Assembly (NCBI GenBank): GCA_017311185.1
Contig: JAESUZ010003506.1
Coordinates: 62,001-126,000 of the forward strand
Source: Proteles cristata cristata
Taxonomy: Eukaryota; Chordata; Mammalia; Carnivora; Hyaenidae
Direction: 5' to 3'
Length of the DNA stretch: 64,000 nt
Numbering within the stretch: position 1 is the stretch's first letter; each line of letters starts with the position of its first letter. A model generated the notes under the pieces. The model had not been told where the DNA came from, made no database searches, and was given only the letters and a program-made list of their open reading frames with translations. Position numbers and translations under genes: made by a program. Below are positions 1 to 64,000 of this stretch, piece after piece.

Positions 1-678
1 CAAATCAGAGAACTCTAGATGCTGGCGAGGATGTGGAGAAATGGTCACCCTCCTACACTGTTGGTGGGAATGTAAACTGGTACAGCCCCTCTGGAAAACA
101 GTGTGGAGGTTCCTCAGGAAATTAACACTAGAACTCCCCTATGACCCAGCAATAGCACTGCTAGGAATTTACCCAAGGGATACAGAAATGCTGATGCAGA
201 GGAGCCCATGGACCCCAATGTTCATAGCAGCACTCTCAACAATATCCAAAACATGGAAAGAGCCTAAGTGTCCATCAACTGACGAATGGATTAAGAAAAT
301 GTGGTTTATCTATACAATGGAATACTTCATGGCAATGAGAAAGAATGAAATCTGGCCATGTGTAGCAACATGGATGGGCCTTGAGGGTGTTATGCTGAGC
401 GAAATAAATCAGGCAGAGAAGGACAAGTATCATATGCTTGAACGTATAGGAGGATTGGGAGGAACTTAGCGGAGGACTATGGGGGAGAAGAAAGGGGGAA
501 ATGGTGGGGGAAAGGGAGAGAAGCAAACCATGAAAGACTCTTGAATGCTGAGAACAAACTGAGGACTGATGGGGGTGGGGGGAGGGGGGAGAATGGCATG
601 GAGGGGGGCACTTTTGGGGATGAGCACTGGGTGTTATGTGGATACCAACTTGACGATAAATTATTTGTAAAAAAAAAA
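1..678 (+). mobile_element. LINE-1 3' end (ORF2 C-terminus, 3' UTR, poly-A)
   Basis: The element enters from outside the window. Positions 41-469 encode the ORF2 C-terminal cysteine region (HCWWECK) through [16 protein letters not shown]-rich 3' UTR follows, ending in the carnivore L1 signature GAGCACTGGGTGTTAT and an A tail at 669-678. It abuts Tigger-like sequence, so it probably inserted into that older element. Confidence 0.9.
41..469 (+). pseudogene. L1 ORF2 C-terminal fragment
   Basis: An open 142-codon fragment of LINE-1 ORF2, the protein carrying endonuclease and reverse transcriptase for retrotransposition. Only the C-terminal cysteine-rich segment (CWWECK) and the tail region are present here. 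The methionine at 41 is internal and not a real start. Without the catalytic domains in the window, its activity cannot be judged. Confidence 0.85.
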
Positions 679-1205
679 TGTCATGAGGTTACAGCAATTC
701 AGTCACATCTTTAGCCTCCACTTCTAACTGTAGTTTACTTGACATTTCTGCCACATCTGCAATTACTGCCTCCACTGAAGTCTTGAATCTCTCAGTCATC
801 CATGAGGATTTGAGTCAACTTCTTCCAAATTCTTTTTTAATGTTGTTATTTTGACTTCTCGTGAATCACAAATGTTCTTAATGGCAAATAGAAGGGTGAA
901 TTCTTTCCAGAAGGTTTTCAATTTACTTTGCCCAGATCCATCAGGGGAATCACTATCCATGGTAGCAAAAGCTTTTAAAATGTATTTCTTACGTACAAAG
1001 ACTTAAAAGTCAAATTACTCCTTGATCTATGGGCTGCAGAATTGATATTGTATTACCAGGCATGAAAACAACGTTTATCTCATTGTACATCTCCATCAGA
1101 ACTCTTTGGTGACCAGGTGCAATACCGACGAGCAGTCATATTTTGAAAGAAATCTTTTTTTTTCTGAGCAGATCTCAACGGTGGGCTTAAAATATTCAGT
1201 AAGCC

Positions 1206-1417
1206 AGGGGCGCCTGGGTGGCTTAGTCGGTTGAGCATCCGACTTTCGCTTAGGTCATGATCTCGCGGTTTGTGGGTTCGAGCCCCGCGTCGGGCTCTGT
1301 GCCGACTGCCAGCTCAGAGCCTGGAGCCTGTTTCTGAGTCTGTGACTCCTTCTCTCTCTGACCCTCCCCTGCTCACACTGTCTCTCTCTCCTAGAAATAA
1401 AAAAAAAAAATTAAAAA
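1206..1417 (+). mobile_element. Felid tRNA-derived SINE (SINEC type)
   Basis: The tRNA-like head GGGGCGCCTGGGTGGCTTAG and B-box-like GTGGGTTCGAGCCCC are followed by a CT-rich body and A tail. A 17-bp target duplication (1189-1205 and 1418-1434) fixes the ends. Confidence 0.97.
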
Positions 1418-1616
1418 AAAATATTCAGTAAGCCGTATTGTAAATAGATGGGCTATCATCCAGGCTTTGTTGTTTCAATTTATAGAGCACAAGCATAGTA
1501 GATTTAGCATAACTCTTAAGGACTCTAGGATGTTTGGAATAATAAATGAACATCGGCTTCAACTTAAAGTCACCAACTGCGTTAGCCCCTAGCAAGAGAG
1601 TCACCTGTCCTTTGAA

Positions 1617-1706
1617 TTTTTTTTAAAAAATAGTTTATTGTCAAATTAGTTTCCACATAACACCCAGTGCTCATCCCCACGATGAGCCCTCCTCCATACC
1701 CATCCC
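1617..1706 (-). mobile_element. 90-bp L1 3'-end stub
   Basis: A poly-T start is followed by the complement of the L1 3' UTR (AACACCCAGTGCTCATCCCC). A 13-bp duplication CCTGTCCTTTGAA flanks it at 1604-1616 and 1707-1719. It is an extremely 5'-truncated retroinsertion inside the Tigger relic. Confidence 0.93.
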
Positions 1707-1860
1707 CCTGTCCTTTGAAATTTTTAAGCCAAACATTGGCTTCTCCCTTATTAGCATCCATAACTGTACCCCATAGCCCAATAGGCCCATATTTAATAAT
1801 ATGTCTGCTTGTGGCATGTTCATTTGGTGGGTTTCATATCTAAGCATCTTCCAAGTCACC

Positions 1861-2585
1861 CAGTCCTTTATTCTCTAGTCTGGGAAGACCTCATATAAAA
1901 TTGTGATCCCTGACCTTCCCCAAAATCTTTTTAACTCTACTATTCCTGGAGATTATGACTTTTATTTTACTGTATGTGAAAGGCATTTTCAATACCACTA
2001 TGATGTTTGGGTCTGGACAACTGCTAGGGGTAGGGGGTGGGGACAGGTAGGCCTCTGTGGGATGAGTCATTTGGGTTGGAGGTGTGATATCCCTTATTTA
2101 GCTAGGTAAAGAAGAAGTTCTGGCAAGGAATGAGGGCTCTCCAAGGCAAACTGTAAATTATATTTCTCATTACTTGTGGCCTTAATCTAGAACCAGAGCA
2201 GAGGTCCTGGAGACCAATTATCCAGGAGACTTCAGGGTCCCAGAAGCCACAGAACACAGTCTAGGAATTAGGGACTGGGAAATATGTTTATAACATTTAT
2301 CTGCTTTTTTATGTATTTAGGAGTTCAACACTGGATCCCACTCAGTCTAAAGTGTAAGTAGCTTAATCTATATTCAAGCCAAATTCAAAGTAGGTCTGGG
2401 TTTCCAAAGATAGAATGTTAAAGCTATGTAGAAAACATAGCAAAAGGTCATTGCTGAGATTGATATACATAACTTTAAATGTCCCCACTCTCATATATAC
2501 ACTCTTTCCCTTCATAGGAGTCTCCAAGGTGTGCCTTCAGAACTCTGGAACACACAAGAATCACTGGATAAATCTGTACATTCTC
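1861..2585. other. Unassigned sequence
   Basis: I recognise no repeat, exon or RNA gene here. Short open frames at 1903-2109 and 2415-2636 have no family resemblance. Confidence 0.4.
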
Positions 2586-2589
2586 TTTT

Positions 2590-3300
2590 TAAACATGTTT
2601 TTTTATTATGGGAACTTAGGAACATACACAAAGTAGAGAAAACAGTATCATGAACTCCCACATATCCATTACCCAGCTTCAAAAATTAGTAATTTATCTA
2701 TTCCTCTACCCACTACCTCACCATATTTCTCTAGATTATTTTGAAGCAAATACTTGACATCCTATCATTGTCTAAAAATAGTATGCATCTCTAAATAACA
2801 AGAATCTAAACATTATAACTACAATACCATTATCAAACTTAAAATGATTCCTTAATAACATCATATAATCAATATTCAGATTTCCTTGATTGTCTCACAA
2901 ATGTTACTTCCAAACAGTTATATTCCCTCAAGGAGCCTAATAAGGTTAGCCTATAAGGTTAAAATAACATTAAAATTGACTGACATGTCTCTTAAGTCTC
3001 TGCTAAGTTTAGTCTGGTACAATCTCTCTTCTCTGTCTCTGTCTCTGTCTCTCTCTGTCTCTGTCTCTGTCTCCCTCTCTCTCTCTCATCCTCTGTATTT
3101 ATTGAACTGGTGATTTGTCCTGTAATGTTTTCCACAGTTTGGTCTCCATTGTACACATTATATCTCTGTGATAGACTTTGATGTTCCCTTCTGTTCTATT
3201 TATTATAAATTAGAGCAATCTAGAGGCTTTATCAGATAGAGATTCAATTTTTTGGCAAGACTGCTTCATAAGCCATTCTGTGTCATTCTATCTACAGCTA
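2590..3300. mobile_element. Ancient LINE-1-like 3' region (uncertain)
   Basis: Phrases such as TGAACTCCCACATATCCATTACC, GAAGCAAATACTTGACATCC and GACATGTCTCTTAAGTCTCT resemble old mammalian L1 3' UTR sequence as I remember it. It is strongly diverged and split by a TCTGTC simple repeat. Family and orientation are uncertain. Confidence 0.45.
3022..3088. repeat. (TCTGTC)n/(TC)n simple repeat
   Basis: A low-complexity pyrimidine tract. It gives a spurious serine/leucine/valine-rich open frame. Confidence 0.95.
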
Positions 3301-3878
3301 TATAATGGTAGATGACTCTCTTTTTTGATGTTATAATATACTTTCTTTACAGATGAGGGAAACCAATTTATCTATCAAACGTCTTCTAATTTCCTATCCC
3401 ATCGTACTTGCCCTATATATATCATTCCACCAGACTGTTGAAGGAGGCTTTTAATGAACGGATCAGGAAGATCACTGGGAACAGATGCCTACTTCTTCTG
3501 TTTCAAGCAGGACTTTTTAGTTTCCTAGTGTTCTCTGGCTCTAGTTCCAGTCCAGTATTCCTACAACAGAATTTAGAAAGGTTCCATTTGGGGGAAAAAG
3601 GCAGGGGTTGTTTCTCACTGTTTTAGCAAATCCTAAACAAGATGGAGCAAGGTGGCATCTTCAAGAAAGGGAAGAGAAAGGATTATTTGGCTCAGAACAT
3701 AGGGTGGATTGTATGTACAAACTGGCAGGACTAGAAGGGCGCCTTCTGGGAGGTGCATTCTGGGCTTGCTGCAAATGAAGCTGAGAAGAAGGAGAAAGGA
3801 GGAGGATGAAGAAAGTATGGAGAAAAGAATTCTGGGAAATTACCTTAAAGGGAGAGGTAACCTCTGGCACTGCTGATC
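3301..3878. other. Unassigned sequence
   Basis: No confident repeat or gene is seen. It ends at the poly-T tail of the next L1; 3864-3880 is the left copy of that L1's target duplication. Confidence 0.4.
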
Positions 3879-5222
3879 TTTTTTTTTTCTTTTTTAAATA
3901 TAATTTATTGACAAATTGGTTTCCATACAACACGCAGTGCTCATCCCAACAAGTGCTCTCCTCAATGCCCATCACCCACTTTCCCCTTTCCCCCCCATCA
4001 ATCCTCAGTTTGTTCTCTGTCTTTGGGAGTCTCTAATGGTTTGACTCCCTCCCTCTCTGTAACTATTTTTCCCTTCTCCTCCCCCATGGTCTTCTGTTAA
4101 GTTTCTCAAGATCCATATATTAGTGAAAACATATGGTATCTCTCTTTCTCTAACTGACTTATTTCACTTAGCATAATACCCTTCAGCTCCATCCACACTG
4201 CTGCAACTGGCAGGATTTCATTCTTTCTCATTGCCAAGTAGTATTGCATTGTATATATAAGCCTATCTACCTTATCCATTCATCAGTTTATGGACATTTA
4301 GGCTCATTCCATAATTTGGCTATTGTAGAAGGTGGTGCTATAAACATTGGGGTATGTGTGCCACTATACATCAGCAGTCATGTATCCCCTCAGTAAATTC
4401 CTAGCAGTGCTATTGCTGGGTCATAGGGGAGTTCTACTGTTAATTTTTTGAGGAACCTCTACATTGTTTTCCAGAGGGGCTGCACCAGTTTGCATTCCCA
4501 CTAACAGTGCAAGAGGGTTCACTTTTCTCCACAACCTTGCCAGCATCTATAGTCTCCTGATTTGTTCATCTTAGCCACTCTGATGGGCATGAGGTTGTAT
4601 CTCAGTGTGGCTTTAATATGTATTTCCCTGATGATGAGTGACATTGAGCATCGTTTCATGTGTCTGTTGGCCTTCTGGATGTCTTTTTTGGAAAAGTGTC
4701 TATTAATCTCTTCTGCCCATTTCTTCACTGAATTTTTTTTCAGGTGTGGAGTTTGGTGAGTTCTTTATAGATTTTAAATATTAGCCCTTTATCTGATATC
4801 ATTTGCAACTATCTTTTCCCATTCCATTGGTTGCCTTTTAGTTTTGATGATTGTTTCCTTTGCATAAGTCTATTAAAGAGACTGTCTTTTTTCCATTGAA
4901 TACTCTTTCCTGCTTTCCTTTTTTGGCCATACATTTGTGGGTCCAAATTCTGAGTTCTCTATCTATTCCATTGGTCTTTGTGTCTGTTTTTGTGCCAATA
5001 CCATACTGTCTTGATGATTACAGCTTTATAGTAGGAGCTAAAGTCTGGGATTCTGATGTATCCAGCTTTGGTTTTCTTCTTCTATGTTACTTTGGCTATT
5101 CAGGGTCTTTTGTGGTTCCATACACATTTTTGGAGAGTTGTTCTAGCTTTGAGAACAATGCTGGTGCAATTTTAATTGGTATTGAATTGAATGTGTATAT
5201 TGATTTGGGTAGTATTGATATT

Positions 5223-5669
5223 TTAACAATAATTTATTCTTCGAATCTGTGAACATGGAATGTTTTTCCATTTCTTTGTGTCTTCTTCAATTTTCTTCGT
5301 AAGCTTTCTATGGTTTACAGCATACAGATCTTTTATAGCCTTGGTTAGGTTTATTCCTAGGTATTTTACAGGTTTTTTTTGTGCAATTGTGAATGAAATC
5401 AGTTTCTTGATTTCTCTATCTGTTTCTTCATTATTGGTGTATAAAAACGCAACTGATTTCTGTATGTTGATTTTATACCCTGCAACTTTGCTGAATTCAT
5501 GGATCAGTTCTAGTAGGTTTCTGGTGGAGTCTGTAGGGTGTTGCATGTAGAGTATCATATCTTCTGTAAAAAGTGAAAGCTTAACTACATCTTTGCCAAT
5601 CCTGATGCTTTTTATTTCCTTTTTTTGTCTGATTGCTGATGCTAAGGCTTCCAACACTATGTTAAACAA
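5223..5669 (-). pseudogene. L1 ORF2 reverse transcriptase fragment, catalytic motif altered
   Basis: This 148-codon open fragment carries the RT palm: [11 protein letters not shown], the catalytic region LFTEDMILY, and [10 protein letters not shown] and KYLGINLT downstream. Active L1 copies have FADD at the catalytic site. Here it reads FTED, so the first aspartate is replaced by glutamate. With frame breaks on both sides the copy is dead. Another RT piece, with LIPKPERDP and [10 protein letters not shown], lies at 5941-6186. Confidence 0.85.
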
Positions 5670-5940
5670 CAGTGGTGAGAGTGGACATACCGGTCATGTT
5701 CCTGATCTCAAGGGGAAAGCTCTCAGGTTTTGTTTTTGTTTTTCCATTGAGGATGATATTAGCTCTGGGCTTTTCATATATGGCTTATACATGGCTTTTA
5801 TGATGTTTAAGTATGTTCCTTCTATCCCGACTTTCTTGAGGGTTTTTATTATGAAAGGATGCTGTATTTTGTCAAATGCTTTTTCTGCATCTACTGACAG
5901 GATTCTATGGTTCTTATCTTTCTTTTATTAATGTGATGTA

Positions 5941-6186
5941 TCACACTATTGATTTGTGAATATTTAACCAGCTCTGTAGCCCAGGAATGAATCCCACTTG
6001 ATCATGGTGAATAATTCTTTTTACATGCTGTTGAATTCTATTTACTAGTATCTTGTTGAGAATTTTTACGTTCAATTCCTCAGTGATATTGGCCTGCAGT
6101 TCGCTTTTTTTTGCTGGATCTCTCTCTGGTTTGGGAATCAAAGTAATGCTGGCTTCATAGAATGAGTCCAGAAATTTTTCTTCCAT
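5941..6186 (-). pseudogene. L1 ORF2 RT fingers/palm fragment
   Basis: An 81-codon open fragment with [24 protein letters not shown] and [10 protein letters not shown], which lie upstream of the catalytic site in L1 RT. It belongs to the 3879-9123 element and is separated from 5223-5669 by frame breaks. Confidence 0.82.
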
Positions 6187-6819
6187 TTACATTTTTTGGA
6201 ATAGCTTGAGGATAGGTATTAATTCTGCTTTAAATGTCTGTTAGAATTCCCCAGGAAAGCTTTCTGGTCCAGGACTCTTATTTGTTGGGCAATTTTTGAT
6301 AACTGATTCAATTTCTTCACTAGTTATGAGTCTCCTCAAATTTTCTATTTCTTACCATTTGAGTTTTGGCAGTATGTATATTTAGGAATTTGCCCATTTC
6401 TTCCAGGTTGTCCAGACTTTTCGCATATAATTTTTCATATTATTCTCTGATAATTGCTTGTATTTCTGGGGATTGGTTGTAATAAGTCCATTTTCGTTCA
6501 TGATTTTAACTATTTGGTCCTCTCTCTTTTCTTTTTGAGAAGTCCAGCTAGGGAGTTATCAATTTTGTTTACTTTTTGACAAAATCAGCTCTCATTTTCA
6601 TTGATCTGTTGTACTGGGTGTTTTTTTTTTTTTTGGGGGGATCTATATTGTTTATTTCTGCTATTTTTTTTATTATTTCTTTTCTACTTTGGCCTTGGGG
6701 TTTCTTTGTTTTTCTACTTCTATTTCCAAATGTGTGCTGTTAGTTTTTGTAACTGGAATATTTCTTATTTTTAGAGATAGGCCTGGATTGCAATGTACTT
6801 TCCTCTTAGAACTGCCTTT

Positions 6820-7030
6820 TTTTTAATGTTTTATTTATTTCTAGAGAGAGAGAGAGAGACAGCATGAGCAGGGGAGGGTCAGAGAGAGAGGGAGTCACAG
6901 ACTGAAACAGGCTCCAGGCTCTGAGCTGGCAGTCACCACAGAGCCCGACGCGGGGTTCGAACCCACGAACCATGAGATCATGACCTAAGCGAAAGTCGGA
7001 CGTTTAACCGACTAAGCCACCCAGGCGCCC
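6820..7030 (-). mobile_element. Felid SINE in L1 ORF2
   Basis: Reverse-complement SINEC ending CCACCCAGGCGCCCC. The 17-bp duplication CTCTTAGAACTGCCTTT (6803-6819 and 7031-7047) marks insertion into the L1. Confidence 0.97.
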
Positions 7031-7768
7031 CTCTTAGAACTGCCTTTAATGCATCACAAAGGATTGGATTGTTGTGTTTCATTTTCATTTGTTTCATATA
7101 TTTTTAAATTTCTTCTCTAATTGCCTGGTAGACCCATTCATTCTTTAGTAAGATGTTTTTTTAACCTCCATGCATTTGGAGGTTTTCTAAACTTTTTCCA
7201 GTGGTCAATTTCAAGTTTCACAGCACTGTGATCTGAAAATGTGCATGGTATGATATCAATTCTTTAGTACTTATTGAGGGCTATTTGTGACCCAGTGTAT
7301 TGTCTATCTTGGAGAATGTTCCAACTGCACTTGAAAAGAATGTGTATTCTGCTGCATTAAGATGAAAAGTTCTGAATATATCTGTCAAGTCCATCTGGTT
7401 CAGTGTATAGTTCAGGGCTATTGTCTCTTTACTGATTGTCTTTCTAGATGATCTGGCCATTGCTGTAAGTCTAGCATTAAAGTCCCCTCAATTACCACAT
7501 TCTTACTTATAAGATTGCTTATGTTTGTGATTAATTTTTGAAATAAATTTGGAAGCTCCCGAATTCAGTGCATAGACATTTATAATTGTTAGCTCTTCCT
7601 GATGGATAGACCCCATAATTATTATATAATGCCTTCTTCATCTTTTGTTACAGCCTTTAATTTAAAGTCTAGTTTGTCTGATATAAGTATTGCTACTCCA
7701 GCTTTCTTTTTATTTCCAGTTGCATGATAGATAGTTCTCCATTTCCTCACTTTATTTTATTTTTTCTT

Positions 7769-8457
7769 CTTAAATAGTTTATTGTAGAGATGGTTTCCAT
7801 ACAACACCCAGTGCTCATCCCAACAAGTGCCCTCCTTCATGCCCATCACCACCTTTCTCCTCTCTTCCACCCCCATCAGCCCTCAGTTTGTTCTCAGCAT
7901 TCAAGGGTCTCTCGTGGTTTGCTTTCCCCCCTCTCCTCAACTATTTTCCCCCTTCTCTTCCCCCATGGTCCTCCGTTAAGTTTCTCTTAATCCACCTATA
8001 AGTGAAAGCATATGGTATCTGTCCTTCTCTGACTGACATATTTCACTCAGCATAATACCCTCAAGGTCCATCCATGTTGCTACACATGGCCAGATTTCAT
8101 TGTTTCTCATTGCCATGTAGTATTCCATGGTATAGATAAACCACATCTTCTTGATCCATTCGTCTTCTCGATCCATTGATGGACACTTAGGCTCTTTCCA
8201 TGTTTTGGCTATTGTTGAGAGTGCTGCTATGAACATTGGGGTACATGTGCTCCTATGTATCAGCACTCCTGTATCCCTTGGGTAAATTCCTAGCAGTGCT
8301 ATTGCTGGTCATCGGGGAGTTCTACAGTTAATTTTTTGAGGAACCTCCAAACTGTAGACTGCACCAGTTTACATTCCCACCAACAGTGTAGGAAGTTGCC
8401 CATTTTTCTTTCTTTTTTTTTTCTTTTTTTTAAAATGTTTTTTATTTTATTTATTTC

Positions 8458-8493
<36 letters not shown>

Positions 8494-8716
8494 CGTGAGC
8501 AGGGGAGGGTCAGAGAGAGAGGGAGTCACAGACTGAAACAGGCTCCAGGCTCTGAGCTGGCAGTCAGCACAGAGCCTACGGGCCCGAACCCACGAACCGC
8601 GAGATCATGACCTAAGTGAAAGTCGGACGCTTAACCGACTAAGCCACCCAGGCGCCCCATGGAAGTTGCCCATTTTTCCACATCCTTGCCAGCATCTAGA
8701 GTTTTCTTACTTGTTC
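7769..8716 (-). mobile_element. Nested L1 3' segment
   Basis: A fresh L1 3' end (TAGTTTATTGTAGAGATGG and AACACCCAGTGCTCATCCC) starts inside the endonuclease side of the host L1. It runs back through ORF2 C-terminal codons (7976-8266) to about 8716, interrupted by a SINE at 8408-8660. Its 5' boundary and duplication cannot be read, because the host sequence beyond is deleted. Confidence 0.82.
8408..8660 (-). mobile_element. Felid SINE with (AG)n tract
   Basis: Reverse-complement SINEC with a long poly-T and a (GA)n run at about 8460-8490. The 17-bp duplication GGAAGTTGCCCATTTTT (8391-8407 and 8661-8677) marks its insertion into the nested L1. Confidence 0.97.
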
Positions 8717-8931
8717 ATTTTTTAAAATGTTTTATTTATTTTTGGGAGAGAGAGAGACAGCGTGAGCAGGGGAGGGTCAGAGAGAGAGGGAGATACAGAA
8801 TCTGAAGGAGGCTCCAGGCTCTGAGCTAGCTGTCATCACAGAGCCCAATACAGGGCTTGAACCCATGAGCCATGAGATCATGACCTGAGCTGAAGGTGGA
8901 CGCTAAACCGACTGCGGCACCCAGGTGCCCC
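8717..8931 (-). mobile_element. Felid SINE without matching target duplication
   Basis: Reverse-complement SINEC ending CACCCAGGTGCCCC. Left flank (nested L1, ACTTGTTCATTTT) and right flank (putative L1 5' UTR) do not match, so the SINE lies on a deletion or rearrangement junction. Confidence 0.9.
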
Positions 8932-9139
8932 AACTGTGGCCTGTTTTATTCCCCAAGTTCACAATCCCTCACCTATGACCCATCAGGTTGTTCAGGTGTC
9001 TCCCTGGTAAACTCAGTCTCTTTTCCTCCCAGACTCTTGGGGTTCAAAGTCCTTTGGCTTCAGCTCTTCTTTGTTTGAGAGACACAGGAAGTACTGATCC
9101 CCCTACTTCTCTGCCATGTTGCCTGTCACTGCTGGTCTT

Positions 9140-9711
9140 TGTGGAAGGGAAAGAAGAGGCTTCCAGGTTTGTTCAAAAAGACCTTTCTGCCTAGAAATTA
9201 CCTGGTGACTTATTGGCAAGTTCAGACTCTTAGTGTAGACTGGTTCATTACTGATTTTTGTCCATTTTAGATTCCCATTTTGTTTCAAGCACCAAAGTGG
9301 GCAACAAATTGGGCATGAGCTATCTGGGAAGTCCTAAGTTTTGGAAAGACCATAAGAGGTCATCTTCATTCCCCAGACTTCCTAAAAAAGCCAAATTTCT
9401 TTTCCTTACAGTTTTGTTTCCTTCTTTAATAATCTTCACCACTGGGCAGACTTTTCTCAGTGTTAACACAAATCCTTCCTTGTAAAGTATAAACCCATTT
9501 TCTCTATTTCTTTCCTTTGTGGAGAGGAAGTAAAACTCTTAGCTGTAGCAAAGAACTCAAGGACGTAATACTTAGTTCAGACCTTTATTATTTACCTGGC
9601 TGATGATGACACCAACGTATCTTTCTGCCTCTTTTCTCACTACTCCCACCATCATCCAGTCTGTGGCCAGATTAATCTTCACAAGGCACAGCACTGTTCA
9701 TATTAGAAAAG
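9140..9711. other. Unassigned sequence right of the L1
   Basis: It resumes the pre-insertion sequence. No repeat or gene is recognised. Confidence 0.4.
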
Positions 9712-9908
9712 TTGTAGAATATTGTATTCAGAGTGTGGGCTCTGGAAGCCAGACTTCTTGCTTGACCAACTATCTTGGTTCACCTGCTTCTTAGCTGTGT
9801 GACCTTAATTTCTCTGGGCCTCAATTTCCTCATCTGTAAAATGATATATTGTGAAGATTAAATGAGTTGGTATGTTACATGCACTTAAAACAATGTCTGG
9901 CACATAGT
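9712..9908 (+). repeat. MIR
   Basis: MIR core order is clear: GTGGGCTCTGGAAGCCAGAC, AGCTGTGTGACCTTAATTTC, TCAATTTCCTCATCTGTAAA, and a tail with TGTCTGGCACATAG. Confidence 0.92.
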
Positions 9909-9929
9909 TTTGGCTTTGGTTTATGACAT

Positions 9930-10230
9930 TTCTTCTGCCAGTACTAATTATTGCCTCTTATCTCCCATTTATGCTTTTTGAAATCCTACCATGCTTCTAA
10001 GCCCAGCTTAAGTGCTGCTTCCATCCTAAAGTCTTTCCTGCGCCTTTCAGTTGGAACCAACCTCTTTCTCTGCTACATTACCAAAGGAATTGTGTTTGTA
10101 CAGTTGCTATGACATCTCTGCATATTGTCATATATCATCATTGCTTACACGTGATGCCTTAATGGTACTCCCTTAAGATAAATTGCCTGACACACACCTG
10201 CCACTTAGTCCAGTGCTCAGTCAGTGGGGA
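9930..10230 (+). repeat. L2-like 3' end
   Basis: Diverged L2-like phrases (AAGCCCAGCTTAAGTGCTGC and TTGTGTTTGTACAGTTGCTA). Assignment is tentative. Confidence 0.45.
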
Positions 10231-10263
10231 TAATATTATTCCTATATGTTTTGCTGTTTAAAC

Positions 10264-10448
10264 CAGTGGTTCAGTTTTGGATGCAAACTGGAATCACCCA
10301 AAGATCTTTTAAAACTTTGAGGCCTGGGTTCTACACCTAGAGATTGTGAATGATGTCTCTGTTCTGGGATGGGTCGCAGGGATTTGTATTTTTTTTTTTT
10401 ATATCTCCCCAGGGGATTTTGGTATATAGCCTGTGCTGAGAATCCCTG
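10264..10448 (+). mobile_element. MER5-type hAT-Charlie MITE
   Basis: Terminal CAGTGGTTC and GAGAATCCCTG lie at the two ends. The body (AACTGGAATCACCCAAAGATC) is MER5-like. An 8-bp duplication GTTTAAAC/GTTTAAAG (10256-10263, 10449-10456) fits hAT insertion. Confidence 0.82.
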
Positions 10449-10531
10449 GTTTAAAGATTTTAGTGACAATACTTTTCTTATATAAGCCTCACAACAACAT
10501 TGGTAGATTACACTGTAGACTAATGTTAGTA

Positions 10532-11141
10532 TGAAAGGCCTAGATAAACTAAACCAAAAACTTAACCAGCTTTTCCGCTTCTGGGCAAATGCCTGCGCTA
10601 CGAGAAGCCATTACCTAACCAGCTCTTTCTGCTTCTGTAACAATGCTTAAAGCTTGCTTTCCCGCCACCGGATTGCCCAAGGGACTAGCCTCCTGGCGGC
10701 AGCCAATCCGAAAAGGCCAGCGGCTACCCCCCACCTTGCTGGGGGAAGGGCCTGGAGAGAGAGATGTTAACCTGTTAGTCGCCAAACAAGACTTTAAACT
10801 CGCTCTATGATAGACTGAATTCAAAGGTATCCCAAATGTTGTAATTGGATCCCGCAAAAAACCTGATGGCGGGAACCAATCAGATACGGTATATGTTCAC
10901 ATTTGAATGTTAACCAATGGCAAACTTATAACCATGGAAATCTCCTGTCCCTCCCCATGACTTGTTTACTTTTGTCTATAAAAAGGCTGCAGAGGCTTTG
11001 TTCAGGGCCTCTTAGCGTCACCGGCAACGAGTGCGCGGAGGACCGGGTTCGAACCTGCGAATAAACAACCCTTGCCGCTTGGCTTTGACTCTGGTCTCTG
11101 GTGGTCTGATTTTGGGGTTCTCTCGAATTCTGGGCGTTTCA
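10532..11141 (+). mobile_element. Solo LTR, gammaretrovirus-like (ERV1)
   Basis: This 610-bp element begins TGAAAGG, ends TTTCA, and is flanked by the 4-bp duplication AGTA (10528-10531, 11142-11145). It has CCAAT boxes at 10703, 10876 and 10914, a TATA box TATAAAAA at 10977-10984, and AATAAA at 11060-11065. That is U3-R-U5 order on the + strand. No internal retroviral genes adjoin it, so it is a recombined solo LTR. Its higher GC content and little-decayed signals suggest it is fairly young. Confidence 0.92.
10876..10984 (+). promoter_or_regulatory. LTR promoter elements (CCAAT boxes and TATA box)
   Basis: CCAAT at 10876-10880 and 10914-10918 precede TATAAAAA at 10977-10984. Transcription would start near 11005-11015. 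Current activity is unknown. Confidence 0.75.
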
Positions 11142-11245
11142 AGTAATGTTTTATAAATGAATATACTGAGGCTCAAAAAGGTTAAAATGACTAGTCCCAG
11201 GTCACACAGACCTCAAATACCAAAATGGTAAAGTACAGAAAGACT

Positions 11246-11618
11246 TTGCGACTCTATGTCCAATGCTGTATCCTTCAGAACACAGATCTCTTAACCTCTC
11301 CTACCATACTGGTTGATCCTCAAGGTCAGAAACTGTGTCTTAAAGATCAAGAACGTTTCTTCTCAAAGACAGAAATATCTCCTCAAAGTCAGAGATGGTG
11401 TTTTGCTCCCCTCAGTACTCTGACCATGTGGTATTGAGTGATGAAAGGTGAAGAATAAAATACATCAATCATTCATGAGACAAGGAAGTAGAGAGGTAGG
11501 GTAGATTAGCATAGGTGAGGAATGCTGGGGAAATTTGAAGAAAGACATTGAGGTAAAGATTAGCTCAGTCTTCTGACTCCTAATATAGTGTTCTTTCCAG
11601 TAAATTCTACCACCTTTG
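11246..11618. other. Unassigned sequence
   Basis: No repeat or gene is recognised between the MIR half and the AAAG microsatellite. Confidence 0.4.
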
Positions 11619-11619
11619 A

Positions 11620-11656
<37 letters not shown>

Positions 11657-11699
11657 CAAAAGAAAGAATCAAGGAAAGAAAGAGAAAGAAAGAAAGAAA
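11619..11699. repeat. (AAAG)n microsatellite
   Basis: Interrupted tetranucleotide repeat, purine-rich on the + strand. Confidence 0.97.
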
Positions 11700-11983
11700 C
11701 TTAGTTTGAGGTAAACACTTAAATGACAGCACAATAATAAATTTCTAAAGAAAACAAAGATGTTTGGAAATGTCCCTAAATTGGAGATTGCTTGTTAACA
11801 GGTAACAGGGCTTGCTTCTGAAGAGTCTTCATTGAAAGATATCTAGACTAGAGGGGCTATGGGCCAACCTGAGGTACCTGATATGACCTATAAGTCATTA
11901 CAAGTTAGAATAACGTGTCTGTATCCACACAAGATTGAAACTATAGATAAAAACTGAAAAAGGTAAAGAGAAAAATGGTCAAG

Positions 11984-12979
11984 TGCTGGGAGCTGCATCG
12001 GCCTCGCTGGGTGACAGTTACAGTGAGGAAATGGCAGTGTTTGCACAGTTCCTGCCATGAGAGACGAAAACTGGTATTTCCTTCTGCTACTACTGGTTTA
12101 TGTTGGAAATGAGCCTGCGGGTATTGACCAGGCCTCACAATATTCCAAATCAAACCGATATTCCCCACACAGATTCCTTATAAGGAAAAGCATTTTCCTG
12201 CCTTTTCAAAAGAGATTTTAGATGAAAGCATTGTGGATGATTGTCAAAAGGCTCTTCCTATGGGCCTTATGGATCCAAGACAGATAATAAAGGAGATTAA
12301 GAACACAAGAGTTACAAGTGAGTCTGGCCCTGAGACAAAGAGCCTAATTTAGAGTTAAGGACAGATACCCACCCCCACCCAATTGTTTCTGCTTGGAGCA
12401 CCAACCCCTAAGGCATCTTTGTTGATCAGTATTAGGAGTGACTTATTCTCGCCTTGAATATGCTGATTGCACCCTGTGAAGGAACCTATTGTAGGAACTT
12501 CTTCTTTTGTGAATATGGGAGCAAACATTGTGTTTCCTGAAAGAACTGTTTTTCTTAATATTTCTCCTTAAACAAACAAGCTATTGACCCCTGCTCACAA
12601 AGAACTAACTTCACCCTTTTTATGCTAAAAACATTGTCTTGTATGCTAAAGATACCTTCTTTCCCCATAGGATAAGCATCTAAATCACCTACCTCAATCA
12701 CTATTGATGAAGGTTATGCATGAGTCTTCTACAAATCTATGTTCTGGGAAATTCTTACATATCAAAGTAATTTGTCATCAGTAATCATTGTCTAAGGCAA
12801 ATTCCACTTCTGTCCCATCCCCCAAACACTTAATTGTAAAATAAAGTTGAGCCCCTGTCAGAGCAGAGATGCCTGCCTGGTAACCAGAAAGACTCTTGTG
12901 GCTCTCTCCTCCCTCCCTCCCTCACCAACACTGTCCATTCTTCAAAGACCCCTTGACCGGTCGGAGCCGGCCTCCAGCA
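11984..12979 (+). mobile_element. Probable ERV2-like solo LTR
   Basis: The 996-bp span starts TGCTGGGAGCTGCATC and ends GGCCTCCAGCA. It is flanked by 6-bp near-repeats GTCAAG (11978-11983) and GTTAAG (12980-12985), the length expected for betaretroviral integration. AATAAA stands at 12840-12845 and a CT-rich U5-like segment follows. The TGYTGGGAGC start resembles betaretrovirus-type LTRs. No internal region adjoins. Confidence 0.66.
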
Positions 12980-13246
12980 GTTAAGGGATATTGGAACTGG
13001 AGAGCATAGATGTCAGGGCATAGGAGGAGGTATACTCTTAGTGAACAGCAAAGAGCATATATGGTACCCCATATATTACCCCTTATAGGGAGCTGTCTGC
13101 TCCAGCCCTGCAGATGTTCAGCTCTGATTGGATGCAGGGTGGTGACTACCAATTCAACTATCTTTGGTTTTAGTTTAATTCCATTTAGTTCCTAAGGCCT
13201 GGATAATTTGAATACCCAAGTCTCTATCTCTCTGTCTCTATCTCTC

Positions 13247-13290
13247 TCACACACACATACACATACACACATACACATGCACGTGCGCAT

Positions 13291-13338
<48 letters not shown>
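13247..13338. repeat. (CA)n microsatellite
   Basis: About 90 bp of CA repeat with a purine-pyrimidine interruption (GCACGTGCGCATGCAC) that also has Z-DNA-forming potential. Confidence 0.97.
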
Positions 13339-13340
<2 letters not shown>

Positions 13341-13870
13341 ATCCTTTCATCCTTTGTATGTGAATTTCTCAACCGTTAGCCTTTTTCCTGGGTGGTGATT
13401 CTTTGAGTCAGATCCTCAGGCCTCTGCATGGTGAGGAGATAGGGAAGGCAATGGCTCTCTGTTTGAGAAGCAATTTCAGGTTTTATGCCATGAATGCATG
13501 TTGGTGAGTGTATGTACCCACTGAATGCTCTGAAAGCATGGGACATTATGCACTAATTTCCTATATCTAATTCTCCCAGAAGCAAAGTTACTATACCAGG
13601 AATGAAAAAACCCATGTGTACATAACACAGGGAAAAGGACTCCCTTTTCCCATCTCTCTTACCCAGGGACCATTATATGGTGTAGTAGAGTGATAGTAAA
13701 TATGCTATCCCTGCTCTGGCAAACATCAATAATCAATTATAACCGTGTTTTATATCAATCCATAATGCAGCCTTCCAATCTTCAACGAGCACTCTAAGCA
13801 GCTACCACCCAACTGATCAGTGACTGTATCAAAAAAGAAAACCATTTACTTTCCTTGATGTGAAGAAAAG
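13339..13870. other. Unassigned sequence
   Basis: No recognised repeat, exon or RNA gene. Confidence 0.4.
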
Positions 13871-13874
13871 GGCA

Positions 13875-14045
13875 GGGCTTTAGAATCAGAAACACATGGG
13901 TTCTCCTTTCACTTTTTCCACTTACAAGCTCTGTAATCTTTGGCAGTTTATTTCTCAGAGCCTCAGTTTCCTTATTTGTGAAATAGGGAAATTAGAATGG
14001 TCATGAAAATTCAGTGTCATAAAGCATTTATAACATAGTGGATGT
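13875..14045 (+). repeat. MIR
   Basis: AGGGCTTTAGAATCAGAAAC, CTTACAAGCTCTGTAATCTT and CCTCAGTTTCCTTATTTGTG follow MIR order. Confidence 0.8.
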
Positions 14046-14560
14046 CCACACCTGTTATTGCTGAGTTCCAGAATCTTACATTTAACATGTCTGCCTTTTG
14101 GGCTTTTCTTTAAAACAGGGCAAGGGCAATGAGGACTTCTCAGCAGCTGGTATGGCATAGTTTCCAGAAAGGAGATGCATGCCCCAAGGACAAACCTTAC
14201 CAGTCTTGGAAATTTTCTAAGGTCAGACTGGTAAGGAGATCTTGTTTTCCTTGACCCTGAGTGTCTCCATTTTTTTTATCCCCAATCAGCTCCTTCTCCA
14301 GCATTCCCTAGTTCACTATTTTATTTCCTGGCAACTAAAAAATTCTTCAAGAGATTTAATCAAAATGAAGCATCATTTCATTGAAAGCCACTGTCCTCCT
14401 TTCCTTTTGCCTCTTAGAGTGCTCCATTGCAGGTTTCTTTGCTGGCTTCTCTCATTCGGTCCAGACTATGGGGCTCTTAAGCCTTACATCCTAGGTTGGC
14501 TTCTCATTCCAAATTCTGTCTTTGGTCATTCCCTGCCACTCCTAGAACTTTAACTCCTAG
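14046..14560. other. Unassigned sequence
   Basis: A 103-codon open frame at 14242-14553 has no recognisable domain and shows no start or splice context of a real gene. Confidence 0.4.
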
Positions 14561-14562
14561 TT

Positions 14563-14998
14563 GCATAGTTTGTCAGGCCTGTCGTAAAATAAGCAACACA
14601 ATTGTATGATGTAAATAAGGGAAATATGCCTCACATTGTTGGAGCCAACAAGTCCAAAATCAAGCATCAGTAGGGTTGGCTCCTTCTGAAGGCTATGAGA
14701 ATCTGTTTCATGCCTTTTCCTAGCTTTTTGTGGTTTGCTGGAAATCTTTGACATTCCTTGGCTGTCGCTGTATTATCTTCACTTGGCTTTCTCTCCATGC
14801 GTGTCTATGTCCAAATTTCCCCTTTTTAATAAGAACACCAACTATATTGAATTAGGGGCCCACCCTACTCCAGTATGACCTAATCTTAACCAATTACATT
14901 TGCAATGACCCTACTTCCAAGTAAGTGCACATTCTTAGGTACTGGAGTTTAGGATTTCAACATATGAATTTTAAGGGGACACAATTCAGCCCATGGCA
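14563..14998 (-). mobile_element. MLT1/MST-type MaLR LTR
   Basis: Reverse-complement MaLR landmarks: TTGTCAGGCCTGTCGTAAAA at the start, CCACCCTACTCCAGTATGAC, and TTCAACATATGAATTTTAAG with GGGGACACAATTCAGCCCAT at the end. Confidence 0.85.
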
Positions 14999-15049
14999 CC
15001 CATCATCTGATGACTTCCCCCAAAGACCATCAATACTACTGTTTCTACT

Positions 15050-16060
15050 GATATTCAGACTTATGTATCAGCTGCCTGCTGGACTAGTCCATCTACATGT
15101 CTATCCCTCAGGCATCTCTGACTCAATCAAGATGCTTTCCCTGCTACTGCCACTAGGATCTCACCTAAACTTGGCTCTCCTCCGTGATCTCTGTTGTTAG
15201 TTTTACCATCTTCTCAGTTATGTAACTGTGAAGCTTCAAACTCTTTGACTCCCTCTTCATGTCCCCCATATAATCATTTCTCAGGTGTTGCAGATTCTAG
15301 CTTTATTATATCTTAATTATGTCTTGTCCTGTTCTCATTTGTCCTAATTGAAGGCCTTCACTGTTTTTCACCTGGACTGGTGCAGTAGCCTCCAGCTGTC
15401 TCCCTGTCCCCCATCTCACCTCCCTCTGGTCCATTTTCCCTTATATACAAGAGTTACTGTCTTTAAGCACAATTCTTCCAGTGGCTCCACTCCTCATAAG
15501 CAGCTGCTTTCCCATTTTTTCCTGTGGCAATCCTGGTCTCCATAATGCCCTCCCCTTACATTAACCTATTTAGACTTTTAGCTGAAAGGCCACATCTTCC
15601 ACCCCTGTATCATGTGACCACCTTCATTTGGACTGTTTATACCTCTCTAACAGCACTTCACATATTCTACCCTGAGAGCTGTATAGTTATATGTTATCTC
15701 CATTATCACCCTCCTTCCCCTATACACATACTAATACAATGTAATTGTTTTATTTATTTTATTTTTTATTTATTTCTGAGAGAGAGAGAGCGTGAGCAGG
15801 GGAGGGTAAGAGAGAGAGGGAGACCCAGAATCTGAAACAGACTTCAGTCTCTGAGCTAGTGGTCAGCACAGAGCCCGACCTGGGGCTGGAACCCAGGAAC
15901 CATGAGATCATGACCTGAGCCGAAGTCACATGCTTAACCGACCGAGCCACTCAGGTGTCCCTCAATTTAATTGTTTTAAGGCAAGTTCTGAATATTCCTC
16001 ATCAGAGTATTCTACATGTCTGGCTTGCTGCAGTGAGCCAGTAAATATTGGTTGAGTGAT
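15050..16060 (+). repeat. L2 fragment interrupted by a SINE
   Basis: Diverged L2 text (CACCTGGACTGGTGCAGTAG and CCAGTGGCTCCACTCCTCAT) runs to about 15752. The SINE at 15753-15962 interrupts it, and an L2-like end (AGTAAATATTGGTTGAGTGA) follows near 16039-16058. Confidence 0.6.
15753..15962 (-). mobile_element. Felid SINE in L2
   Basis: Reverse-complement SINEC. A 16-bp duplication with one mismatch (15737-15752, 15963-15978) fixes the ends. Confidence 0.95.
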
Positions 16061-16608
16061 TTGAAAACCCTTGGAACTTGTTGCCATGGTCTCTGCATAC
16101 TGCTGTATATTGCTGCATAGAAAGCAGCTGTGTTGGACTAAAAAAAAAACTCTTCTAAATTGGGTCAGTTTATAGACTAGGCATATCAGCTGCTTAGTGC
16201 TCAGCAACCTCCTCAGCAAGCACCTTCCGGTGAGCTGATAGGGAAGTGGGAGCAAAGAGGGATTGGATGAGTTCCCCACACCTAGCAGCAGCTACTGAGC
16301 AGTAGGATGGGGGAGGCTCAGGGAGCAATCCAATTTATATAGGGAAAAAATGTGTGGTGACCTTAATGGCAAGGAGACTTATCATCTGAAACCTATAGTA
16401 AAAGAGCCCATAGAGATTCAGTGGGGGACACCTCTCTAGCCCACCCCCATTTTAAACTTCATTTGAATCTTCCTTTGACTTTCCCTTAAAATGAAGTCTA
16501 TTTTTTTTGCTTCTAAACTGTCACTTAGTATACAAAAATAATCATTTTTATATCCTATGTTGCTAAATCTGGACACAAAGCTATTTCTTCTGCCTGCTTC
16601 CCAGCAGT
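16061..16608. other. Unassigned sequence
   Basis: No recognised repeat or gene. Confidence 0.4.
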
Positions 16609-16609
16609 G

Positions 16610-16700
16610 GAGCTGCAGACATCAGAAAGGAGAACTGACTTATGCAAGGTCACATGGCAAGGAGGAGCTCAGACTGGAAATCACAAGCTGCCCTTGCCAT
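16610..16700 (-). repeat. MIR fragment
   Basis: ATGCAAGGTCACATGGCAAG and GAGCTCAGACTGGAAATCAC resemble the reversed MIR core. Confidence 0.55.
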
Positions 16701-16951
16701 CTTTTTTCCTTACAGGAGTCCAAAGATGGGGTGATGCACCACTGAAAACGGGCTCTTCAAAAGACTAGAAGGGGACAGGTGTTGAAATGCCCCTAGGCAT
16801 AATCTGAGACCTAGAAAACCTGACTACCACTGCAACAAATGCCAAGGGAAAGAAATTGCCTGCAGCTTAAGATCATGGGCCCTGGAGTCTGATAGGTAAA
16901 CAAATGACCAAATGCATACTGCTAAGTAATCTTAGGGCCACAGAGACGGAA

Positions 16952-16973
16952 GTGTGTGTGTGTGTGTGTGTGT
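16952..16973. repeat. (GT)n microsatellite
   Basis: Short perfect GT run. Confidence 0.95.
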
Positions 16974-17455
16974 ATACATGTGCATTTCAGCAAGCCCCTC
17001 TGAGAAGTGAGATTCAGTATTCATCTTTGGCAAAATACATGAAAGTCCTTATCATTATTATGATACAGAGTCTTCACAGAGGCCTGCTAAGGCTGCTGTC
17101 AAGTCAACAAAATACAGAGGCAGAGGAGGTCCAGGCAGAGGTGATTGAGCAGATTGAGTTCAAATCCATTATACCCCAACTCCTTTCCCTGTGGTCCCAT
17201 AACACCTGTTTCCTCACTGAAAGCCAGCAAGACCCTGACTGTATTAGGTCCTCCAGCCCTTTTTCTAGTGGGAGAGTCAGTCATGATTTCTAGATCTTTT
17301 GACCCTCTGTGAAGGATGGTTAAAGGAGAGTTCACTTAGGAACACCAGCCTGGGCTTAGCATCCCTTTCTGTAGTACTGATAGGGCCTCCATACAAGAGT
17401 GCCATTTTTCTTCCCATGGCAAGGTCTCTGGTTTTCTTCCTATCATTTGCTTGCT
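16974..17455. other. Unassigned sequence
   Basis: Open frames of 129 codons on + and 78 and 84 on - overlap here. None shows a domain, splice site context or family match. Confidence 0.4.
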
Positions 17456-18210
17456 GTGAAGTATAGCAGTGAAGTGTGTGAGCTCTGGAAACAAACTGCT
17501 TATGTTTGAAACCTGCCTCTGTTACTTCCAATTAGTGTAATTGTCAGCAATATAGTTAACCTCTCTCGGCCTCAGTGTCCTTTTCTATAAATCAGAGATG
17601 ATAACACAGGTATCTCCCATTTCTCAAAAGTTTGTGTTAGGCCACTTTTATGAAAGACCTGCATTAATTCCTGTTTTTACTAACTGAAAGAAATCCAATG
17701 AGGGTTTTTGCTTTTATGAAAGAAACCAAAGAGTGAAAATAGAGTTCAGCATTTTGTTTTGCAGCAAGTCATTATAGAGGCAGTACACCCTCAGCAGTAA
17801 GAGTAGCACTGGAAGCTTCTTTCCTGGGAACTACACACAGCATTTTGGCATCAAGCTGTTATAGCTTTGAAATGTGTCTGTGAGCATATATGCTTTATAT
17901 CAATTTATTTTACGCATTTATTAGCAAGATATGTATCAGAAGAGTCTAAGAGTTTAAGAGAGGTTATTTTGGGGCCCTGGGAATGCTCAAAAATGGTTCC
18001 ATATAAAATAATGGTAGTTTCTTTTTTATTTTATCCCATTTAGGCTTAGGAAACGTTTCATAGGAATGCTCTACTTTCAGATAGTAGAGGAAGCATGAAA
18101 TACCTACCTCACTGGAGTTTTGTGAGCATTCAGTAATTTCCTCCAGGTAAAGCTACTAGAATTGTGCCTGGCTCATAGGAAGTGCTATATAATTTATAAG
18201 TTATTGCTGT
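17456..18210 (+). repeat. MIR split by an old DNA transposon
   Basis: The 5' half (GTGAGCTCTGGAAACAAACT and CCTCAGTGTCCTTTTCTATA) ends near 17615. The 3' half (ATACCTACCTCACTGGAGTT and TTGTGCCTGGCTCATAGGAA) resumes near 18100. The two are collinear MIR parts. Confidence 0.8.
17616..18098. mobile_element. Old DNA-transposon-like insert in MIR (Tc1/mariner-type?)
   Basis: About 480 bp separates the MIR halves. Both ends hold diverged inverted sequence around TATGAAA (TTTTATGAAAGACC near 17648 and the complement of GTTTCATAGGAATGC near 18055). TA dinucleotides stand at both candidate boundaries (GGTATC, AATACC). It carries no coding capacity. The phrases feel like a known mammalian MITE of the Tigger group, but I cannot name it. 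Confidence 0.5.
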
Positions 18211-18980
18211 AGTCATTCCCCTTTTGGAGTCCCTTATTTCCTCATGTCTGCAGTACAATAATGTTTACTTTGTACAGCTCCTGAAGTCAAGGAACAAATG
18301 GATGAGAAAATACTAAGAGAAATTATTTAAGATGCATTGTGCCTGCAAGATGGGTATAATATCCGGGGGCATATTTCAACTGGGTTTTGGCTGTAGCTAT
18401 AATACAAATTATAGAAATCAAGGTGTGGTTATGATTAGTGACCTTTAGGTAGGACTTAGAAAGCTGGGATTATCTGTGAAGAGTGGTACCAACCTGTATT
18501 CTCATTGACATTTGGGATTCTTTCTCTCTCACACACATTTTAATTTCCCAGACAGTGAAGTATTTCACAGTTTCATGTTACTTTAGACTATTACAACTGA
18601 ACCTTACATGCAGTTTGGTTATAGATGACATTTAATAATGTTAGAATTTATTTTATTCAGTCAGTCTTATTAAAGAAATCTAAGATTACTTATTTAAAAA
18701 AGATAACATTGTGATAAGTAACCTTTAATCTTATGTTGAAGTTTGAGAATTTCTATGCAAAATAAAAAAAAATGGCCATGTAAAATGTCAGAAATGTGAA
18801 TGTAAAGTCCAGTCCAGTCTCAATTTCACCATCTATAAACTGAAATTGTTAATCTCTTTCCTGGTTGTCTGGCAGGACCATGATATATTTCAAATATGAT
18901 AATGAATATCAAAGTGAGTAAAAAATTATAATATCTACATGTCAGTTAATAATAACAGTATAATAACAGTAATACTAACT
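18211..18980. other. Unassigned AT-rich sequence
   Basis: No repeat or gene is recognised. Confidence 0.4.
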
Positions 18981-19138
18981 ACAGTGATCATGTATTGAGT
19001 ATCTACTTTGGGCTAGGTACTTTTGATAATAATAGCCAACACCATGCCACATGCTATTCTACAAAGTTTACAAAAATTCTCACAACAGCCCTAGGGGGTA
19101 AGTATTATTATCATCATCCCTGTGGTATAGCGACAACA

Positions 19139-20057
19139 CTTGAGGTGGTTTTGGAGTGATGGTGGAGGGGGTCCAGGGCCAATGGGCAAGAAAGAATTCT
19201 TGAGATGTCTTTGGTCCTTTTATTAAAGCAAAGGGACAAAATGTGTGGGCAGAAAAAGAAAAAGCAACACTGGGGTGGTGAGGATTGACTGATTACATAC
19301 TATGGAGTTGGGGGCGGTAAAGGAAAAATGGAGGTTTCCTCTTTTATATACTAAAGACTCTTAAGATACTGGAGACCTAGCTATTGTCAAGCTAAGGTTG
19401 TTTTTCCCTTTAGCAAAGAATTAACATTAAGACAGTAAGAGAGTTCTTGGAAGAATGTTTTACTTTGCCAATCTCAAGTATTTGTCAATGGGCTGCAGGT
19501 TATGAAGAAACTTAGGGGTGCCTGGGTGGCTCAGCCCTTTAAGCATCCGACCTCAGCTCAGGTCCTGATCTCAATGGCTAGTGAGTTCAAACCCCAAACC
19601 CTGCATTGGGTTCTGTGCTGACAGCTTGGAGCCTGGGACCTGCTTAAGATTCTGTGTCTCCCTCTCTCAGTCCCTCCCCTGTTCATGCTCTCTCTCTTTC
19701 TCAAAAATAAACATTTAAAAAAAACTTAAAAAAAGAAATTTAATTTTATGTACATTTTCTGCTTGCCTTTGTTCGCCATATCACTATGAAGGGGAGGGTG
19801 ATAAAAACTCTAGGAAACTGAGTCTATAAATTTCTGGAGATTGCCTTTTTTATTGTAAATCATTAAAACAGTTTCAAACTGATGGAGACTGGTGTCCTGC
19901 ATGACTGTGGTCTCTATCAGTTAACTTCCCCCACTTTCCTTTGTTCTTGGTCATCCAGGAGTGCCTGAGGAATATCACACATATATCTGATGCAAAGGTG
20001 AGAGGGGGTTTGCAGGGTGTCATCTTGCCTTGTGCTCCCTCATCAGTGTTGATGTAC
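19139..20057 (-). mobile_element. Probable solo LTR (ERV1-like), minus strand
   Basis: Read on the minus strand, a TATATAAAAG box (complement 19341-19350) precedes AATAAA (complement 19219-19224) by about 120 bases, followed by a U5-like CT/CA-rich end. It interrupts a MIR, so it is an insertion. The target duplication is not readable, so edges are approximate. A SINE lies within at 19515-19732. Confidence 0.6.
19515..19732 (+). mobile_element. Older carnivore SINE inside an LTR
   Basis: SINEC with a diverged body (CCTGCATTGGGTTCTGTGCT). Duplication AAGAAACTTA/AAGAAATTTA at 19505-19514 and 19733-19742. Confidence 0.93.
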
Positions 20058-20424
20058 AAAGATGTGAAATCACTTTCTCTAGACTACACAGCTAGTAAGT
20101 GGCAGATCTGGAATTTGAACCAAGGTTGTACTGTTGTGGAATACATGCTTGTAATCACTATACTACATGCTTTTAGAAAAACTTTTCTGAATTGTATGGG
20201 GTAATATTGTTTTTAATGACAGTTAATCCAGCCTTAAATGACCTCCCACTGGCCAAGCATCAAAATATAAACAAAATAAAAATATTCATGGACACATAAA
20301 AATGAAGACAGCTAACTGAAATGAATTGAGTCCAGAAGAGTCATGAATCTATGAGTATACTAAAAAAGAGTAAATCAAATAACTGACTGATTCAGTAGAA
20401 TTGGTCAGATATGCCTCAGACAGC

Positions 20425-21060
20425 AACAATAATGATAATAGCTAATATTTATTGAGTTCAATGCTTATTGAGTTTATTAGCCCTTTTACTGTGGGCACTA
20501 TTCTTAATAATTTACACATATTAGCTAATTTAATCTTCACAACTACTCGATGAGGTAGATACAATTATTATCATTCCTATTTTACACATGATAAATGGGG
20601 CATAAGGAAGTTATGTATTATATTCTGTTACAGAAAATACTCAGAGCCCAGGAAGAGACAAGGCACATGTACTCGGGGAATCAGAAAAAGACTGTTTATT
20701 GTGCCCCAGTGCTGGCCCAGTAGAGTCATCTCTAAAGGCTGAGCTTTGAACCTAGGCATCAGCCTCCTTTTATGGCTTGGATGGGGGTGGGGGGGGTTGA
20801 GAGACAAAAGAAAAAGGGGAGGGGGCACTTATCAGTGGTGCTATCCGGCAATTGGTGGACAGAGGAGACAAGCAAGATTACAGAAGCCAAAAGTATGCAA
20901 GGGGAGTATCTGACATCTGACTGCCCCTTTTTATCTTGTTTTTACTAGCTTTTCTTCTCAATTCAAGATTCTAAGGCTAGTAAATTGTAGGACTAAGATT
21001 TATAGTCCAGCCGTCTGTCTCCAGAATCTGTTGTGCTCATCCCTTATGCAGTATTGCCTA
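20425..21060 (-). repeat. MIR split by a solo LTR
   Basis: Left half (TAGCTAATATTTATTGAGTT and CTCGATGAGGTAGATACAAT) to 20625; right half (GGCTAGTAAATTGTAGGACT and GTCTCCAGAATCTGTTGTGC) from 20961. Confidence 0.82.
20626..20960 (-). mobile_element. 335-bp solo LTR (ERV1-like), minus strand
   Basis: TG and CA ends are flanked by the 4-bp duplication ATTC (20622-20625, 20961-20964). On the minus strand CCATAAAAGG (near 20766-20775) precedes AATAAA (complement 20695-20700). It lies within the MIR. Confidence 0.82.
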
Positions 21061-21104
21061 ACTGCATTCACATATGCTCTTTTCTCAGGCTAAAGCCTGG
21101 GTTG

Positions 21105-21275
21105 ATAAGTAAAATAATTAACATTTATTGAGTGCTGACTGTGTGTCAAGTACTGTGACCATGATGAGACCAATTACAAATAAATAATGCATTTAATCTT
21201 TACAGTAATCCTGAGATTCAGGGAGTATAAGTTTTAATTCCCATTTGACAAAAGGAACAGAATTAGAAAGGATTA
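21105..21275 (-). repeat. MIR
   Basis: AACATTTATTGAGTGCTGAC and TTAATCTTTACAGTAATCCT in reversed MIR order; truncated by the SINE that follows. Confidence 0.75.
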
Positions 21276-21278
21276 TAG

Positions 21279-21491
21279 GGGCTCCTGGGTGGCTCAGTCG
21301 GTTAAGCAACCGACTTCGGCTCAGGTCATGATCTCACAGTTTGTGGGTTCCAGCCCCGCGTCGGGCTCTGTGCTGACTGCCAGCTCAGAGCCTGGAGCCT
21401 GTTTCAGAGTCTGTGTCTCCCTCTCTCTTTGACCCTCCCCTGCTCACGCTGTCTCTCTCTCCTAGAAATAAATAAAACATTAAAAAAAAAA
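21279..21491 (+). mobile_element. Felid SINE
   Basis: Near-consensus SINEC (GGGCTCCTGGGTGGCTCAGT to AATAAATAAAACATT and an A tail). Its target duplication is not clear. Confidence 0.95.
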
Positions 21492-21694
21492 GAATGGTGT
21501 TGAGTTTATAATGCAGAAGAAACTATTTGTAAAAAAAAATAAACAAGTAAATAAAATATAAATAAAAAATAAAATGACTGATTAGATTAATTCCATCTGC
21601 TACCTTAATTCCCCTTTGTTGTATAACCTCACCTATTCATAGGTTCCAAGAATTAGGGCATAGACATTTTTGGGGGACCTTTATTCTGCTTACC

Positions 21695-21912
21695 TCATCA
21701 TGTGTCAGGCACTATTCTAAGTGCCTAACATGTATTAACTGCAATTAATCCTCAAAATCAGAATTCGGAAGTAAAGAATATTAGTATTTTCATTTTATAG
21801 ACAAGGAGACTAAAGCATGCAGAGTTTAAATGGGATCCGAAGGTCCCACAGCTAAGAAATGGTGGAGTTAGAATTTGAACCCAGGAAATGGAGCTCCTAA
21901 GTTTTACTCTTA
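21695..21912 (-). repeat. MIR
   Basis: TGTGTCAGGCACTATTCTAA, GACAAGGAGACTAAAGCATG and AGAATTTGAACCCAGGAAAT follow reversed MIR order over nearly the full element. Confidence 0.88.
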
Positions 21913-22289
21913 TCCACCCAACTGTTACAGGTGTTCCAATCAAATTGGGGTGGGGTCTTATTCAACTGTATATAACCCACTGCCTAGCACTGAGCCAGGC
22001 TCACCTGTCTATTGAAGATAATCAAGTAAATAGGTCTTTATTTAAGGTAGACCTGGTATGTATATACTCGACTAGAGGCTAAAAGGTAAAGAGTATAATT
22101 TATGAAAATGAAATAAGTTGCCTAGGGCAGGAAGAAGGGCCAAGAGAAAAAATGCTCCATTTTTAAGATGTTTTACAAGCATAAGATATTATAAGGTCCT
22201 ATAAATTATATTGTTCCATCTAGCATTTATCTTTACCACCCCAAGGCCAAGAACTTTTATGCTTGTTTTATCTGGTAGGAATTACATAT

Positions 22290-22515
22290 AGCTGGTGGTA
22301 ACAAACATGTGATATAACAGTGGCTCAAATAAGGCAGGCATTTTTGTATCATGTGAAAGAGACCTACAGGTGGGTTGTTCAAGGCTGGTATGGTGACTTC
22401 ATCATCCTTAGCACATGGTTTTAATCCTCAAGGTTGTAAGATAGCTACTGGAATTCCAGCTGTTACATCCATATTACAAACATTGGGAAGGGCACAAATG
22501 TCACATACTACCTGT
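22290..22515 (+). repeat. Unclassified mammalian repeat-like segment
   Basis: Phrases such as GGGTTGTTCAAGGCTGGTAT and TTAGCACATGGTTTTAATCC feel like a common mammalian interspersed repeat that I cannot name. A relative may lie at 46150-46685. Confidence 0.4.
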
Positions 22516-22520
22516 CACCA

Positions 22521-22760
22521 TTTTTAAAAATTGATGTATAGTTGACACACAGTGTTACATTAGTTTCAGGTGCACAGCAAAGTGTTTGACAAGTTTATAT
22601 ATTATGTTATGCTCACCACAATTGTAGCTTACATCTGTCACCATACAATACTCTTATGATACCATTAACTATATTCCCTATGCTGCACCTTTTATCCTCA
22701 TGATTTATTCATTCCATAATTGGAAATGTATTTCCCACTCCCTTTCACCCATGACTATTG
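22521..22760 (-). mobile_element. Old L1 (L1M-type) 3' fragment
   Basis: TTAGTTTCAGGTGCACAGCA, CTCACCACAATTGTAGCTTA and CACTCCCTTTCACCCATGAC match old L1 3' UTR phrases in reverse orientation. Confidence 0.72.
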
Positions 22761-23330
22761 TCACTTTAAGGAGCTCTACCTAAAAGCTTTCACTGACCTC
22801 TTATTTGCCACTCTTAGTAAGCAAAAGCAGCGAGGCACATTCATACTTAAGAGAAGGGAAAATAAGTTTTTGGTAGATAGATCTCTACCACAACTGTTAA
22901 GACTGAGAAGCAAGCCTCTTACTTGCTTGGTCCATGACCCTGCCTCCTTTGCTCATATTCCTCCTGAAAAACCTGGAAAGGGAGCTTCTATTTCTTGTTT
23001 GGAGAATGCAACAAGGTTTAGGGCTGGGAAGGTCAACCACAGGTGCCTATAGGGGCTTGACTCGTAAGTCACATGAGAGATATTAGACTGAATGTATTTG
23101 AGAGTGGTAGGGAGTATGGCATTATAATACTAAAGGAGGCAGCCACAACTCAGTTCCACTGGATCCTGGCCGTTTGGGAAAGTGGGCATATTTTACTGGA
23201 TCTTCTGATTTTGTTCAATGCAATTTGGAAATCCAGATTTTCTTGTGCAATATTCTGCTTTGTAAATGCCTTTTTAAATTTGTGGGACAAACTGAACAAA
23301 GAATCTAGCCCCAGAACACCAGCTTTCAAC
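22761..23330. other. Unassigned sequence
   Basis: Overlapping open frames (22720-23052 and 23073-23396 on +, 23150-23440 on -) are unrelated to any family I know. Confidence 0.4.
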
Positions 23331-23334
23331 CACT

Positions 23335-23465
23335 GGTGTAATGTAAAGAGTAAAAAATTTGGAGAACAAGATTCCAGCCCCAGATATGCTGTGTGACCAT
23401 GTATAAGTATCTTTCTGATTCTGGGCTTCAGATTCCCCATCTTTAATCTTACAGTGTTTGACTAA
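23335..23465 (+). repeat. Possible MIR fragment
   Basis: CCAGCCCCAGATATGCTGTG and TCAGATTCCCCATCTTTAAT resemble the MIR core. Confidence 0.5.
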
Positions 23466-24060
23466 AGATTTTTATGGAGTCTTTGAGCCTTGATGGTCTA
23501 TGATTTTTTTCCTTATATGTAATATCCAAATGAAAGAGTACTTTCTTTAAAGTTTTTTAGATGTTTACTTTAAGTTTTACTTTTTAGGAGATATAAGCCA
23601 TCATACATTGATTTACCATCTCTGTAATTGTTATTTGGGAAAAATATCTGGTCAGTTATTTGCTATATGCTGTCAAGACATCTTAGAACCTATTTGCTTC
23701 ATCCAATTCACTTAGAAACTTTAAGACAACTGATAGTTCTATTGAACTTAACGTTTTTTAACATGCTGTGTTTCAAGGGTGACATTCATATAATAATGGT
23801 TGGTATCACTATTTAACTCAATTATTTCTGGTAACTTTTTAGCAAAGTTTTAGGGAAGGATATGGGAGGCTTGGAATGAGTCAAGTCTAAGAGTAATTCC
23901 TTTGGGGGAACATGCAGGAAACAGAGAGCAGATGACAAAATGAATATAAAATTAATCATATGAAACTACTATGTTTTAGCATCTGCAGGTATTGTATATT
24001 AATTATATCATTTGATATACACACAAACGATTAAGAGATATTATTTTTTCCATTTTATAG
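23466..24060. other. Unassigned AT-rich sequence
   Basis: No confident repeat. A weak reversed MIR resemblance near 23970-24060 is not enough to call. Confidence 0.35.
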
Positions 24061-24065
24061 TGTGG

Positions 24066-24240
24066 AACAGTGCTGATAAACTTTTTCTTTAAAAGTCCAG
24101 AGAGTAAATATTTTAGACTTTGCAGGCCCCATTAAGTCCCTGTTGCATAATTTTTTTAACAACCTTTTAGAAATGTATCAAAAATGTATAAAAATAGACC
24201 ATGGGCAGGATTTAGCCCACGCCTGCTAGTGCCTTGTGTA
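24066..24240. mobile_element. hAT-type MITE fragment
   Basis: GTGCTGATAAACTTTTTCTT, TAAATATTTTAGACTTTGCA and AGGATTTAGCCCACGCCTGC match a common mammalian hAT MITE in the opposite orientation to the copy at 47429-47735. Confidence 0.65.
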
Positions 24241-24462
24241 GAAGGTTAAGAGCACTGGAGACAGCAGGGTTAAAATAGTGGCTCCACCTGTCACTCTGCA
24301 ATTGAGCAAGTCACTTAGCCTCTCTTTGCCTCTGTTTCTTCATCTGTAAAAATGAGATAATTAAAGAATTTACCTCACAGAGTTGTGAGGATTCACTGAG
24401 CTATTATGTTGTAAGTGCTTAGACCAGTGCTTCATGCTTAGTATTTGTTGAATGAATAAGAA
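24241..24462 (+). repeat. MIR
   Basis: Near full-length MIR: GAAGGTTAAGAGCACTGGAG, TTGAGCAAGTCACTTAGCCT, TCTTCATCTGTAAAAATGAG and GTTGTGAGGATTCACTGAGC. Confidence 0.93.
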
Positions 24463-24799
24463 GCCTAGAATTCATCTTGATATCGAAGAGACATGTTAGG
24501 GGAGTGAAGCCTCTCTAGTGGCATGATTACACCCTATGGGGATCTACTCCCCCTACATCTGTGGGCCAGGTTTTACAATTTGGCTCACTATTCCAGATGC
24601 TCTGCTTTCTGTATCATATGCCTCAGATGGCACACCAAGCATACAGGATTGTTGGCGAATCCAGCCCAGATCCATATGCCTTTCAAACTGGAAACTTGAT
24701 GCCACACTGCCTCTATATAGGCCACTTAGGGAGCTGCTGGTTAGGGAACAAACCTTTCCTCTTCCCTGAGAACATGTACCACCATTGTATAAGCTTGCC
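24463..24799. other. Unassigned sequence
   Basis: No recognised repeat or gene; it leads into the L2 below. Confidence 0.4.
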
Positions 24800-24804
24800 A
24801 TGGG

Positions 24805-26120
24805 CTAGACCCAGCCTGACCCCTAAAAGAACCTCTCTCACAGCACTTGACAAAGTTGATCACTCCCTCATCCTTGAAATTCTGTCTTCCTTGGTTTCCA
24901 GGACACCACACTCCTGGTTTCAGTCTTATCTCACTGATCACTCCTTCTAATACTCCTGTGCTTTTTTTCTCCTCATTTCCCCATCTCTATATGTAGAAGA
25001 TCCTAGGGCTCAGCCCTTGGACATCTTCTACATTTAGACTCCATTTTTTGGTGATCTGTGGCTTTAAATAACATTTATACATTAATTTCTCCCAAATTTA
25101 TAGCTCAGCCTGGCCTCCCTTGACACACATCTAACTTCCTACTTAACTTCTCCACTTAGATATCTAATGAGCATTTTGAACTTAATGTGCCTCAAATTGA
25201 GCTCCTATAAAACCCCAGATCCTCTTCTCCTGCACTTTTCATTCAGTTAATAGTAACTTCCAGATACTTCATTCTAGATGCTCAGACCAAAATCCTTGAT
25301 GATTCACTTTCTTACACCCCACATCCAATCCCTCAGGAAACCTGTTTCTTCAACCTTTAACATTTCTGTAGCATCAATTACTTCTCACAAATCCCGCTGC
25401 CATCACCCTAGTCTAAACCAACATCATTTGTCACTAGGAACACTACATTATTCTCTTTACTGTACTGTTTCCTCCCTTTACCTCCTGAAGTCAATTCTCT
25501 ACATAGTAGTCAGAGTGGGTTTGTTAAAACTTAAGTCAAATCACGTCACATCTCATGCCTCTGCTTAAAACCCTTCACATACCTCCTAACTTCCTCAGAG
25601 TAAAAGCCTAATCCTCAAAATAAACTATAAGACCTTACATGATCTTTTACCTTTTACCTCTATGACTTGATCTCCCACCACAGTCTCCAGTGCTCGTTCC
25701 ACTCCAGTCACACTGTTCTCCCCTCTTCTTTAAAGCTACCAGGCACACTCCAGCCTTAAGGCCTTGCTTTCTATTTCTTTCGCCTAAAATGCTTGGCCTC
25801 AGATACCTGCATTGCTTTCTTATACTGGTCTGATCTAGTTCACATGTCTCTTTCTCAGTGAGATTGTCCCACACTATCCTTGTAAAAATTGCACACTTGC
25901 TACTCCCATCTTACTCGTATTTTTTTGTCCCCAACAAGTATAATCATCTGACATACCATAAGTGTTATTTATTTGTTTCTTTGTTATTTGTCTCTCCCTA
26001 CTACAATATAAGCTCCATGAAAGCAAGAATTTTGACTGTTTCAGTCACCAAAAAATCCCCAATGCCAGGAACAGGAAGTTCTTAGGACATAGAAGCTACC
26101 CAGTAAATATTTTTTGAATC
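24805..26120 (+). mobile_element. L2 LINE, 1.3 kb with 3' end
   Basis: It carries both the coding and 3' portions of L2. The 5' part still translates to a diverged RT core, with LDKVDHSLILEILSSL in the 24561-24950 frame. Later landmarks are CCCCACATCCAATCCCTCAG near 25315, GTGGGTTTGTTAAAACTTAA near 25515 and ATATAAGCTCCATGAAAGCA near 26005. The end is CAGTAAATATTTTTTGAATC. It is too decayed to encode protein. Confidence 0.88.
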
Positions 26121-26549
26121 AATATATAAAAATAACTGCTCTCTCCCAGTGCCTCCTTATATTGGTTTCCCTCTCATCAAGAATGTACAGTAGACCTAAC
26201 TACACTGAGAGGATCCAGAGGCAAGTTTGCAGAGGAATCACACCCCAAAAGGGGAGAAAGAGTGATGGAAAATAAGCAAGTGGTCTTATCCCTGCTTGTG
26301 TTTTATTTGTCTTGCTGCCAGTGTTTCATGTGGCTTTTTCATTCTAGGTCCTGAGCTTTGGAAACTGGTATATTTTCACTGCCCCTAACACAGTCTCTAC
26401 CCCCCCAACCCGGGCCCCCTTTTCCTCCTGGCCATCCTGGATATTAGACCCCAAAACCTTACTCTATGATAGTATCATATTCCTTACAGGTGTGAAGCAC
26501 AGGCACACCTGGCTGCTGGTAGAGAATAAAGGCTGTATGGGGCCATTAG

Positions 26550-26550
<1 letters not shown>
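26121..26550. other. Unassigned sequence
   Basis: No recognised repeat or gene upstream of the GT microsatellite. Confidence 0.4.

Positions 26551-26551
<1 letters not shown>

Positions 26552-26602
<51 letters not shown>
26552..26602. repeat. (GT)n microsatellite
   Basis: About 25 perfect GT units. Confidence 0.98.
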
Positions 26603-26604
<2 letters not shown>

Positions 26605-26769
26605 ACTATATAGTTTGCATAATTTTTTCATCTATTGTGTATTGGTATTAACCCATATGGTCTGCAAAAGGTCTGGCAAGGTCACTCGCCATCCTTAGAG
26701 GACCTTACTGTAATCCCTTCAAACTTATGCTTATCTCCAACTCCCATTTAGTCACCATCACCAGAGCTA

Positions 26770-26914
26770 ACAGGTGTCAGAGCACTTGGCTAAAGGTTTT
26801 ATGTGCATTCACTTATTTACTCTTCACAGCAAATATTTGCTATATGTCTTATTATTATTCTTATTTTCCAGATGAAGAAATTGAGATTCAGAGACATAAA
26901 GTCACTCAAGTATT
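26770..26914 (-). repeat. MIR fragment
   Basis: TTATTTTCCAGATGAAGAAA and TTGAGATTCAGAGACATAAA in reversed MIR order, cut by the SINE at 26915. Confidence 0.78.
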
Positions 26915-27108
26915 GGGACACCTGGGTGGCTCAGTTGGTTAAGTGTCTAACCTGCTCAAGACATGATATCATGGTTTGTGAGCTCGAGCCCCACATCGGG
27001 CTCTCTACTGTTGGCACAAAGCCCACTTTGGATCCTCTGTCCTTCTCTATCTTCCCCTCCCATCCCCCTCTAAAAATAAATAAGCATTTAAAAAAATTAA
27101 AACAGCCC
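26915..27108 (+). mobile_element. Diverged carnivore SINE
   Basis: SINEC with many differences from the young copies. Duplication CTCAAGTATT at 26905-26914 and 27109-27118. Confidence 0.92.
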
Positions 27109-27149
27109 CTCAAGTATTTATTTGCTGCCAGCTGATGTTGGGTTAGTAT

Positions 27150-27615
27150 AGCATATTTCAAACTGGTCTGCTTAAGACCCACAGTAAAAAAATATATATT
27201 CAGAGTGCCTGGATTGCTCAGTCTGTTAAGCATCTGACTTTCAGTTTCTGGCTTATGTCATGATCTCATGGCTTCTTGAATTCTAGCCTCACATCCAGTC
27301 CTGCATTGACAGTGAAGAGCCTGCTTAGGATTCTCTGTCTCCTTCTCTCTCTTCCCCTCCCCCACTCATACTGACTCTGTATCTCTCAAAATAAATTATA
27401 TATTATGCATAATATATATGAATATATATTCTATATCACAACTAACATAAAAAATTGAAACAAACATTTTATGGAATAATACCCCTACTATTTGCTTTGT
27501 ATTCTGATATTTTCTCTTTAGAAAACAACAACAATAACAAACCTGTTCAGGACATGCCTAATTGATTTTTACCAACCATATTGGTCTACTTCACCATTCA
27601 TTAAAAGGCTTGCAA
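27150..27615. mobile_element. hAT-like DNA transposon relic split by a SINE
   Basis: TTTCAAACTGGTCTGCTTAA and GACCCACAGTAAAAAAATAT lie left of the SINE. TTTTATGGAATAATACCCCT and TTGCAAACCACCCTTTGACA lie right. Together they resemble one hAT MITE; the family is not certain. Confidence 0.52.
27202..27420 (+). mobile_element. Old carnivore SINE
   Basis: Strongly diverged SINEC (GTGCCTGGATTGCTCAGTCT). Duplication AATATATATTC at 27191-27201 and 27421-27431. Confidence 0.88.
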
Positions 27616-27869
27616 ACCACCCTTTGACAATCACCGCTTTAGGGTAGGTGCCCCCTTTCAAGGCTATTTGTATTTCTCAGAGACCTCCAAAATTTCTCCA
27701 GCCTCAAAAAGTGTTATTCTAATTGTGGAATGTGAGAACTCAAGAGAGACATGGGGGGGGGGGGAGATGGAGGCACTTTAGCATGCCTTAGAATGCCAGA
27801 TGAAAATTAGAACCTCTATGGCTCACTCTGCCCCTCTCAAAATCTGCTCAGCCATTTTTTCTCCCTTAT

Positions 27870-28795
27870 CTGAGCATAAATTCATTCAACAAGAATTATC
27901 TGAGCCCCTTAACACTAGGTGCTCTGCCAGAGGCTATGAGAAAGCAAAACTATGTGGGGGAGACAAGCTTATAAACAGCTAACTACATAAAGTAAGCATT
28001 AGCAAGTGGCTAAAAAGGATGCCCATGAAATGTCATGAGCGTGTAGAGAAGGAGATGGATTTCAAGTTGGGTTGAAGCTTTATAAAAGACATGGCTTTTG
28101 AGCCAAACCTGGAAGTATGACTAGGATTTATACAAGCAGGAATAAGGGAAATGAAATTCTCAGATGTTTAAAAAAAAAAAAAGCATGTGAGCTGGAAAAT
28201 GTGAATATGTAGAGAGACTAAAGTGCATTTAGAAGAGGATTTCAGGGGCACCTGGCTGACTCAGTTGGTTAAATGTTCAACCTTTGGTTTCTGCTCAGAT
28301 CATGATCTTGCAGTTTCATGGGTTCAAGGTCTGCATTGGGCTCCATGCTTACAGCACTGAGCCTGCTTGGGATTCTCTCTCTCTCTTTCTCTCTGCCCCT
28401 CCCCGATTCATGCTGTCTCTGTCTCTCTCAAAATAAATAAATAAACTTAAAAAAAAGAAGAGGATTTCAGGCCAGGCTGTGGAGAATTGTGAATATATTG
28501 CTAAAGAATTTAAACTTCATCTTGTCGGCAGTTAGGAGTCATTAGAAGCATTTAATAAGAGGATCAGGCAATGCTTTTAAGGTTCAATTGACAGCAGTGT
28601 GAGAATGGGTTGGACAGTAGTAAAAATGGAGGTAGGTATACACCTACGAGGCTGATATAATGGTCTAGGAGAGACATAAATGAAGGCCTGAGCTGGAGTA
28701 GTGATTATAGGTATGGAAAGGAGGTGGCACACAGAAGAAATGGCATTGGGGTAGAGGCAACAGGACCTGGCAATGTGTGTGTGTAGAGGTGACAT
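27870..28795 (-). repeat. L2, reversed, split by a SINE
   Basis: AAATTCATTCAACAAGAATT with ACTAGGTGCTCTGCCAGAGG opens the reversed L2 3' end. ATAATGGTCTAGGAGAGACA and GGAAAGGAGGTGGCACACAG lie on the far side of the SINE in L2 order. Confidence 0.62.
28246..28455 (+). mobile_element. Carnivore SINE in L2
   Basis: SINEC flanked by a perfect 15-bp duplication AGAAGAGGATTTCAG (28231-28245, 28456-28470). Confidence 0.97.
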
Positions 28796-29150
28796 CTTCT
28801 TTCCTCCTTCCTAGTTTGCCCTTCACCTCAGGGCTTCCCTAACAGCCTAATGAACCCTTTAATTCATCCATACCATGAAGAGGAAGCATGGGTGTGGGTG
28901 GGTGGCTTCTCCTGTGCAACAGGTGAGGAAGAGGACACAGTTCATCATAGGCAAGCCAGGAGGCCAGGCTGGATGGAGCCAGGTCACCCTGTTGCCATAT
29001 AGCATTTCAGATCACGGAACTTTAGAGCTGGAATGGGACCTAAGGATCCTGTTGTAAGGATATCCTAATGTGAGGAGGAGCTGGATAGGATGGAGGTGTC
29101 TAGTGAGGACAGAGCCATTAGGAAAAGCCTCAGTCTTGATCTCTTAGGCT
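28796..29150. other. Unassigned sequence
   Basis: A weak old-repeat feel near 28995-29050 (AACTTTAGAGCTGGAATGGG); no gene is seen. Confidence 0.35.
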
Positions 29151-29199
29151 CTTCTCTTCCCCCTTCCTCCTTTCCCTTCTCCCCCTCCTCCTCCTTTTC

Positions 29200-29428
29200 T
29201 TTTTTTTTTTTTAATTTTTAATATTTTTTATTTATTTCTGAGAGAGAGAGAGAGAGACAGCATGAGCAGGAGAGGGTCAGAGAGAGAGGGAGATACAGAA
29301 TCTGAAGAGGCTCCAGGTTCTGAGCTAGCTGTCAGCACAGAGCCCAACGTGTGGCTTGAACTCACGAACCGTGAGATCATGACCTGAGCCGAAGTCGGAC
29401 GCTTAACCACTGAGCCACCCAGGCACCC
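29200..29428 (-). mobile_element. Felid SINE
   Basis: Reverse-complement SINEC from poly-T to CCACCCAGGCACCCC, embedded in a pyrimidine-rich tract that obscures the duplication. Confidence 0.95.
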
Positions 29429-29429
29429 C

Positions 29430-29640
29430 TCCCTTCTTCCTATTTTCATCTTCCTCTTTATCCACCACTGTCTCTTCCTCCTTCTTTTCCCTGCTTTTCC
29501 CCCTCCATCTATTCCTCCTCTGTACTCACCTTTTTCTTCTCTTCCTTTTCTTCTCATCCTTCTCTTCAACTTCCTCCTATTCTTTTTCTCCTTCATCTCT
29601 CTCCTTCTCTTCTTCCCTCTCTCCCTGACCTTCCTTGGGA
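29430..29640. repeat. Polypyrimidine tract
   Basis: About 200 bases almost wholly C/T on the + strand; a shorter tract lies at 29155-29200. The complement gives a spurious K/R/E-rich 175-codon frame. Confidence 0.9.
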
Positions 29641-30002
29641 TATTTGCGAAGAAAACAAATTTCTCTTGGAGTTTAGGAGTCATTACATGGAAACTAAAAG
29701 GTAACTCAATCCATCCCAAGTTGGGGAGGGGCAGATCCCCTAGAAGGAGTCTCACCTCTCATTAAACAGATACCTTGCCAATTTTCTTTGTAATGCTTAT
29801 TCTGGTCAATCACTCCTCTGGCTGCAGGAATCTCTTTTTCTCTTTTTATTACCTCACTGGAGAATTGCTCACTAGGCCTGTTGAACAGAGGTTTAGCAGT
29901 TTCCCCAGTGCAGTGAAGGACTGCAGTGAGAGCTGGTGCTGGAGACCACGGCTCTTTCTTCTCCACTTCTTGCTCTTTCTACTGTCCTCTCACTTCTATA
30001 AT
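29641..30002. other. Unassigned sequence
   Basis: No recognised repeat or gene. Confidence 0.4.
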
Positions 30003-30139
30003 TCAGATCCATGGACCAGCAGCATGACACTTGGGAGGTTGTTAGAAATGCAGAACTTCAGGACCCAACCTAGACCTACTGAATCAGAATCTTCATTTAA
30101 GCAAGAAAATCTGTGAACATAGCAGTTTGAAAAGCACTG
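30003..30139 (-). mobile_element. MER5A-type hAT MITE
   Basis: GGACCAGCAGCATGACACTT, TGTTAGAAATGCAGAACTTC, AGACCTACTGAATCAGAATC and the terminal TTTGAAAAGCACTG match reversed MER5A. Confidence 0.88.
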
Positions 30140-30454
30140 TTCTGCATAGACTATACTCCTTTATAGACACAGCCATTCCTAGAGGAACCCATTCTGGGTT
30201 TGCCTGGAACTGTGGAGGGGTAAAGAATTTCAAGGTGATAAAGCCCTGGAGGGCAGAGATCACCACTCAGACATCTGCAGAGTCTATGCAGAAGCCAGTA
30301 GGCAGGGACTCTGGCTCTAAAGGAGGCAGTTGCCATTCAGCTCCAGCTGAAAAGTTACAAGGTAAGAATACTAGTCCAGGGCTCATGGATCTTCTGTTGT
30401 TTTAAAAGAAGCTGGAATTCTAGATTATGATATAAAATATCCTGATTTTAAGAT
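30140..30454. other. Unassigned sequence
   Basis: No recognised repeat or gene. A 92-codon chance frame is present. Confidence 0.4.
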
Positions 30455-30557
30455 TACATATAATTATATAAATTATATATATTTTTGTATATTATATAAA
30501 TTATATATTATTATATTATATTATATTATATTATATTATATTATATTATTATATTTA
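30455..30557. repeat. AT-rich (TTATA)n microsatellite
   Basis: TATAT and TTATA units over about 100 bases. Confidence 0.95.
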
Positions 30558-30854
30558 GTTTAACATCCAACAAACTTAAAACACTATTGCAGGCTATCAG
30601 CTAGACTTTTCATTACAGCCTCCAACGCAGTCTAGGTTTTTTTGTTTGTTTGTAGCAGCAGGGACTCTGTAAAATCACAATCTTACCTGGAAGCTTAATG
30701 TATTAAGCAGATGAAAGGAAAAACACTCTGGTTGAAGTGGGGCCCAGTGATCCTCCCTCTTAGCCTCCTCCATGTCCCACAGGGCAAGAAATAGCCTCTG
30801 AAGGATTCTACCTACATTCTATAAAAGCACTGGTCCAAAACCATTGAGAGACTC

Positions 30855-30955
30855 TAAGGATACCATTTGACAGATGAGGAGACTGAATATCTTGTCTAAG
30901 GTCATGTAGCCACTTAGCAGTCACCAGGCTTCCAGTCCAGTGCTCTTCTCACCTT
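30855..30955 (-). repeat. MIR fragment
   Basis: TTTGACAGATGAGGAGACTG, TAAGGTCATGTAGCCACTTA and CAGTCCAGTGCTCTTCTCAC in reversed MIR order. Confidence 0.75.
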
Positions 30956-32060
30956 GGCTCACTGACTTCTTTGCATGGTTCTCTAGCGTGGCCTTCCATT
31001 GATGGAGGATTCGTTGTACAACATCTCTGGCAGTTATTCTTCCAGACTTTGCTTGGATGCCTTCAGTGACAGTAAGTTCATCACTTCACAAGATTGGACA
31101 TTAATATGTGAGTTTGATTTGCCAGAGAATCTTTAAGCAGATACATATTGTTTGTGAGCTCTGCAAGTCCTGAATCTACTCAAGTGGTTTAAGCAACACC
31201 TCCACCCAGATGGGGGTTAAATCTGCTCATCTAATTGAAATTCCTTATGAAGTTACTTCAGTTCTTGCCTTTGTACTGAAAATGAATAGTGGACTGAATA
31301 GCAAATTCCTTAGATAGACAGGAAGTTGTTTGGTGCTGAAAACATACAATGGGGGAGAGAAGAGGGAACTAAAGAGGAAAGGGGTGAGTGCTAGTAAAAG
31401 GGGTGGGTAAGGTGAAATTAAATTCATTTATACTAACTTGGGAGTAAAGAAGCCATGGAGAGCTTAGAGAAGGAGAATAACTAATGGGTCCCTAATCACA
31501 GTGAAGGAACATAATTTTCATCTGACTGGTCCCTATGATTAAACTGAAATGGCCCTGGGGGGATGCTGTTAGACTAAGTCCCCCTACATTCCGAGGTGGT
31601 ACTTTCTGTAGCAGCCCATTAAACAGCATCTCACTCTGTTTCCAGGCTCTTCCTGTTGAGGCCTGAAGAAAGACAAATAAGACTACTTTCTGCCTGCACT
31701 TCCCTGAGCTGCTTGGAACTTGCTTCACATGACTCTGGAATCTACTGAGTCTTTTCTCTAGCCTGGGTCTACAAGGTCATGTTGCTGCTTGGGAAACCTA
31801 GACCTAGAGGTGAGAAATTGCATTCCCAGGTGGATGACTATTTTAGCTGATGTTCCCACAGAAAAAATTGGAGCCCACATGCCCAGAAAACTTTCTTCCC
31901 TGAATTAGAAACCCTGACGGTCCTCAACATCTCTTACTATTAAGCTTCTAAATACAGATGAAGATATTTCCCATTCTTTCTTGGACAAAAAAAAACAAAA
32001 AAAACACACAAAAAAACAAAACTTATCTCAATGACTCAAACATAGTTACAGGAGTTTGGT
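30956..32060. other. Unassigned sequence
   Basis: About 1.1 kb with no confident repeat. 30965-31095 has a faint L3/CR1-like feel. A short (A)n/(CA)n tract lies at 31986-32026. Confidence 0.35.
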
Positions 32061-32062
32061 CT

Positions 32063-32120
32063 AGACCTGGGCTTCTCATACTTTAATCTGCGTGTGAATT
32101 ACTGTGAATTTCTTCTGTCC

Positions 32121-32177
<57 letters not shown>

Positions 32178-32410
32178 CTTTCAGAGGTGAGAGGAAGAGA
32201 GAGACAGAGAAAGAGAACCTTAACCCAGTCTGGAGCCCAATGTAGGACTCCATCTCACGACTGTGAAATCATGACCTGAGCTGAAATCAAGAGTCAGATG
32301 CTTAACTGACTGAGCCACCCAGGCACCCCTGGATTCAGCATTTCTATTACGCTCTCAGGTGATGTTGATGCTGCTCGTCTGAGGCCCAGACTTTGAGTAG
32401 TAGCTAGGGG
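32063..32410 (+). mobile_element. MER5A-type hAT MITE split by a SINE
   Basis: GGGCTTCTCATACTTTAATC before and TCAGGTGATGTTGATGCTGC with CCCAGACTTTGAGTAGTAGC after the SINE are collinear MER5A. Confidence 0.8.
32121..32329 (-). mobile_element. Old carnivore SINE with (TC)n tail
   Basis: Reverse-complement SINEC ending CCACCCAGGCACCCC. Its 3' side has grown into a (TC)n run at about 32127-32184. Confidence 0.9.
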
Positions 32411-32489
32411 CTAGATGACCCTGAGAATTCATCCAGCTAGATTTGACTTTTCAAAGTCTAAACTAGATTATATTTAATCTATACACACT

Positions 32490-33355
32490 TTACTATTGCA
32501 CTAACATCTTGCTTTGAATTCTTTCCTGTGTTAGCTTATTTGGGATGACATCTATCGTGTTTCCCAATTCTTCATCTCCTGCCTTCACAACTCCCAGCTT
32601 CTTGGAAGAAGATGCCATCTGCCTCTGCCACCCACTATCCCTTCTTTTTTCTTCCATATCCTGACATTCTGGCCCTGCCTGCTTCTCTGACATCATCTCC
32701 CACCACTGTCTTTTTTTTTTTTAATATTTTTATTTATTTCTAGGAGAGAGAGACAGCGTGAGCAGGGAGGGTCAGAGAGAGAGGGAGTCACAGACTGAAA
32801 CAGGCTCCAGGCTCTGAGCTGGCAGTCAGCACAGAGCCCAACGCAGGGCTCGAACTCACGAACTGCGAGATCATGACCTAAGCGAAAGTCGGACGCTTAA
32901 CCGACTAAGCCACCCAGGCGCCCCCTCCCACCACTGTCTTATACTCCACTACATTCTGCCATGCTGACCTTCTTCTGCTCCTTGCACATATCAGAGTCAT
33001 TTTCATCTCTGAACCTTTTCTTTTGTCATTCCTTCATGTTTGGAATGCTCTTCCCCTAGATCTTTGCATGACTGGTTTCTTCTCATCATTCTGTTGTCAA
33101 CTCAGGTAAGACAGTGTCCTTCTTCCTTAGTTACCTTCTATTATAACACCTTAATTTTTTTATAACACCTTAATTTTTTACTTTGTAGCTATTCAATACC
33201 TAAGATTATTTATTGGCTTTTGGGTTCAATGTCTAAATCCCTTCATTAGAATATAAGTTCCTTGAGGACAGAGACCTAGTCTGTTTTGTTCACTTCCATG
33301 TCCCCAGTACCTAGAACCAAACTAGGCAAATAGTAGGTATTTTACACATAATTCT
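32490..33355 (+). repeat. L2 3' end split by a SINE
   Basis: TGGAATGCTCTTCCCCTAGA, ATATAAGTTCCTTGAGGACA and CATGTCCCCAGTACCTAGAA follow L2 order after the SINE. The sequence before it is diverged L2. Confidence 0.75.
32713..32924 (-). mobile_element. Felid SINE in L2
   Basis: Reverse-complement SINEC flanked by a perfect 16-bp duplication CTCCCACCACTGTCTT (32697-32712, 32925-32940). Confidence 0.97.
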
Positions 33356-34089
33356 TGTCTCACAAATTGTCTTTCTGGGCATTCTTCCTCATCCATTAAA
33401 GACTTTACCTACTGGATTATCACTATCTTCATCTTTTTCCTGTCTATTTTCTTGTCTAAGTGGGCTATTCAACCCTGTCCTCACTTTCAACAACCCCTTT
33501 CTTCACTTCATCACAGCCAGAAAACTCCTGTGGTAATACTTGGATTGTGTCATAGTAAGTAACTAACTGAATTCTTTCCAGAATCTAGATTTTAGGCATT
33601 TCTTCTCTGATCACTGCCCTGCTCTTCCATCTCACTTACTCTGGTACCTCTCCTCCAATAATTCTTCCACATCACCAAGAATGCCAATCATTGATCCTAC
33701 CATTCCATTAGCCCCACCCTGTTACTCATCACACCTCCTCATATCCTCTTATTCTTTCTGTCCAGCTTAGAACTCCTAGTCCATTATTATGATCACTCCC
33801 TTAAAAATATTTGGAACTCTATTGTCCATTTATGTTTCCATTGTACTTCTCTGGAAAATCTCCCCTAGATATCACCCAACCACCTATATTCTCTCTATCT
33901 GGTTGAGCAGCAGAATGAATAAAAGTCCCACAGCTGAGCTGATTGATTTTGTTTTACCACAAAGACAAGCTGATTGATTTTGCTTTACCTTCCTGTTTAT
34001 GTAAAGGGCAAATATTTTCTCTTATGCTCTGGACCTTATGCCTCCCACCTTCTAGAGACATTGCTCCTGCAAGTATCCTCTCTGCTATA
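33356..34089. other. Unassigned pyrimidine-rich sequence
   Basis: It may be heavily decayed L2 coding region given the L2 on both sides, but no landmark is clear. Confidence 0.35.
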
Positions 34090-34090
34090 C

Positions 34091-34249
34091 CAGTGCTTCT
34101 CAGACTTTGCTGTACATGCAGATCACCTGAGGATCTAGTTAAAATGCAGATGCAGTAGGTCTGAGATGGGGCCTGAGGTTCTGCATTTTATAACAAATAC
34201 CTAGGTGATGATGATGCTGTTGATCTGTAGACCATGCTTCAAGTAAAGG
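34091..34249 (+). mobile_element. MER5A-type hAT MITE
   Basis: CAGTGCTTCTCAGACTTTGC, CAGATCACCTGAGGATCTAG, GCAGTAGGTCTGAGATGGGG and CTAGGTGATGATGATGCTGT follow MER5A. Confidence 0.88.
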
Positions 34250-34736
34250 TTTTGTATTGTCAGCTTCTCATTCCCCTCATCATATAGGCATGCTCTTAAC
34301 CTCATGTTAAAAGAAAAAAAATTGCTTCCTTGACCTTATATACCCATTCAAATATTACCATATTTCTCTTATTCCCTTCAGAGCACAACTTATCAAAAGG
34401 TTCTATATACGTCTCTTCACTTTACCTTCATTCACTTTCCAATTTCTCCCTCTCATTTACTCTTCAAGTACTCCAGAATGATTTCTGTTACCCTTGTGCC
34501 AGTGAAACTACTCTAGTTAAAGCCACTAATGGCAACCATGTTGCCAATACAATGGACATATCTGTAAGCATCCATTCAACTTCTCAGTATAATTCCTTAA
34601 AACTTTTTTTTCACCTGAATGATTTCTCCTGGTTTTCTACCTTACCGACCACTACTTCTCAGTCTCAATTTTTACCCCTCTTTTTCTACTCAACTTTAGT
34701 CTAATTGTTGGGCAGCCTCAAGACTTGGTTCAGGGC

Positions 34737-34774
34737 CCTCCTCCTCCTCCTCCTCTTCCTCCTCCTCCTCCTTC
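34737..34774. repeat. (CTC)n microsatellite
   Basis: CTC/CTT trinucleotide repeat. Confidence 0.95.
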
Positions 34775-34799
34775 TTTGTAAAAGGTCTATCACAAAGAT

Positions 34800-35240
34800 G
34801 TATTTGCTTTATTTTATTTTTTTTATTAATTTAAATTCAAGTTAGTTAATATACAGTGTAGTATTAGTTTCAGGAGTAGAACCCAGTATTTCATCACTTA
34901 CATATAATACCCATTGCTAATCCTAAGTGCCTTCCTTAATGCCCATCACCCATTTAGCCCATCCCCCCACCCAACTCCACTCCAACAATCCTCAGTTCAT
35001 TCTCTGTATATAAGAGTATCTTATGGTTTGCCTCCCTCTCCGTTTTTATCTTCTTTTTCTTTCCCTTTCCCTATGTTTATCTGTTTTGTTTCTTAAATGC
35101 CATATATGAGTGAAATAATATGATATTTGTCTTTCTCTCACTGACTTATTTCACTTAGCACAGTACACTCTAGTTCCATCCACATTGTTGCAAATGTCAA
35201 GATTTCATTCTTTTTGATCACTGAGTAATATTTCCTAGAT
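34800..35240 (-). mobile_element. Older L1 3' end
   Basis: TTCAAGTTAGTTAATATACA, AATGCCCATCACCCATTTAG, ATGGTTTGCCTCCCTCTCCG and TTCACTTAGCACAGTACACT are reversed L1 3' UTR and ORF2-end sequence of an older family than the other L1 copies. Confidence 0.85.
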
Positions 35241-36405
35241 GATCACATCGTGTTGTGTGACTTTAAATACCATTGTCTATATGAGGACCACTCCAAAATG
35301 TATATCTTCAGGCAAATCTCTCCTGAGCTTCAGGCATATGTATCCAATTGTCTTTCTTATATCTACTCTAATATGACCAATGGACAGCTCACACTTACTA
35401 ATACATCCAAAATATAAGTTTTGATTTCTTCACTTCCTCAGACCTGCACTTATTCCACTCTTCCCACATTAACAAATGGTGCCACTATTTGTCAGAAACC
35501 AAAGCCCCCCTATCCTAAGAATTTTTATCTCACCTGTCATCTTCAATGATCTTCCAGTCTAAGTTACATCATCTCTTTCCTGGATGATTGCAACAATTTC
35601 AACCTCTTGGCTCTTCTTTAATCTGTTTACCCCACAGCAACTTCTTTCACAAACGTAAATCAAGTCAACTTATTCTCTTGCTTAAAATCACTCTATTCCC
35701 TTCCCTCTCTTTCTGTTGTCCTCAGAATAAAATACAAATTTTCTACTGTGACTTTCAAGGCTTTATGTGACCTGGTTTCTGCCAAATTTGTCTCCTATAA
35801 CTCTTCCCTTTTCTCTCTAGGTTTCAGCCCCATTGTGTTCTAAGTCCCAGGATACTAGACCCTTTCAATTCTTTGGACTTACTTTTTTGTGTGCCTAGAA
35901 TATTTTCTCCCACCTCTTTATTTGGCTGGCTCACTTTAAGTCTGTAGGCCTCAACTAAATGTCATTTCCTTGGAGAATCCTTCTTTATCTAAGTTCGCTC
36001 TCCCTTCCACCAAAGTTACTCTTTATCTTTTCACTTTCTTTCATAGCACTTATCATCATCTATATTAGCACATTTATTTACCTTATTTACTTGTTTACTA
36101 TATAGAAATGAAGACATGAACGGTGTTTGTCTTGTTCATTACCGTGTAATCAGTACTTAGCATGCTGTGTCTGGCGCACAGTAGAGACACATGTTTATTG
36201 AATTTATAAAATGAATGAATAAGAATAGGCAGTGATATATGTGCTAAATAATATCATTTTGTCAAGACAACATTGGTTGGAGTATAGATGTTAGCCTTAG
36301 GCTCTCAATACTAGCATTATAGTAGGTATGTACTTCTAATTTTTATCCTTTATTTTTTTACTGTTGTATTCTACTCACTGTTGAGAATCAAGAGTCTGAG
36401 TTTTC

Positions 36406-36632
36406 GGGGTGCCTGGGTGGCTTAGTCGGTTAGGCGTCCGACTTTCGCTTAGGTCATGATCTTGCGGTTAGTGGGTTCGAGCCCCGCGTCGGGCTCTGTG
36501 CTGACTGCCAGCTCAGAGCCTGGAGCGTGCTTCAGATTCTGTGTCTCCCTCTCTCTCTGACCCTCCCCTGCTCGCGCTGTCTCTCTCTCTCTCCTAAAAA
36601 TAAATAAAACATTAAAAAAATTAAAAAAAAAA
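36406..36632 (+). mobile_element. Young felid SINE
   Basis: SINEC close to the young consensus. Perfect 15-bp duplication AGAGTCTGAGTTTTC (36391-36405, 36633-36647). Confidence 0.98.
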
Positions 36633-36797
36633 AGAGTCTGAGTTTTCATTCCACCTTATCCACCAACTTACTTTGTTACTTTGGAAGTCCCTTTTATTCC
36701 TAGGAGTTATATTTTCTCATTTTAAAAATAAAAATGTCGGAGGCCATAATCTTTAAGATCTTCACCAACTCTGATCTATGGATAAGTGCTTAACACT

Positions 36798-36882
36798 ATT
36801 AGTAAATAATTAGTAAATTATTAGTAAATATATTAGTAAATATAGTAAATATATTAGTAAAATATTAGTAAATAATAATTAG
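36798..36882. repeat. (TATTAGTAAA)n tandem repeat
   Basis: Irregular 8-11 bp AT-rich units. Confidence 0.9.
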
Positions 36883-36884
36883 TG

Positions 36885-36975
36885 TGTTCATTGTATGATT
36901 GGGGAACCTGAGACACAGAGAAGCTGGGTAGTTGTCTCAGGTTATCCCCTGGTAGTGAGTTCAACTTTTCACTCG
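36885..36975 (-). repeat. MIR fragment
   Basis: GGGGAACCTGAGACACAGAG and the following segment resemble reversed MIR. Confidence 0.65.
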
Positions 36976-37267
36976 GCTCTGCACACAAGTAAGGACCAGC
37001 TTGCACTGGTGCCTCTGGCCTCCAGAAGCCTACCTCTGGGCTCCTTGAATTACTATGGACTCTAATAAAGAGAATGTGGTAGACTAAGAACCTACCTAAG
37101 TCTGTCTTACTCCTTAAGCTGCTCATGGCTGAAAAGAGGACAGCATTTGGCATTTGTTTATTGGAGAGCTAGTGCAAGGCTAAGTACCAAATAGGCTTCT
37201 AGGAGATCACAGGGCTTCAGGGGAGAGGTCTGGGGTAAGGAGATTATGGAAACCTCTTTTCTAAGTT

Positions 37268-37505
37268 TCTATTATTCTGACCTGAATATTTACTGCTTGC
37301 CAGGCCCTGTGGTAAGTGCTTTTATTTTCCCATATGAATTGATCAAATCTTATGAAGTAGGCACTATTATTATCCCTATTTTACAGATAAGGAAACTATC
37401 AAGATACGAGAAATTAAATGACTTTCCTAAGTAAGTAGCAACGCAAATAATTGAATCCAAGCTGTTCTGGCCCCAGAGCTCATATTATTACCAACTACAT
37501 CATTA
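37268..37505 (-). repeat. MIR
   Basis: TTTACTGCTTGCCAGGCCCT, CTATTTTACAGATAAGGAAA and CAGAGCTCATATTATTACCA give near full-length reversed MIR. Confidence 0.88.
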
Positions 37506-38066
37506 TATCACTTCTAAGTGCTCATAGGTACACAATACATACTGAGTTCAATAGCCTCTATGCCTCTTGGATTAACATTTATTCTTTTGAAAGAGTCTCT
37601 AGGCACATACATTAACACAGGTCTGTCTGCTCTCAGATCCATCTTCTACTCTTCTCCTGCACACTAAATTTCTTAGGCTCCCTTGTTGTCTCACTTCTTC
37701 TGTCCAATGAGAGACACCTGAGGGAGATTGGTGAGTAGGCAGAAGGAAGAAACCTGGATATTTCCTTTACCTGCCCCAACCCACCACTGCTTCAGAGAGG
37801 TATTTTCTGGAAATGGCTGTATCTCCTACATGATTCCAGTATCTGCTTAATCCTTCATTCATGACCCCTGAACCATCAAGCCACCCACCCCATGCCTTTA
37901 GCTTCAGTTTAGCACCAGTCTCTGGGTTCTTGTAACATCACCTTTTTCCCCATTATCCATCTAGCCTAGGGGTAGTAGCTGTTTTCTGTGGTTGCTGAAT
38001 GCTGGCTTTTCTCACCAGCCCCTGTTCGACTTTTTAGCTCTGCAAGTAAGATATATTTCCTGTATT
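37506..38066. other. Unassigned, possibly old repeat
   Basis: TAGTAGCTGTTTTCTGTGGT with CCTGTATTAAATGCTCTCTC feels like a common mammalian repeat end that I cannot name. Confidence 0.35.
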
Positions 38067-38082
38067 AAATGCTCTCTCTATA

Positions 38083-38394
38083 TTTGTCCTTCTCTGCCTG
38101 ACTTATTTCGCTCAGCATAACACCCTCAAGGTCCATCCATGTTGCTACACATGGCCAGATTTCATTGTTTCTCATTGTCAACAAACTGAGGACTGATGGA
38201 TGTGGGGGGGAGGGGGGAGATGGGCATGGAGGAGGGCACTTGGGATGAGCACTGGGTGTTATATGGAAACCAATTTGACAATAAACTATTTGTAAAAAAA
38301 ATAAAAAATAAAATAAAAGAAGATGATGAATAAAAAAAGAAACATAAAAAAAGAAAAGAAAGAGGGAATAAACAAATGAACAAAAGGAGAAAAA
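38083..38394 (+). mobile_element. 5'-inverted (twin-primed) L1 insertion
   Basis: 38083-38178 is the L1 ORF2 end in reverse. 38179-38290 is the L1 3' UTR forward with an expanded A-rich tail to 38394. Duplications 38067-38082 and 38395-38410 match at 15 of 16 positions. This is the layout of twin priming. Confidence 0.9.
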
Positions 38395-38484
38395 AAATGT
38401 TCTCTCTATAAAAGACCAAGGGTGGATTCTATTTTCTTGACTGGACTATGATTGATGTAGACAACTCTATAATTCCAGGACTAC

Positions 38485-38695
38485 TCACTATCACATAAAT
38501 TCATTTATAATCCTTCAAAGCATATATCACAACCTTTAATTATCTTGTTTGTTACTTATTTGTCATCTGTCTTTCTTTCACTCCACTCTGAGTAGATTAT
38601 TATGTCCATGAGGAACTTTGTCTTGCATCCTGAGCATCTATCATAATACTTGGGACGTAGAGGTTCAATAATATTTTTGAATGAATACATCCATA
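38485..38695 (+). repeat. L2 3' end
   Basis: AAGCATATATCACAACCTTT, TATGTCCATGAGGAACTTTG and ATTTTTGAATGAATAC give the L2 3' terminus. Confidence 0.8.
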
Positions 38696-38780
38696 AAAAT
38701 ACAAGTTTCTATTGGACATCTCCTATGTGACAGTCACCATTGTAGGAGATACCAAGGTGAGTGATTCATTTTCCCTGATC

Positions 38781-38811
<31 letters not shown>

Positions 38812-38872
38812 AGCTTATAATTTCTTTTAAATAACAAGACATAGAAAAATATATACCTGACCAGTGCATTAG

Positions 38873-39215
38873 TTTGCCAGGCCTGTCATAACAAAGTACT
38901 GGGTGACTTAAATAACAGAAATTAATTTTCTCAAAATTCTGAAAGCTAGAGGTCCAAGATCAAGGTGGTTCTACTAAGGTATTGGCTTGTAGATGACTTC
39001 CTTCTCCCTTTCTTTTCACATGGTTTTTCCTCTATATCCATCTGTGTCTAAATTTACCTTCTTATAAGGACATGAGACATACTGGATTGGAGCCTACCTT
39101 AATGATCTTAATTATATCTTTAAAGATACTATCTCCAAATAAAATCACATTGTGAAATATTGGAGATTCAGACTTCAACACAAAAATATTTGGGGGACAG
39201 AATTCAGCCTGTAAC
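38873..39215 (-). mobile_element. MLT1-type MaLR LTR
   Basis: Reversed MaLR landmarks: GCCAGGCCTGTCATAACAAA, TAGAGGTCCAAGATCAAGGT, TACTATCTCCAAATAAAATC and ACAGAATTCAGCCTGTAACA. Confidence 0.88.
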
Positions 39216-39745
39216 AACCAGTAAGTAAAAGATAATTTTCAATTGAGAAGCATAAACGATAGTGCTATAGAAGTTACATATAAGATGATAAAACCAGACC
39301 CTGGAGTATTCCAGGAAAGCTTCATAGAGGCAGTTGTCTAGTACCGAATCTTAAAGAAATCTTAAAGAGTCATGACAGTCTGATGGGGCTGTTGACAAGG
39401 GAGGCGTATCCAAGAGGCTCAGTGTGAGTGAAGGCTCAGAGGTGAGAAAGTGAGGAGATCATTGTAGAATTATTAGACTATCAACCTTGGGAGGAAGTTG
39501 AAAGGCTAACCAGGCTAAACTCTCATTTAATTCAAGAATCCCTTGCCAAAGGAACTTCTGCTCATATCCTTCCCAGACTGGGTGCTCAACAAAGCAGCTG
39601 CTTAGATCTTTGGTCAGCTCTGTCTGGCCAAAACAATGTGTTGGATGAAGTGGAGGAGAGTCTGCTAGGACAAAGAGGACAATAAGTTTGTGTGTGTAGC
39701 ATGCCAGTGATGTCTTTCTACCAATCACCTTCAGGCACTTCTTTC
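39216..39745. other. Unassigned sequence
   Basis: 39220-39450 has a faint reversed-L2 feel. No gene is seen. Confidence 0.35.
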
Positions 39746-39759
39746 TGATGTCATATTTT

Positions 39760-40237
39760 TTCTTTTTTAATTTTAAATAGTTTATTGTCAAGTTGGTTTC
39801 CATATAACACCCAGTGCTCATCCCCACAAGTGCTCTCCTCCATGCCCATCACCTCTCTTCCCCTCCCTCCCACCCCCATCAGCCCTCAGTTTGTTCTCAG
39901 CATTCAAGAGTCTCTCATGGTTTGCCTCCCTCCCTCTTCCCAACTATTTTTCCCCTTCTTCTCCCCCATGGTCCTCCGTTAAGTTCCTCCTAATCCTCCT
40001 ATACGTGAAAACATATGGTATTTGTTCTTCTCTGCCTGACTTATTTCACTCAGCATAACACCCCCAAGGTCCATACATGTTGCTACACATGGCCAGATTT
40101 CATTCTTTCTCATTGCCATGTAGTATTCCATCGCATAGATAAACTACATCTTCTTGATCCATTCATCAGTTGATGGACACTTAGGTTCTTTCCATATTTT
40201 GGCTATTGTTGAGAGTGCTGCTATGAACATTGGAGTA
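39760..40237 (-). mobile_element. 5'-truncated L1 (478 bp)
   Basis: Poly-T, reversed 3' UTR and ORF2 end. A perfect 14-bp duplication TGATGTCATATTTT (39746-39759, 40238-40251) fixes both ends. Confidence 0.97.
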
Positions 40238-40317
40238 TGATGTCATATTTTAATTCCTTCTTGCTGAAGCTGCAACCTCTGTTTTTATAATCCCATGCTT
40301 GCCTGACTTATCCTGTG

Positions 40318-40510
40318 AGTCAGAAGTCTTGGATTCTTCTCTTGTTTAGCTGTGCTACCTTGGGCAAATGTCTTTCAATCTTTGGGTTTCAGTATTTATG
40401 TATGTAACAGGGGCTAATTAATGGTCCCTATCATGTTCTTCTCACAAGGTAATTGCAAGGAGTACATAGAATAATCATGGGTGTGAGTGTGACCCACAAC
40501 ACTTAGCAGA
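40318..40510 (+). repeat. MIR
   Basis: TGTGCTACCTTGGGCAAATG, TTTCAGTATTTATGTATGTA and CACAAGGTAATTGCAAGGAG follow MIR order. Confidence 0.75.
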
Positions 40511-41039
40511 TGTAAAGGTGCCAGCCTAAATTGCATTGCCCAGAGTTAGGGGCATCATGAAAAGTTGGGTGGTTTCTCCATTTGCCTGTTTTGCTGATAT
40601 TATTTTGATTCATTCTCAGCCACACAAGCAAATGGAAACTTCATCCGTCAACAGGTTACCTTTCATATAACTCAGGATGTGAGGGAGAATCCTGGAATGG
40701 TGTGTTTATATATGTGCGTGTATGTGGGTTTATGAGCTCTTGCCTGCATGTGCACGCACTTGTGCTAGCAAAAAGAAGCTTGGAAAGCTGCAGAGGGTTA
40801 AGTTGAGGCTTTATCTTTTTTATGTGATCTTAGATAGGTCCCTTCCATCTTCTAAACCTCCATTTATCTGTAAAATGAAGATACTAATGCCTGTGTTTAC
40901 AGGGTTGTTCTGAGAAAGCCCCCAAAGAGTACACAATAGGAGAGAAGATCTGAGGGGAGTATGCAGAGGGAGAGCTGGGGGAAACGGAGGCAAGAGAGTG
41001 TTGGCATAGTTCCACTGGGGCAGGATCTTTTTATTCCAG

Positions 41040-41700
41040 AGGATGGCTCAACACCTCTGGCAACTTTGGGGAGGACTTTTCGCTGACTCGACACAATTGG
41101 CACAACCGGGGAGACCCGCAATAAGCAGCATCCAACTAATGCTCTGGGTGGGGGACAGGAAGAGGTGGCAGCTCTGGTGGTGATCATTTACCCCCATCCT
41201 CTCCCTGCACCCCACCTCCCAGTTCTGAAGCCTTGGCAGGGGACAAGGCAGTCGGTTGGGACCCTCCTCCTACGCTTTTCCCAGCGGAGCACCCCTGAAG
41301 CTGCAGGGCGGAGAGGCAGAGCCTGCCAGCTGGGATGGAACAACCTGACTAAAGGGGAGGTCCGAGGCGGAGGGGATTGGGCTGTAGGGCTGTGGAGGAG
41401 GGGAGGCGGAGGGGGCGCTTGGGCTTTCACTGGATCCAGCCCTGCCGGCCCAGCCAGCCAGCCTGAGACAACCCGCGCCGGCTACCCAGGCCTCAGAGAA
41501 GCCGGAATAAGCGGGCACCATGCAGTGGATAAGGGGCGGATCAGGAATGGTGAGTGCATATAACCCTGGCTAACCCTCTCTGAGCCTCAGTGCCCTAGCC
41601 CCACTCCAGCTCCTTCGCCAACCGCCCTGCCAGGAGCCCCCTGGCTTCTGCCCACCACCCTCTCCGCTGTCCTTGAGACGCTAGCGAGCTTGCTGTGGCC
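41040..41700 (+). promoter_or_regulatory. ARHGEF9: CpG-rich promoter and 5' UTR region of ARHGEF9
   Basis: This is the only GC-rich, CpG-dense stretch in the window, with roughly 28 CpGs by eye in about 650 bases against a strongly CpG-poor background. It has G-rich Sp/KLF-like runs (GGGGAGGCGGAGGGGGCG near 41400) and no interspersed repeat. No TATA box stands at a sensible distance upstream of the ATG, so a dispersed CpG-type start is likely. The transcription start cannot be placed from sequence alone. The 5' UTR probably lies within about 41250-41519. Confidence 0.68.
41520..41549 (+). CDS. ARHGEF9: ARHGEF9 (collybistin) coding part of alternative first exon
   Basis: The ten codons read MQWIRGGSGM and end exactly at a splice donor, ATG|GTGAGT, with GT at 41550, so the exon ends in phase 0. 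An in-frame TAA at 41508-41510 sits four codons upstream, so the ORF cannot start earlier. The start context is GCACCATGC, with A at -3. From memory, one collybistin isoform (about 523 aa) begins with this peptide and continues LITGDS into the SH3 domain; the other isoform starts MTL at the same junction. Collybistin is a neuronal SH3-DH-PH guanine nucleotide exchange factor for Cdc42-type GTPases. It recruits gephyrin and GABA-A receptors to inhibitory synapses, and the gene is X-linked. Seen here: peptide, phase, donor and CpG-rich setting. Recalled: the isoform identity. The SH3 exon is not visible in the remaining 22 kb, which fits a long first intron. Confidence 0.83.
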
Positions 41701-42765
41701 ATTTTAGGAGCCCTTGCTCACTCGCCTGGTAAAGAAAGACCCCTCCCATTCGCTCCGTATTTCTATCGATTCCCTCCTTCCACCCACCCCCCCGCAATGG
41801 GGTGGGATAAGAGTGGGGGTCTCCTGGAAGAACAATGAGGCAAAGGGGGTGGCAGAGGGTCTCTCTCAGAACAGTGGGGCTCCAGGGAGGCCGGTTAGCT
41901 GGTTCGGGTTTGAGAGGGAGAAGATAGTCAAAAATCATGGGATTGTAGAGGAGGCAGCATGGGGAGAGCTTCGTGATCCGCCAAACAGGCTGCATGTACC
42001 CCTCACCCTGGCCAGTCTCGGGGCTTGAGGGCCAGGGAGTGACTTTCAGGGAAGCTGCATAGGGGAGCCCTTGGAGCCCTTGCTTGCTTGGGCTGGGGTC
42101 ATCCTATACACACTTGGGGTTTTGTACAGGAGAGAAAGCTGTAGATACCTCAATCCTGGAAATGGGTTTGAGCCCCATTCAGTTAAGAGAGCTCTTCCTC
42201 ACCCCTACCCCATCCAAGGAGTGTGTGCTTGTGTGTGTTTTTAGTATTGTCCTCCCACAGTTCATTGTATGCTATGGTGCTCCCTTCTTCACCTGGAGAC
42301 CTTGGAATGACTTCCCTTGCAGAGGGGAAGTGGTGGCTGCATTTTGATGCCTCTCTGATTCAGCCAAGGGTAGCTCAAGTCCGGTCAGGGACCCTGGGGG
42401 ATAAGAGCCATGGACAAGAGGCTCTTGGAGAGGAGATAGGTTGGGTCAGCAGGTGCTGATGGCAATCCTAGCCCACACTTCTGCACTACCAGCGACAACC
42501 CGCAGCTGAAGCAAAGTAGCCTGAAGCTGCTGGGCAAAAACTGATATTTAGCTATTGTTTTGCTCCTGTCCTGGAAGGGTAGAGGGAATTTGGTATGGAC
42601 TAGGACTGTACTTAGAGGAGCTGTCCTCCTTTCCTCAGGGTTTCCTTAGAATTTTGTTTCAGTGGTTATTAAAGGCATCTAGTGTATATTCCTATATACC
42701 AGGACTTTAAGAGACTTTTCTCATACCCCCGTCCTTCCCTGGATTCCCATCAAAGCTGTTTCAAG
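41701..42765. other. Repeat-free proximal intron, no recognised feature
   Basis: About 1 kb just downstream of the first exon carries no recognisable repeat and is moderately GC-rich. The open frames here (such as 41714-42028) show no family resemblance and look like chance ORFs. Intronic enhancers are possible but nothing specific is visible. Confidence 0.5.
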
Positions 42766-42769
42766 TGTT

Positions 42770-42925
42770 TGTAGAACTGGAAAGGGTTAGAGCAGGAAAA
42801 GACCTTCAAGTTCTTGTCATCCATCCAGGAAAGCTGAAACCCAGAGAATGGGAGAGACTTGCCCAGGGCCACACAACTCCATGAAGGAAAAACTGAGTCT
42901 AGCACAGGGGTCTTCTGTTTCTTCG
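42770..42925 (-). repeat. MIR3/L3-like fragment
   Basis: AACTGGAAAGGGTTAGAGCA, AAGCTGAAACCCAGAGAATG and CAGGGCCACACAACTCCATG resemble the reversed MIR-type tail. Confidence 0.62.
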
Positions 42926-43875
42926 TCATTGTCCTTCCCCACTGCTTCACAGGATTGTCAGTTCAAATGATGCTGAAAGAGGCAGAAAGGAGCTAACAGT
43001 TATGATCCTGTGAAAAAACTTTCTTCAGGATGAACTAATGCCATGAAATTTGCCTGAAAAAAAAAAAACAACCAAACAAACAAAAACAAAACCCGTGCCA
43101 GCCCTGGTATTCTTGGTAGCTCAGTCTCGGTGAGGCCTCCCTCCTCTTCTAAATATATTTTAGTATAGTGGGGCAGACTGACAACAGATTAAATTAATGG
43201 AGAGATCTGAAGTTTGCCAATTGTGTGAGAAAAAGAGTGAGTAACATATCTTGTGGAGACTATGGAATTAAAGATTGATAGGGAAGTCTTATAGTATTTT
43301 TAGGGGACTGAAGTGGTGAATATCATATGATAAAAGCATTATTTTAATAATTTTCCAGAGCTTAAGAAACTCTATTCTAGCCTAGAGGCAGTTTTTACCC
43401 TGCTACTGTTTTGATATAAATATTTGGGTCCTCATTTTTCTTACCTGTTAAATGGGGCTATTAATTATCACCAAAATTCCTTCCAGGTCTGAGGTTCTCA
43501 GATTCCTAGAAGTAAATGTTGGATAAAATGTGACTAATGGGTCATTATGAAAAAAAAAAAAGGGGGAGGAGTATTTGTTTAATCAGCATTTTATAATGTG
43601 GCCAGTCAAAGGTCTTTCCTCCATGTTCTTTTATTTGCAAAGTGTTTGGAATTTGCATTAGACTTTTTATAATAGTGAGATTACTTTTTAGAACATTTGA
43701 CCATTGTTACTGATTGCAAGTGTCACATATAAATGAAGATCCTTGAACATAAAACATCAGTAGGGATTTTTCAGAATAAAATCTGTCTCAGTAGAAAGTT
43801 AAAAAAAAAAACTGAGTTCACTTCTACTGGTAAATTCTTTAGTATATTTATTTATAACTTCTGTTTGTAATGCAA
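42926..43875. other. Mostly unassigned intronic sequence
   Basis: Short A-rich tracts at 43057-43092 and 43550-43561. 43410-43505 weakly resembles MIR. Nothing else is recognised. Confidence 0.35.
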
Positions 43876-43879
43876 TATC

Positions 43880-44018
43880 CCAGAGTGGAAAGAACAGTGG
43901 TCTCACACTTCTCAGCTCTGAAACACTTTTCAGTTGTCAAACTTTTTTCATCCTCGGTATTTTCATCCATAAAATGGGTGTAAAATACCTTATTTCATAG
44001 GTACGTACTATTGAGGCT
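43880..44018 (+). repeat. Possible MIR
   Basis: AACAGTGGTCTCACACTTCT and TTTTCATCCATAAAATGGGT resemble MIR. Confidence 0.55.
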
Positions 44019-44021
44019 GTT

Positions 44022-44376
44022 AATTCATTCAAAAATATATAGAGTAGCTACTATGAGTTGGCACTGATCTAGGTTCTGGGGAGACAGCACTGAACAAAAA
44101 CAAATTTCTCATTCTCACAAATATTACATTCTGGGAGCTGGGTGTTCACTAAACAATTACACAAATTAATATACAATATGTCAGAAGCTGCTACATGCTA
44201 AGAAGAAAAAGAAAACCTCATAAGAGGTTAAAGAGAATGATATGGATGATATATCATTAGCCAGATGACTCAGAGCCTCTGATTAAGAGACATTGGAGGA
44301 GAGATGTGAAGGAAATGAAGGAACAAGCCCTGTGCAGTTATTTAAGAGAAGCGGGTTCTAGGCATAAGAAAGAGCC

Positions 44377-44421
<45 letters not shown>

Positions 44422-44690
44422 CAGAGACATAGAGACAGAGAGATAGACAGAGACAGAGAGACAGAGACAGAAAGACATAGAGAACACAACTGATTTGTTT
44501 AAGGAACAACAAAGAAACCAATGTCCCAGGGACATTTAATCTGAGTGAAATTGGTAGCTTTTGGAAGGTAAGGAACATAATCTGACTTAAAATTTAACAG
44601 AATAAATTATAGTGGGACAAAGGAAAAAGGTGTAAGGAGGCTCTTACAATAGTCCAGGCTAGAGGTGATGGTGGCTTAGACAAGGATGAA
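44022..44690 (-). repeat. L2, reversed, with AG-rich expansion
   Basis: AATTCATTCAAAAATATATA and AGACAGCACTGAACAAAAAC at the start, ATAGTCCAGGCTAGAGGTGA at the far end, in reversed L2 order. Confidence 0.6.
44375..44487. repeat. (AG)n/(AGACAG)n microsatellite
   Basis: Purine-rich compound repeat inside the L2. Confidence 0.97.
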
Positions 44691-45674
44691 AGTGCTATAC
44701 TCAACATCATTTGTAAATAATTTGTGTCTCTCCTTTTTGAGCACCCACCTGATTCTCAGATGGTTAAGTGTGGGGCTAAAATGAACAAAGAAAGGGTGTA
44801 TGTGTACGTGTAAATTGCACATCTAAGTCAATAATCAAATGATCTGCTTTGGGTCCCTGGCCTCTGATGGGGCTGATAGAGGGTTGGTTCTATGTGGATT
44901 ACCAGTGAGCCAGTTCCTTGCTTTCTTGGATTCTGGACAATAAGATTAATTGTATTATGATTACTTTAGAGATGTGGTATACTTAGCATGTGTGATATCT
45001 GGAATAAATCATTTTTAATACTCCTTAATCTATATGACAAAATTATTTTCAATAATAATCATGTAGTGATCAGACTAATAATTATTTTATTGTTTTATTT
45101 TAAATTTTTAATCAGCAATGAATAAGAGGAATAAATTTCAGTTTGAGAGATATTTAAATTCAGTAACATCTCATCTATAACTTAAAATGTACACTTACTG
45201 AACAAAAATAGTACACATTGCAGTTTGTATTGTCTTTGCTGTTTTAAATTTTAAGCACGAATGAAAACTCCAATTGGTCAAATACAATGACAGAATTGAA
45301 GTGACTTATATTCTTTTTCTTTGATTTTACAATCCCTGTGCCATCATTGTTTACTTTGAACCTACTATTTAAATGATGGAACATATAGTACCAGAGACAT
45401 TGCAGACATGAAATGCACCTGAAGCTCCCTTGAGTGAGTCTAAAGCTTTGTAACTGGAATGAACTGAAGGGACACATGTAAAGTCTGTGTTTAAGGGGTG
45501 CTACTGAATCAACTTCTATGTAGAATATAGTTTTATTAAAGTATAAGTAATAAAGATGCTGATTTATAACTCAGTAGTAACAACAATTGTTTAGAATTTT
45601 GACCAAAATAGGTGTTTTTTTTTTTTTTCCAGGGAGGAGTATTTTATTACTGACATTGTTTAAAATTGGGTTCA
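44691..45674. other. Repeat-poor intronic block
   Basis: About 1 kb without any repeat I recognise, apart from a poly-T at 45616-45629. No exon-like frame. It is a reasonable place to look for conserved noncoding sequence. Confidence 0.4.
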
Positions 45675-45897
45675 GGGGGGCCTGAGTGGCTCAGTCGGTT
45701 AAACGTCTGACTTCGGCTCAGGTCATGATCTCTCCGTTCGTGGGCTCGAGCCCCACGTTGGGCTCTGTGCTGACAGCTAGCTCAGAGCCTGGAGCCTGCT
45801 TCATGTTCTGTATCTCCCTCTCTCTCTGACCCTCCCCTGCTCATGCTCTCTCTCTCTCTCAGAAATAAATTTTAAAAAACATTTAAAAAATAAAAAA
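45675..45897 (+). mobile_element. Felid SINE
   Basis: SINEC with head GGGGGGCCTGAGTGGCTCAG. Near-repeats AAAATTGGGTTCA (45662-45674) and AAAATTGCTGGTTCA (45898-45912) flank it. Confidence 0.95.
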
Positions 45898-46149
45898 AAA
45901 ATTGCTGGTTCATGGTGATAACAACAACAACAGAAAAAAAAATCTCTAAAGATAGTGCACTCCTTCATTGCCGGCACTAAGGGTTATCAGCTTCTATTGC
46001 CCCACTCTTGGTTAACCTCTAATTTGGAGAAGAATATGAAATTATGAATTAAATTCTATGCCAAATTTTATGTGACCTTTATAAAAGCCACAACATTGGA
46101 GTTGGTGGAAATCTCTGCATATGCTAATTGTTAAGTGTAATGGTTGATT

Positions 46150-46685
46150 TGATTCTGCTATGAATAACAGATATCTATTTACACTGGCTTTAAACACACA
46201 AGTTTTACTTCACATGAAAGAAGCCAGGGGAGGGGCACATGGCTGGCTCACTTGGTAGAGCATGTGACTGACTCTTGATCTCTGGGTTGTGAGTTCAAGC
46301 CCCACTTTGACCATGGAGACCACTTAGAAAAGAAATGAAGTCAAAAGATAAGCATACCAGAGCCAGTATGGTAGTTTTCAGGAAAGTTTTAGGAACTTCT
46401 CTGCTCCACTAATTGGCTTTCATTGTTGAGGTTACTTAATGGTCCAAGATGGATATGGAATCTCCAGAACATCTATTAACATCCACTTTCTAGGCAACAG
46501 GAAGGCTTTTAAGAAGAGGAAAAAAATTTGGTTATCCTTTTAAAAGAAATATTTCTAGAGGTCCTATTTAATATTTCTACTTATATCTCATTGGTCAGAA
46601 TTGAGTCACATGGATGCTTCCAGTTGCAAAGGAAACTTGGGAAAGTAGTGATGTAAACTGGGAGGCAATGTGCACAGCCAACGAT
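46150..46685 (+). repeat. Unclassified mammalian repeat split by a short SINE
   Basis: TCTGCTATGAATAACAGATA near the start, and ATATCTCATTGGTCAGAATT with GAGTCACATGGATGCTTCCA near the end, recall a common mammalian repeat. The family is uncertain. It may be related to 22290-22515. Confidence 0.4.
46232..46345 (+). mobile_element. Short carnivore SINE (tRNA-head type)
   Basis: GGGGCACATGGCTGGCTCAC with TTGGTAGAGCATGTGACTGA and the B-box-like GTGAGTTCAAGCCCC, ending in a short A-rich tail. Confidence 0.88.
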
Positions 46686-47425
46686 TAGGGGCAAGGTTTC
46701 TGATACAAAGGGAGAAGAGGAGAATGGACTGTGGGGAGACAACCTGCAGTCATTTAAACAGTTAATTCACATGTATGTTTTCCAGTGTAAAAATGCAGAA
46801 TCTCAGAAATTGAATTTGGCTTTGGATTATGAGCCATACATTGATGGATGGGGCCAATAGTAAAAATACTGCCATCAGTCTGGTGAAGGATCAATCAAGA
46901 CTTGACATACTCTAGTTCTCCCTTGCCTCCTCCCAGTGACAGTCTTCTTGTGAGACCAAATGAATAGTTATATCCCTCGCAGAAATGAGGAATGCAAAAT
47001 GAGGATCAGTGTTTAGGGAAAGGTTGGAGAGGTGATATGACAAGTACAGTCTGAGCTATGTTGAGTCCGAGATGCTTGGGAAGTATCATATGGGACATAC
47101 CCAATAGCCAGTTGGTGATCTACATATCAAGCTCAGAGGATTGGGAGGCATTAGTGACAGTTGAAGTTCTGACAGGAGACGAATTACCAAGTATTTCAAA
47201 ATGCAGTTCAGCTTGGTGAAATGAAGGATGGGAACAAACTTTGAGCATTCTCTTTCTCTCTCTCTTTTAAGCATTCTCCCAAGGTAGAACAGAACCAGCC
47301 CACTCTACTTTCTTGAATTTCATGTTTCAGGCTTTTTTCTCTCCAATGCTCATGTTGCTTCTGGGCTGCCTCAGCTGTAATATCCAAGTTGAAGGACACT
47401 GGGAATATTTTAGTACAACTCCTTA
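46686..47425. other. Unassigned sequence
   Basis: No recognised repeat or gene. Confidence 0.4.
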
Positions 47426-47428
47426 AAT

Positions 47429-47735
47429 CAGAGGTCAGCAAACTACAAGTCTGCTGGTCAAGTCCAGTCGACAAGCTAAGAATGATTTTTATATTTTTAA
47501 ATGGCTAAAAATTTGAAAAAAAAAAAAAGAATATCTTGTGACACATATATAAAATTATACAAAAATTTATAGGAAATTAAAATTTTGGAGTCCATATGCT
47601 AAGTTTTCTTAGAACAAAGCCATTCTGCCTTTATGATACAAAGGCAGAGTTGAGCAGCAGTGACAGAGACCATATAGCATACAAAGCCTAAAGCATTTAC
47701 GATTTGACCCTTTAATTAAAGGTTTGCAGACCCCT
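47429..47735 (+). mobile_element. hAT-type MITE, full length
   Basis: Terminal CAGAGGTCAGCAAACTAC and GGTTTGCAGACCCCT form diverged inverted repeats. Flanking 8-mers CCTTAAAT (47421-47428) and ACTTCAAT (47736-47743) match at 6 of 8. Confidence 0.8.
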
Positions 47736-48439
47736 ACTTCAATGCCCTAGAGTTACTATGGCAGTGCTCAAGGAAAGGAGGTCGGCAGGAGTAGCCAGGA
47801 ATTTGGGTCTCCAACCTTTGATCAGTAAAGAGCATATGGTTTTTGCTTTAAATAGTTTATCGTCAAGTTGGTTTCCATATAACACCCAGTGCTCATCCCC
47901 ACAAGTGCACTCCTCCATGCCCATCATCCCCCTTCTCCTCTCCCCCACCCCCAATCAGTCCTCAGTTTGTTCTCAGCATTCAAGAGTCTCTCATGGTTTG
48001 CTTCCCTCATTCTTCCCCACTATTTCTCCCCTTCTTCTCCCCAACAGTCCTCCGTTAAGTTCCTCCTAATCCTCCTATATGTGCAAACATATGGTATCTG
48101 TCCTTCTCTGCCTGACTTATTTCGCACAGCATAACACCCTCCAGTTCCATCCATGTTGCTACACATGGCCAGATTTCATTGTTTCTCATTGCCATGTAGT
48201 ATTCCATTGTATAGATAAACCACATCTTCTTGATCCATTCGTCCGTTGATGGAGAGTGCTGCTAGAAATAAAATAAAAAAAAAATTCTTTAAAAAAAAAA
48301 TGCTGTCTTTTTTCCATTGGATACTCTTTCCTGCTTTGTCAAAGATTAGTTGGCTGTATACTTTTGGGTCAAATTCTGAGTTCTCTATTCTATTCCATTG
48401 GTCTATGTGTCTGTTTTTGTGCCAATACCATACTGTCTT

Positions 48440-48654
48440 TTTTTTTTTAAACGTTTTATTTATTTCTGAGAGAGATAGAGACAGTGTGAGCATGGGAGGG
48501 TCAGAGAGAGAAGGAGGTACAGAATCTGAAACAGTCTCCAGGCTCTGAGCTAGCTGTCAGCACAGAGCCCGACACGGGGCTCGAACCCAAGAACTATGAG
48601 ATCATGACCTGAGCTGAAGTTGGATGCTTAACCGACTGAGCCACCCAGGTGCCC
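48440..48654 (-). mobile_element. Felid SINE in L1
   Basis: Reverse-complement SINEC with duplication CCATACTGTCTT (48428-48439, 48655-48666). Confidence 0.96.
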
Positions 48655-48797
48655 CCATACTGTCTTGATATTGACAGCTTTGAAGTAGAGGCTAAAGTTG
48701 GGGATGGTGATGCCTCCCGTTTTGTTTTTCTTCTTCAAGATTACTTTGGATATTCAGGGTCTTTTGTGGTTCCATACAAATTTGAGGATAGTTTGTT

Positions 48798-49485
48798 CTA
48801 GTTTTGAGAACAATGCTGGTGCAATTTTGATTGGGATTGCATGGAATGTGTACATTGCTTTGGGTAGTAGTACATTTTACCTATATTTATACTTCCAATC
48901 CATGAGCATGGAATGTTTCTCCATTTCTTTGTATCTTCTTCAATTTCCTTCATAAGTTTTCTATAGTTATCATTATACAGATCTCCTATATCTTCGGTTA
49001 GGTTTATTTCTAGGTATTTTATGATTTTTTGTGCAATTTTGAATGGGATCAATTTCTTGACTTCTCTTTCTGTTGCTTCATTATTGGCATATAAAAATGC
49101 AACTGATTTCTGTGTGTTGATTTTGTACCAGGCAACTTGGCTGAATTCCTGGATCAGTTCTAGTAGGCTTCTGGTGGAGTCTGTCGGGTTTTCTATGTAG
49201 AGTATCATGTCGCCTGCAAAAAGTGAAAGTTTGACTTCTTCTTTGCCAATTCTGATGCCTTTTATTTGTTTTTGTTGTCTTATTGCTGATGCTAGGACTT
49301 TCAGCACTATGTTACACAACAGTGGTGAGAGTGGACATCTCGGTTGTTTTCCTGATTTCAGGGGGAAAGCTCTCCATTTTTCCCCATTGAGAATGATGTT
49401 AGCTGAGGGTTTCTCATAGATGGTTTTTGTGATGTTTAAGTAAGTTCCTTCAATCCTGACTTTCTTGAGGGCCTTTATTAAGAAG
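48798..49485 (-). pseudogene. L1 ORF2 RT fragment, catalytic Asp lost
   Basis: The fragment reads [19 protein letters not shown], then a palm region with [33 protein letters not shown] and [11 protein letters not shown]. The catalytic FADD is FAGD here, so the first aspartate is glycine and polymerase activity is lost. The open frame extends to 49568 only because an inserted L1 3' UTR happens to be open; those first codons are not RT. Confidence 0.88.
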
Positions 49486-49628
49486 GAGACTCTTGAATGC
49501 CAAGAACAAACTGAGGGCAGATGGGGTGGGGGGAGGGGAAGGAGGGTGATTGGCATGGAGGAGGGCACTTGTGGGGATGAGCACTGGGTGTTATATGGAA
49601 ACCAACTTCACAATAAACTACTTAAAAA
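49486..49628 (+). mobile_element. 143-bp L1 3'-end insertion
   Basis: Forward L1 3' UTR (GAGACTCTTGAATGCCAAGA to ACAATAAACTACTT and an A tail), with short duplication AAGAAG (49480-49485, 49629-49634), inserted antisense to its host L1. Confidence 0.88.
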
Positions 49629-49660
49629 AAGAAGAGATGCTGTATTTTGTCAAATGCTTT

Positions 49661-49882
49661 CTTATAAATTTTTTAATGTTTTATTTATTTTTGAGAAGGA
49701 GATATAAACAACGTGAGCAGGGGAGGGTCAGAGAGAGAGGGACACACAGACTCTGAAATAGGCTCCATGCTCTGAGTGAGCTGTCAGCACAAAGCCCTAT
49801 GTGGGGCTCGAACCCACGAACAGTGAGATCATGACCTGAGCCGAAGTCAGATGCTTAACCGACTGAGCCACCCAGGTGACCC
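49661..49882 (-). mobile_element. Felid SINE in L1
   Basis: Reverse-complement SINEC with duplication TCAAATGCTTT (49650-49660, 49883-49893). Confidence 0.95.
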
Positions 49883-50313
49883 TCAAATGCTTTTTCTGCA
49901 TCTATCGACAGGATCATATGGTTTTTATCTTTTATTTTGTTCTTGTGATGTATCCCATTGATTGATTTGTGAATATCGAACCAGCCCTGTAACCCAGGAA
50001 TGAATCCCACTTGAACAAGGTGGATAATTCTTTATATGTGCTGTTGAATTCGAATTGCAAGTATCTTGTTGAGAATTTTTGCATCTGTATTCATGAAGGA
50101 TATTGGCCTGTAGCTCTATTCTTTTGCAGAGTCTCTGTCTGGCTTGGGAATCAAAGTAATGCTACCTTCATAAAATGAGTCTGGAAGTTTTCCTTTGATT
50201 TATATTTACCGGAAAAGTTTGAGAAGAATAGGTATTAATTCTGTTTTAAATGTCTGGTAGAATTCCCCAGGAAAGCCATCTGGCCCAGGGCCCTTATTTG
50301 TTGGGAGATTTTT

Positions 50314-50828
50314 AAAAAAAGTTTATTGTCAAGTCGGTTTTCATATAACACCCAGTGCTCATCCCCACAAGTGCCCTCCTCCATGCCCATAACCCCACTT
50401 CCCCTCCCCCCACCCCCATCAGCCCTCACTTTGTTCTCAGCATTCAAGAGTCTCTCATATTTTGCCTCCCTCCCTCTCCCCCACTATTTTTCCCGTTCTT
50501 CTCCCCCACGATCCTCTGTTAAATTCCTCCTAATCCTCCTATACGTGTAAACATATGGTATCTGTCCTTCTCTACCTGACTTATTTCGCTCAGCATAACA
50601 ACCTCAAGTTCCATCCATGGTGCTACACATGGCCAGATCTCATTCTTTCTTATTGCCAAGTAGTATTTCATTGTATGGATAAACCACATCTTCTTCATCC
50701 ATTTGTCAGTTGATGGACATTTAGGCTCTTTCCATGTTTTAGCAAACCATGAGAGGCTCTGAATGCCGAGAACAAACTGAGGGCTGATGGGGGTGGGTGG
50801 GAGGGAAAGGGACTGATGGGCATGAAGA
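50314..50828 (-). mobile_element. Rearranged nested L1 3' insertion
   Basis: 50314-50740 is a reversed L1 3' end with poly-A tail complement on the left. 50741-50828 is the L1 3' UTR in forward orientation. The host continues on both sides. Near-duplicates TTGTTGGGAGATTTTT (50298-50313) and TTGTTGGGGGTTTTT (50829-50843) bound the whole insert. Confidence 0.85.
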
Positions 50829-51761
50829 TTGTTGGGGGTTTTTGATATCTGATTCAATTTTTTCACTAGTTATGGGTTTGTTCAGACTTTGAATGTCTTC
50901 CTGTGTGAATTTTGGCAGTGAGTGTGTGTTTAGGGATTTGTCCATTTCTTCTAAGTTGTCCAATTTGTTGGCATATAATTTTTCATAGTATTCCCTGATA
51001 ATTGCCTGTATCTCTGAGGGGTTGGCTGTAATCAGTCCATTTTCATTTATGATTTTGTCTATTTGAGTGCGCTCTCTTTTTCAGAAGCCTGGGTAATGGT
51101 TTCTCAATTTTGTTTATTTTTTCAAAAAACCAACCCTTGTTTTCATTGATCTGTTCAACTGTGTCTTTTGTATCTATATTCTTTATTTCTGCTCTGATTT
51201 TTATTATTTCTCTTCTCCCACTGGGTTTGGGGTGCTCTTGTTGCTCTCCGTCTAGTTCCTTTAGGTGTGCTGTTTGATTTTGTACTTGTGCTTTTTCTAA
51301 TTTCTTGAAAGAGGCCTGGAGTGCAATGCACTTTTCTCTTAGAACTTCCTTTGCCGCATCTCATAGAGTTTGGATTGTTGTATTTTCATTTTCATTTGTT
51401 TCCATATATTTTGTAATTTCTTCCCTAATTGTCTGTTTGGACCATTCCTTGTTTACTTGGGTGTTTGTTAACCTCCATATTTTTGGAGATTTTCCATATT
51501 TCTTCCTGTGATTGATTTCATGTTTCATAGCATTGTGATCTGAAGTGTGCATGGTATGATCTCAATTCTTTAATATTTATGGAGGGCTTTTTTTTATGTC
51601 CCAGTATGTGATCTGTCTTGGAGAATGTGCAATGCACACTTGAGAAGAAAGTGAATTCCATGGCCTCAGGATGTAGAGTTCTAAATATATCTGTCAAATC
51701 CATCTGGTCCAATGTGTCATTCAAGTCCATTGTTTCTTTAGTGATTTTCTGTCTAGTTTAT

Positions 51762-52347
51762 CTATCCAATGCTAAGTGAAGTATTAACGTCCCCTGCAAT
51801 TAGCACATTCGTATCCATAAGACTGTTTATGTTTGAGATTAATTGTTTTACATATTTAGGTGCTCCTATATTTGATACATAGACATTTATAATTGTTAGC
51901 TCTTCCTGATCGATAGACCCTATAATTATCATATAATGCCCTTCTTCATCCCTTGTCACTGCTTTTACTTTAAACTTCAGTTTGTCTGGTGTAAGTATAG
52001 CTACTCCAGCTTTCTTTTGACTTCCAGTAGCATGATAGATATATCTCCATCCCCTTATTTCCCCCTTATTTTCTATCTGATGGTGTCTTCCTGTCTAAAA
52101 TGAGTTTTTTGTAGATAGCAAATAGATGGATTTTGTTTTTTTATCCATTCTGCTACCCTATGTCTTTGATTGGGGCATTTAGTTCATTTACATTCAGGCT
52201 TACCATTGAAAAATATGGGTTTAGAGTCATCATGTCCTTTGTGGGGTCATGCTTGTGGTAGTGTCTCTGGTATCTTGTGTTCCTTGCAACATTTCCCTCA
52301 GAGAGTCCCCCTCGGGATTTCTTGTAGGACTGGTTTAGTGGTGACAA
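51762..52347 (-). pseudogene. L1 ORF2 endonuclease-domain remnants
   Basis: Two open pieces cover the N-terminal APE-like endonuclease that nicks target DNA. 52153-52347 holds SLNVNELNAPIKD, the ORF2 start region. 51762-51959 holds TRDEEGHYMIIIGSID, NIGAPKYVKQLI and AGDVNTSLS, where GDFNT is usual. Stops and frame breaks between them show it is not functional. Confidence 0.8.
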
Positions 52348-52600
52348 ATTGTTTCAATTTTTGTTTATTTGTTTATTTGGAAAGGACTTTTATATGTCCT
52401 TCTATTCTGAATGACAAGCTTGCTGGATAGAGCATTCTTGGCTGCATATTTTTTTCTGTTCCTCACATTGAATATATCCTGCTATTCTTTTCTGGCCTGT
52501 AAAGTTTCAGTAGATAGGGCATAACCACTCTTATAGTTTTCCCTTTGCATGTTAGGGCCCTTTTCTCCCTAGCTGTTTTCAGAATTCTCTCTTTGTCCTT

Positions 52601-53045
52601 CTATTTGGCCAGTTTCACTATGATATGTTGTGCAGAAGATCGATTCAGGTTACATCTGAGGGGAATTCTCTGTGCCTCTTGGATTTCAGCGTCTGTTTCC
52701 TTCCCCAGATTGGGGAAGTTCTCTGCTATAATTTGTTCAAGGACTCTTTCAGCGCCTTCCCTATCACTTCTTCTTCTGGAAGTCATATGATATGGATATT
52801 ATTCTGTTTCATTGTATCGCTGAGCTCTTGAACTCTCCTTTCATGTTCCTGGATCAGTTTATTTCTCTTTAACTCAGCTTCCTCTTTTTCTATAATTGTG
52901 TCTTCTAAATCACTTATTCTCCTTTCTGCCTCTTTAATCCATGATTTATTATGCCTCTCATTTATAACATTTTTTAATTCATCACAACTATTCTTAAGTT
53001 GATAGAGTGTTATTTTAAGGAAATTGTTTAAGTGAATACAGAGGT
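52601..53045 (-). pseudogene. L1 ORF1 fragment
   Basis: ORF1p is the RNA-binding chaperone of LINE-1. 52783-53045 encodes coiled-coil sequence (EAERRISDLEDTIIEKEEAE, RNKLIQEHERRVQELSDTMK). 52601-52786 continues with RRM/CTD-type sequence (VLEQIIAENFPNLGKETD, IQEAQRIPLRCNLNRSS). The N-terminus is missing at the 5' truncation; codons at 53046-53151 come from the adjacent unrelated repeat. Confidence 0.85.
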
Positions 53046-53048
53046 TCA

Positions 53049-53360
53049 TGTCCATAATATGCAGTGTAGGCACCAAGCTGGGAAGAGTTGCAGTCTGAAT
53101 CCAAAGGCAGTTTGCCGGCACAATTCCTTCCTGCTCAGGGGAGGTCAACATTTTTTTCTATTAAAGCCTCCAGTCAATTAGATTAGCCCCACCCACATTA
53201 TAGAATATAATCTGCTTTATTCGAAGTCCACTGATTTAAGTGTTAATTTCATCAAAATATACCTTCACAGAAATATTCAGAATAATGTTCTGAATATTCA
53301 CCATAATCTGGGCATGTTGGTTCATCACGTTGACACATGAAATTAACAACCATACCTTAT
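53049..53360 (-). repeat. LTR-like mammalian repeat (unnamed)
   Basis: GTTGCAGTCTGAATCCAAAG, ATTAGCCCCACCCACATTAT and ATATTCAGAATAATGTTCTG follow a common mammalian repeat in reverse that I cannot name with certainty. Confidence 0.5.
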
Positions 53361-53364
53361 CTGT

Positions 53365-53500
53365 GAAACTTCAATAATATTAGTACCTGGTTATTGGTAC
53401 TATTATGAGGATGAAATTATTTAATCTATGTAAAGCACTTGGTATGGTTTTTCACATAGCAAGCTTTCAATTAATGATAGTGTTTATTGTTTTAATACAA
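53365..53500 (+). repeat. MIR 3' half
   Basis: TTATCTGTGAAACTTCAATA to CTATGTAAAGCACTTGGTAT in MIR order. Confidence 0.72.
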
Positions 53501-53514
53501 TAATAATTCCTCAC

Positions 53515-53960
53515 ATTTATTTGGTGTATTGCATTTTCAAAGCACCTTCGCACACATGAATTCATGTAAATATCACAACAGTATTTGCACTTTAAGCTTG
53601 GGGAAAGTAAATCTGGGAGAGATGAAATATCTTCTCCACACACATATCTTTAAATGGAGCCTGATGAGAAATAGGCCTATTCAGAATGCTGGAGGTGGCA
53701 TCAAGGAGTCTTGAATGGGTAGAATCTCCATTTAGTATGCCCTCTACCTTTGTCTACTATAAACAATTCTTCTCTTCACATCTTAAACAAAATTTTTTAC
53801 TCCATACAGCACTTTCAAATCATTTATTTTATCATCTCTTTGGTAGGTATTATTTGTTTCTCTCATTTATAAATGTGGAAACTGAGGGTCAAAGAGTATA
53901 TGATTTGCCTAACGTTAGGGGCAGAGATAGTATTCAATCCCTAAAATTATAGTCTTTTTT
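53515..53960 (-). repeat. MIR-like fragments
   Basis: 53805-53960 (AATGTGGAAACTGAGGGTCA) is reversed MIR with fair support. 53515-53700 is weaker. Confidence 0.58.
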
Positions 53961-56369
53961 AGTATTAACTGAGTATTATTGTGTGCCAACATTGTTCTAA
54001 TTGCTTTGCATGTATTCACTCTTTAAACCCTCATTAACAACTGTATGAATCTGTTTTACAGATGAGGAACCTAAGATAGTGAAAGTATGGGGCTTGCTGC
54101 ACGTGAAGTGCATTATACTATTCTCCTCATTTTCAAGATGAGAAAAGTTAGGCTTAGAGACATTAAATAGAGAGAGAGCAGAAAGATGACAGCAGAGTAG
54201 GATGACCCTATGTTTGCTTCATCCCACGAATACAATTAGATAACAATCAAATCTTTGTAAATACCCTAGAAACTGACCTGAAGCCTGGCAGGCAGAACAA
54301 ACTCCACAACTAAATATAGAGAACAGGCTACATCAAAGAAGGCAAGGAGTGCAGAAACAGTTTGGGAAAGAAACAGATAATGGTTCCTGCAGTGGGGTGG
54401 GAGCTACAGTTGTAAAGAAGGGCAAGAAACATACTAGCACATGGATGATGATTCCGCATAGTAATTGGCTTGGAAAGTAAGGGGGGCTGAATTCCTGAGT
54501 TCTTCCAATCAGCCAGGCTTAAAACCTAGAATTCTAAAGGTTAGTGGCTCAAGGAGAGCCCAGAGGGCATTGGGGCTGCTCTAGGAGTGAAAACAGTGCA
54601 AACAGCCCTGGGATAAACAGCCTGGAAACAGCAATTTGAAGACTGCCTGAGGCATACAGTAGGAAGGTGCTTTGCTCATCTTGGAGTGTGCCCCAGAGAG
54701 CCAGCATTCATAGAGAGACCCTTCTGAGAAGAAAAGAACTGGCCTATGCCACTTCCCTCCCCTGCCCCTTAGCAAGTACAGGGCCAATTGTGCAAAAACA
54801 GCACAGCAGCACTGACACTGGCTACCTAACTTGTTTACACCAAGTCCTGCCCCCATACACTGGTGGAACTGCCCTTCCCAGTCACACTTGTAGGGGTTCC
54901 CTAGAACCCCTTCTCCCGAGAAGACTAGCACCAAACCCTGCTTACACTGCATCTCCTGATGTGGGAGTTTTATGGAGCCATGATTTAGGTGGTGGTGGCA
55001 ATAGGTCTCATTTCACAAGCAGACAAGATCACACCTAGAAAAAAACTTATCACATTCAGACCACGGACCAAACACTGCCCATAACAGGTAAAGAGAGCTT
55101 CTTTAGACTACTGGCCTGAAGGATAAAATGACCAGAATGCAACAGTAGAGCACATTTAGCACACATTGGAAACACTCCGCAAAGAACAAGGCCCTGGCGA
55201 ACAGGGGAAACTTCACTTCAGGACACTACAAGACCTCTTGTTCATAAGACCATTACACTTAAGAAGAGACTTAGCTGCCTTTCCTAACACAGAGAAATTG
55301 ACAAAATGAAACAACAGAGGCATTTGTTCCACATGAAAGAACAGGACAAGGCCATGGCCAGAGATCTAAATGAAACAGATAAAAGTAACATGCCTGATAG
55401 AAAATTTAAAGTAATGATGACAAAGATACTGGACTTGAGAAAACAGTGAAAAGTGTCAGTGAGACACTTAACATAAAGAAATACATAGCAGAGATAAAGA
55501 TCTAAATAAACAAAATGAGAAACACCCTTGATGGAATAAACAGCAGGATGGAAGAAGCAGAGGAACAAATTAATGACTTAAAAGATAAAGTAATGGAAAG
55601 TAATCAAACTGAAAAAAAAGAGACACAAAAGAATTATGTAAAACAAGAATAGACTTAGGGAACTCAGTGACTCCATCAAACTTAATAACATTAATTATAG
55701 GAGTCCCAGTAGATGAAGGGAGAGAAGAGGGGAAAGAAAATTCATTTGATTAGATATTTAATACCTAAAAACTTCCCTAATCTGGGGAAGGAAACAGATA
55801 TCCAGATCCAGGAGGCACAGAGAACTTCCAACAAAATCGAAAAAAAGAAGATCCATAGCAAGCCATATTATATTTAAAATGGAAAAATATAGTGAGAAAG
55901 AAAAATATTAAAGCAACAAGACAAAAGAAGACAGTTACATACAAGGGAAACACCATAAGGTTATCAAGGGTTGTTTCAGCAGAAACCTTCCAAGCCAGAA
56001 GGGAGTGGCATGATATATTCAAAGTGCTGAAAAGAAAAATCTACAGCCAAGAAAACTCTATCCAGCAAGGTTCTCACCTAGAATAGACAGACAGATTAAG
56101 AGTATCTCAGACAAACAAAAACTAAAAGAGTTCATGACCATTAAAACAGCTCTACAAGAAATATTAAAGGGGATCTTTAAGTGAAATGAAAGACCAAAAG
56201 TGAAAGTATGAAGGTAGAAGAAACACGAAGGCAGCAAAATGAATATGTTTTGTAAAATATCACTAAAGGAACTTACAAAATAAAAAGATGTAAAATATGA
56301 CATCATATACCTAAAACATGGGGAGGAGAAGAGTAAAGAATGGGTTCAAACTTAAATGACCATCAACTT

Positions 56370-56572
56370 GGGGCATCTGGGCGGCTCAGTCATTTAAGTG
56401 TCCGGCTTTGGCTCAGGTCATGATCTCATGCTTTGTGGGTTTGAGCCCCATATTGGGCTCTATGCTGACAGTGCAGAGTCTGGACCCTACTTCGGATTCC
56501 GTGTCTCTCTCTCTCGCTGCCCCTCCCCTGCTAGTACTCTGTCTCTCAAAAAATATGAATAAACATTAAAAA
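56370..56572 (+). mobile_element. Carnivore SINE with 25-bp duplication
   Basis: SINEC flanked by a perfect 25-bp duplication (56345-56369, 56573-56597), inserted in the older L1. Confidence 0.97.
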
Positions 56573-58038
56573 TTCAAACTTAAATGACCATCAACTTAAT
56601 ATAGACTGTTTTATGCAGAAGAGGTTCTATAAAAAAACCTAATGGAAACCCTATATCAAAAAGCATGAATAAATATGGAAAGCGAAAAAGAGCAAGAAAT
56701 CCAAATATACCACTAAAGAAAACCAGCAAACCATGAAAGAGAGAAGGACAAGAAAGGATCAGAGAAAATCTTCAGAACAACCATAAAACATGTACTAAAA
56801 TGGCAGCAAACACATATCTTTCAATAATTATTCTGAATGTAAAGACTAAATGCTCCAATCCAAAAACATCGGGTGTCAGAATGGATAAAAAACCAAGACC
56901 CATCTATATGCTGATATACAAGAGAGTAATTTTAGAACTAAAGTCACCTGCAGACTGAAAGTTAGGGGATGAAGAAACATCTATCATGGAAATGGATGTC
57001 AAAAGCAAACCAGAGTAGCAATCCATATATTAGAAAAAAATAGACTTTAGAGCAAAGACTGTAACAAGAGACAAAGAAGGTCCCTATATAATCATAAAGG
57101 TGGGGGAATCCAACAAGAAGTTACAACAACTGTAAATATTTATGCATCCCATACAGAAGCATCCAAATATATAAAACACTTAATAACAAACTTAAGGGAA
57201 CTAATTGATGATGATACAATGATAGTAGGGGACTTTCATACCCCACTTACATCAATGGACAGGTTATCTAAACAGAAAATCAAAAAAGGGAACAATGGCT
57301 TTGAATGACACACTGGAATAGATGTATTTTAACAGATATATTCAGAACAGTCCATCCTAAAACAGCAGAATACACTTTTTTAAGTTCACATGGAAACTTT
57401 TCTAAATAGATCACATATTAGCCCACAAAAGAGGTCTCAGCAAATTAAAAAAGATTGAAGTCATACCATGCATCTTTTCTGACTACAATGCTATGAAACT
57501 AGAAGAAAACCACAAGAAAAAAAATCTGGAAAGACCACAAAACACGGAAGTTAAATAAAAACAATGAATGGGTCAACGAGAAAACAAAAGAAAAAAAGTA
57601 CATGGAAACAAATTAAAATAATAACCAAACCATCTAAACCTTTTGGACGCAGCAAAAATTGTTTTAAAATGGAAGTTTATATCAATAGGGCTACCTCAAG
57701 AAGCAAGAAAAACCTCAAACAACCTAGCCTTATACCTAAAGGAGCTATAAAAAGAACAACAAACAAAACCTAAAACCAGCAGAAGGAAGGGACTAATAAA
57801 TACCAGAGCAGAAATAAATGATATAGAAATTTAAAAAAAAAGAAAAGATCAATGAAATCTGGAGATGGTTCTTTGAGAAAATCAATAAAATTGATAAACC
57901 TCTAAACAGAGTTATCCATAAAAAAGAGAAAGGACTCAAATAAATAAATTCTCAAATGATAGAGGGGTAATAACAAACAACACCACAGAAATACAAACAA
58001 TTATAAGAGAATATTATGAGAAAATATATGCCAACAAA

Positions 58039-58236
58039 TTGGACAACCTAGAAAAAATGGATAAAATCCTAGAAACATATAACCTACCAAAACTGAAACC
58101 GAAAGAAATAGAAAATTTGAAGAGACCAATTAGCAGCAAAGAAATTGAATCAGTTATCAAAACACTCCCACCAAACAAAAGTCCAGGACCAGATGGCTTC
58201 ACAGGCAAATTCTACCAAACATTTAAAGAAGAGTTA
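58039..58236 (+). pseudogene. L1 ORF2 RT N-terminal fragment
   Basis: The frame holds [20 protein letters not shown] and KFYQTFKEE, the conserved start of the L1 RT domain. It is then cut by a SINE at 58237, and most of the RT beyond is deleted from this copy. Confidence 0.85.
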
Positions 58237-58466
58237 GGGGCGCCTGGGTGGCTTAGTCCGTTGAGCGTCCGACTTTCGCTTAGGTCATGATCTCCTGATT
58301 CGTGGGTTGGAGCCCCGCGTCAGGCTCTGTGCTGACTGCCAGCTCAGAGCCTGGAGCCTATTTCGGAGTCTGTGACTCCCTCTCTCTCTGGCCCTCCCCT
58401 GCTCACGCTGTCTCTCTCTCTTTCTCCTAGAAATAAATAAAAATAAATAAATAAAAATAAAAAAAT
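58237..58466 (+). mobile_element. Young felid SINE in L1 RT
   Basis: SINEC with duplication AAAGAAGAGTTA (58225-58236, 58467-58478). Confidence 0.97.
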
Positions 58467-58843
58467 AAAGAAGAGTTAATACCTAGTTTCCCAAACTATT
58501 CTAAAAAATAGAAAAATAAAGAAAACTTCCAAATGTAATTCTATGAGGTCAGAATTACCCTGATACCAAAAGCAGTTAAAGACACCATGAAAAAAGCAAG
58601 TATAGCGCAATATCTATCCCTGATGAACATAGATGCAAAAATCTTTAACAATGTATACATACCCACAATGGAATATTATTCATATGTAAACAAAGAATGA
58701 TATCGTGTCATTTATAATCACATGGATGGAGCTGGAGAGTAGAATGCTGAGTGCAATAAGTCAGAGAAATATTAATACCATATGATTTCGCTCGTATGTG
58801 GAATTTATGAAACAAAAGAAACAGGAAAAAGAAAAAGAGAGGA

Positions 58844-58875
<32 letters not shown>

Positions 58876-59205
58876 AACGAAGAAACATACTCTTCAACTA
58901 TAGAGAACAAACTGATGGTAACCAGAGAAAAGATTGATGGGGCATTGGATTAAATAGGTGATGGTGATTAAGGAGTGTATGCGTCGTGATGAGGGTGATT
59001 TATGGAATTGTTGAATCACTATATTGTACACCTGAAACTAATACAACACTGAATATTAACTGGCTAGAATTAAAATAAAAACTTAAAAAAAGTAAGTAAC
59101 TTGTTCTGGGTCATACCACCAGCAATTGGCAGAACCAAGGTTGAACTTCAGTAGGCTGACTCTAGCACCTGAGTTCTCAGCTACCAAGCTATACTTCATC
59201 TAAGT

Positions 59206-59300
59206 CTAGGGCTATTCTGGGCTTGCTTAATTGAAGCAAAGAGTGAGGGTGGGGAGAGAGAGGGTGGGAGGGAGGGAGAAAGCAAGAGCTAGAGTGAGAG

Positions 59301-59335
<35 letters not shown>

Positions 59336-60085
59336 ATGACCAAAACCTGATGCTTAATTTGAAGATGAGAGTTTACTGTCCTGACTTCCTAATAGTTTAC
59401 TGTTTAAATGAAGTTCATAAGTAAATAATCTGGACATGGGGGTCAGAGAGGGTAGCTGGTTGAATGGTCTATGAGGCCCAATAATAGAACTATACAGATT
59501 AGGCTCCAAAACTAAATGCTGGGCCTGATACTGAGGGAGGCATTCACTGCCCATCTCAGTCTTGAATTGATTCATAACTGGGTTTGGCTGTTCCAGAAAG
59601 ATCCTGAGCCTGAACCTGAAAGCATTGTACTTCCTCTGAAGGGGCTTTTAGACCCTTGCTTCTCTTTTCCTATCAGTTCTTTCTACCCTGTTTGGTCCCC
59701 TAGGCCCCTCCACCCCCCATAAAACAGGTCTGAAATAAATCCATGTAAAGAATAGGGGGAAACTTCTGTTCTTGTGTATTTATTCAAATATGTATTCAGT
59801 CTTTGGCCACATGAGATCAGTATGGGCAGTGATTCTTGAGGGAAGGGCTTCTGGGTGATGGTTTAGAGTAGAGTCTGTGCCAACGGGGAACACAAAACCA
59901 AAGAGGTCCTGAAATTCTCAGCCTGTAATGTGGAATGTGTAGTATTTTTTGGAGGAATTCTAACTAACGAAAGCCCTTGGTAGGGGAGGGGCAAAAGTTG
60001 GTGTTCACAGGCTGCAGTAGAAAATATTTTCCGTGATACATTTCTTTTTTATCTTATATTGTGAGTCAGCAGAGCTATGCTTTTA
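59206..60085. other. Unassigned sequence
   Basis: Contains the (AG)n run. No other repeat or gene is recognised. Confidence 0.4.
59302..59334. repeat. (AG)n microsatellite
   Basis: Perfect AG run. Confidence 0.97.
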
Positions 60086-60089
60086 TCCA

Positions 60090-60425
60090 CCTATTCATTC
60101 ATTCATTCATTCATTTAGTTATTCAGTTATTTAAAAATTATTTGTTGAATGTCAAGTACTGCTCTATGTGTTGGAGATACAGCAATGAACAAAACAATCT
60201 CTGCCTTCATGGAACTTACAATTTATATAGAGAGACAATAAATCAATAAAAATAATTATATAACTTTTCATATAGTGATAAGGCTAGAATGAAAATCAAG
60301 ATAATAGGATAGTGATGAGGTGGTACATTTTAAAGAGGGTGGTCAGGGAAGGATTCCTTTTGAAAAGATGAAATAGCTAAATTTATAGAGAGAAGAAAAG
60401 TCTTCAAGAAGAGTCCAATTCTTAA
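60090..60425 (-). repeat. L2 3' end, reversed
   Basis: (ATTC)n start, ATACAGCAATGAACAAAACA, CTTCATGGAACTTACAATTT and GGGTGGTCAGGGAAGGATTC in reversed L2 order. Confidence 0.8.
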
Positions 60426-61020
60426 CCCTATGTCTAAAATAAAACCCTAAAACTCCACCCCTCACAAGCACACAATTATATGCATCCTTATTCTTTAATC
60501 TCAACAAATCACTTATCATCCTGTCCTCAGTTTACCCTACTTGGGACCAACTTCATGCCTTCCACACCTTTGGCAAGGCAATCGAAAATTTAAAACAACA
60601 CTTTATGTTAAGTTACAATTGAAAACTAGCCATAGCTTTTTGAACTTTAAGGAATTTAAGAGACTTGTTTGAGGTCACACAAATAACGAGAAGCAGAGGG
60701 TGGACTTCTGAAAGTTTTAACTTCTTATCCACTGTTTTTTTTTTTTTTTTCACTTTGCCATAAACTTCTCAAGGCATAGTGAGGGCACAGTAGAACACAT
60801 GAACATCAGACATTTTAAGTGAATGTGAGCTCACAGGTGTCTTTTCCTAAGAACTAGTGTTAATAAGGGAGATGATAGTCCCACTCCTCATTGTCATTCC
60901 CATCTGGATATGTGTTCTGAGGGATCTTGGAAAAACTGATGAGCAACCAGCTTGGGGAGGATTGTAAACCATGCCACAAGGAGGAGCTTAAACAAATGGT
61001 CATACTTATCTTGGAGAACA
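60426..61020. other. Mostly unassigned sequence
   Basis: 60640-60715 weakly resembles reversed MIR (TTGAGGTCACACAAATAACG). A poly-T lies at 60737-60750. Confidence 0.4.
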
Positions 61021-61024
61021 AGTA

Positions 61025-61025
<1 letters not shown>

Positions 61026-61055
<30 letters not shown>

Positions 61056-61068
61056 TGTGCGCGCGTTA
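61026..61068. repeat. (TG)n microsatellite
   Basis: TG run ending in GCATGTGCGCGCG. Confidence 0.97.
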
Positions 61069-61070
61069 AT

Positions 61071-61179
61071 GTATACGGAGAGAAATGTGGTCGTCCAGGA
61101 AGGATCAGAGTTTGAACCATACACGTGTGCTGTGTATACAGAGAGAGAGGGGGTTGTTCAGGAAGAATCAGAGTTTGAA
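61071..61179. repeat. 63-bp tandem duplication (two copies)
   Basis: GTATACGGAGAG at 61071 and GTATACAGAGAG at 61134 start two related segments, each ending CAGAGTTTGAA. Confidence 0.85.
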
Positions 61180-61364
61180 TACTTTAGGAGGACTATTGTT
61201 TAGGACTTAGCTTTTTTTGCATGGCCCAGAGGATAGTGTTCTAAGAAATGGATGGAACAGCAGAATAATTAATTTCAGCTTAAAATGAATAACGGCTTTG
61301 AAAGCTTCAGAGTGAGTTTCCTGTTACTGAAATATTACAGCTGCTGCTGGACAAAACTAATCAG

Positions 61365-61560
61365 CTAGTGGGCTTTGGAAATATATCTTAGTTTAAATTA
61401 TGTTACTGCCACATCCTACCTGTGTGGCTATGGGCAAAAGTCCTGAACTTTACTCTTTAAAATAGTGTTAATAATTCCTTCTATTCAGGATTCTGTGGAG
61501 AATTTAAATAGAATAATATGCTGAAAAGCTTTGTACCATGCATGCCCAAAGTAGGCGTTT
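61365..61560 (+). repeat. MIR
   Basis: CTGTGTGGCTATGGGCAAAA and GATTCTGTGGAGAATTTAAA follow MIR order, diverged. Confidence 0.68.
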
Positions 61561-61734
61561 CCTCTTCTTCCTCCCTCCATTCCCTCTACCTCATCACATA
61601 TACTGTAGAGAGGATTCCTATGTAGGCTGGTTGGGAGGAAATGAACTTTTATTCCCATTTCAAGTGTAAAATTTTATGATTCATTCTATAATCATCAACA
61701 ACTTTATTCATTATCTGATTATGCTTAAGACACT

Positions 61735-61985
61735 TTGCTGTATGACATGGAAATTATGTGTCATTATGACTATGTCTCCCACTAGACTGTGAGCTTCTTG
61801 AGAGCCTTCCTGTACCCCATAACTGTCAGAATAAGTGCTTATTGGGGTACTTGGCTGGCTGTCAGTAGAGCATGCAGCTCTTGATCCCAGGGTTGTGAGT
61901 TTGAACCCAACGTTGGGGATAGTATTTACTCAATAAAATTGTTTTTAAAAATTAAAAAAAATAAGTGCTTATTGCATTTAACCTT
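61735..61985 (+). repeat. L2 3' fragment split by a short SINE
   Basis: CCCACTAGACTGTGAGCTTC is the L2 3' signature. The short SINE at 61845 interrupts it. Confidence 0.6.
61845..61959 (+). mobile_element. Short carnivore SINE
   Basis: 115-bp tRNA-head SINE (GTAGAGCATGCAGCTCTTGA, GTGAGTTTGAACCC). Perfect 15-bp duplication AATAAGTGCTTATTG (61830-61844, 61960-61974). Confidence 0.95.
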
Positions 61986-62489
61986 GGAGGAGCAGTAATC
62001 TCTGTGCTGAATAATTGAACAAACCAGGGATCTGTCCTCAGAGAGCTGATTCTTTTAAGTGAAGCTGGCATGCACAAATGTGCAAAAGCATCTAGTCACA
62101 TCAGTAGCCAAGACAATAAGCATATAAGACTCAATATCTTCAGACTGCCTGTAGCAGCATTGGGGATTATCAGGTGGCTGGAGTGGGGATTGAAAGGCAA
62201 TAAATGAGTAGTAGTGGGTGTCAGGATAAAGTGCGGAACTTTCTTTGGTTATACTTCCTCGAAGAAGTGTGACTTTGGGAGTTGTTTGAACCATAAGAGG
62301 CAAAAGACAATGAGGCATTGGCTTTTCCCTGAGAAAAAACAAAGATTTAAGATTTAAACATCTTGCAGGTAGGTAAGCCATTAGGACTCAGTTCAGAACA
62401 TTGAAACATTTTATTCCTGTGACCCAGGAGACATCTTGTCAGATGCTATTGGGAGATGGGATATGTGTTACTTAGTAGCATTCATATAG

Positions 62490-62735
62490 CACAGTGTGTA
62501 AGAGTATAGGCTCTAGAGTCAATGTGTTTGGTTTACATCTGGGCTCCACTACTGACTAGCCATGTGACTTCAGGCAATTTACTTAAACACCATGGCTCAG
62601 TTCCATCATCTGTAAAATAAGGACAGAAATAGTCTCTACCTCATCTAGTGTTTGAGAGGATTAAGAGATAATATATGTAAAAGGATTAGAACAGTGCCTG
62701 GCACTGAGTTAGCACTTTATAAGTGTTTATTATTA
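62490..62735 (+). repeat. MIR, near full length
   Basis: GAGTATAGGCTCTAGAGTCA, TGACTAGCCATGTGACTTCA, CCATCATCTGTAAAATAAGG and GAACAGTGCCTGGCACTGAG. Confidence 0.93.
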
Positions 62736-62828
62736 ACTAATGAGTGGTCTTCAGATCCTGAGAAATATATTGGTGGTTAGAGTACTTCAGTGTGAGTTTG
62801 GCAGCATTTATGTTCCAAGATTTGCAGA

Positions 62829-62928
62829 TTTTTTTTTTTTTTAAGTAGGCATCACACTGAATGTATGCCTTGAGTCACTTACATCAAGGGTCATATACTC
62901 TACTGACTAAGCCAGCCAGGTGCCCCCT
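62829..62928 (-). mobile_element. Short carnivore SINE, reversed
   Basis: Poly-T to AAGCCAGCCAGGTGCCCCC. Flanks share GCATTTATRTTCCAA (near 62805 and 62933), a decayed duplication. Confidence 0.85.
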
Positions 62929-62939
62929 TGGAGCATTTA

Positions 62940-63378
62940 TATTCCAAACCATCTCATGGAGTTGTTAGCTCCTCAGCAGCGGCTGTGGTAGAAGTGGTGA
63001 TAACATCTGGTTAAAAGAGATGGAAGAACTTTCTATCAACTAAGATTGTCCAAGAGATGAATGGCCTGTCTTAAGAGAGAAGAACCTCTCCATTGTTGTG
63101 GGTGTTAGAGTTGAGACTGGATTTGGTGGGGATGTTGCAGAAGGGAATGAAGGATAGAAGTGGGGTTTTGCTATACCAAAAATTCTGATTTTATTGATAC
63201 TTGTCAGCAGAAAAGTTGGCTATGGGATGTGGAGACTGCTATTTGAAATATGGGGGACTTGTTTACTTTTTAAAATTGTGAGCAGAGTCAGGCAATCACT
63301 TCACTCAGAACACTAACTGCCATGGATGGAGCTGGGATCAAATGCCATATTCCAGAAATCTCTCAGAAGTACGTTTGG
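62940..63378. other. Unassigned sequence
   Basis: No recognised repeat or gene. Confidence 0.4.
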
Positions 63379-63379
63379 G

Positions 63380-63530
63380 ACTAAAGCGACAAGGGTTTTG
63401 GTTTCTGCCTTGCCAGCAATTAGCTATATAATCTTGGGCATGTTGCTCCCATTCTCTGGGCCTCAGTTTCCTAACCTAGAGCATAAGTGTTTAGACTAGA
63501 TTTTCTCTGAGGTCTTATGAAGTATTGCCT
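63380..63530 (+). repeat. MIR/MIR3
   Basis: CAATTAGCTATATAATCTTG and GGGCCTCAGTTTCCTAACCT in MIR order. Confidence 0.75.
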
Positions 63531-63589
63531 TCTGTGGTTGGAAGATATGATTCTCTGAGTGGAAACAAGTGGATGAAGAAGACACTCAT

Positions 63590-64000
63590 GCATTCAGCAA
63601 ATGTTTAATAAGCACTCATTTGCTAAGTGTTAGGTACTGTGCTAGGTATGGGGGAGAAAGCAGTGAACAAGACAGGCATGGTCTCTGCCTGCTTAGCTCC
63701 ACAATCCAGTGCAGGATACAAACAAGAAAAAAAAATTACAATACAGTTTAATAAGTATTCCAAAAGGGGAAAACACAGGGCCCTGTGGGGGAAGAATATG
63801 ATCCAGAATAATTTTGAGGGAGAGCATCAGAGAAAGCCTTCCGGAGCAGGTGGCATGTGAACTGAGTTTTGAGGTGGGAGCTGGGGAAGGATAGCAACAT
63901 ATACATAATTCTTGAGGCAAGAGAACCTGATGGTTATGAGGACTATGGTCGGTTCTGTTTACCTGGAGAATGGAGAATGAGAGGGCATTGGTGAAAGTTG
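63590..64000 (-). repeat. L2 3' end, reversed, runs off the window
   Basis: CATTCAGCAAATGTTTAATA, AAAGCAGTGAACAAGACAGG and AGAGAAAGCCTTCCGGAGCA follow reversed L2 order. Confidence 0.78.

Follow-up and report, generated by a model that had tools for sequence, protein, structure and literature searches.

Collybistin, the product of ARHGEF9, is described as an exchange factor for Cdc42 that brings about the clustering of gephyrin at inhibitory synapses, with isoforms that vary at either terminus as well as in the SH3 exon (PMC6422930). Alternative first exons of the gene have been reported in human RNA (PMC7275609). In one account, the three main isoforms differ at the C-terminus only, the presence or absence of SH3 aside (PMC5673238), so that, as described there, the first exon does not separate CB1, CB2 and CB3. 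The human gene is placed at Xq11 (PMC4719118).

Chain A of PDB entry 4mt6 ("Rho guanine nucleotide exchange factor 9") has MQWIRGGSGM as its residues 1-10, with LITGDSIVSAE directly after. ARHGEF9 isoforms beginning MTL (P0017), MYD (P0007) or MELDQ (P0004) likewise enter the SH3 stretch at LITGDS, but their N-termini differ from MQWIRGGSGM. The paralogue ARHGEF4 (Asef) has a related SH3 domain (PDB 3nmz, 2dx1 and 2pz1), and its three listed rows all match from query residue 10 onwards, leaving MQWIRGGSG unmatched.

A ten-codon exon and its collybistin counterparts

The window, the whole 64-kb stretch of aardwolf DNA that was analysed, carries ten codons for MQWIRGGSGM, which almost certainly are the coding part of one alternative ARHGEF9 first exon, whose phase-0 donor would join it to the SH3 exon or to the exon after it (Table 1). 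An earlier note on this DNA had read the peptide here together with an in-frame upstream stop and a phase-0 donor, and all three are present in the + strand. Between this stop and the ATG at 41520 there is no other ATG in the frame; the start codon has A at -3 and C at +4 in the context GCGGGCACCATGC. The tenth codon is also ATG, giving an exon/intron border of ATG|GTGAGTG at 41549/41550, and reading through the donor into the intron yields seven further residues followed by a stop. The string MQWIR has a single occurrence in a six-frame translation of the window. Overlapping the exon in a different frame is a stop-to-stop open frame of 158 codons (41087-41563, + strand), probably a by-product of high GC content.

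Table 1 Features at and around the MQWIRGGSGM exon, with examples of the repeats in the window
Feature	Position	Strand	Basis or remark
ARHGEF9 (collybistin) first exon, coding part (almost certain)	41520..41549	+	ten codons, MQWIRGGSGM; translation and peptide identity
Splice donor GTGAGTG, phase 0	41550..41556	+	sequence; fits known protein junctions; predicted use in aardwolf
In-frame upstream stop TAA	41508..41510	+	starts 12 bases upstream of ATG 41520
Presumed proximal promoter and 5' untranslated part	41251..41519	+	GC content and motifs
Stretch passing the 200-base CpG test	41595..41812		downstream of exon, in presumed first intron
SINE copies (examples)	1191-1380, 6865-7032, 36406-36579, 45673-45843		blastn

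A public protein search gave 698 matches, with 120 cluster representatives listed for ARHGEF9. The named representatives are mostly predicted isoforms, and so reflect the content of gene models rather than RNA. Eight of the 120 begin with exactly MQWIRGGSGM at residue 1. In five of these, from kangaroo rat (P0001), sheep (P0070), red fox (Vulpes vulpes, isoform X7, P0074), beluga (P0079) and snow leopard (Panthera uncia, P0087), residue 10 is followed by LITGDS of the SH3 exon, while in the other three, from two bats (P0117 and P0120) and horse (P0119), it is followed by LWVNQED, the SH3 exon being skipped. The residues directly after position 10 are such that a phase-0 donor after Met10 fits both junctions. 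Close forms appear in four further representatives among the 120 listed, as judged by eye in the part of the listing examined. Two are placental proteins, P0118 and P0116, each differing by a single residue (one has MQWIRGGAGM, one MQWIRGGSAM). The other two are from marsupials and share MQWLRGGPGM, with which P0009 begins and which in P0005 lies within a longer predicted N-terminus. The remaining 108 have different N-termini or start inside the protein. Three carnivores were seen among the listed representatives, red fox and snow leopard with the exact start and Ursus arctos (isoform X2, P0090) with a different one.

At the peptide level, all ten residues and the initiating Met are thus the same here as in the 4mt6 protein, which we take to be that of the rat, and as in the red fox and snow leopard proteins, whose junctions after Met10 also agree with the phase-0 donor. 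The earlier note had matched the peptide to an alternative collybistin N-terminus, and this is borne out by the structure and by the eight representatives; a carnivore collybistin with this start, on which its reading turned, exists as predicted proteins in red fox and snow leopard. Gene models of related species, carnivores included, already contain the exon, and its peptide stands in a solved structure; nothing new has been found in this respect, and the note's description of the exon as hidden does not hold for those gene models. What the exon provides, being one that a list of open reading frames would miss, is a position for the window within ARHGEF9, towards the 5' end of the gene, and a direction of transcription. 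From the position of the human gene, the window would lie on the X chromosome.

Codon 2 of the exon is CAG (Gln). A patient variant, c.4C>T p.Q2X, is tabulated in a paper on a different ARHGEF9 variant, with refractory seizures, polymicrogyria, severe psychomotor retardation and ataxia as its phenotype (PMC4719118). Since p.Q2X needs Gln at position 2, the variant as tabulated is compatible with the MQWIRGGSGM form but not with the MTL (P0017) or MYD (P0007) form, and by its numbering it appears to lie in the human counterpart of the exon described here. The original report of p.Q2X is said to be that of Shimojima in 2011. A further variant, p.W65X, is placed in exon 1, with no indication of which of the first exons that is (PMC9095487).

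Expression model and alternative explanations

Under the proposed model, RNA polymerase II would start within a GC-rich, TATA-less stretch upstream of the exon and read the + strand. Splicing in phase 0 would then join the ten-codon exon to the SH3 exon (GSGM|LITGDS) or, where the SH3 exon is skipped, to the next exon (GSGM|LWVNQED). For the aardwolf, the upstream transcription start and the splicing are predicted from the features in Table 1 and the protein junctions, and exon 2 would lie beyond the downstream end of the window.

No further ARHGEF9 exon, the SH3 exon (LITGDS...) included, was found in the 64-kb window by tblastn, with a full-length ARHGEF9 and all 120 listed representatives as queries, or by pattern searches. 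The 120 representatives yielded 272 rows with E of at most 5, and among the best 60 of these, which were inspected, only low-identity rows, regarded as chance matches, appear apart from 41520-41552. The top row, from a bird protein (P0091; E 0.034; minus strand, 42433-42546), has 42% identity and was set aside as a chance match. Exact patterns for the MTL or MYD start followed by a donor had no match in the window, nor did patterns covering the first residues of the MLKAVTSK and MSEGKLPKIH starts, and tblastn of longer alternative N-terminal forms against the window gave no plausible exon. With no other exon found in the window, it is the peptide and the splice signals that tie the block to the rest of ARHGEF9. 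A degenerate DNA pattern for exon and donor had no match in prokaryote and viral contig collections, as expected; an Rfam search gave no match at gathering scores, and a text search of one literature collection for the peptide MQWIRGGSGM found no paper.

That no ARHGEF9 exon was found in the next 22 kb is what one would expect if the block were a duplicated or inactive copy of the first exon, with the working copy elsewhere. We regard such a copy as very improbable: the reading frame, the upstream stop and the donor are all intact, a retrocopy would join exon 2 rather than an intron donor, and a long first intron would be a simpler reason for the missing exon 2.

The ten-residue match might instead be a coincidence in a GC-rich block that is something else, for example an enhancer, and the shortness of the peptide lends this some weight, as tblastn of the eight exact N-termini against the window gave E values of only 0.11 to 0.18. 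Against it stand the expected numbers of copies of MQWIRGGSGM on both strands of the window, 3.5e-10 at the window's base composition and 4.7e-9 under a GC-rich composition of the analyst's setting, figures which apply to one named peptide, although any of many N-termini could have been proposed; even with a 100,000-fold correction for the choice of peptide, a chance match would remain remote. The start, the donor and the phase are, moreover, as the known protein requires, and we consider the odds of coincidence negligible.

GC content and the presumed promoter

The GC content of 41251-41550 is 0.66, and the 14 highest-GC 300-base windows (step 100 bases) all lie between 40901 and 42600. Upstream of the exon are GGGCGG at 41306, GGAGGCGG at 41402 and ATTGG (reverse CCAAT) at 41376, while TATA[AT]A has no match in 41001-41560. 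Because sequences resembling GC boxes and reverse CCAAT motifs occur often in GC-rich DNA, they lend weak support to a promoter. The presumed promoter and 5' untranslated part contains one upstream ATG, at 41335, which is out of frame and encodes MEQPD. A putative promoter upstream of the exon can fairly be inferred. It is conceivable, though we think it unlikely, that in the aardwolf a GC-rich promoter, TATA-less and of the non-CpG-island kind, drives the MQWIRGGSGM exon, and that the isoform could in consequence be regulated unlike those from other first exons.

According to the earlier note, no other block in the 64 kb is CpG-rich, a claim that the counts contradict. In 300-base windows, the 15 CpGs at 41251 are equalled at 1051 (15) and approached at 10851 (14) and 36301 (13); in 500-base windows the exon block is highest with 22, against 20 at 10601. 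A CpG-island test (200 bases, GC > 0.5, observed/expected > 0.6) is passed at nine places by the analyst's grouping. One of these is near the exon; of the eight in other parts of the window, seven overlap SINE matches. The eighth, at 10525-11152, is CpG-dense, passes the test in parts and overlaps no SINE. No 500-base window passes anywhere in the window.

The only passing stretch near the exon, with CpG observed/expected up to 0.65 and GC up to 0.62, lies downstream of it (Table 1). At 41251-41550 the observed/expected ratio is 0.47, short of the value for a CpG-island promoter, and neither the exon nor the sequence immediately upstream is covered by a CpG island. A CpG island was rejected as evidence for the promoter.

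Repeats in the window

The exon lies in a gap of 5419 bases between self-similar repeats (40240-45658), which the earlier note had described as a repeat desert. This gap is only the second longest in the window, after 8956-15741 (6786 bases) and barely ahead of 21508-26895 (5388 bases), as determined by self-comparison of the window, to which old single-copy repeats are invisible. The desert is a weak argument, and we rejected it as evidence.

Three long repeat blocks with broken reading frames (4875-8955, 48296-52940 and 56808-58651) look LINE-1-like by eye, and we presume them to be of this kind. A tRNA-derived SINE gave 18 blastn matches, the query copy included, between 1191 and 58410, and its copies resemble what we take to be a carnivore (feliform) SINE family. 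ARAGORN calls tRNA genes in eight of the copies (four Glu and four Arg). The copies fall into at least two groups, with TTTCGCTTAGG in five, TTCGGCTCAGG in five and neither exact string in eight.
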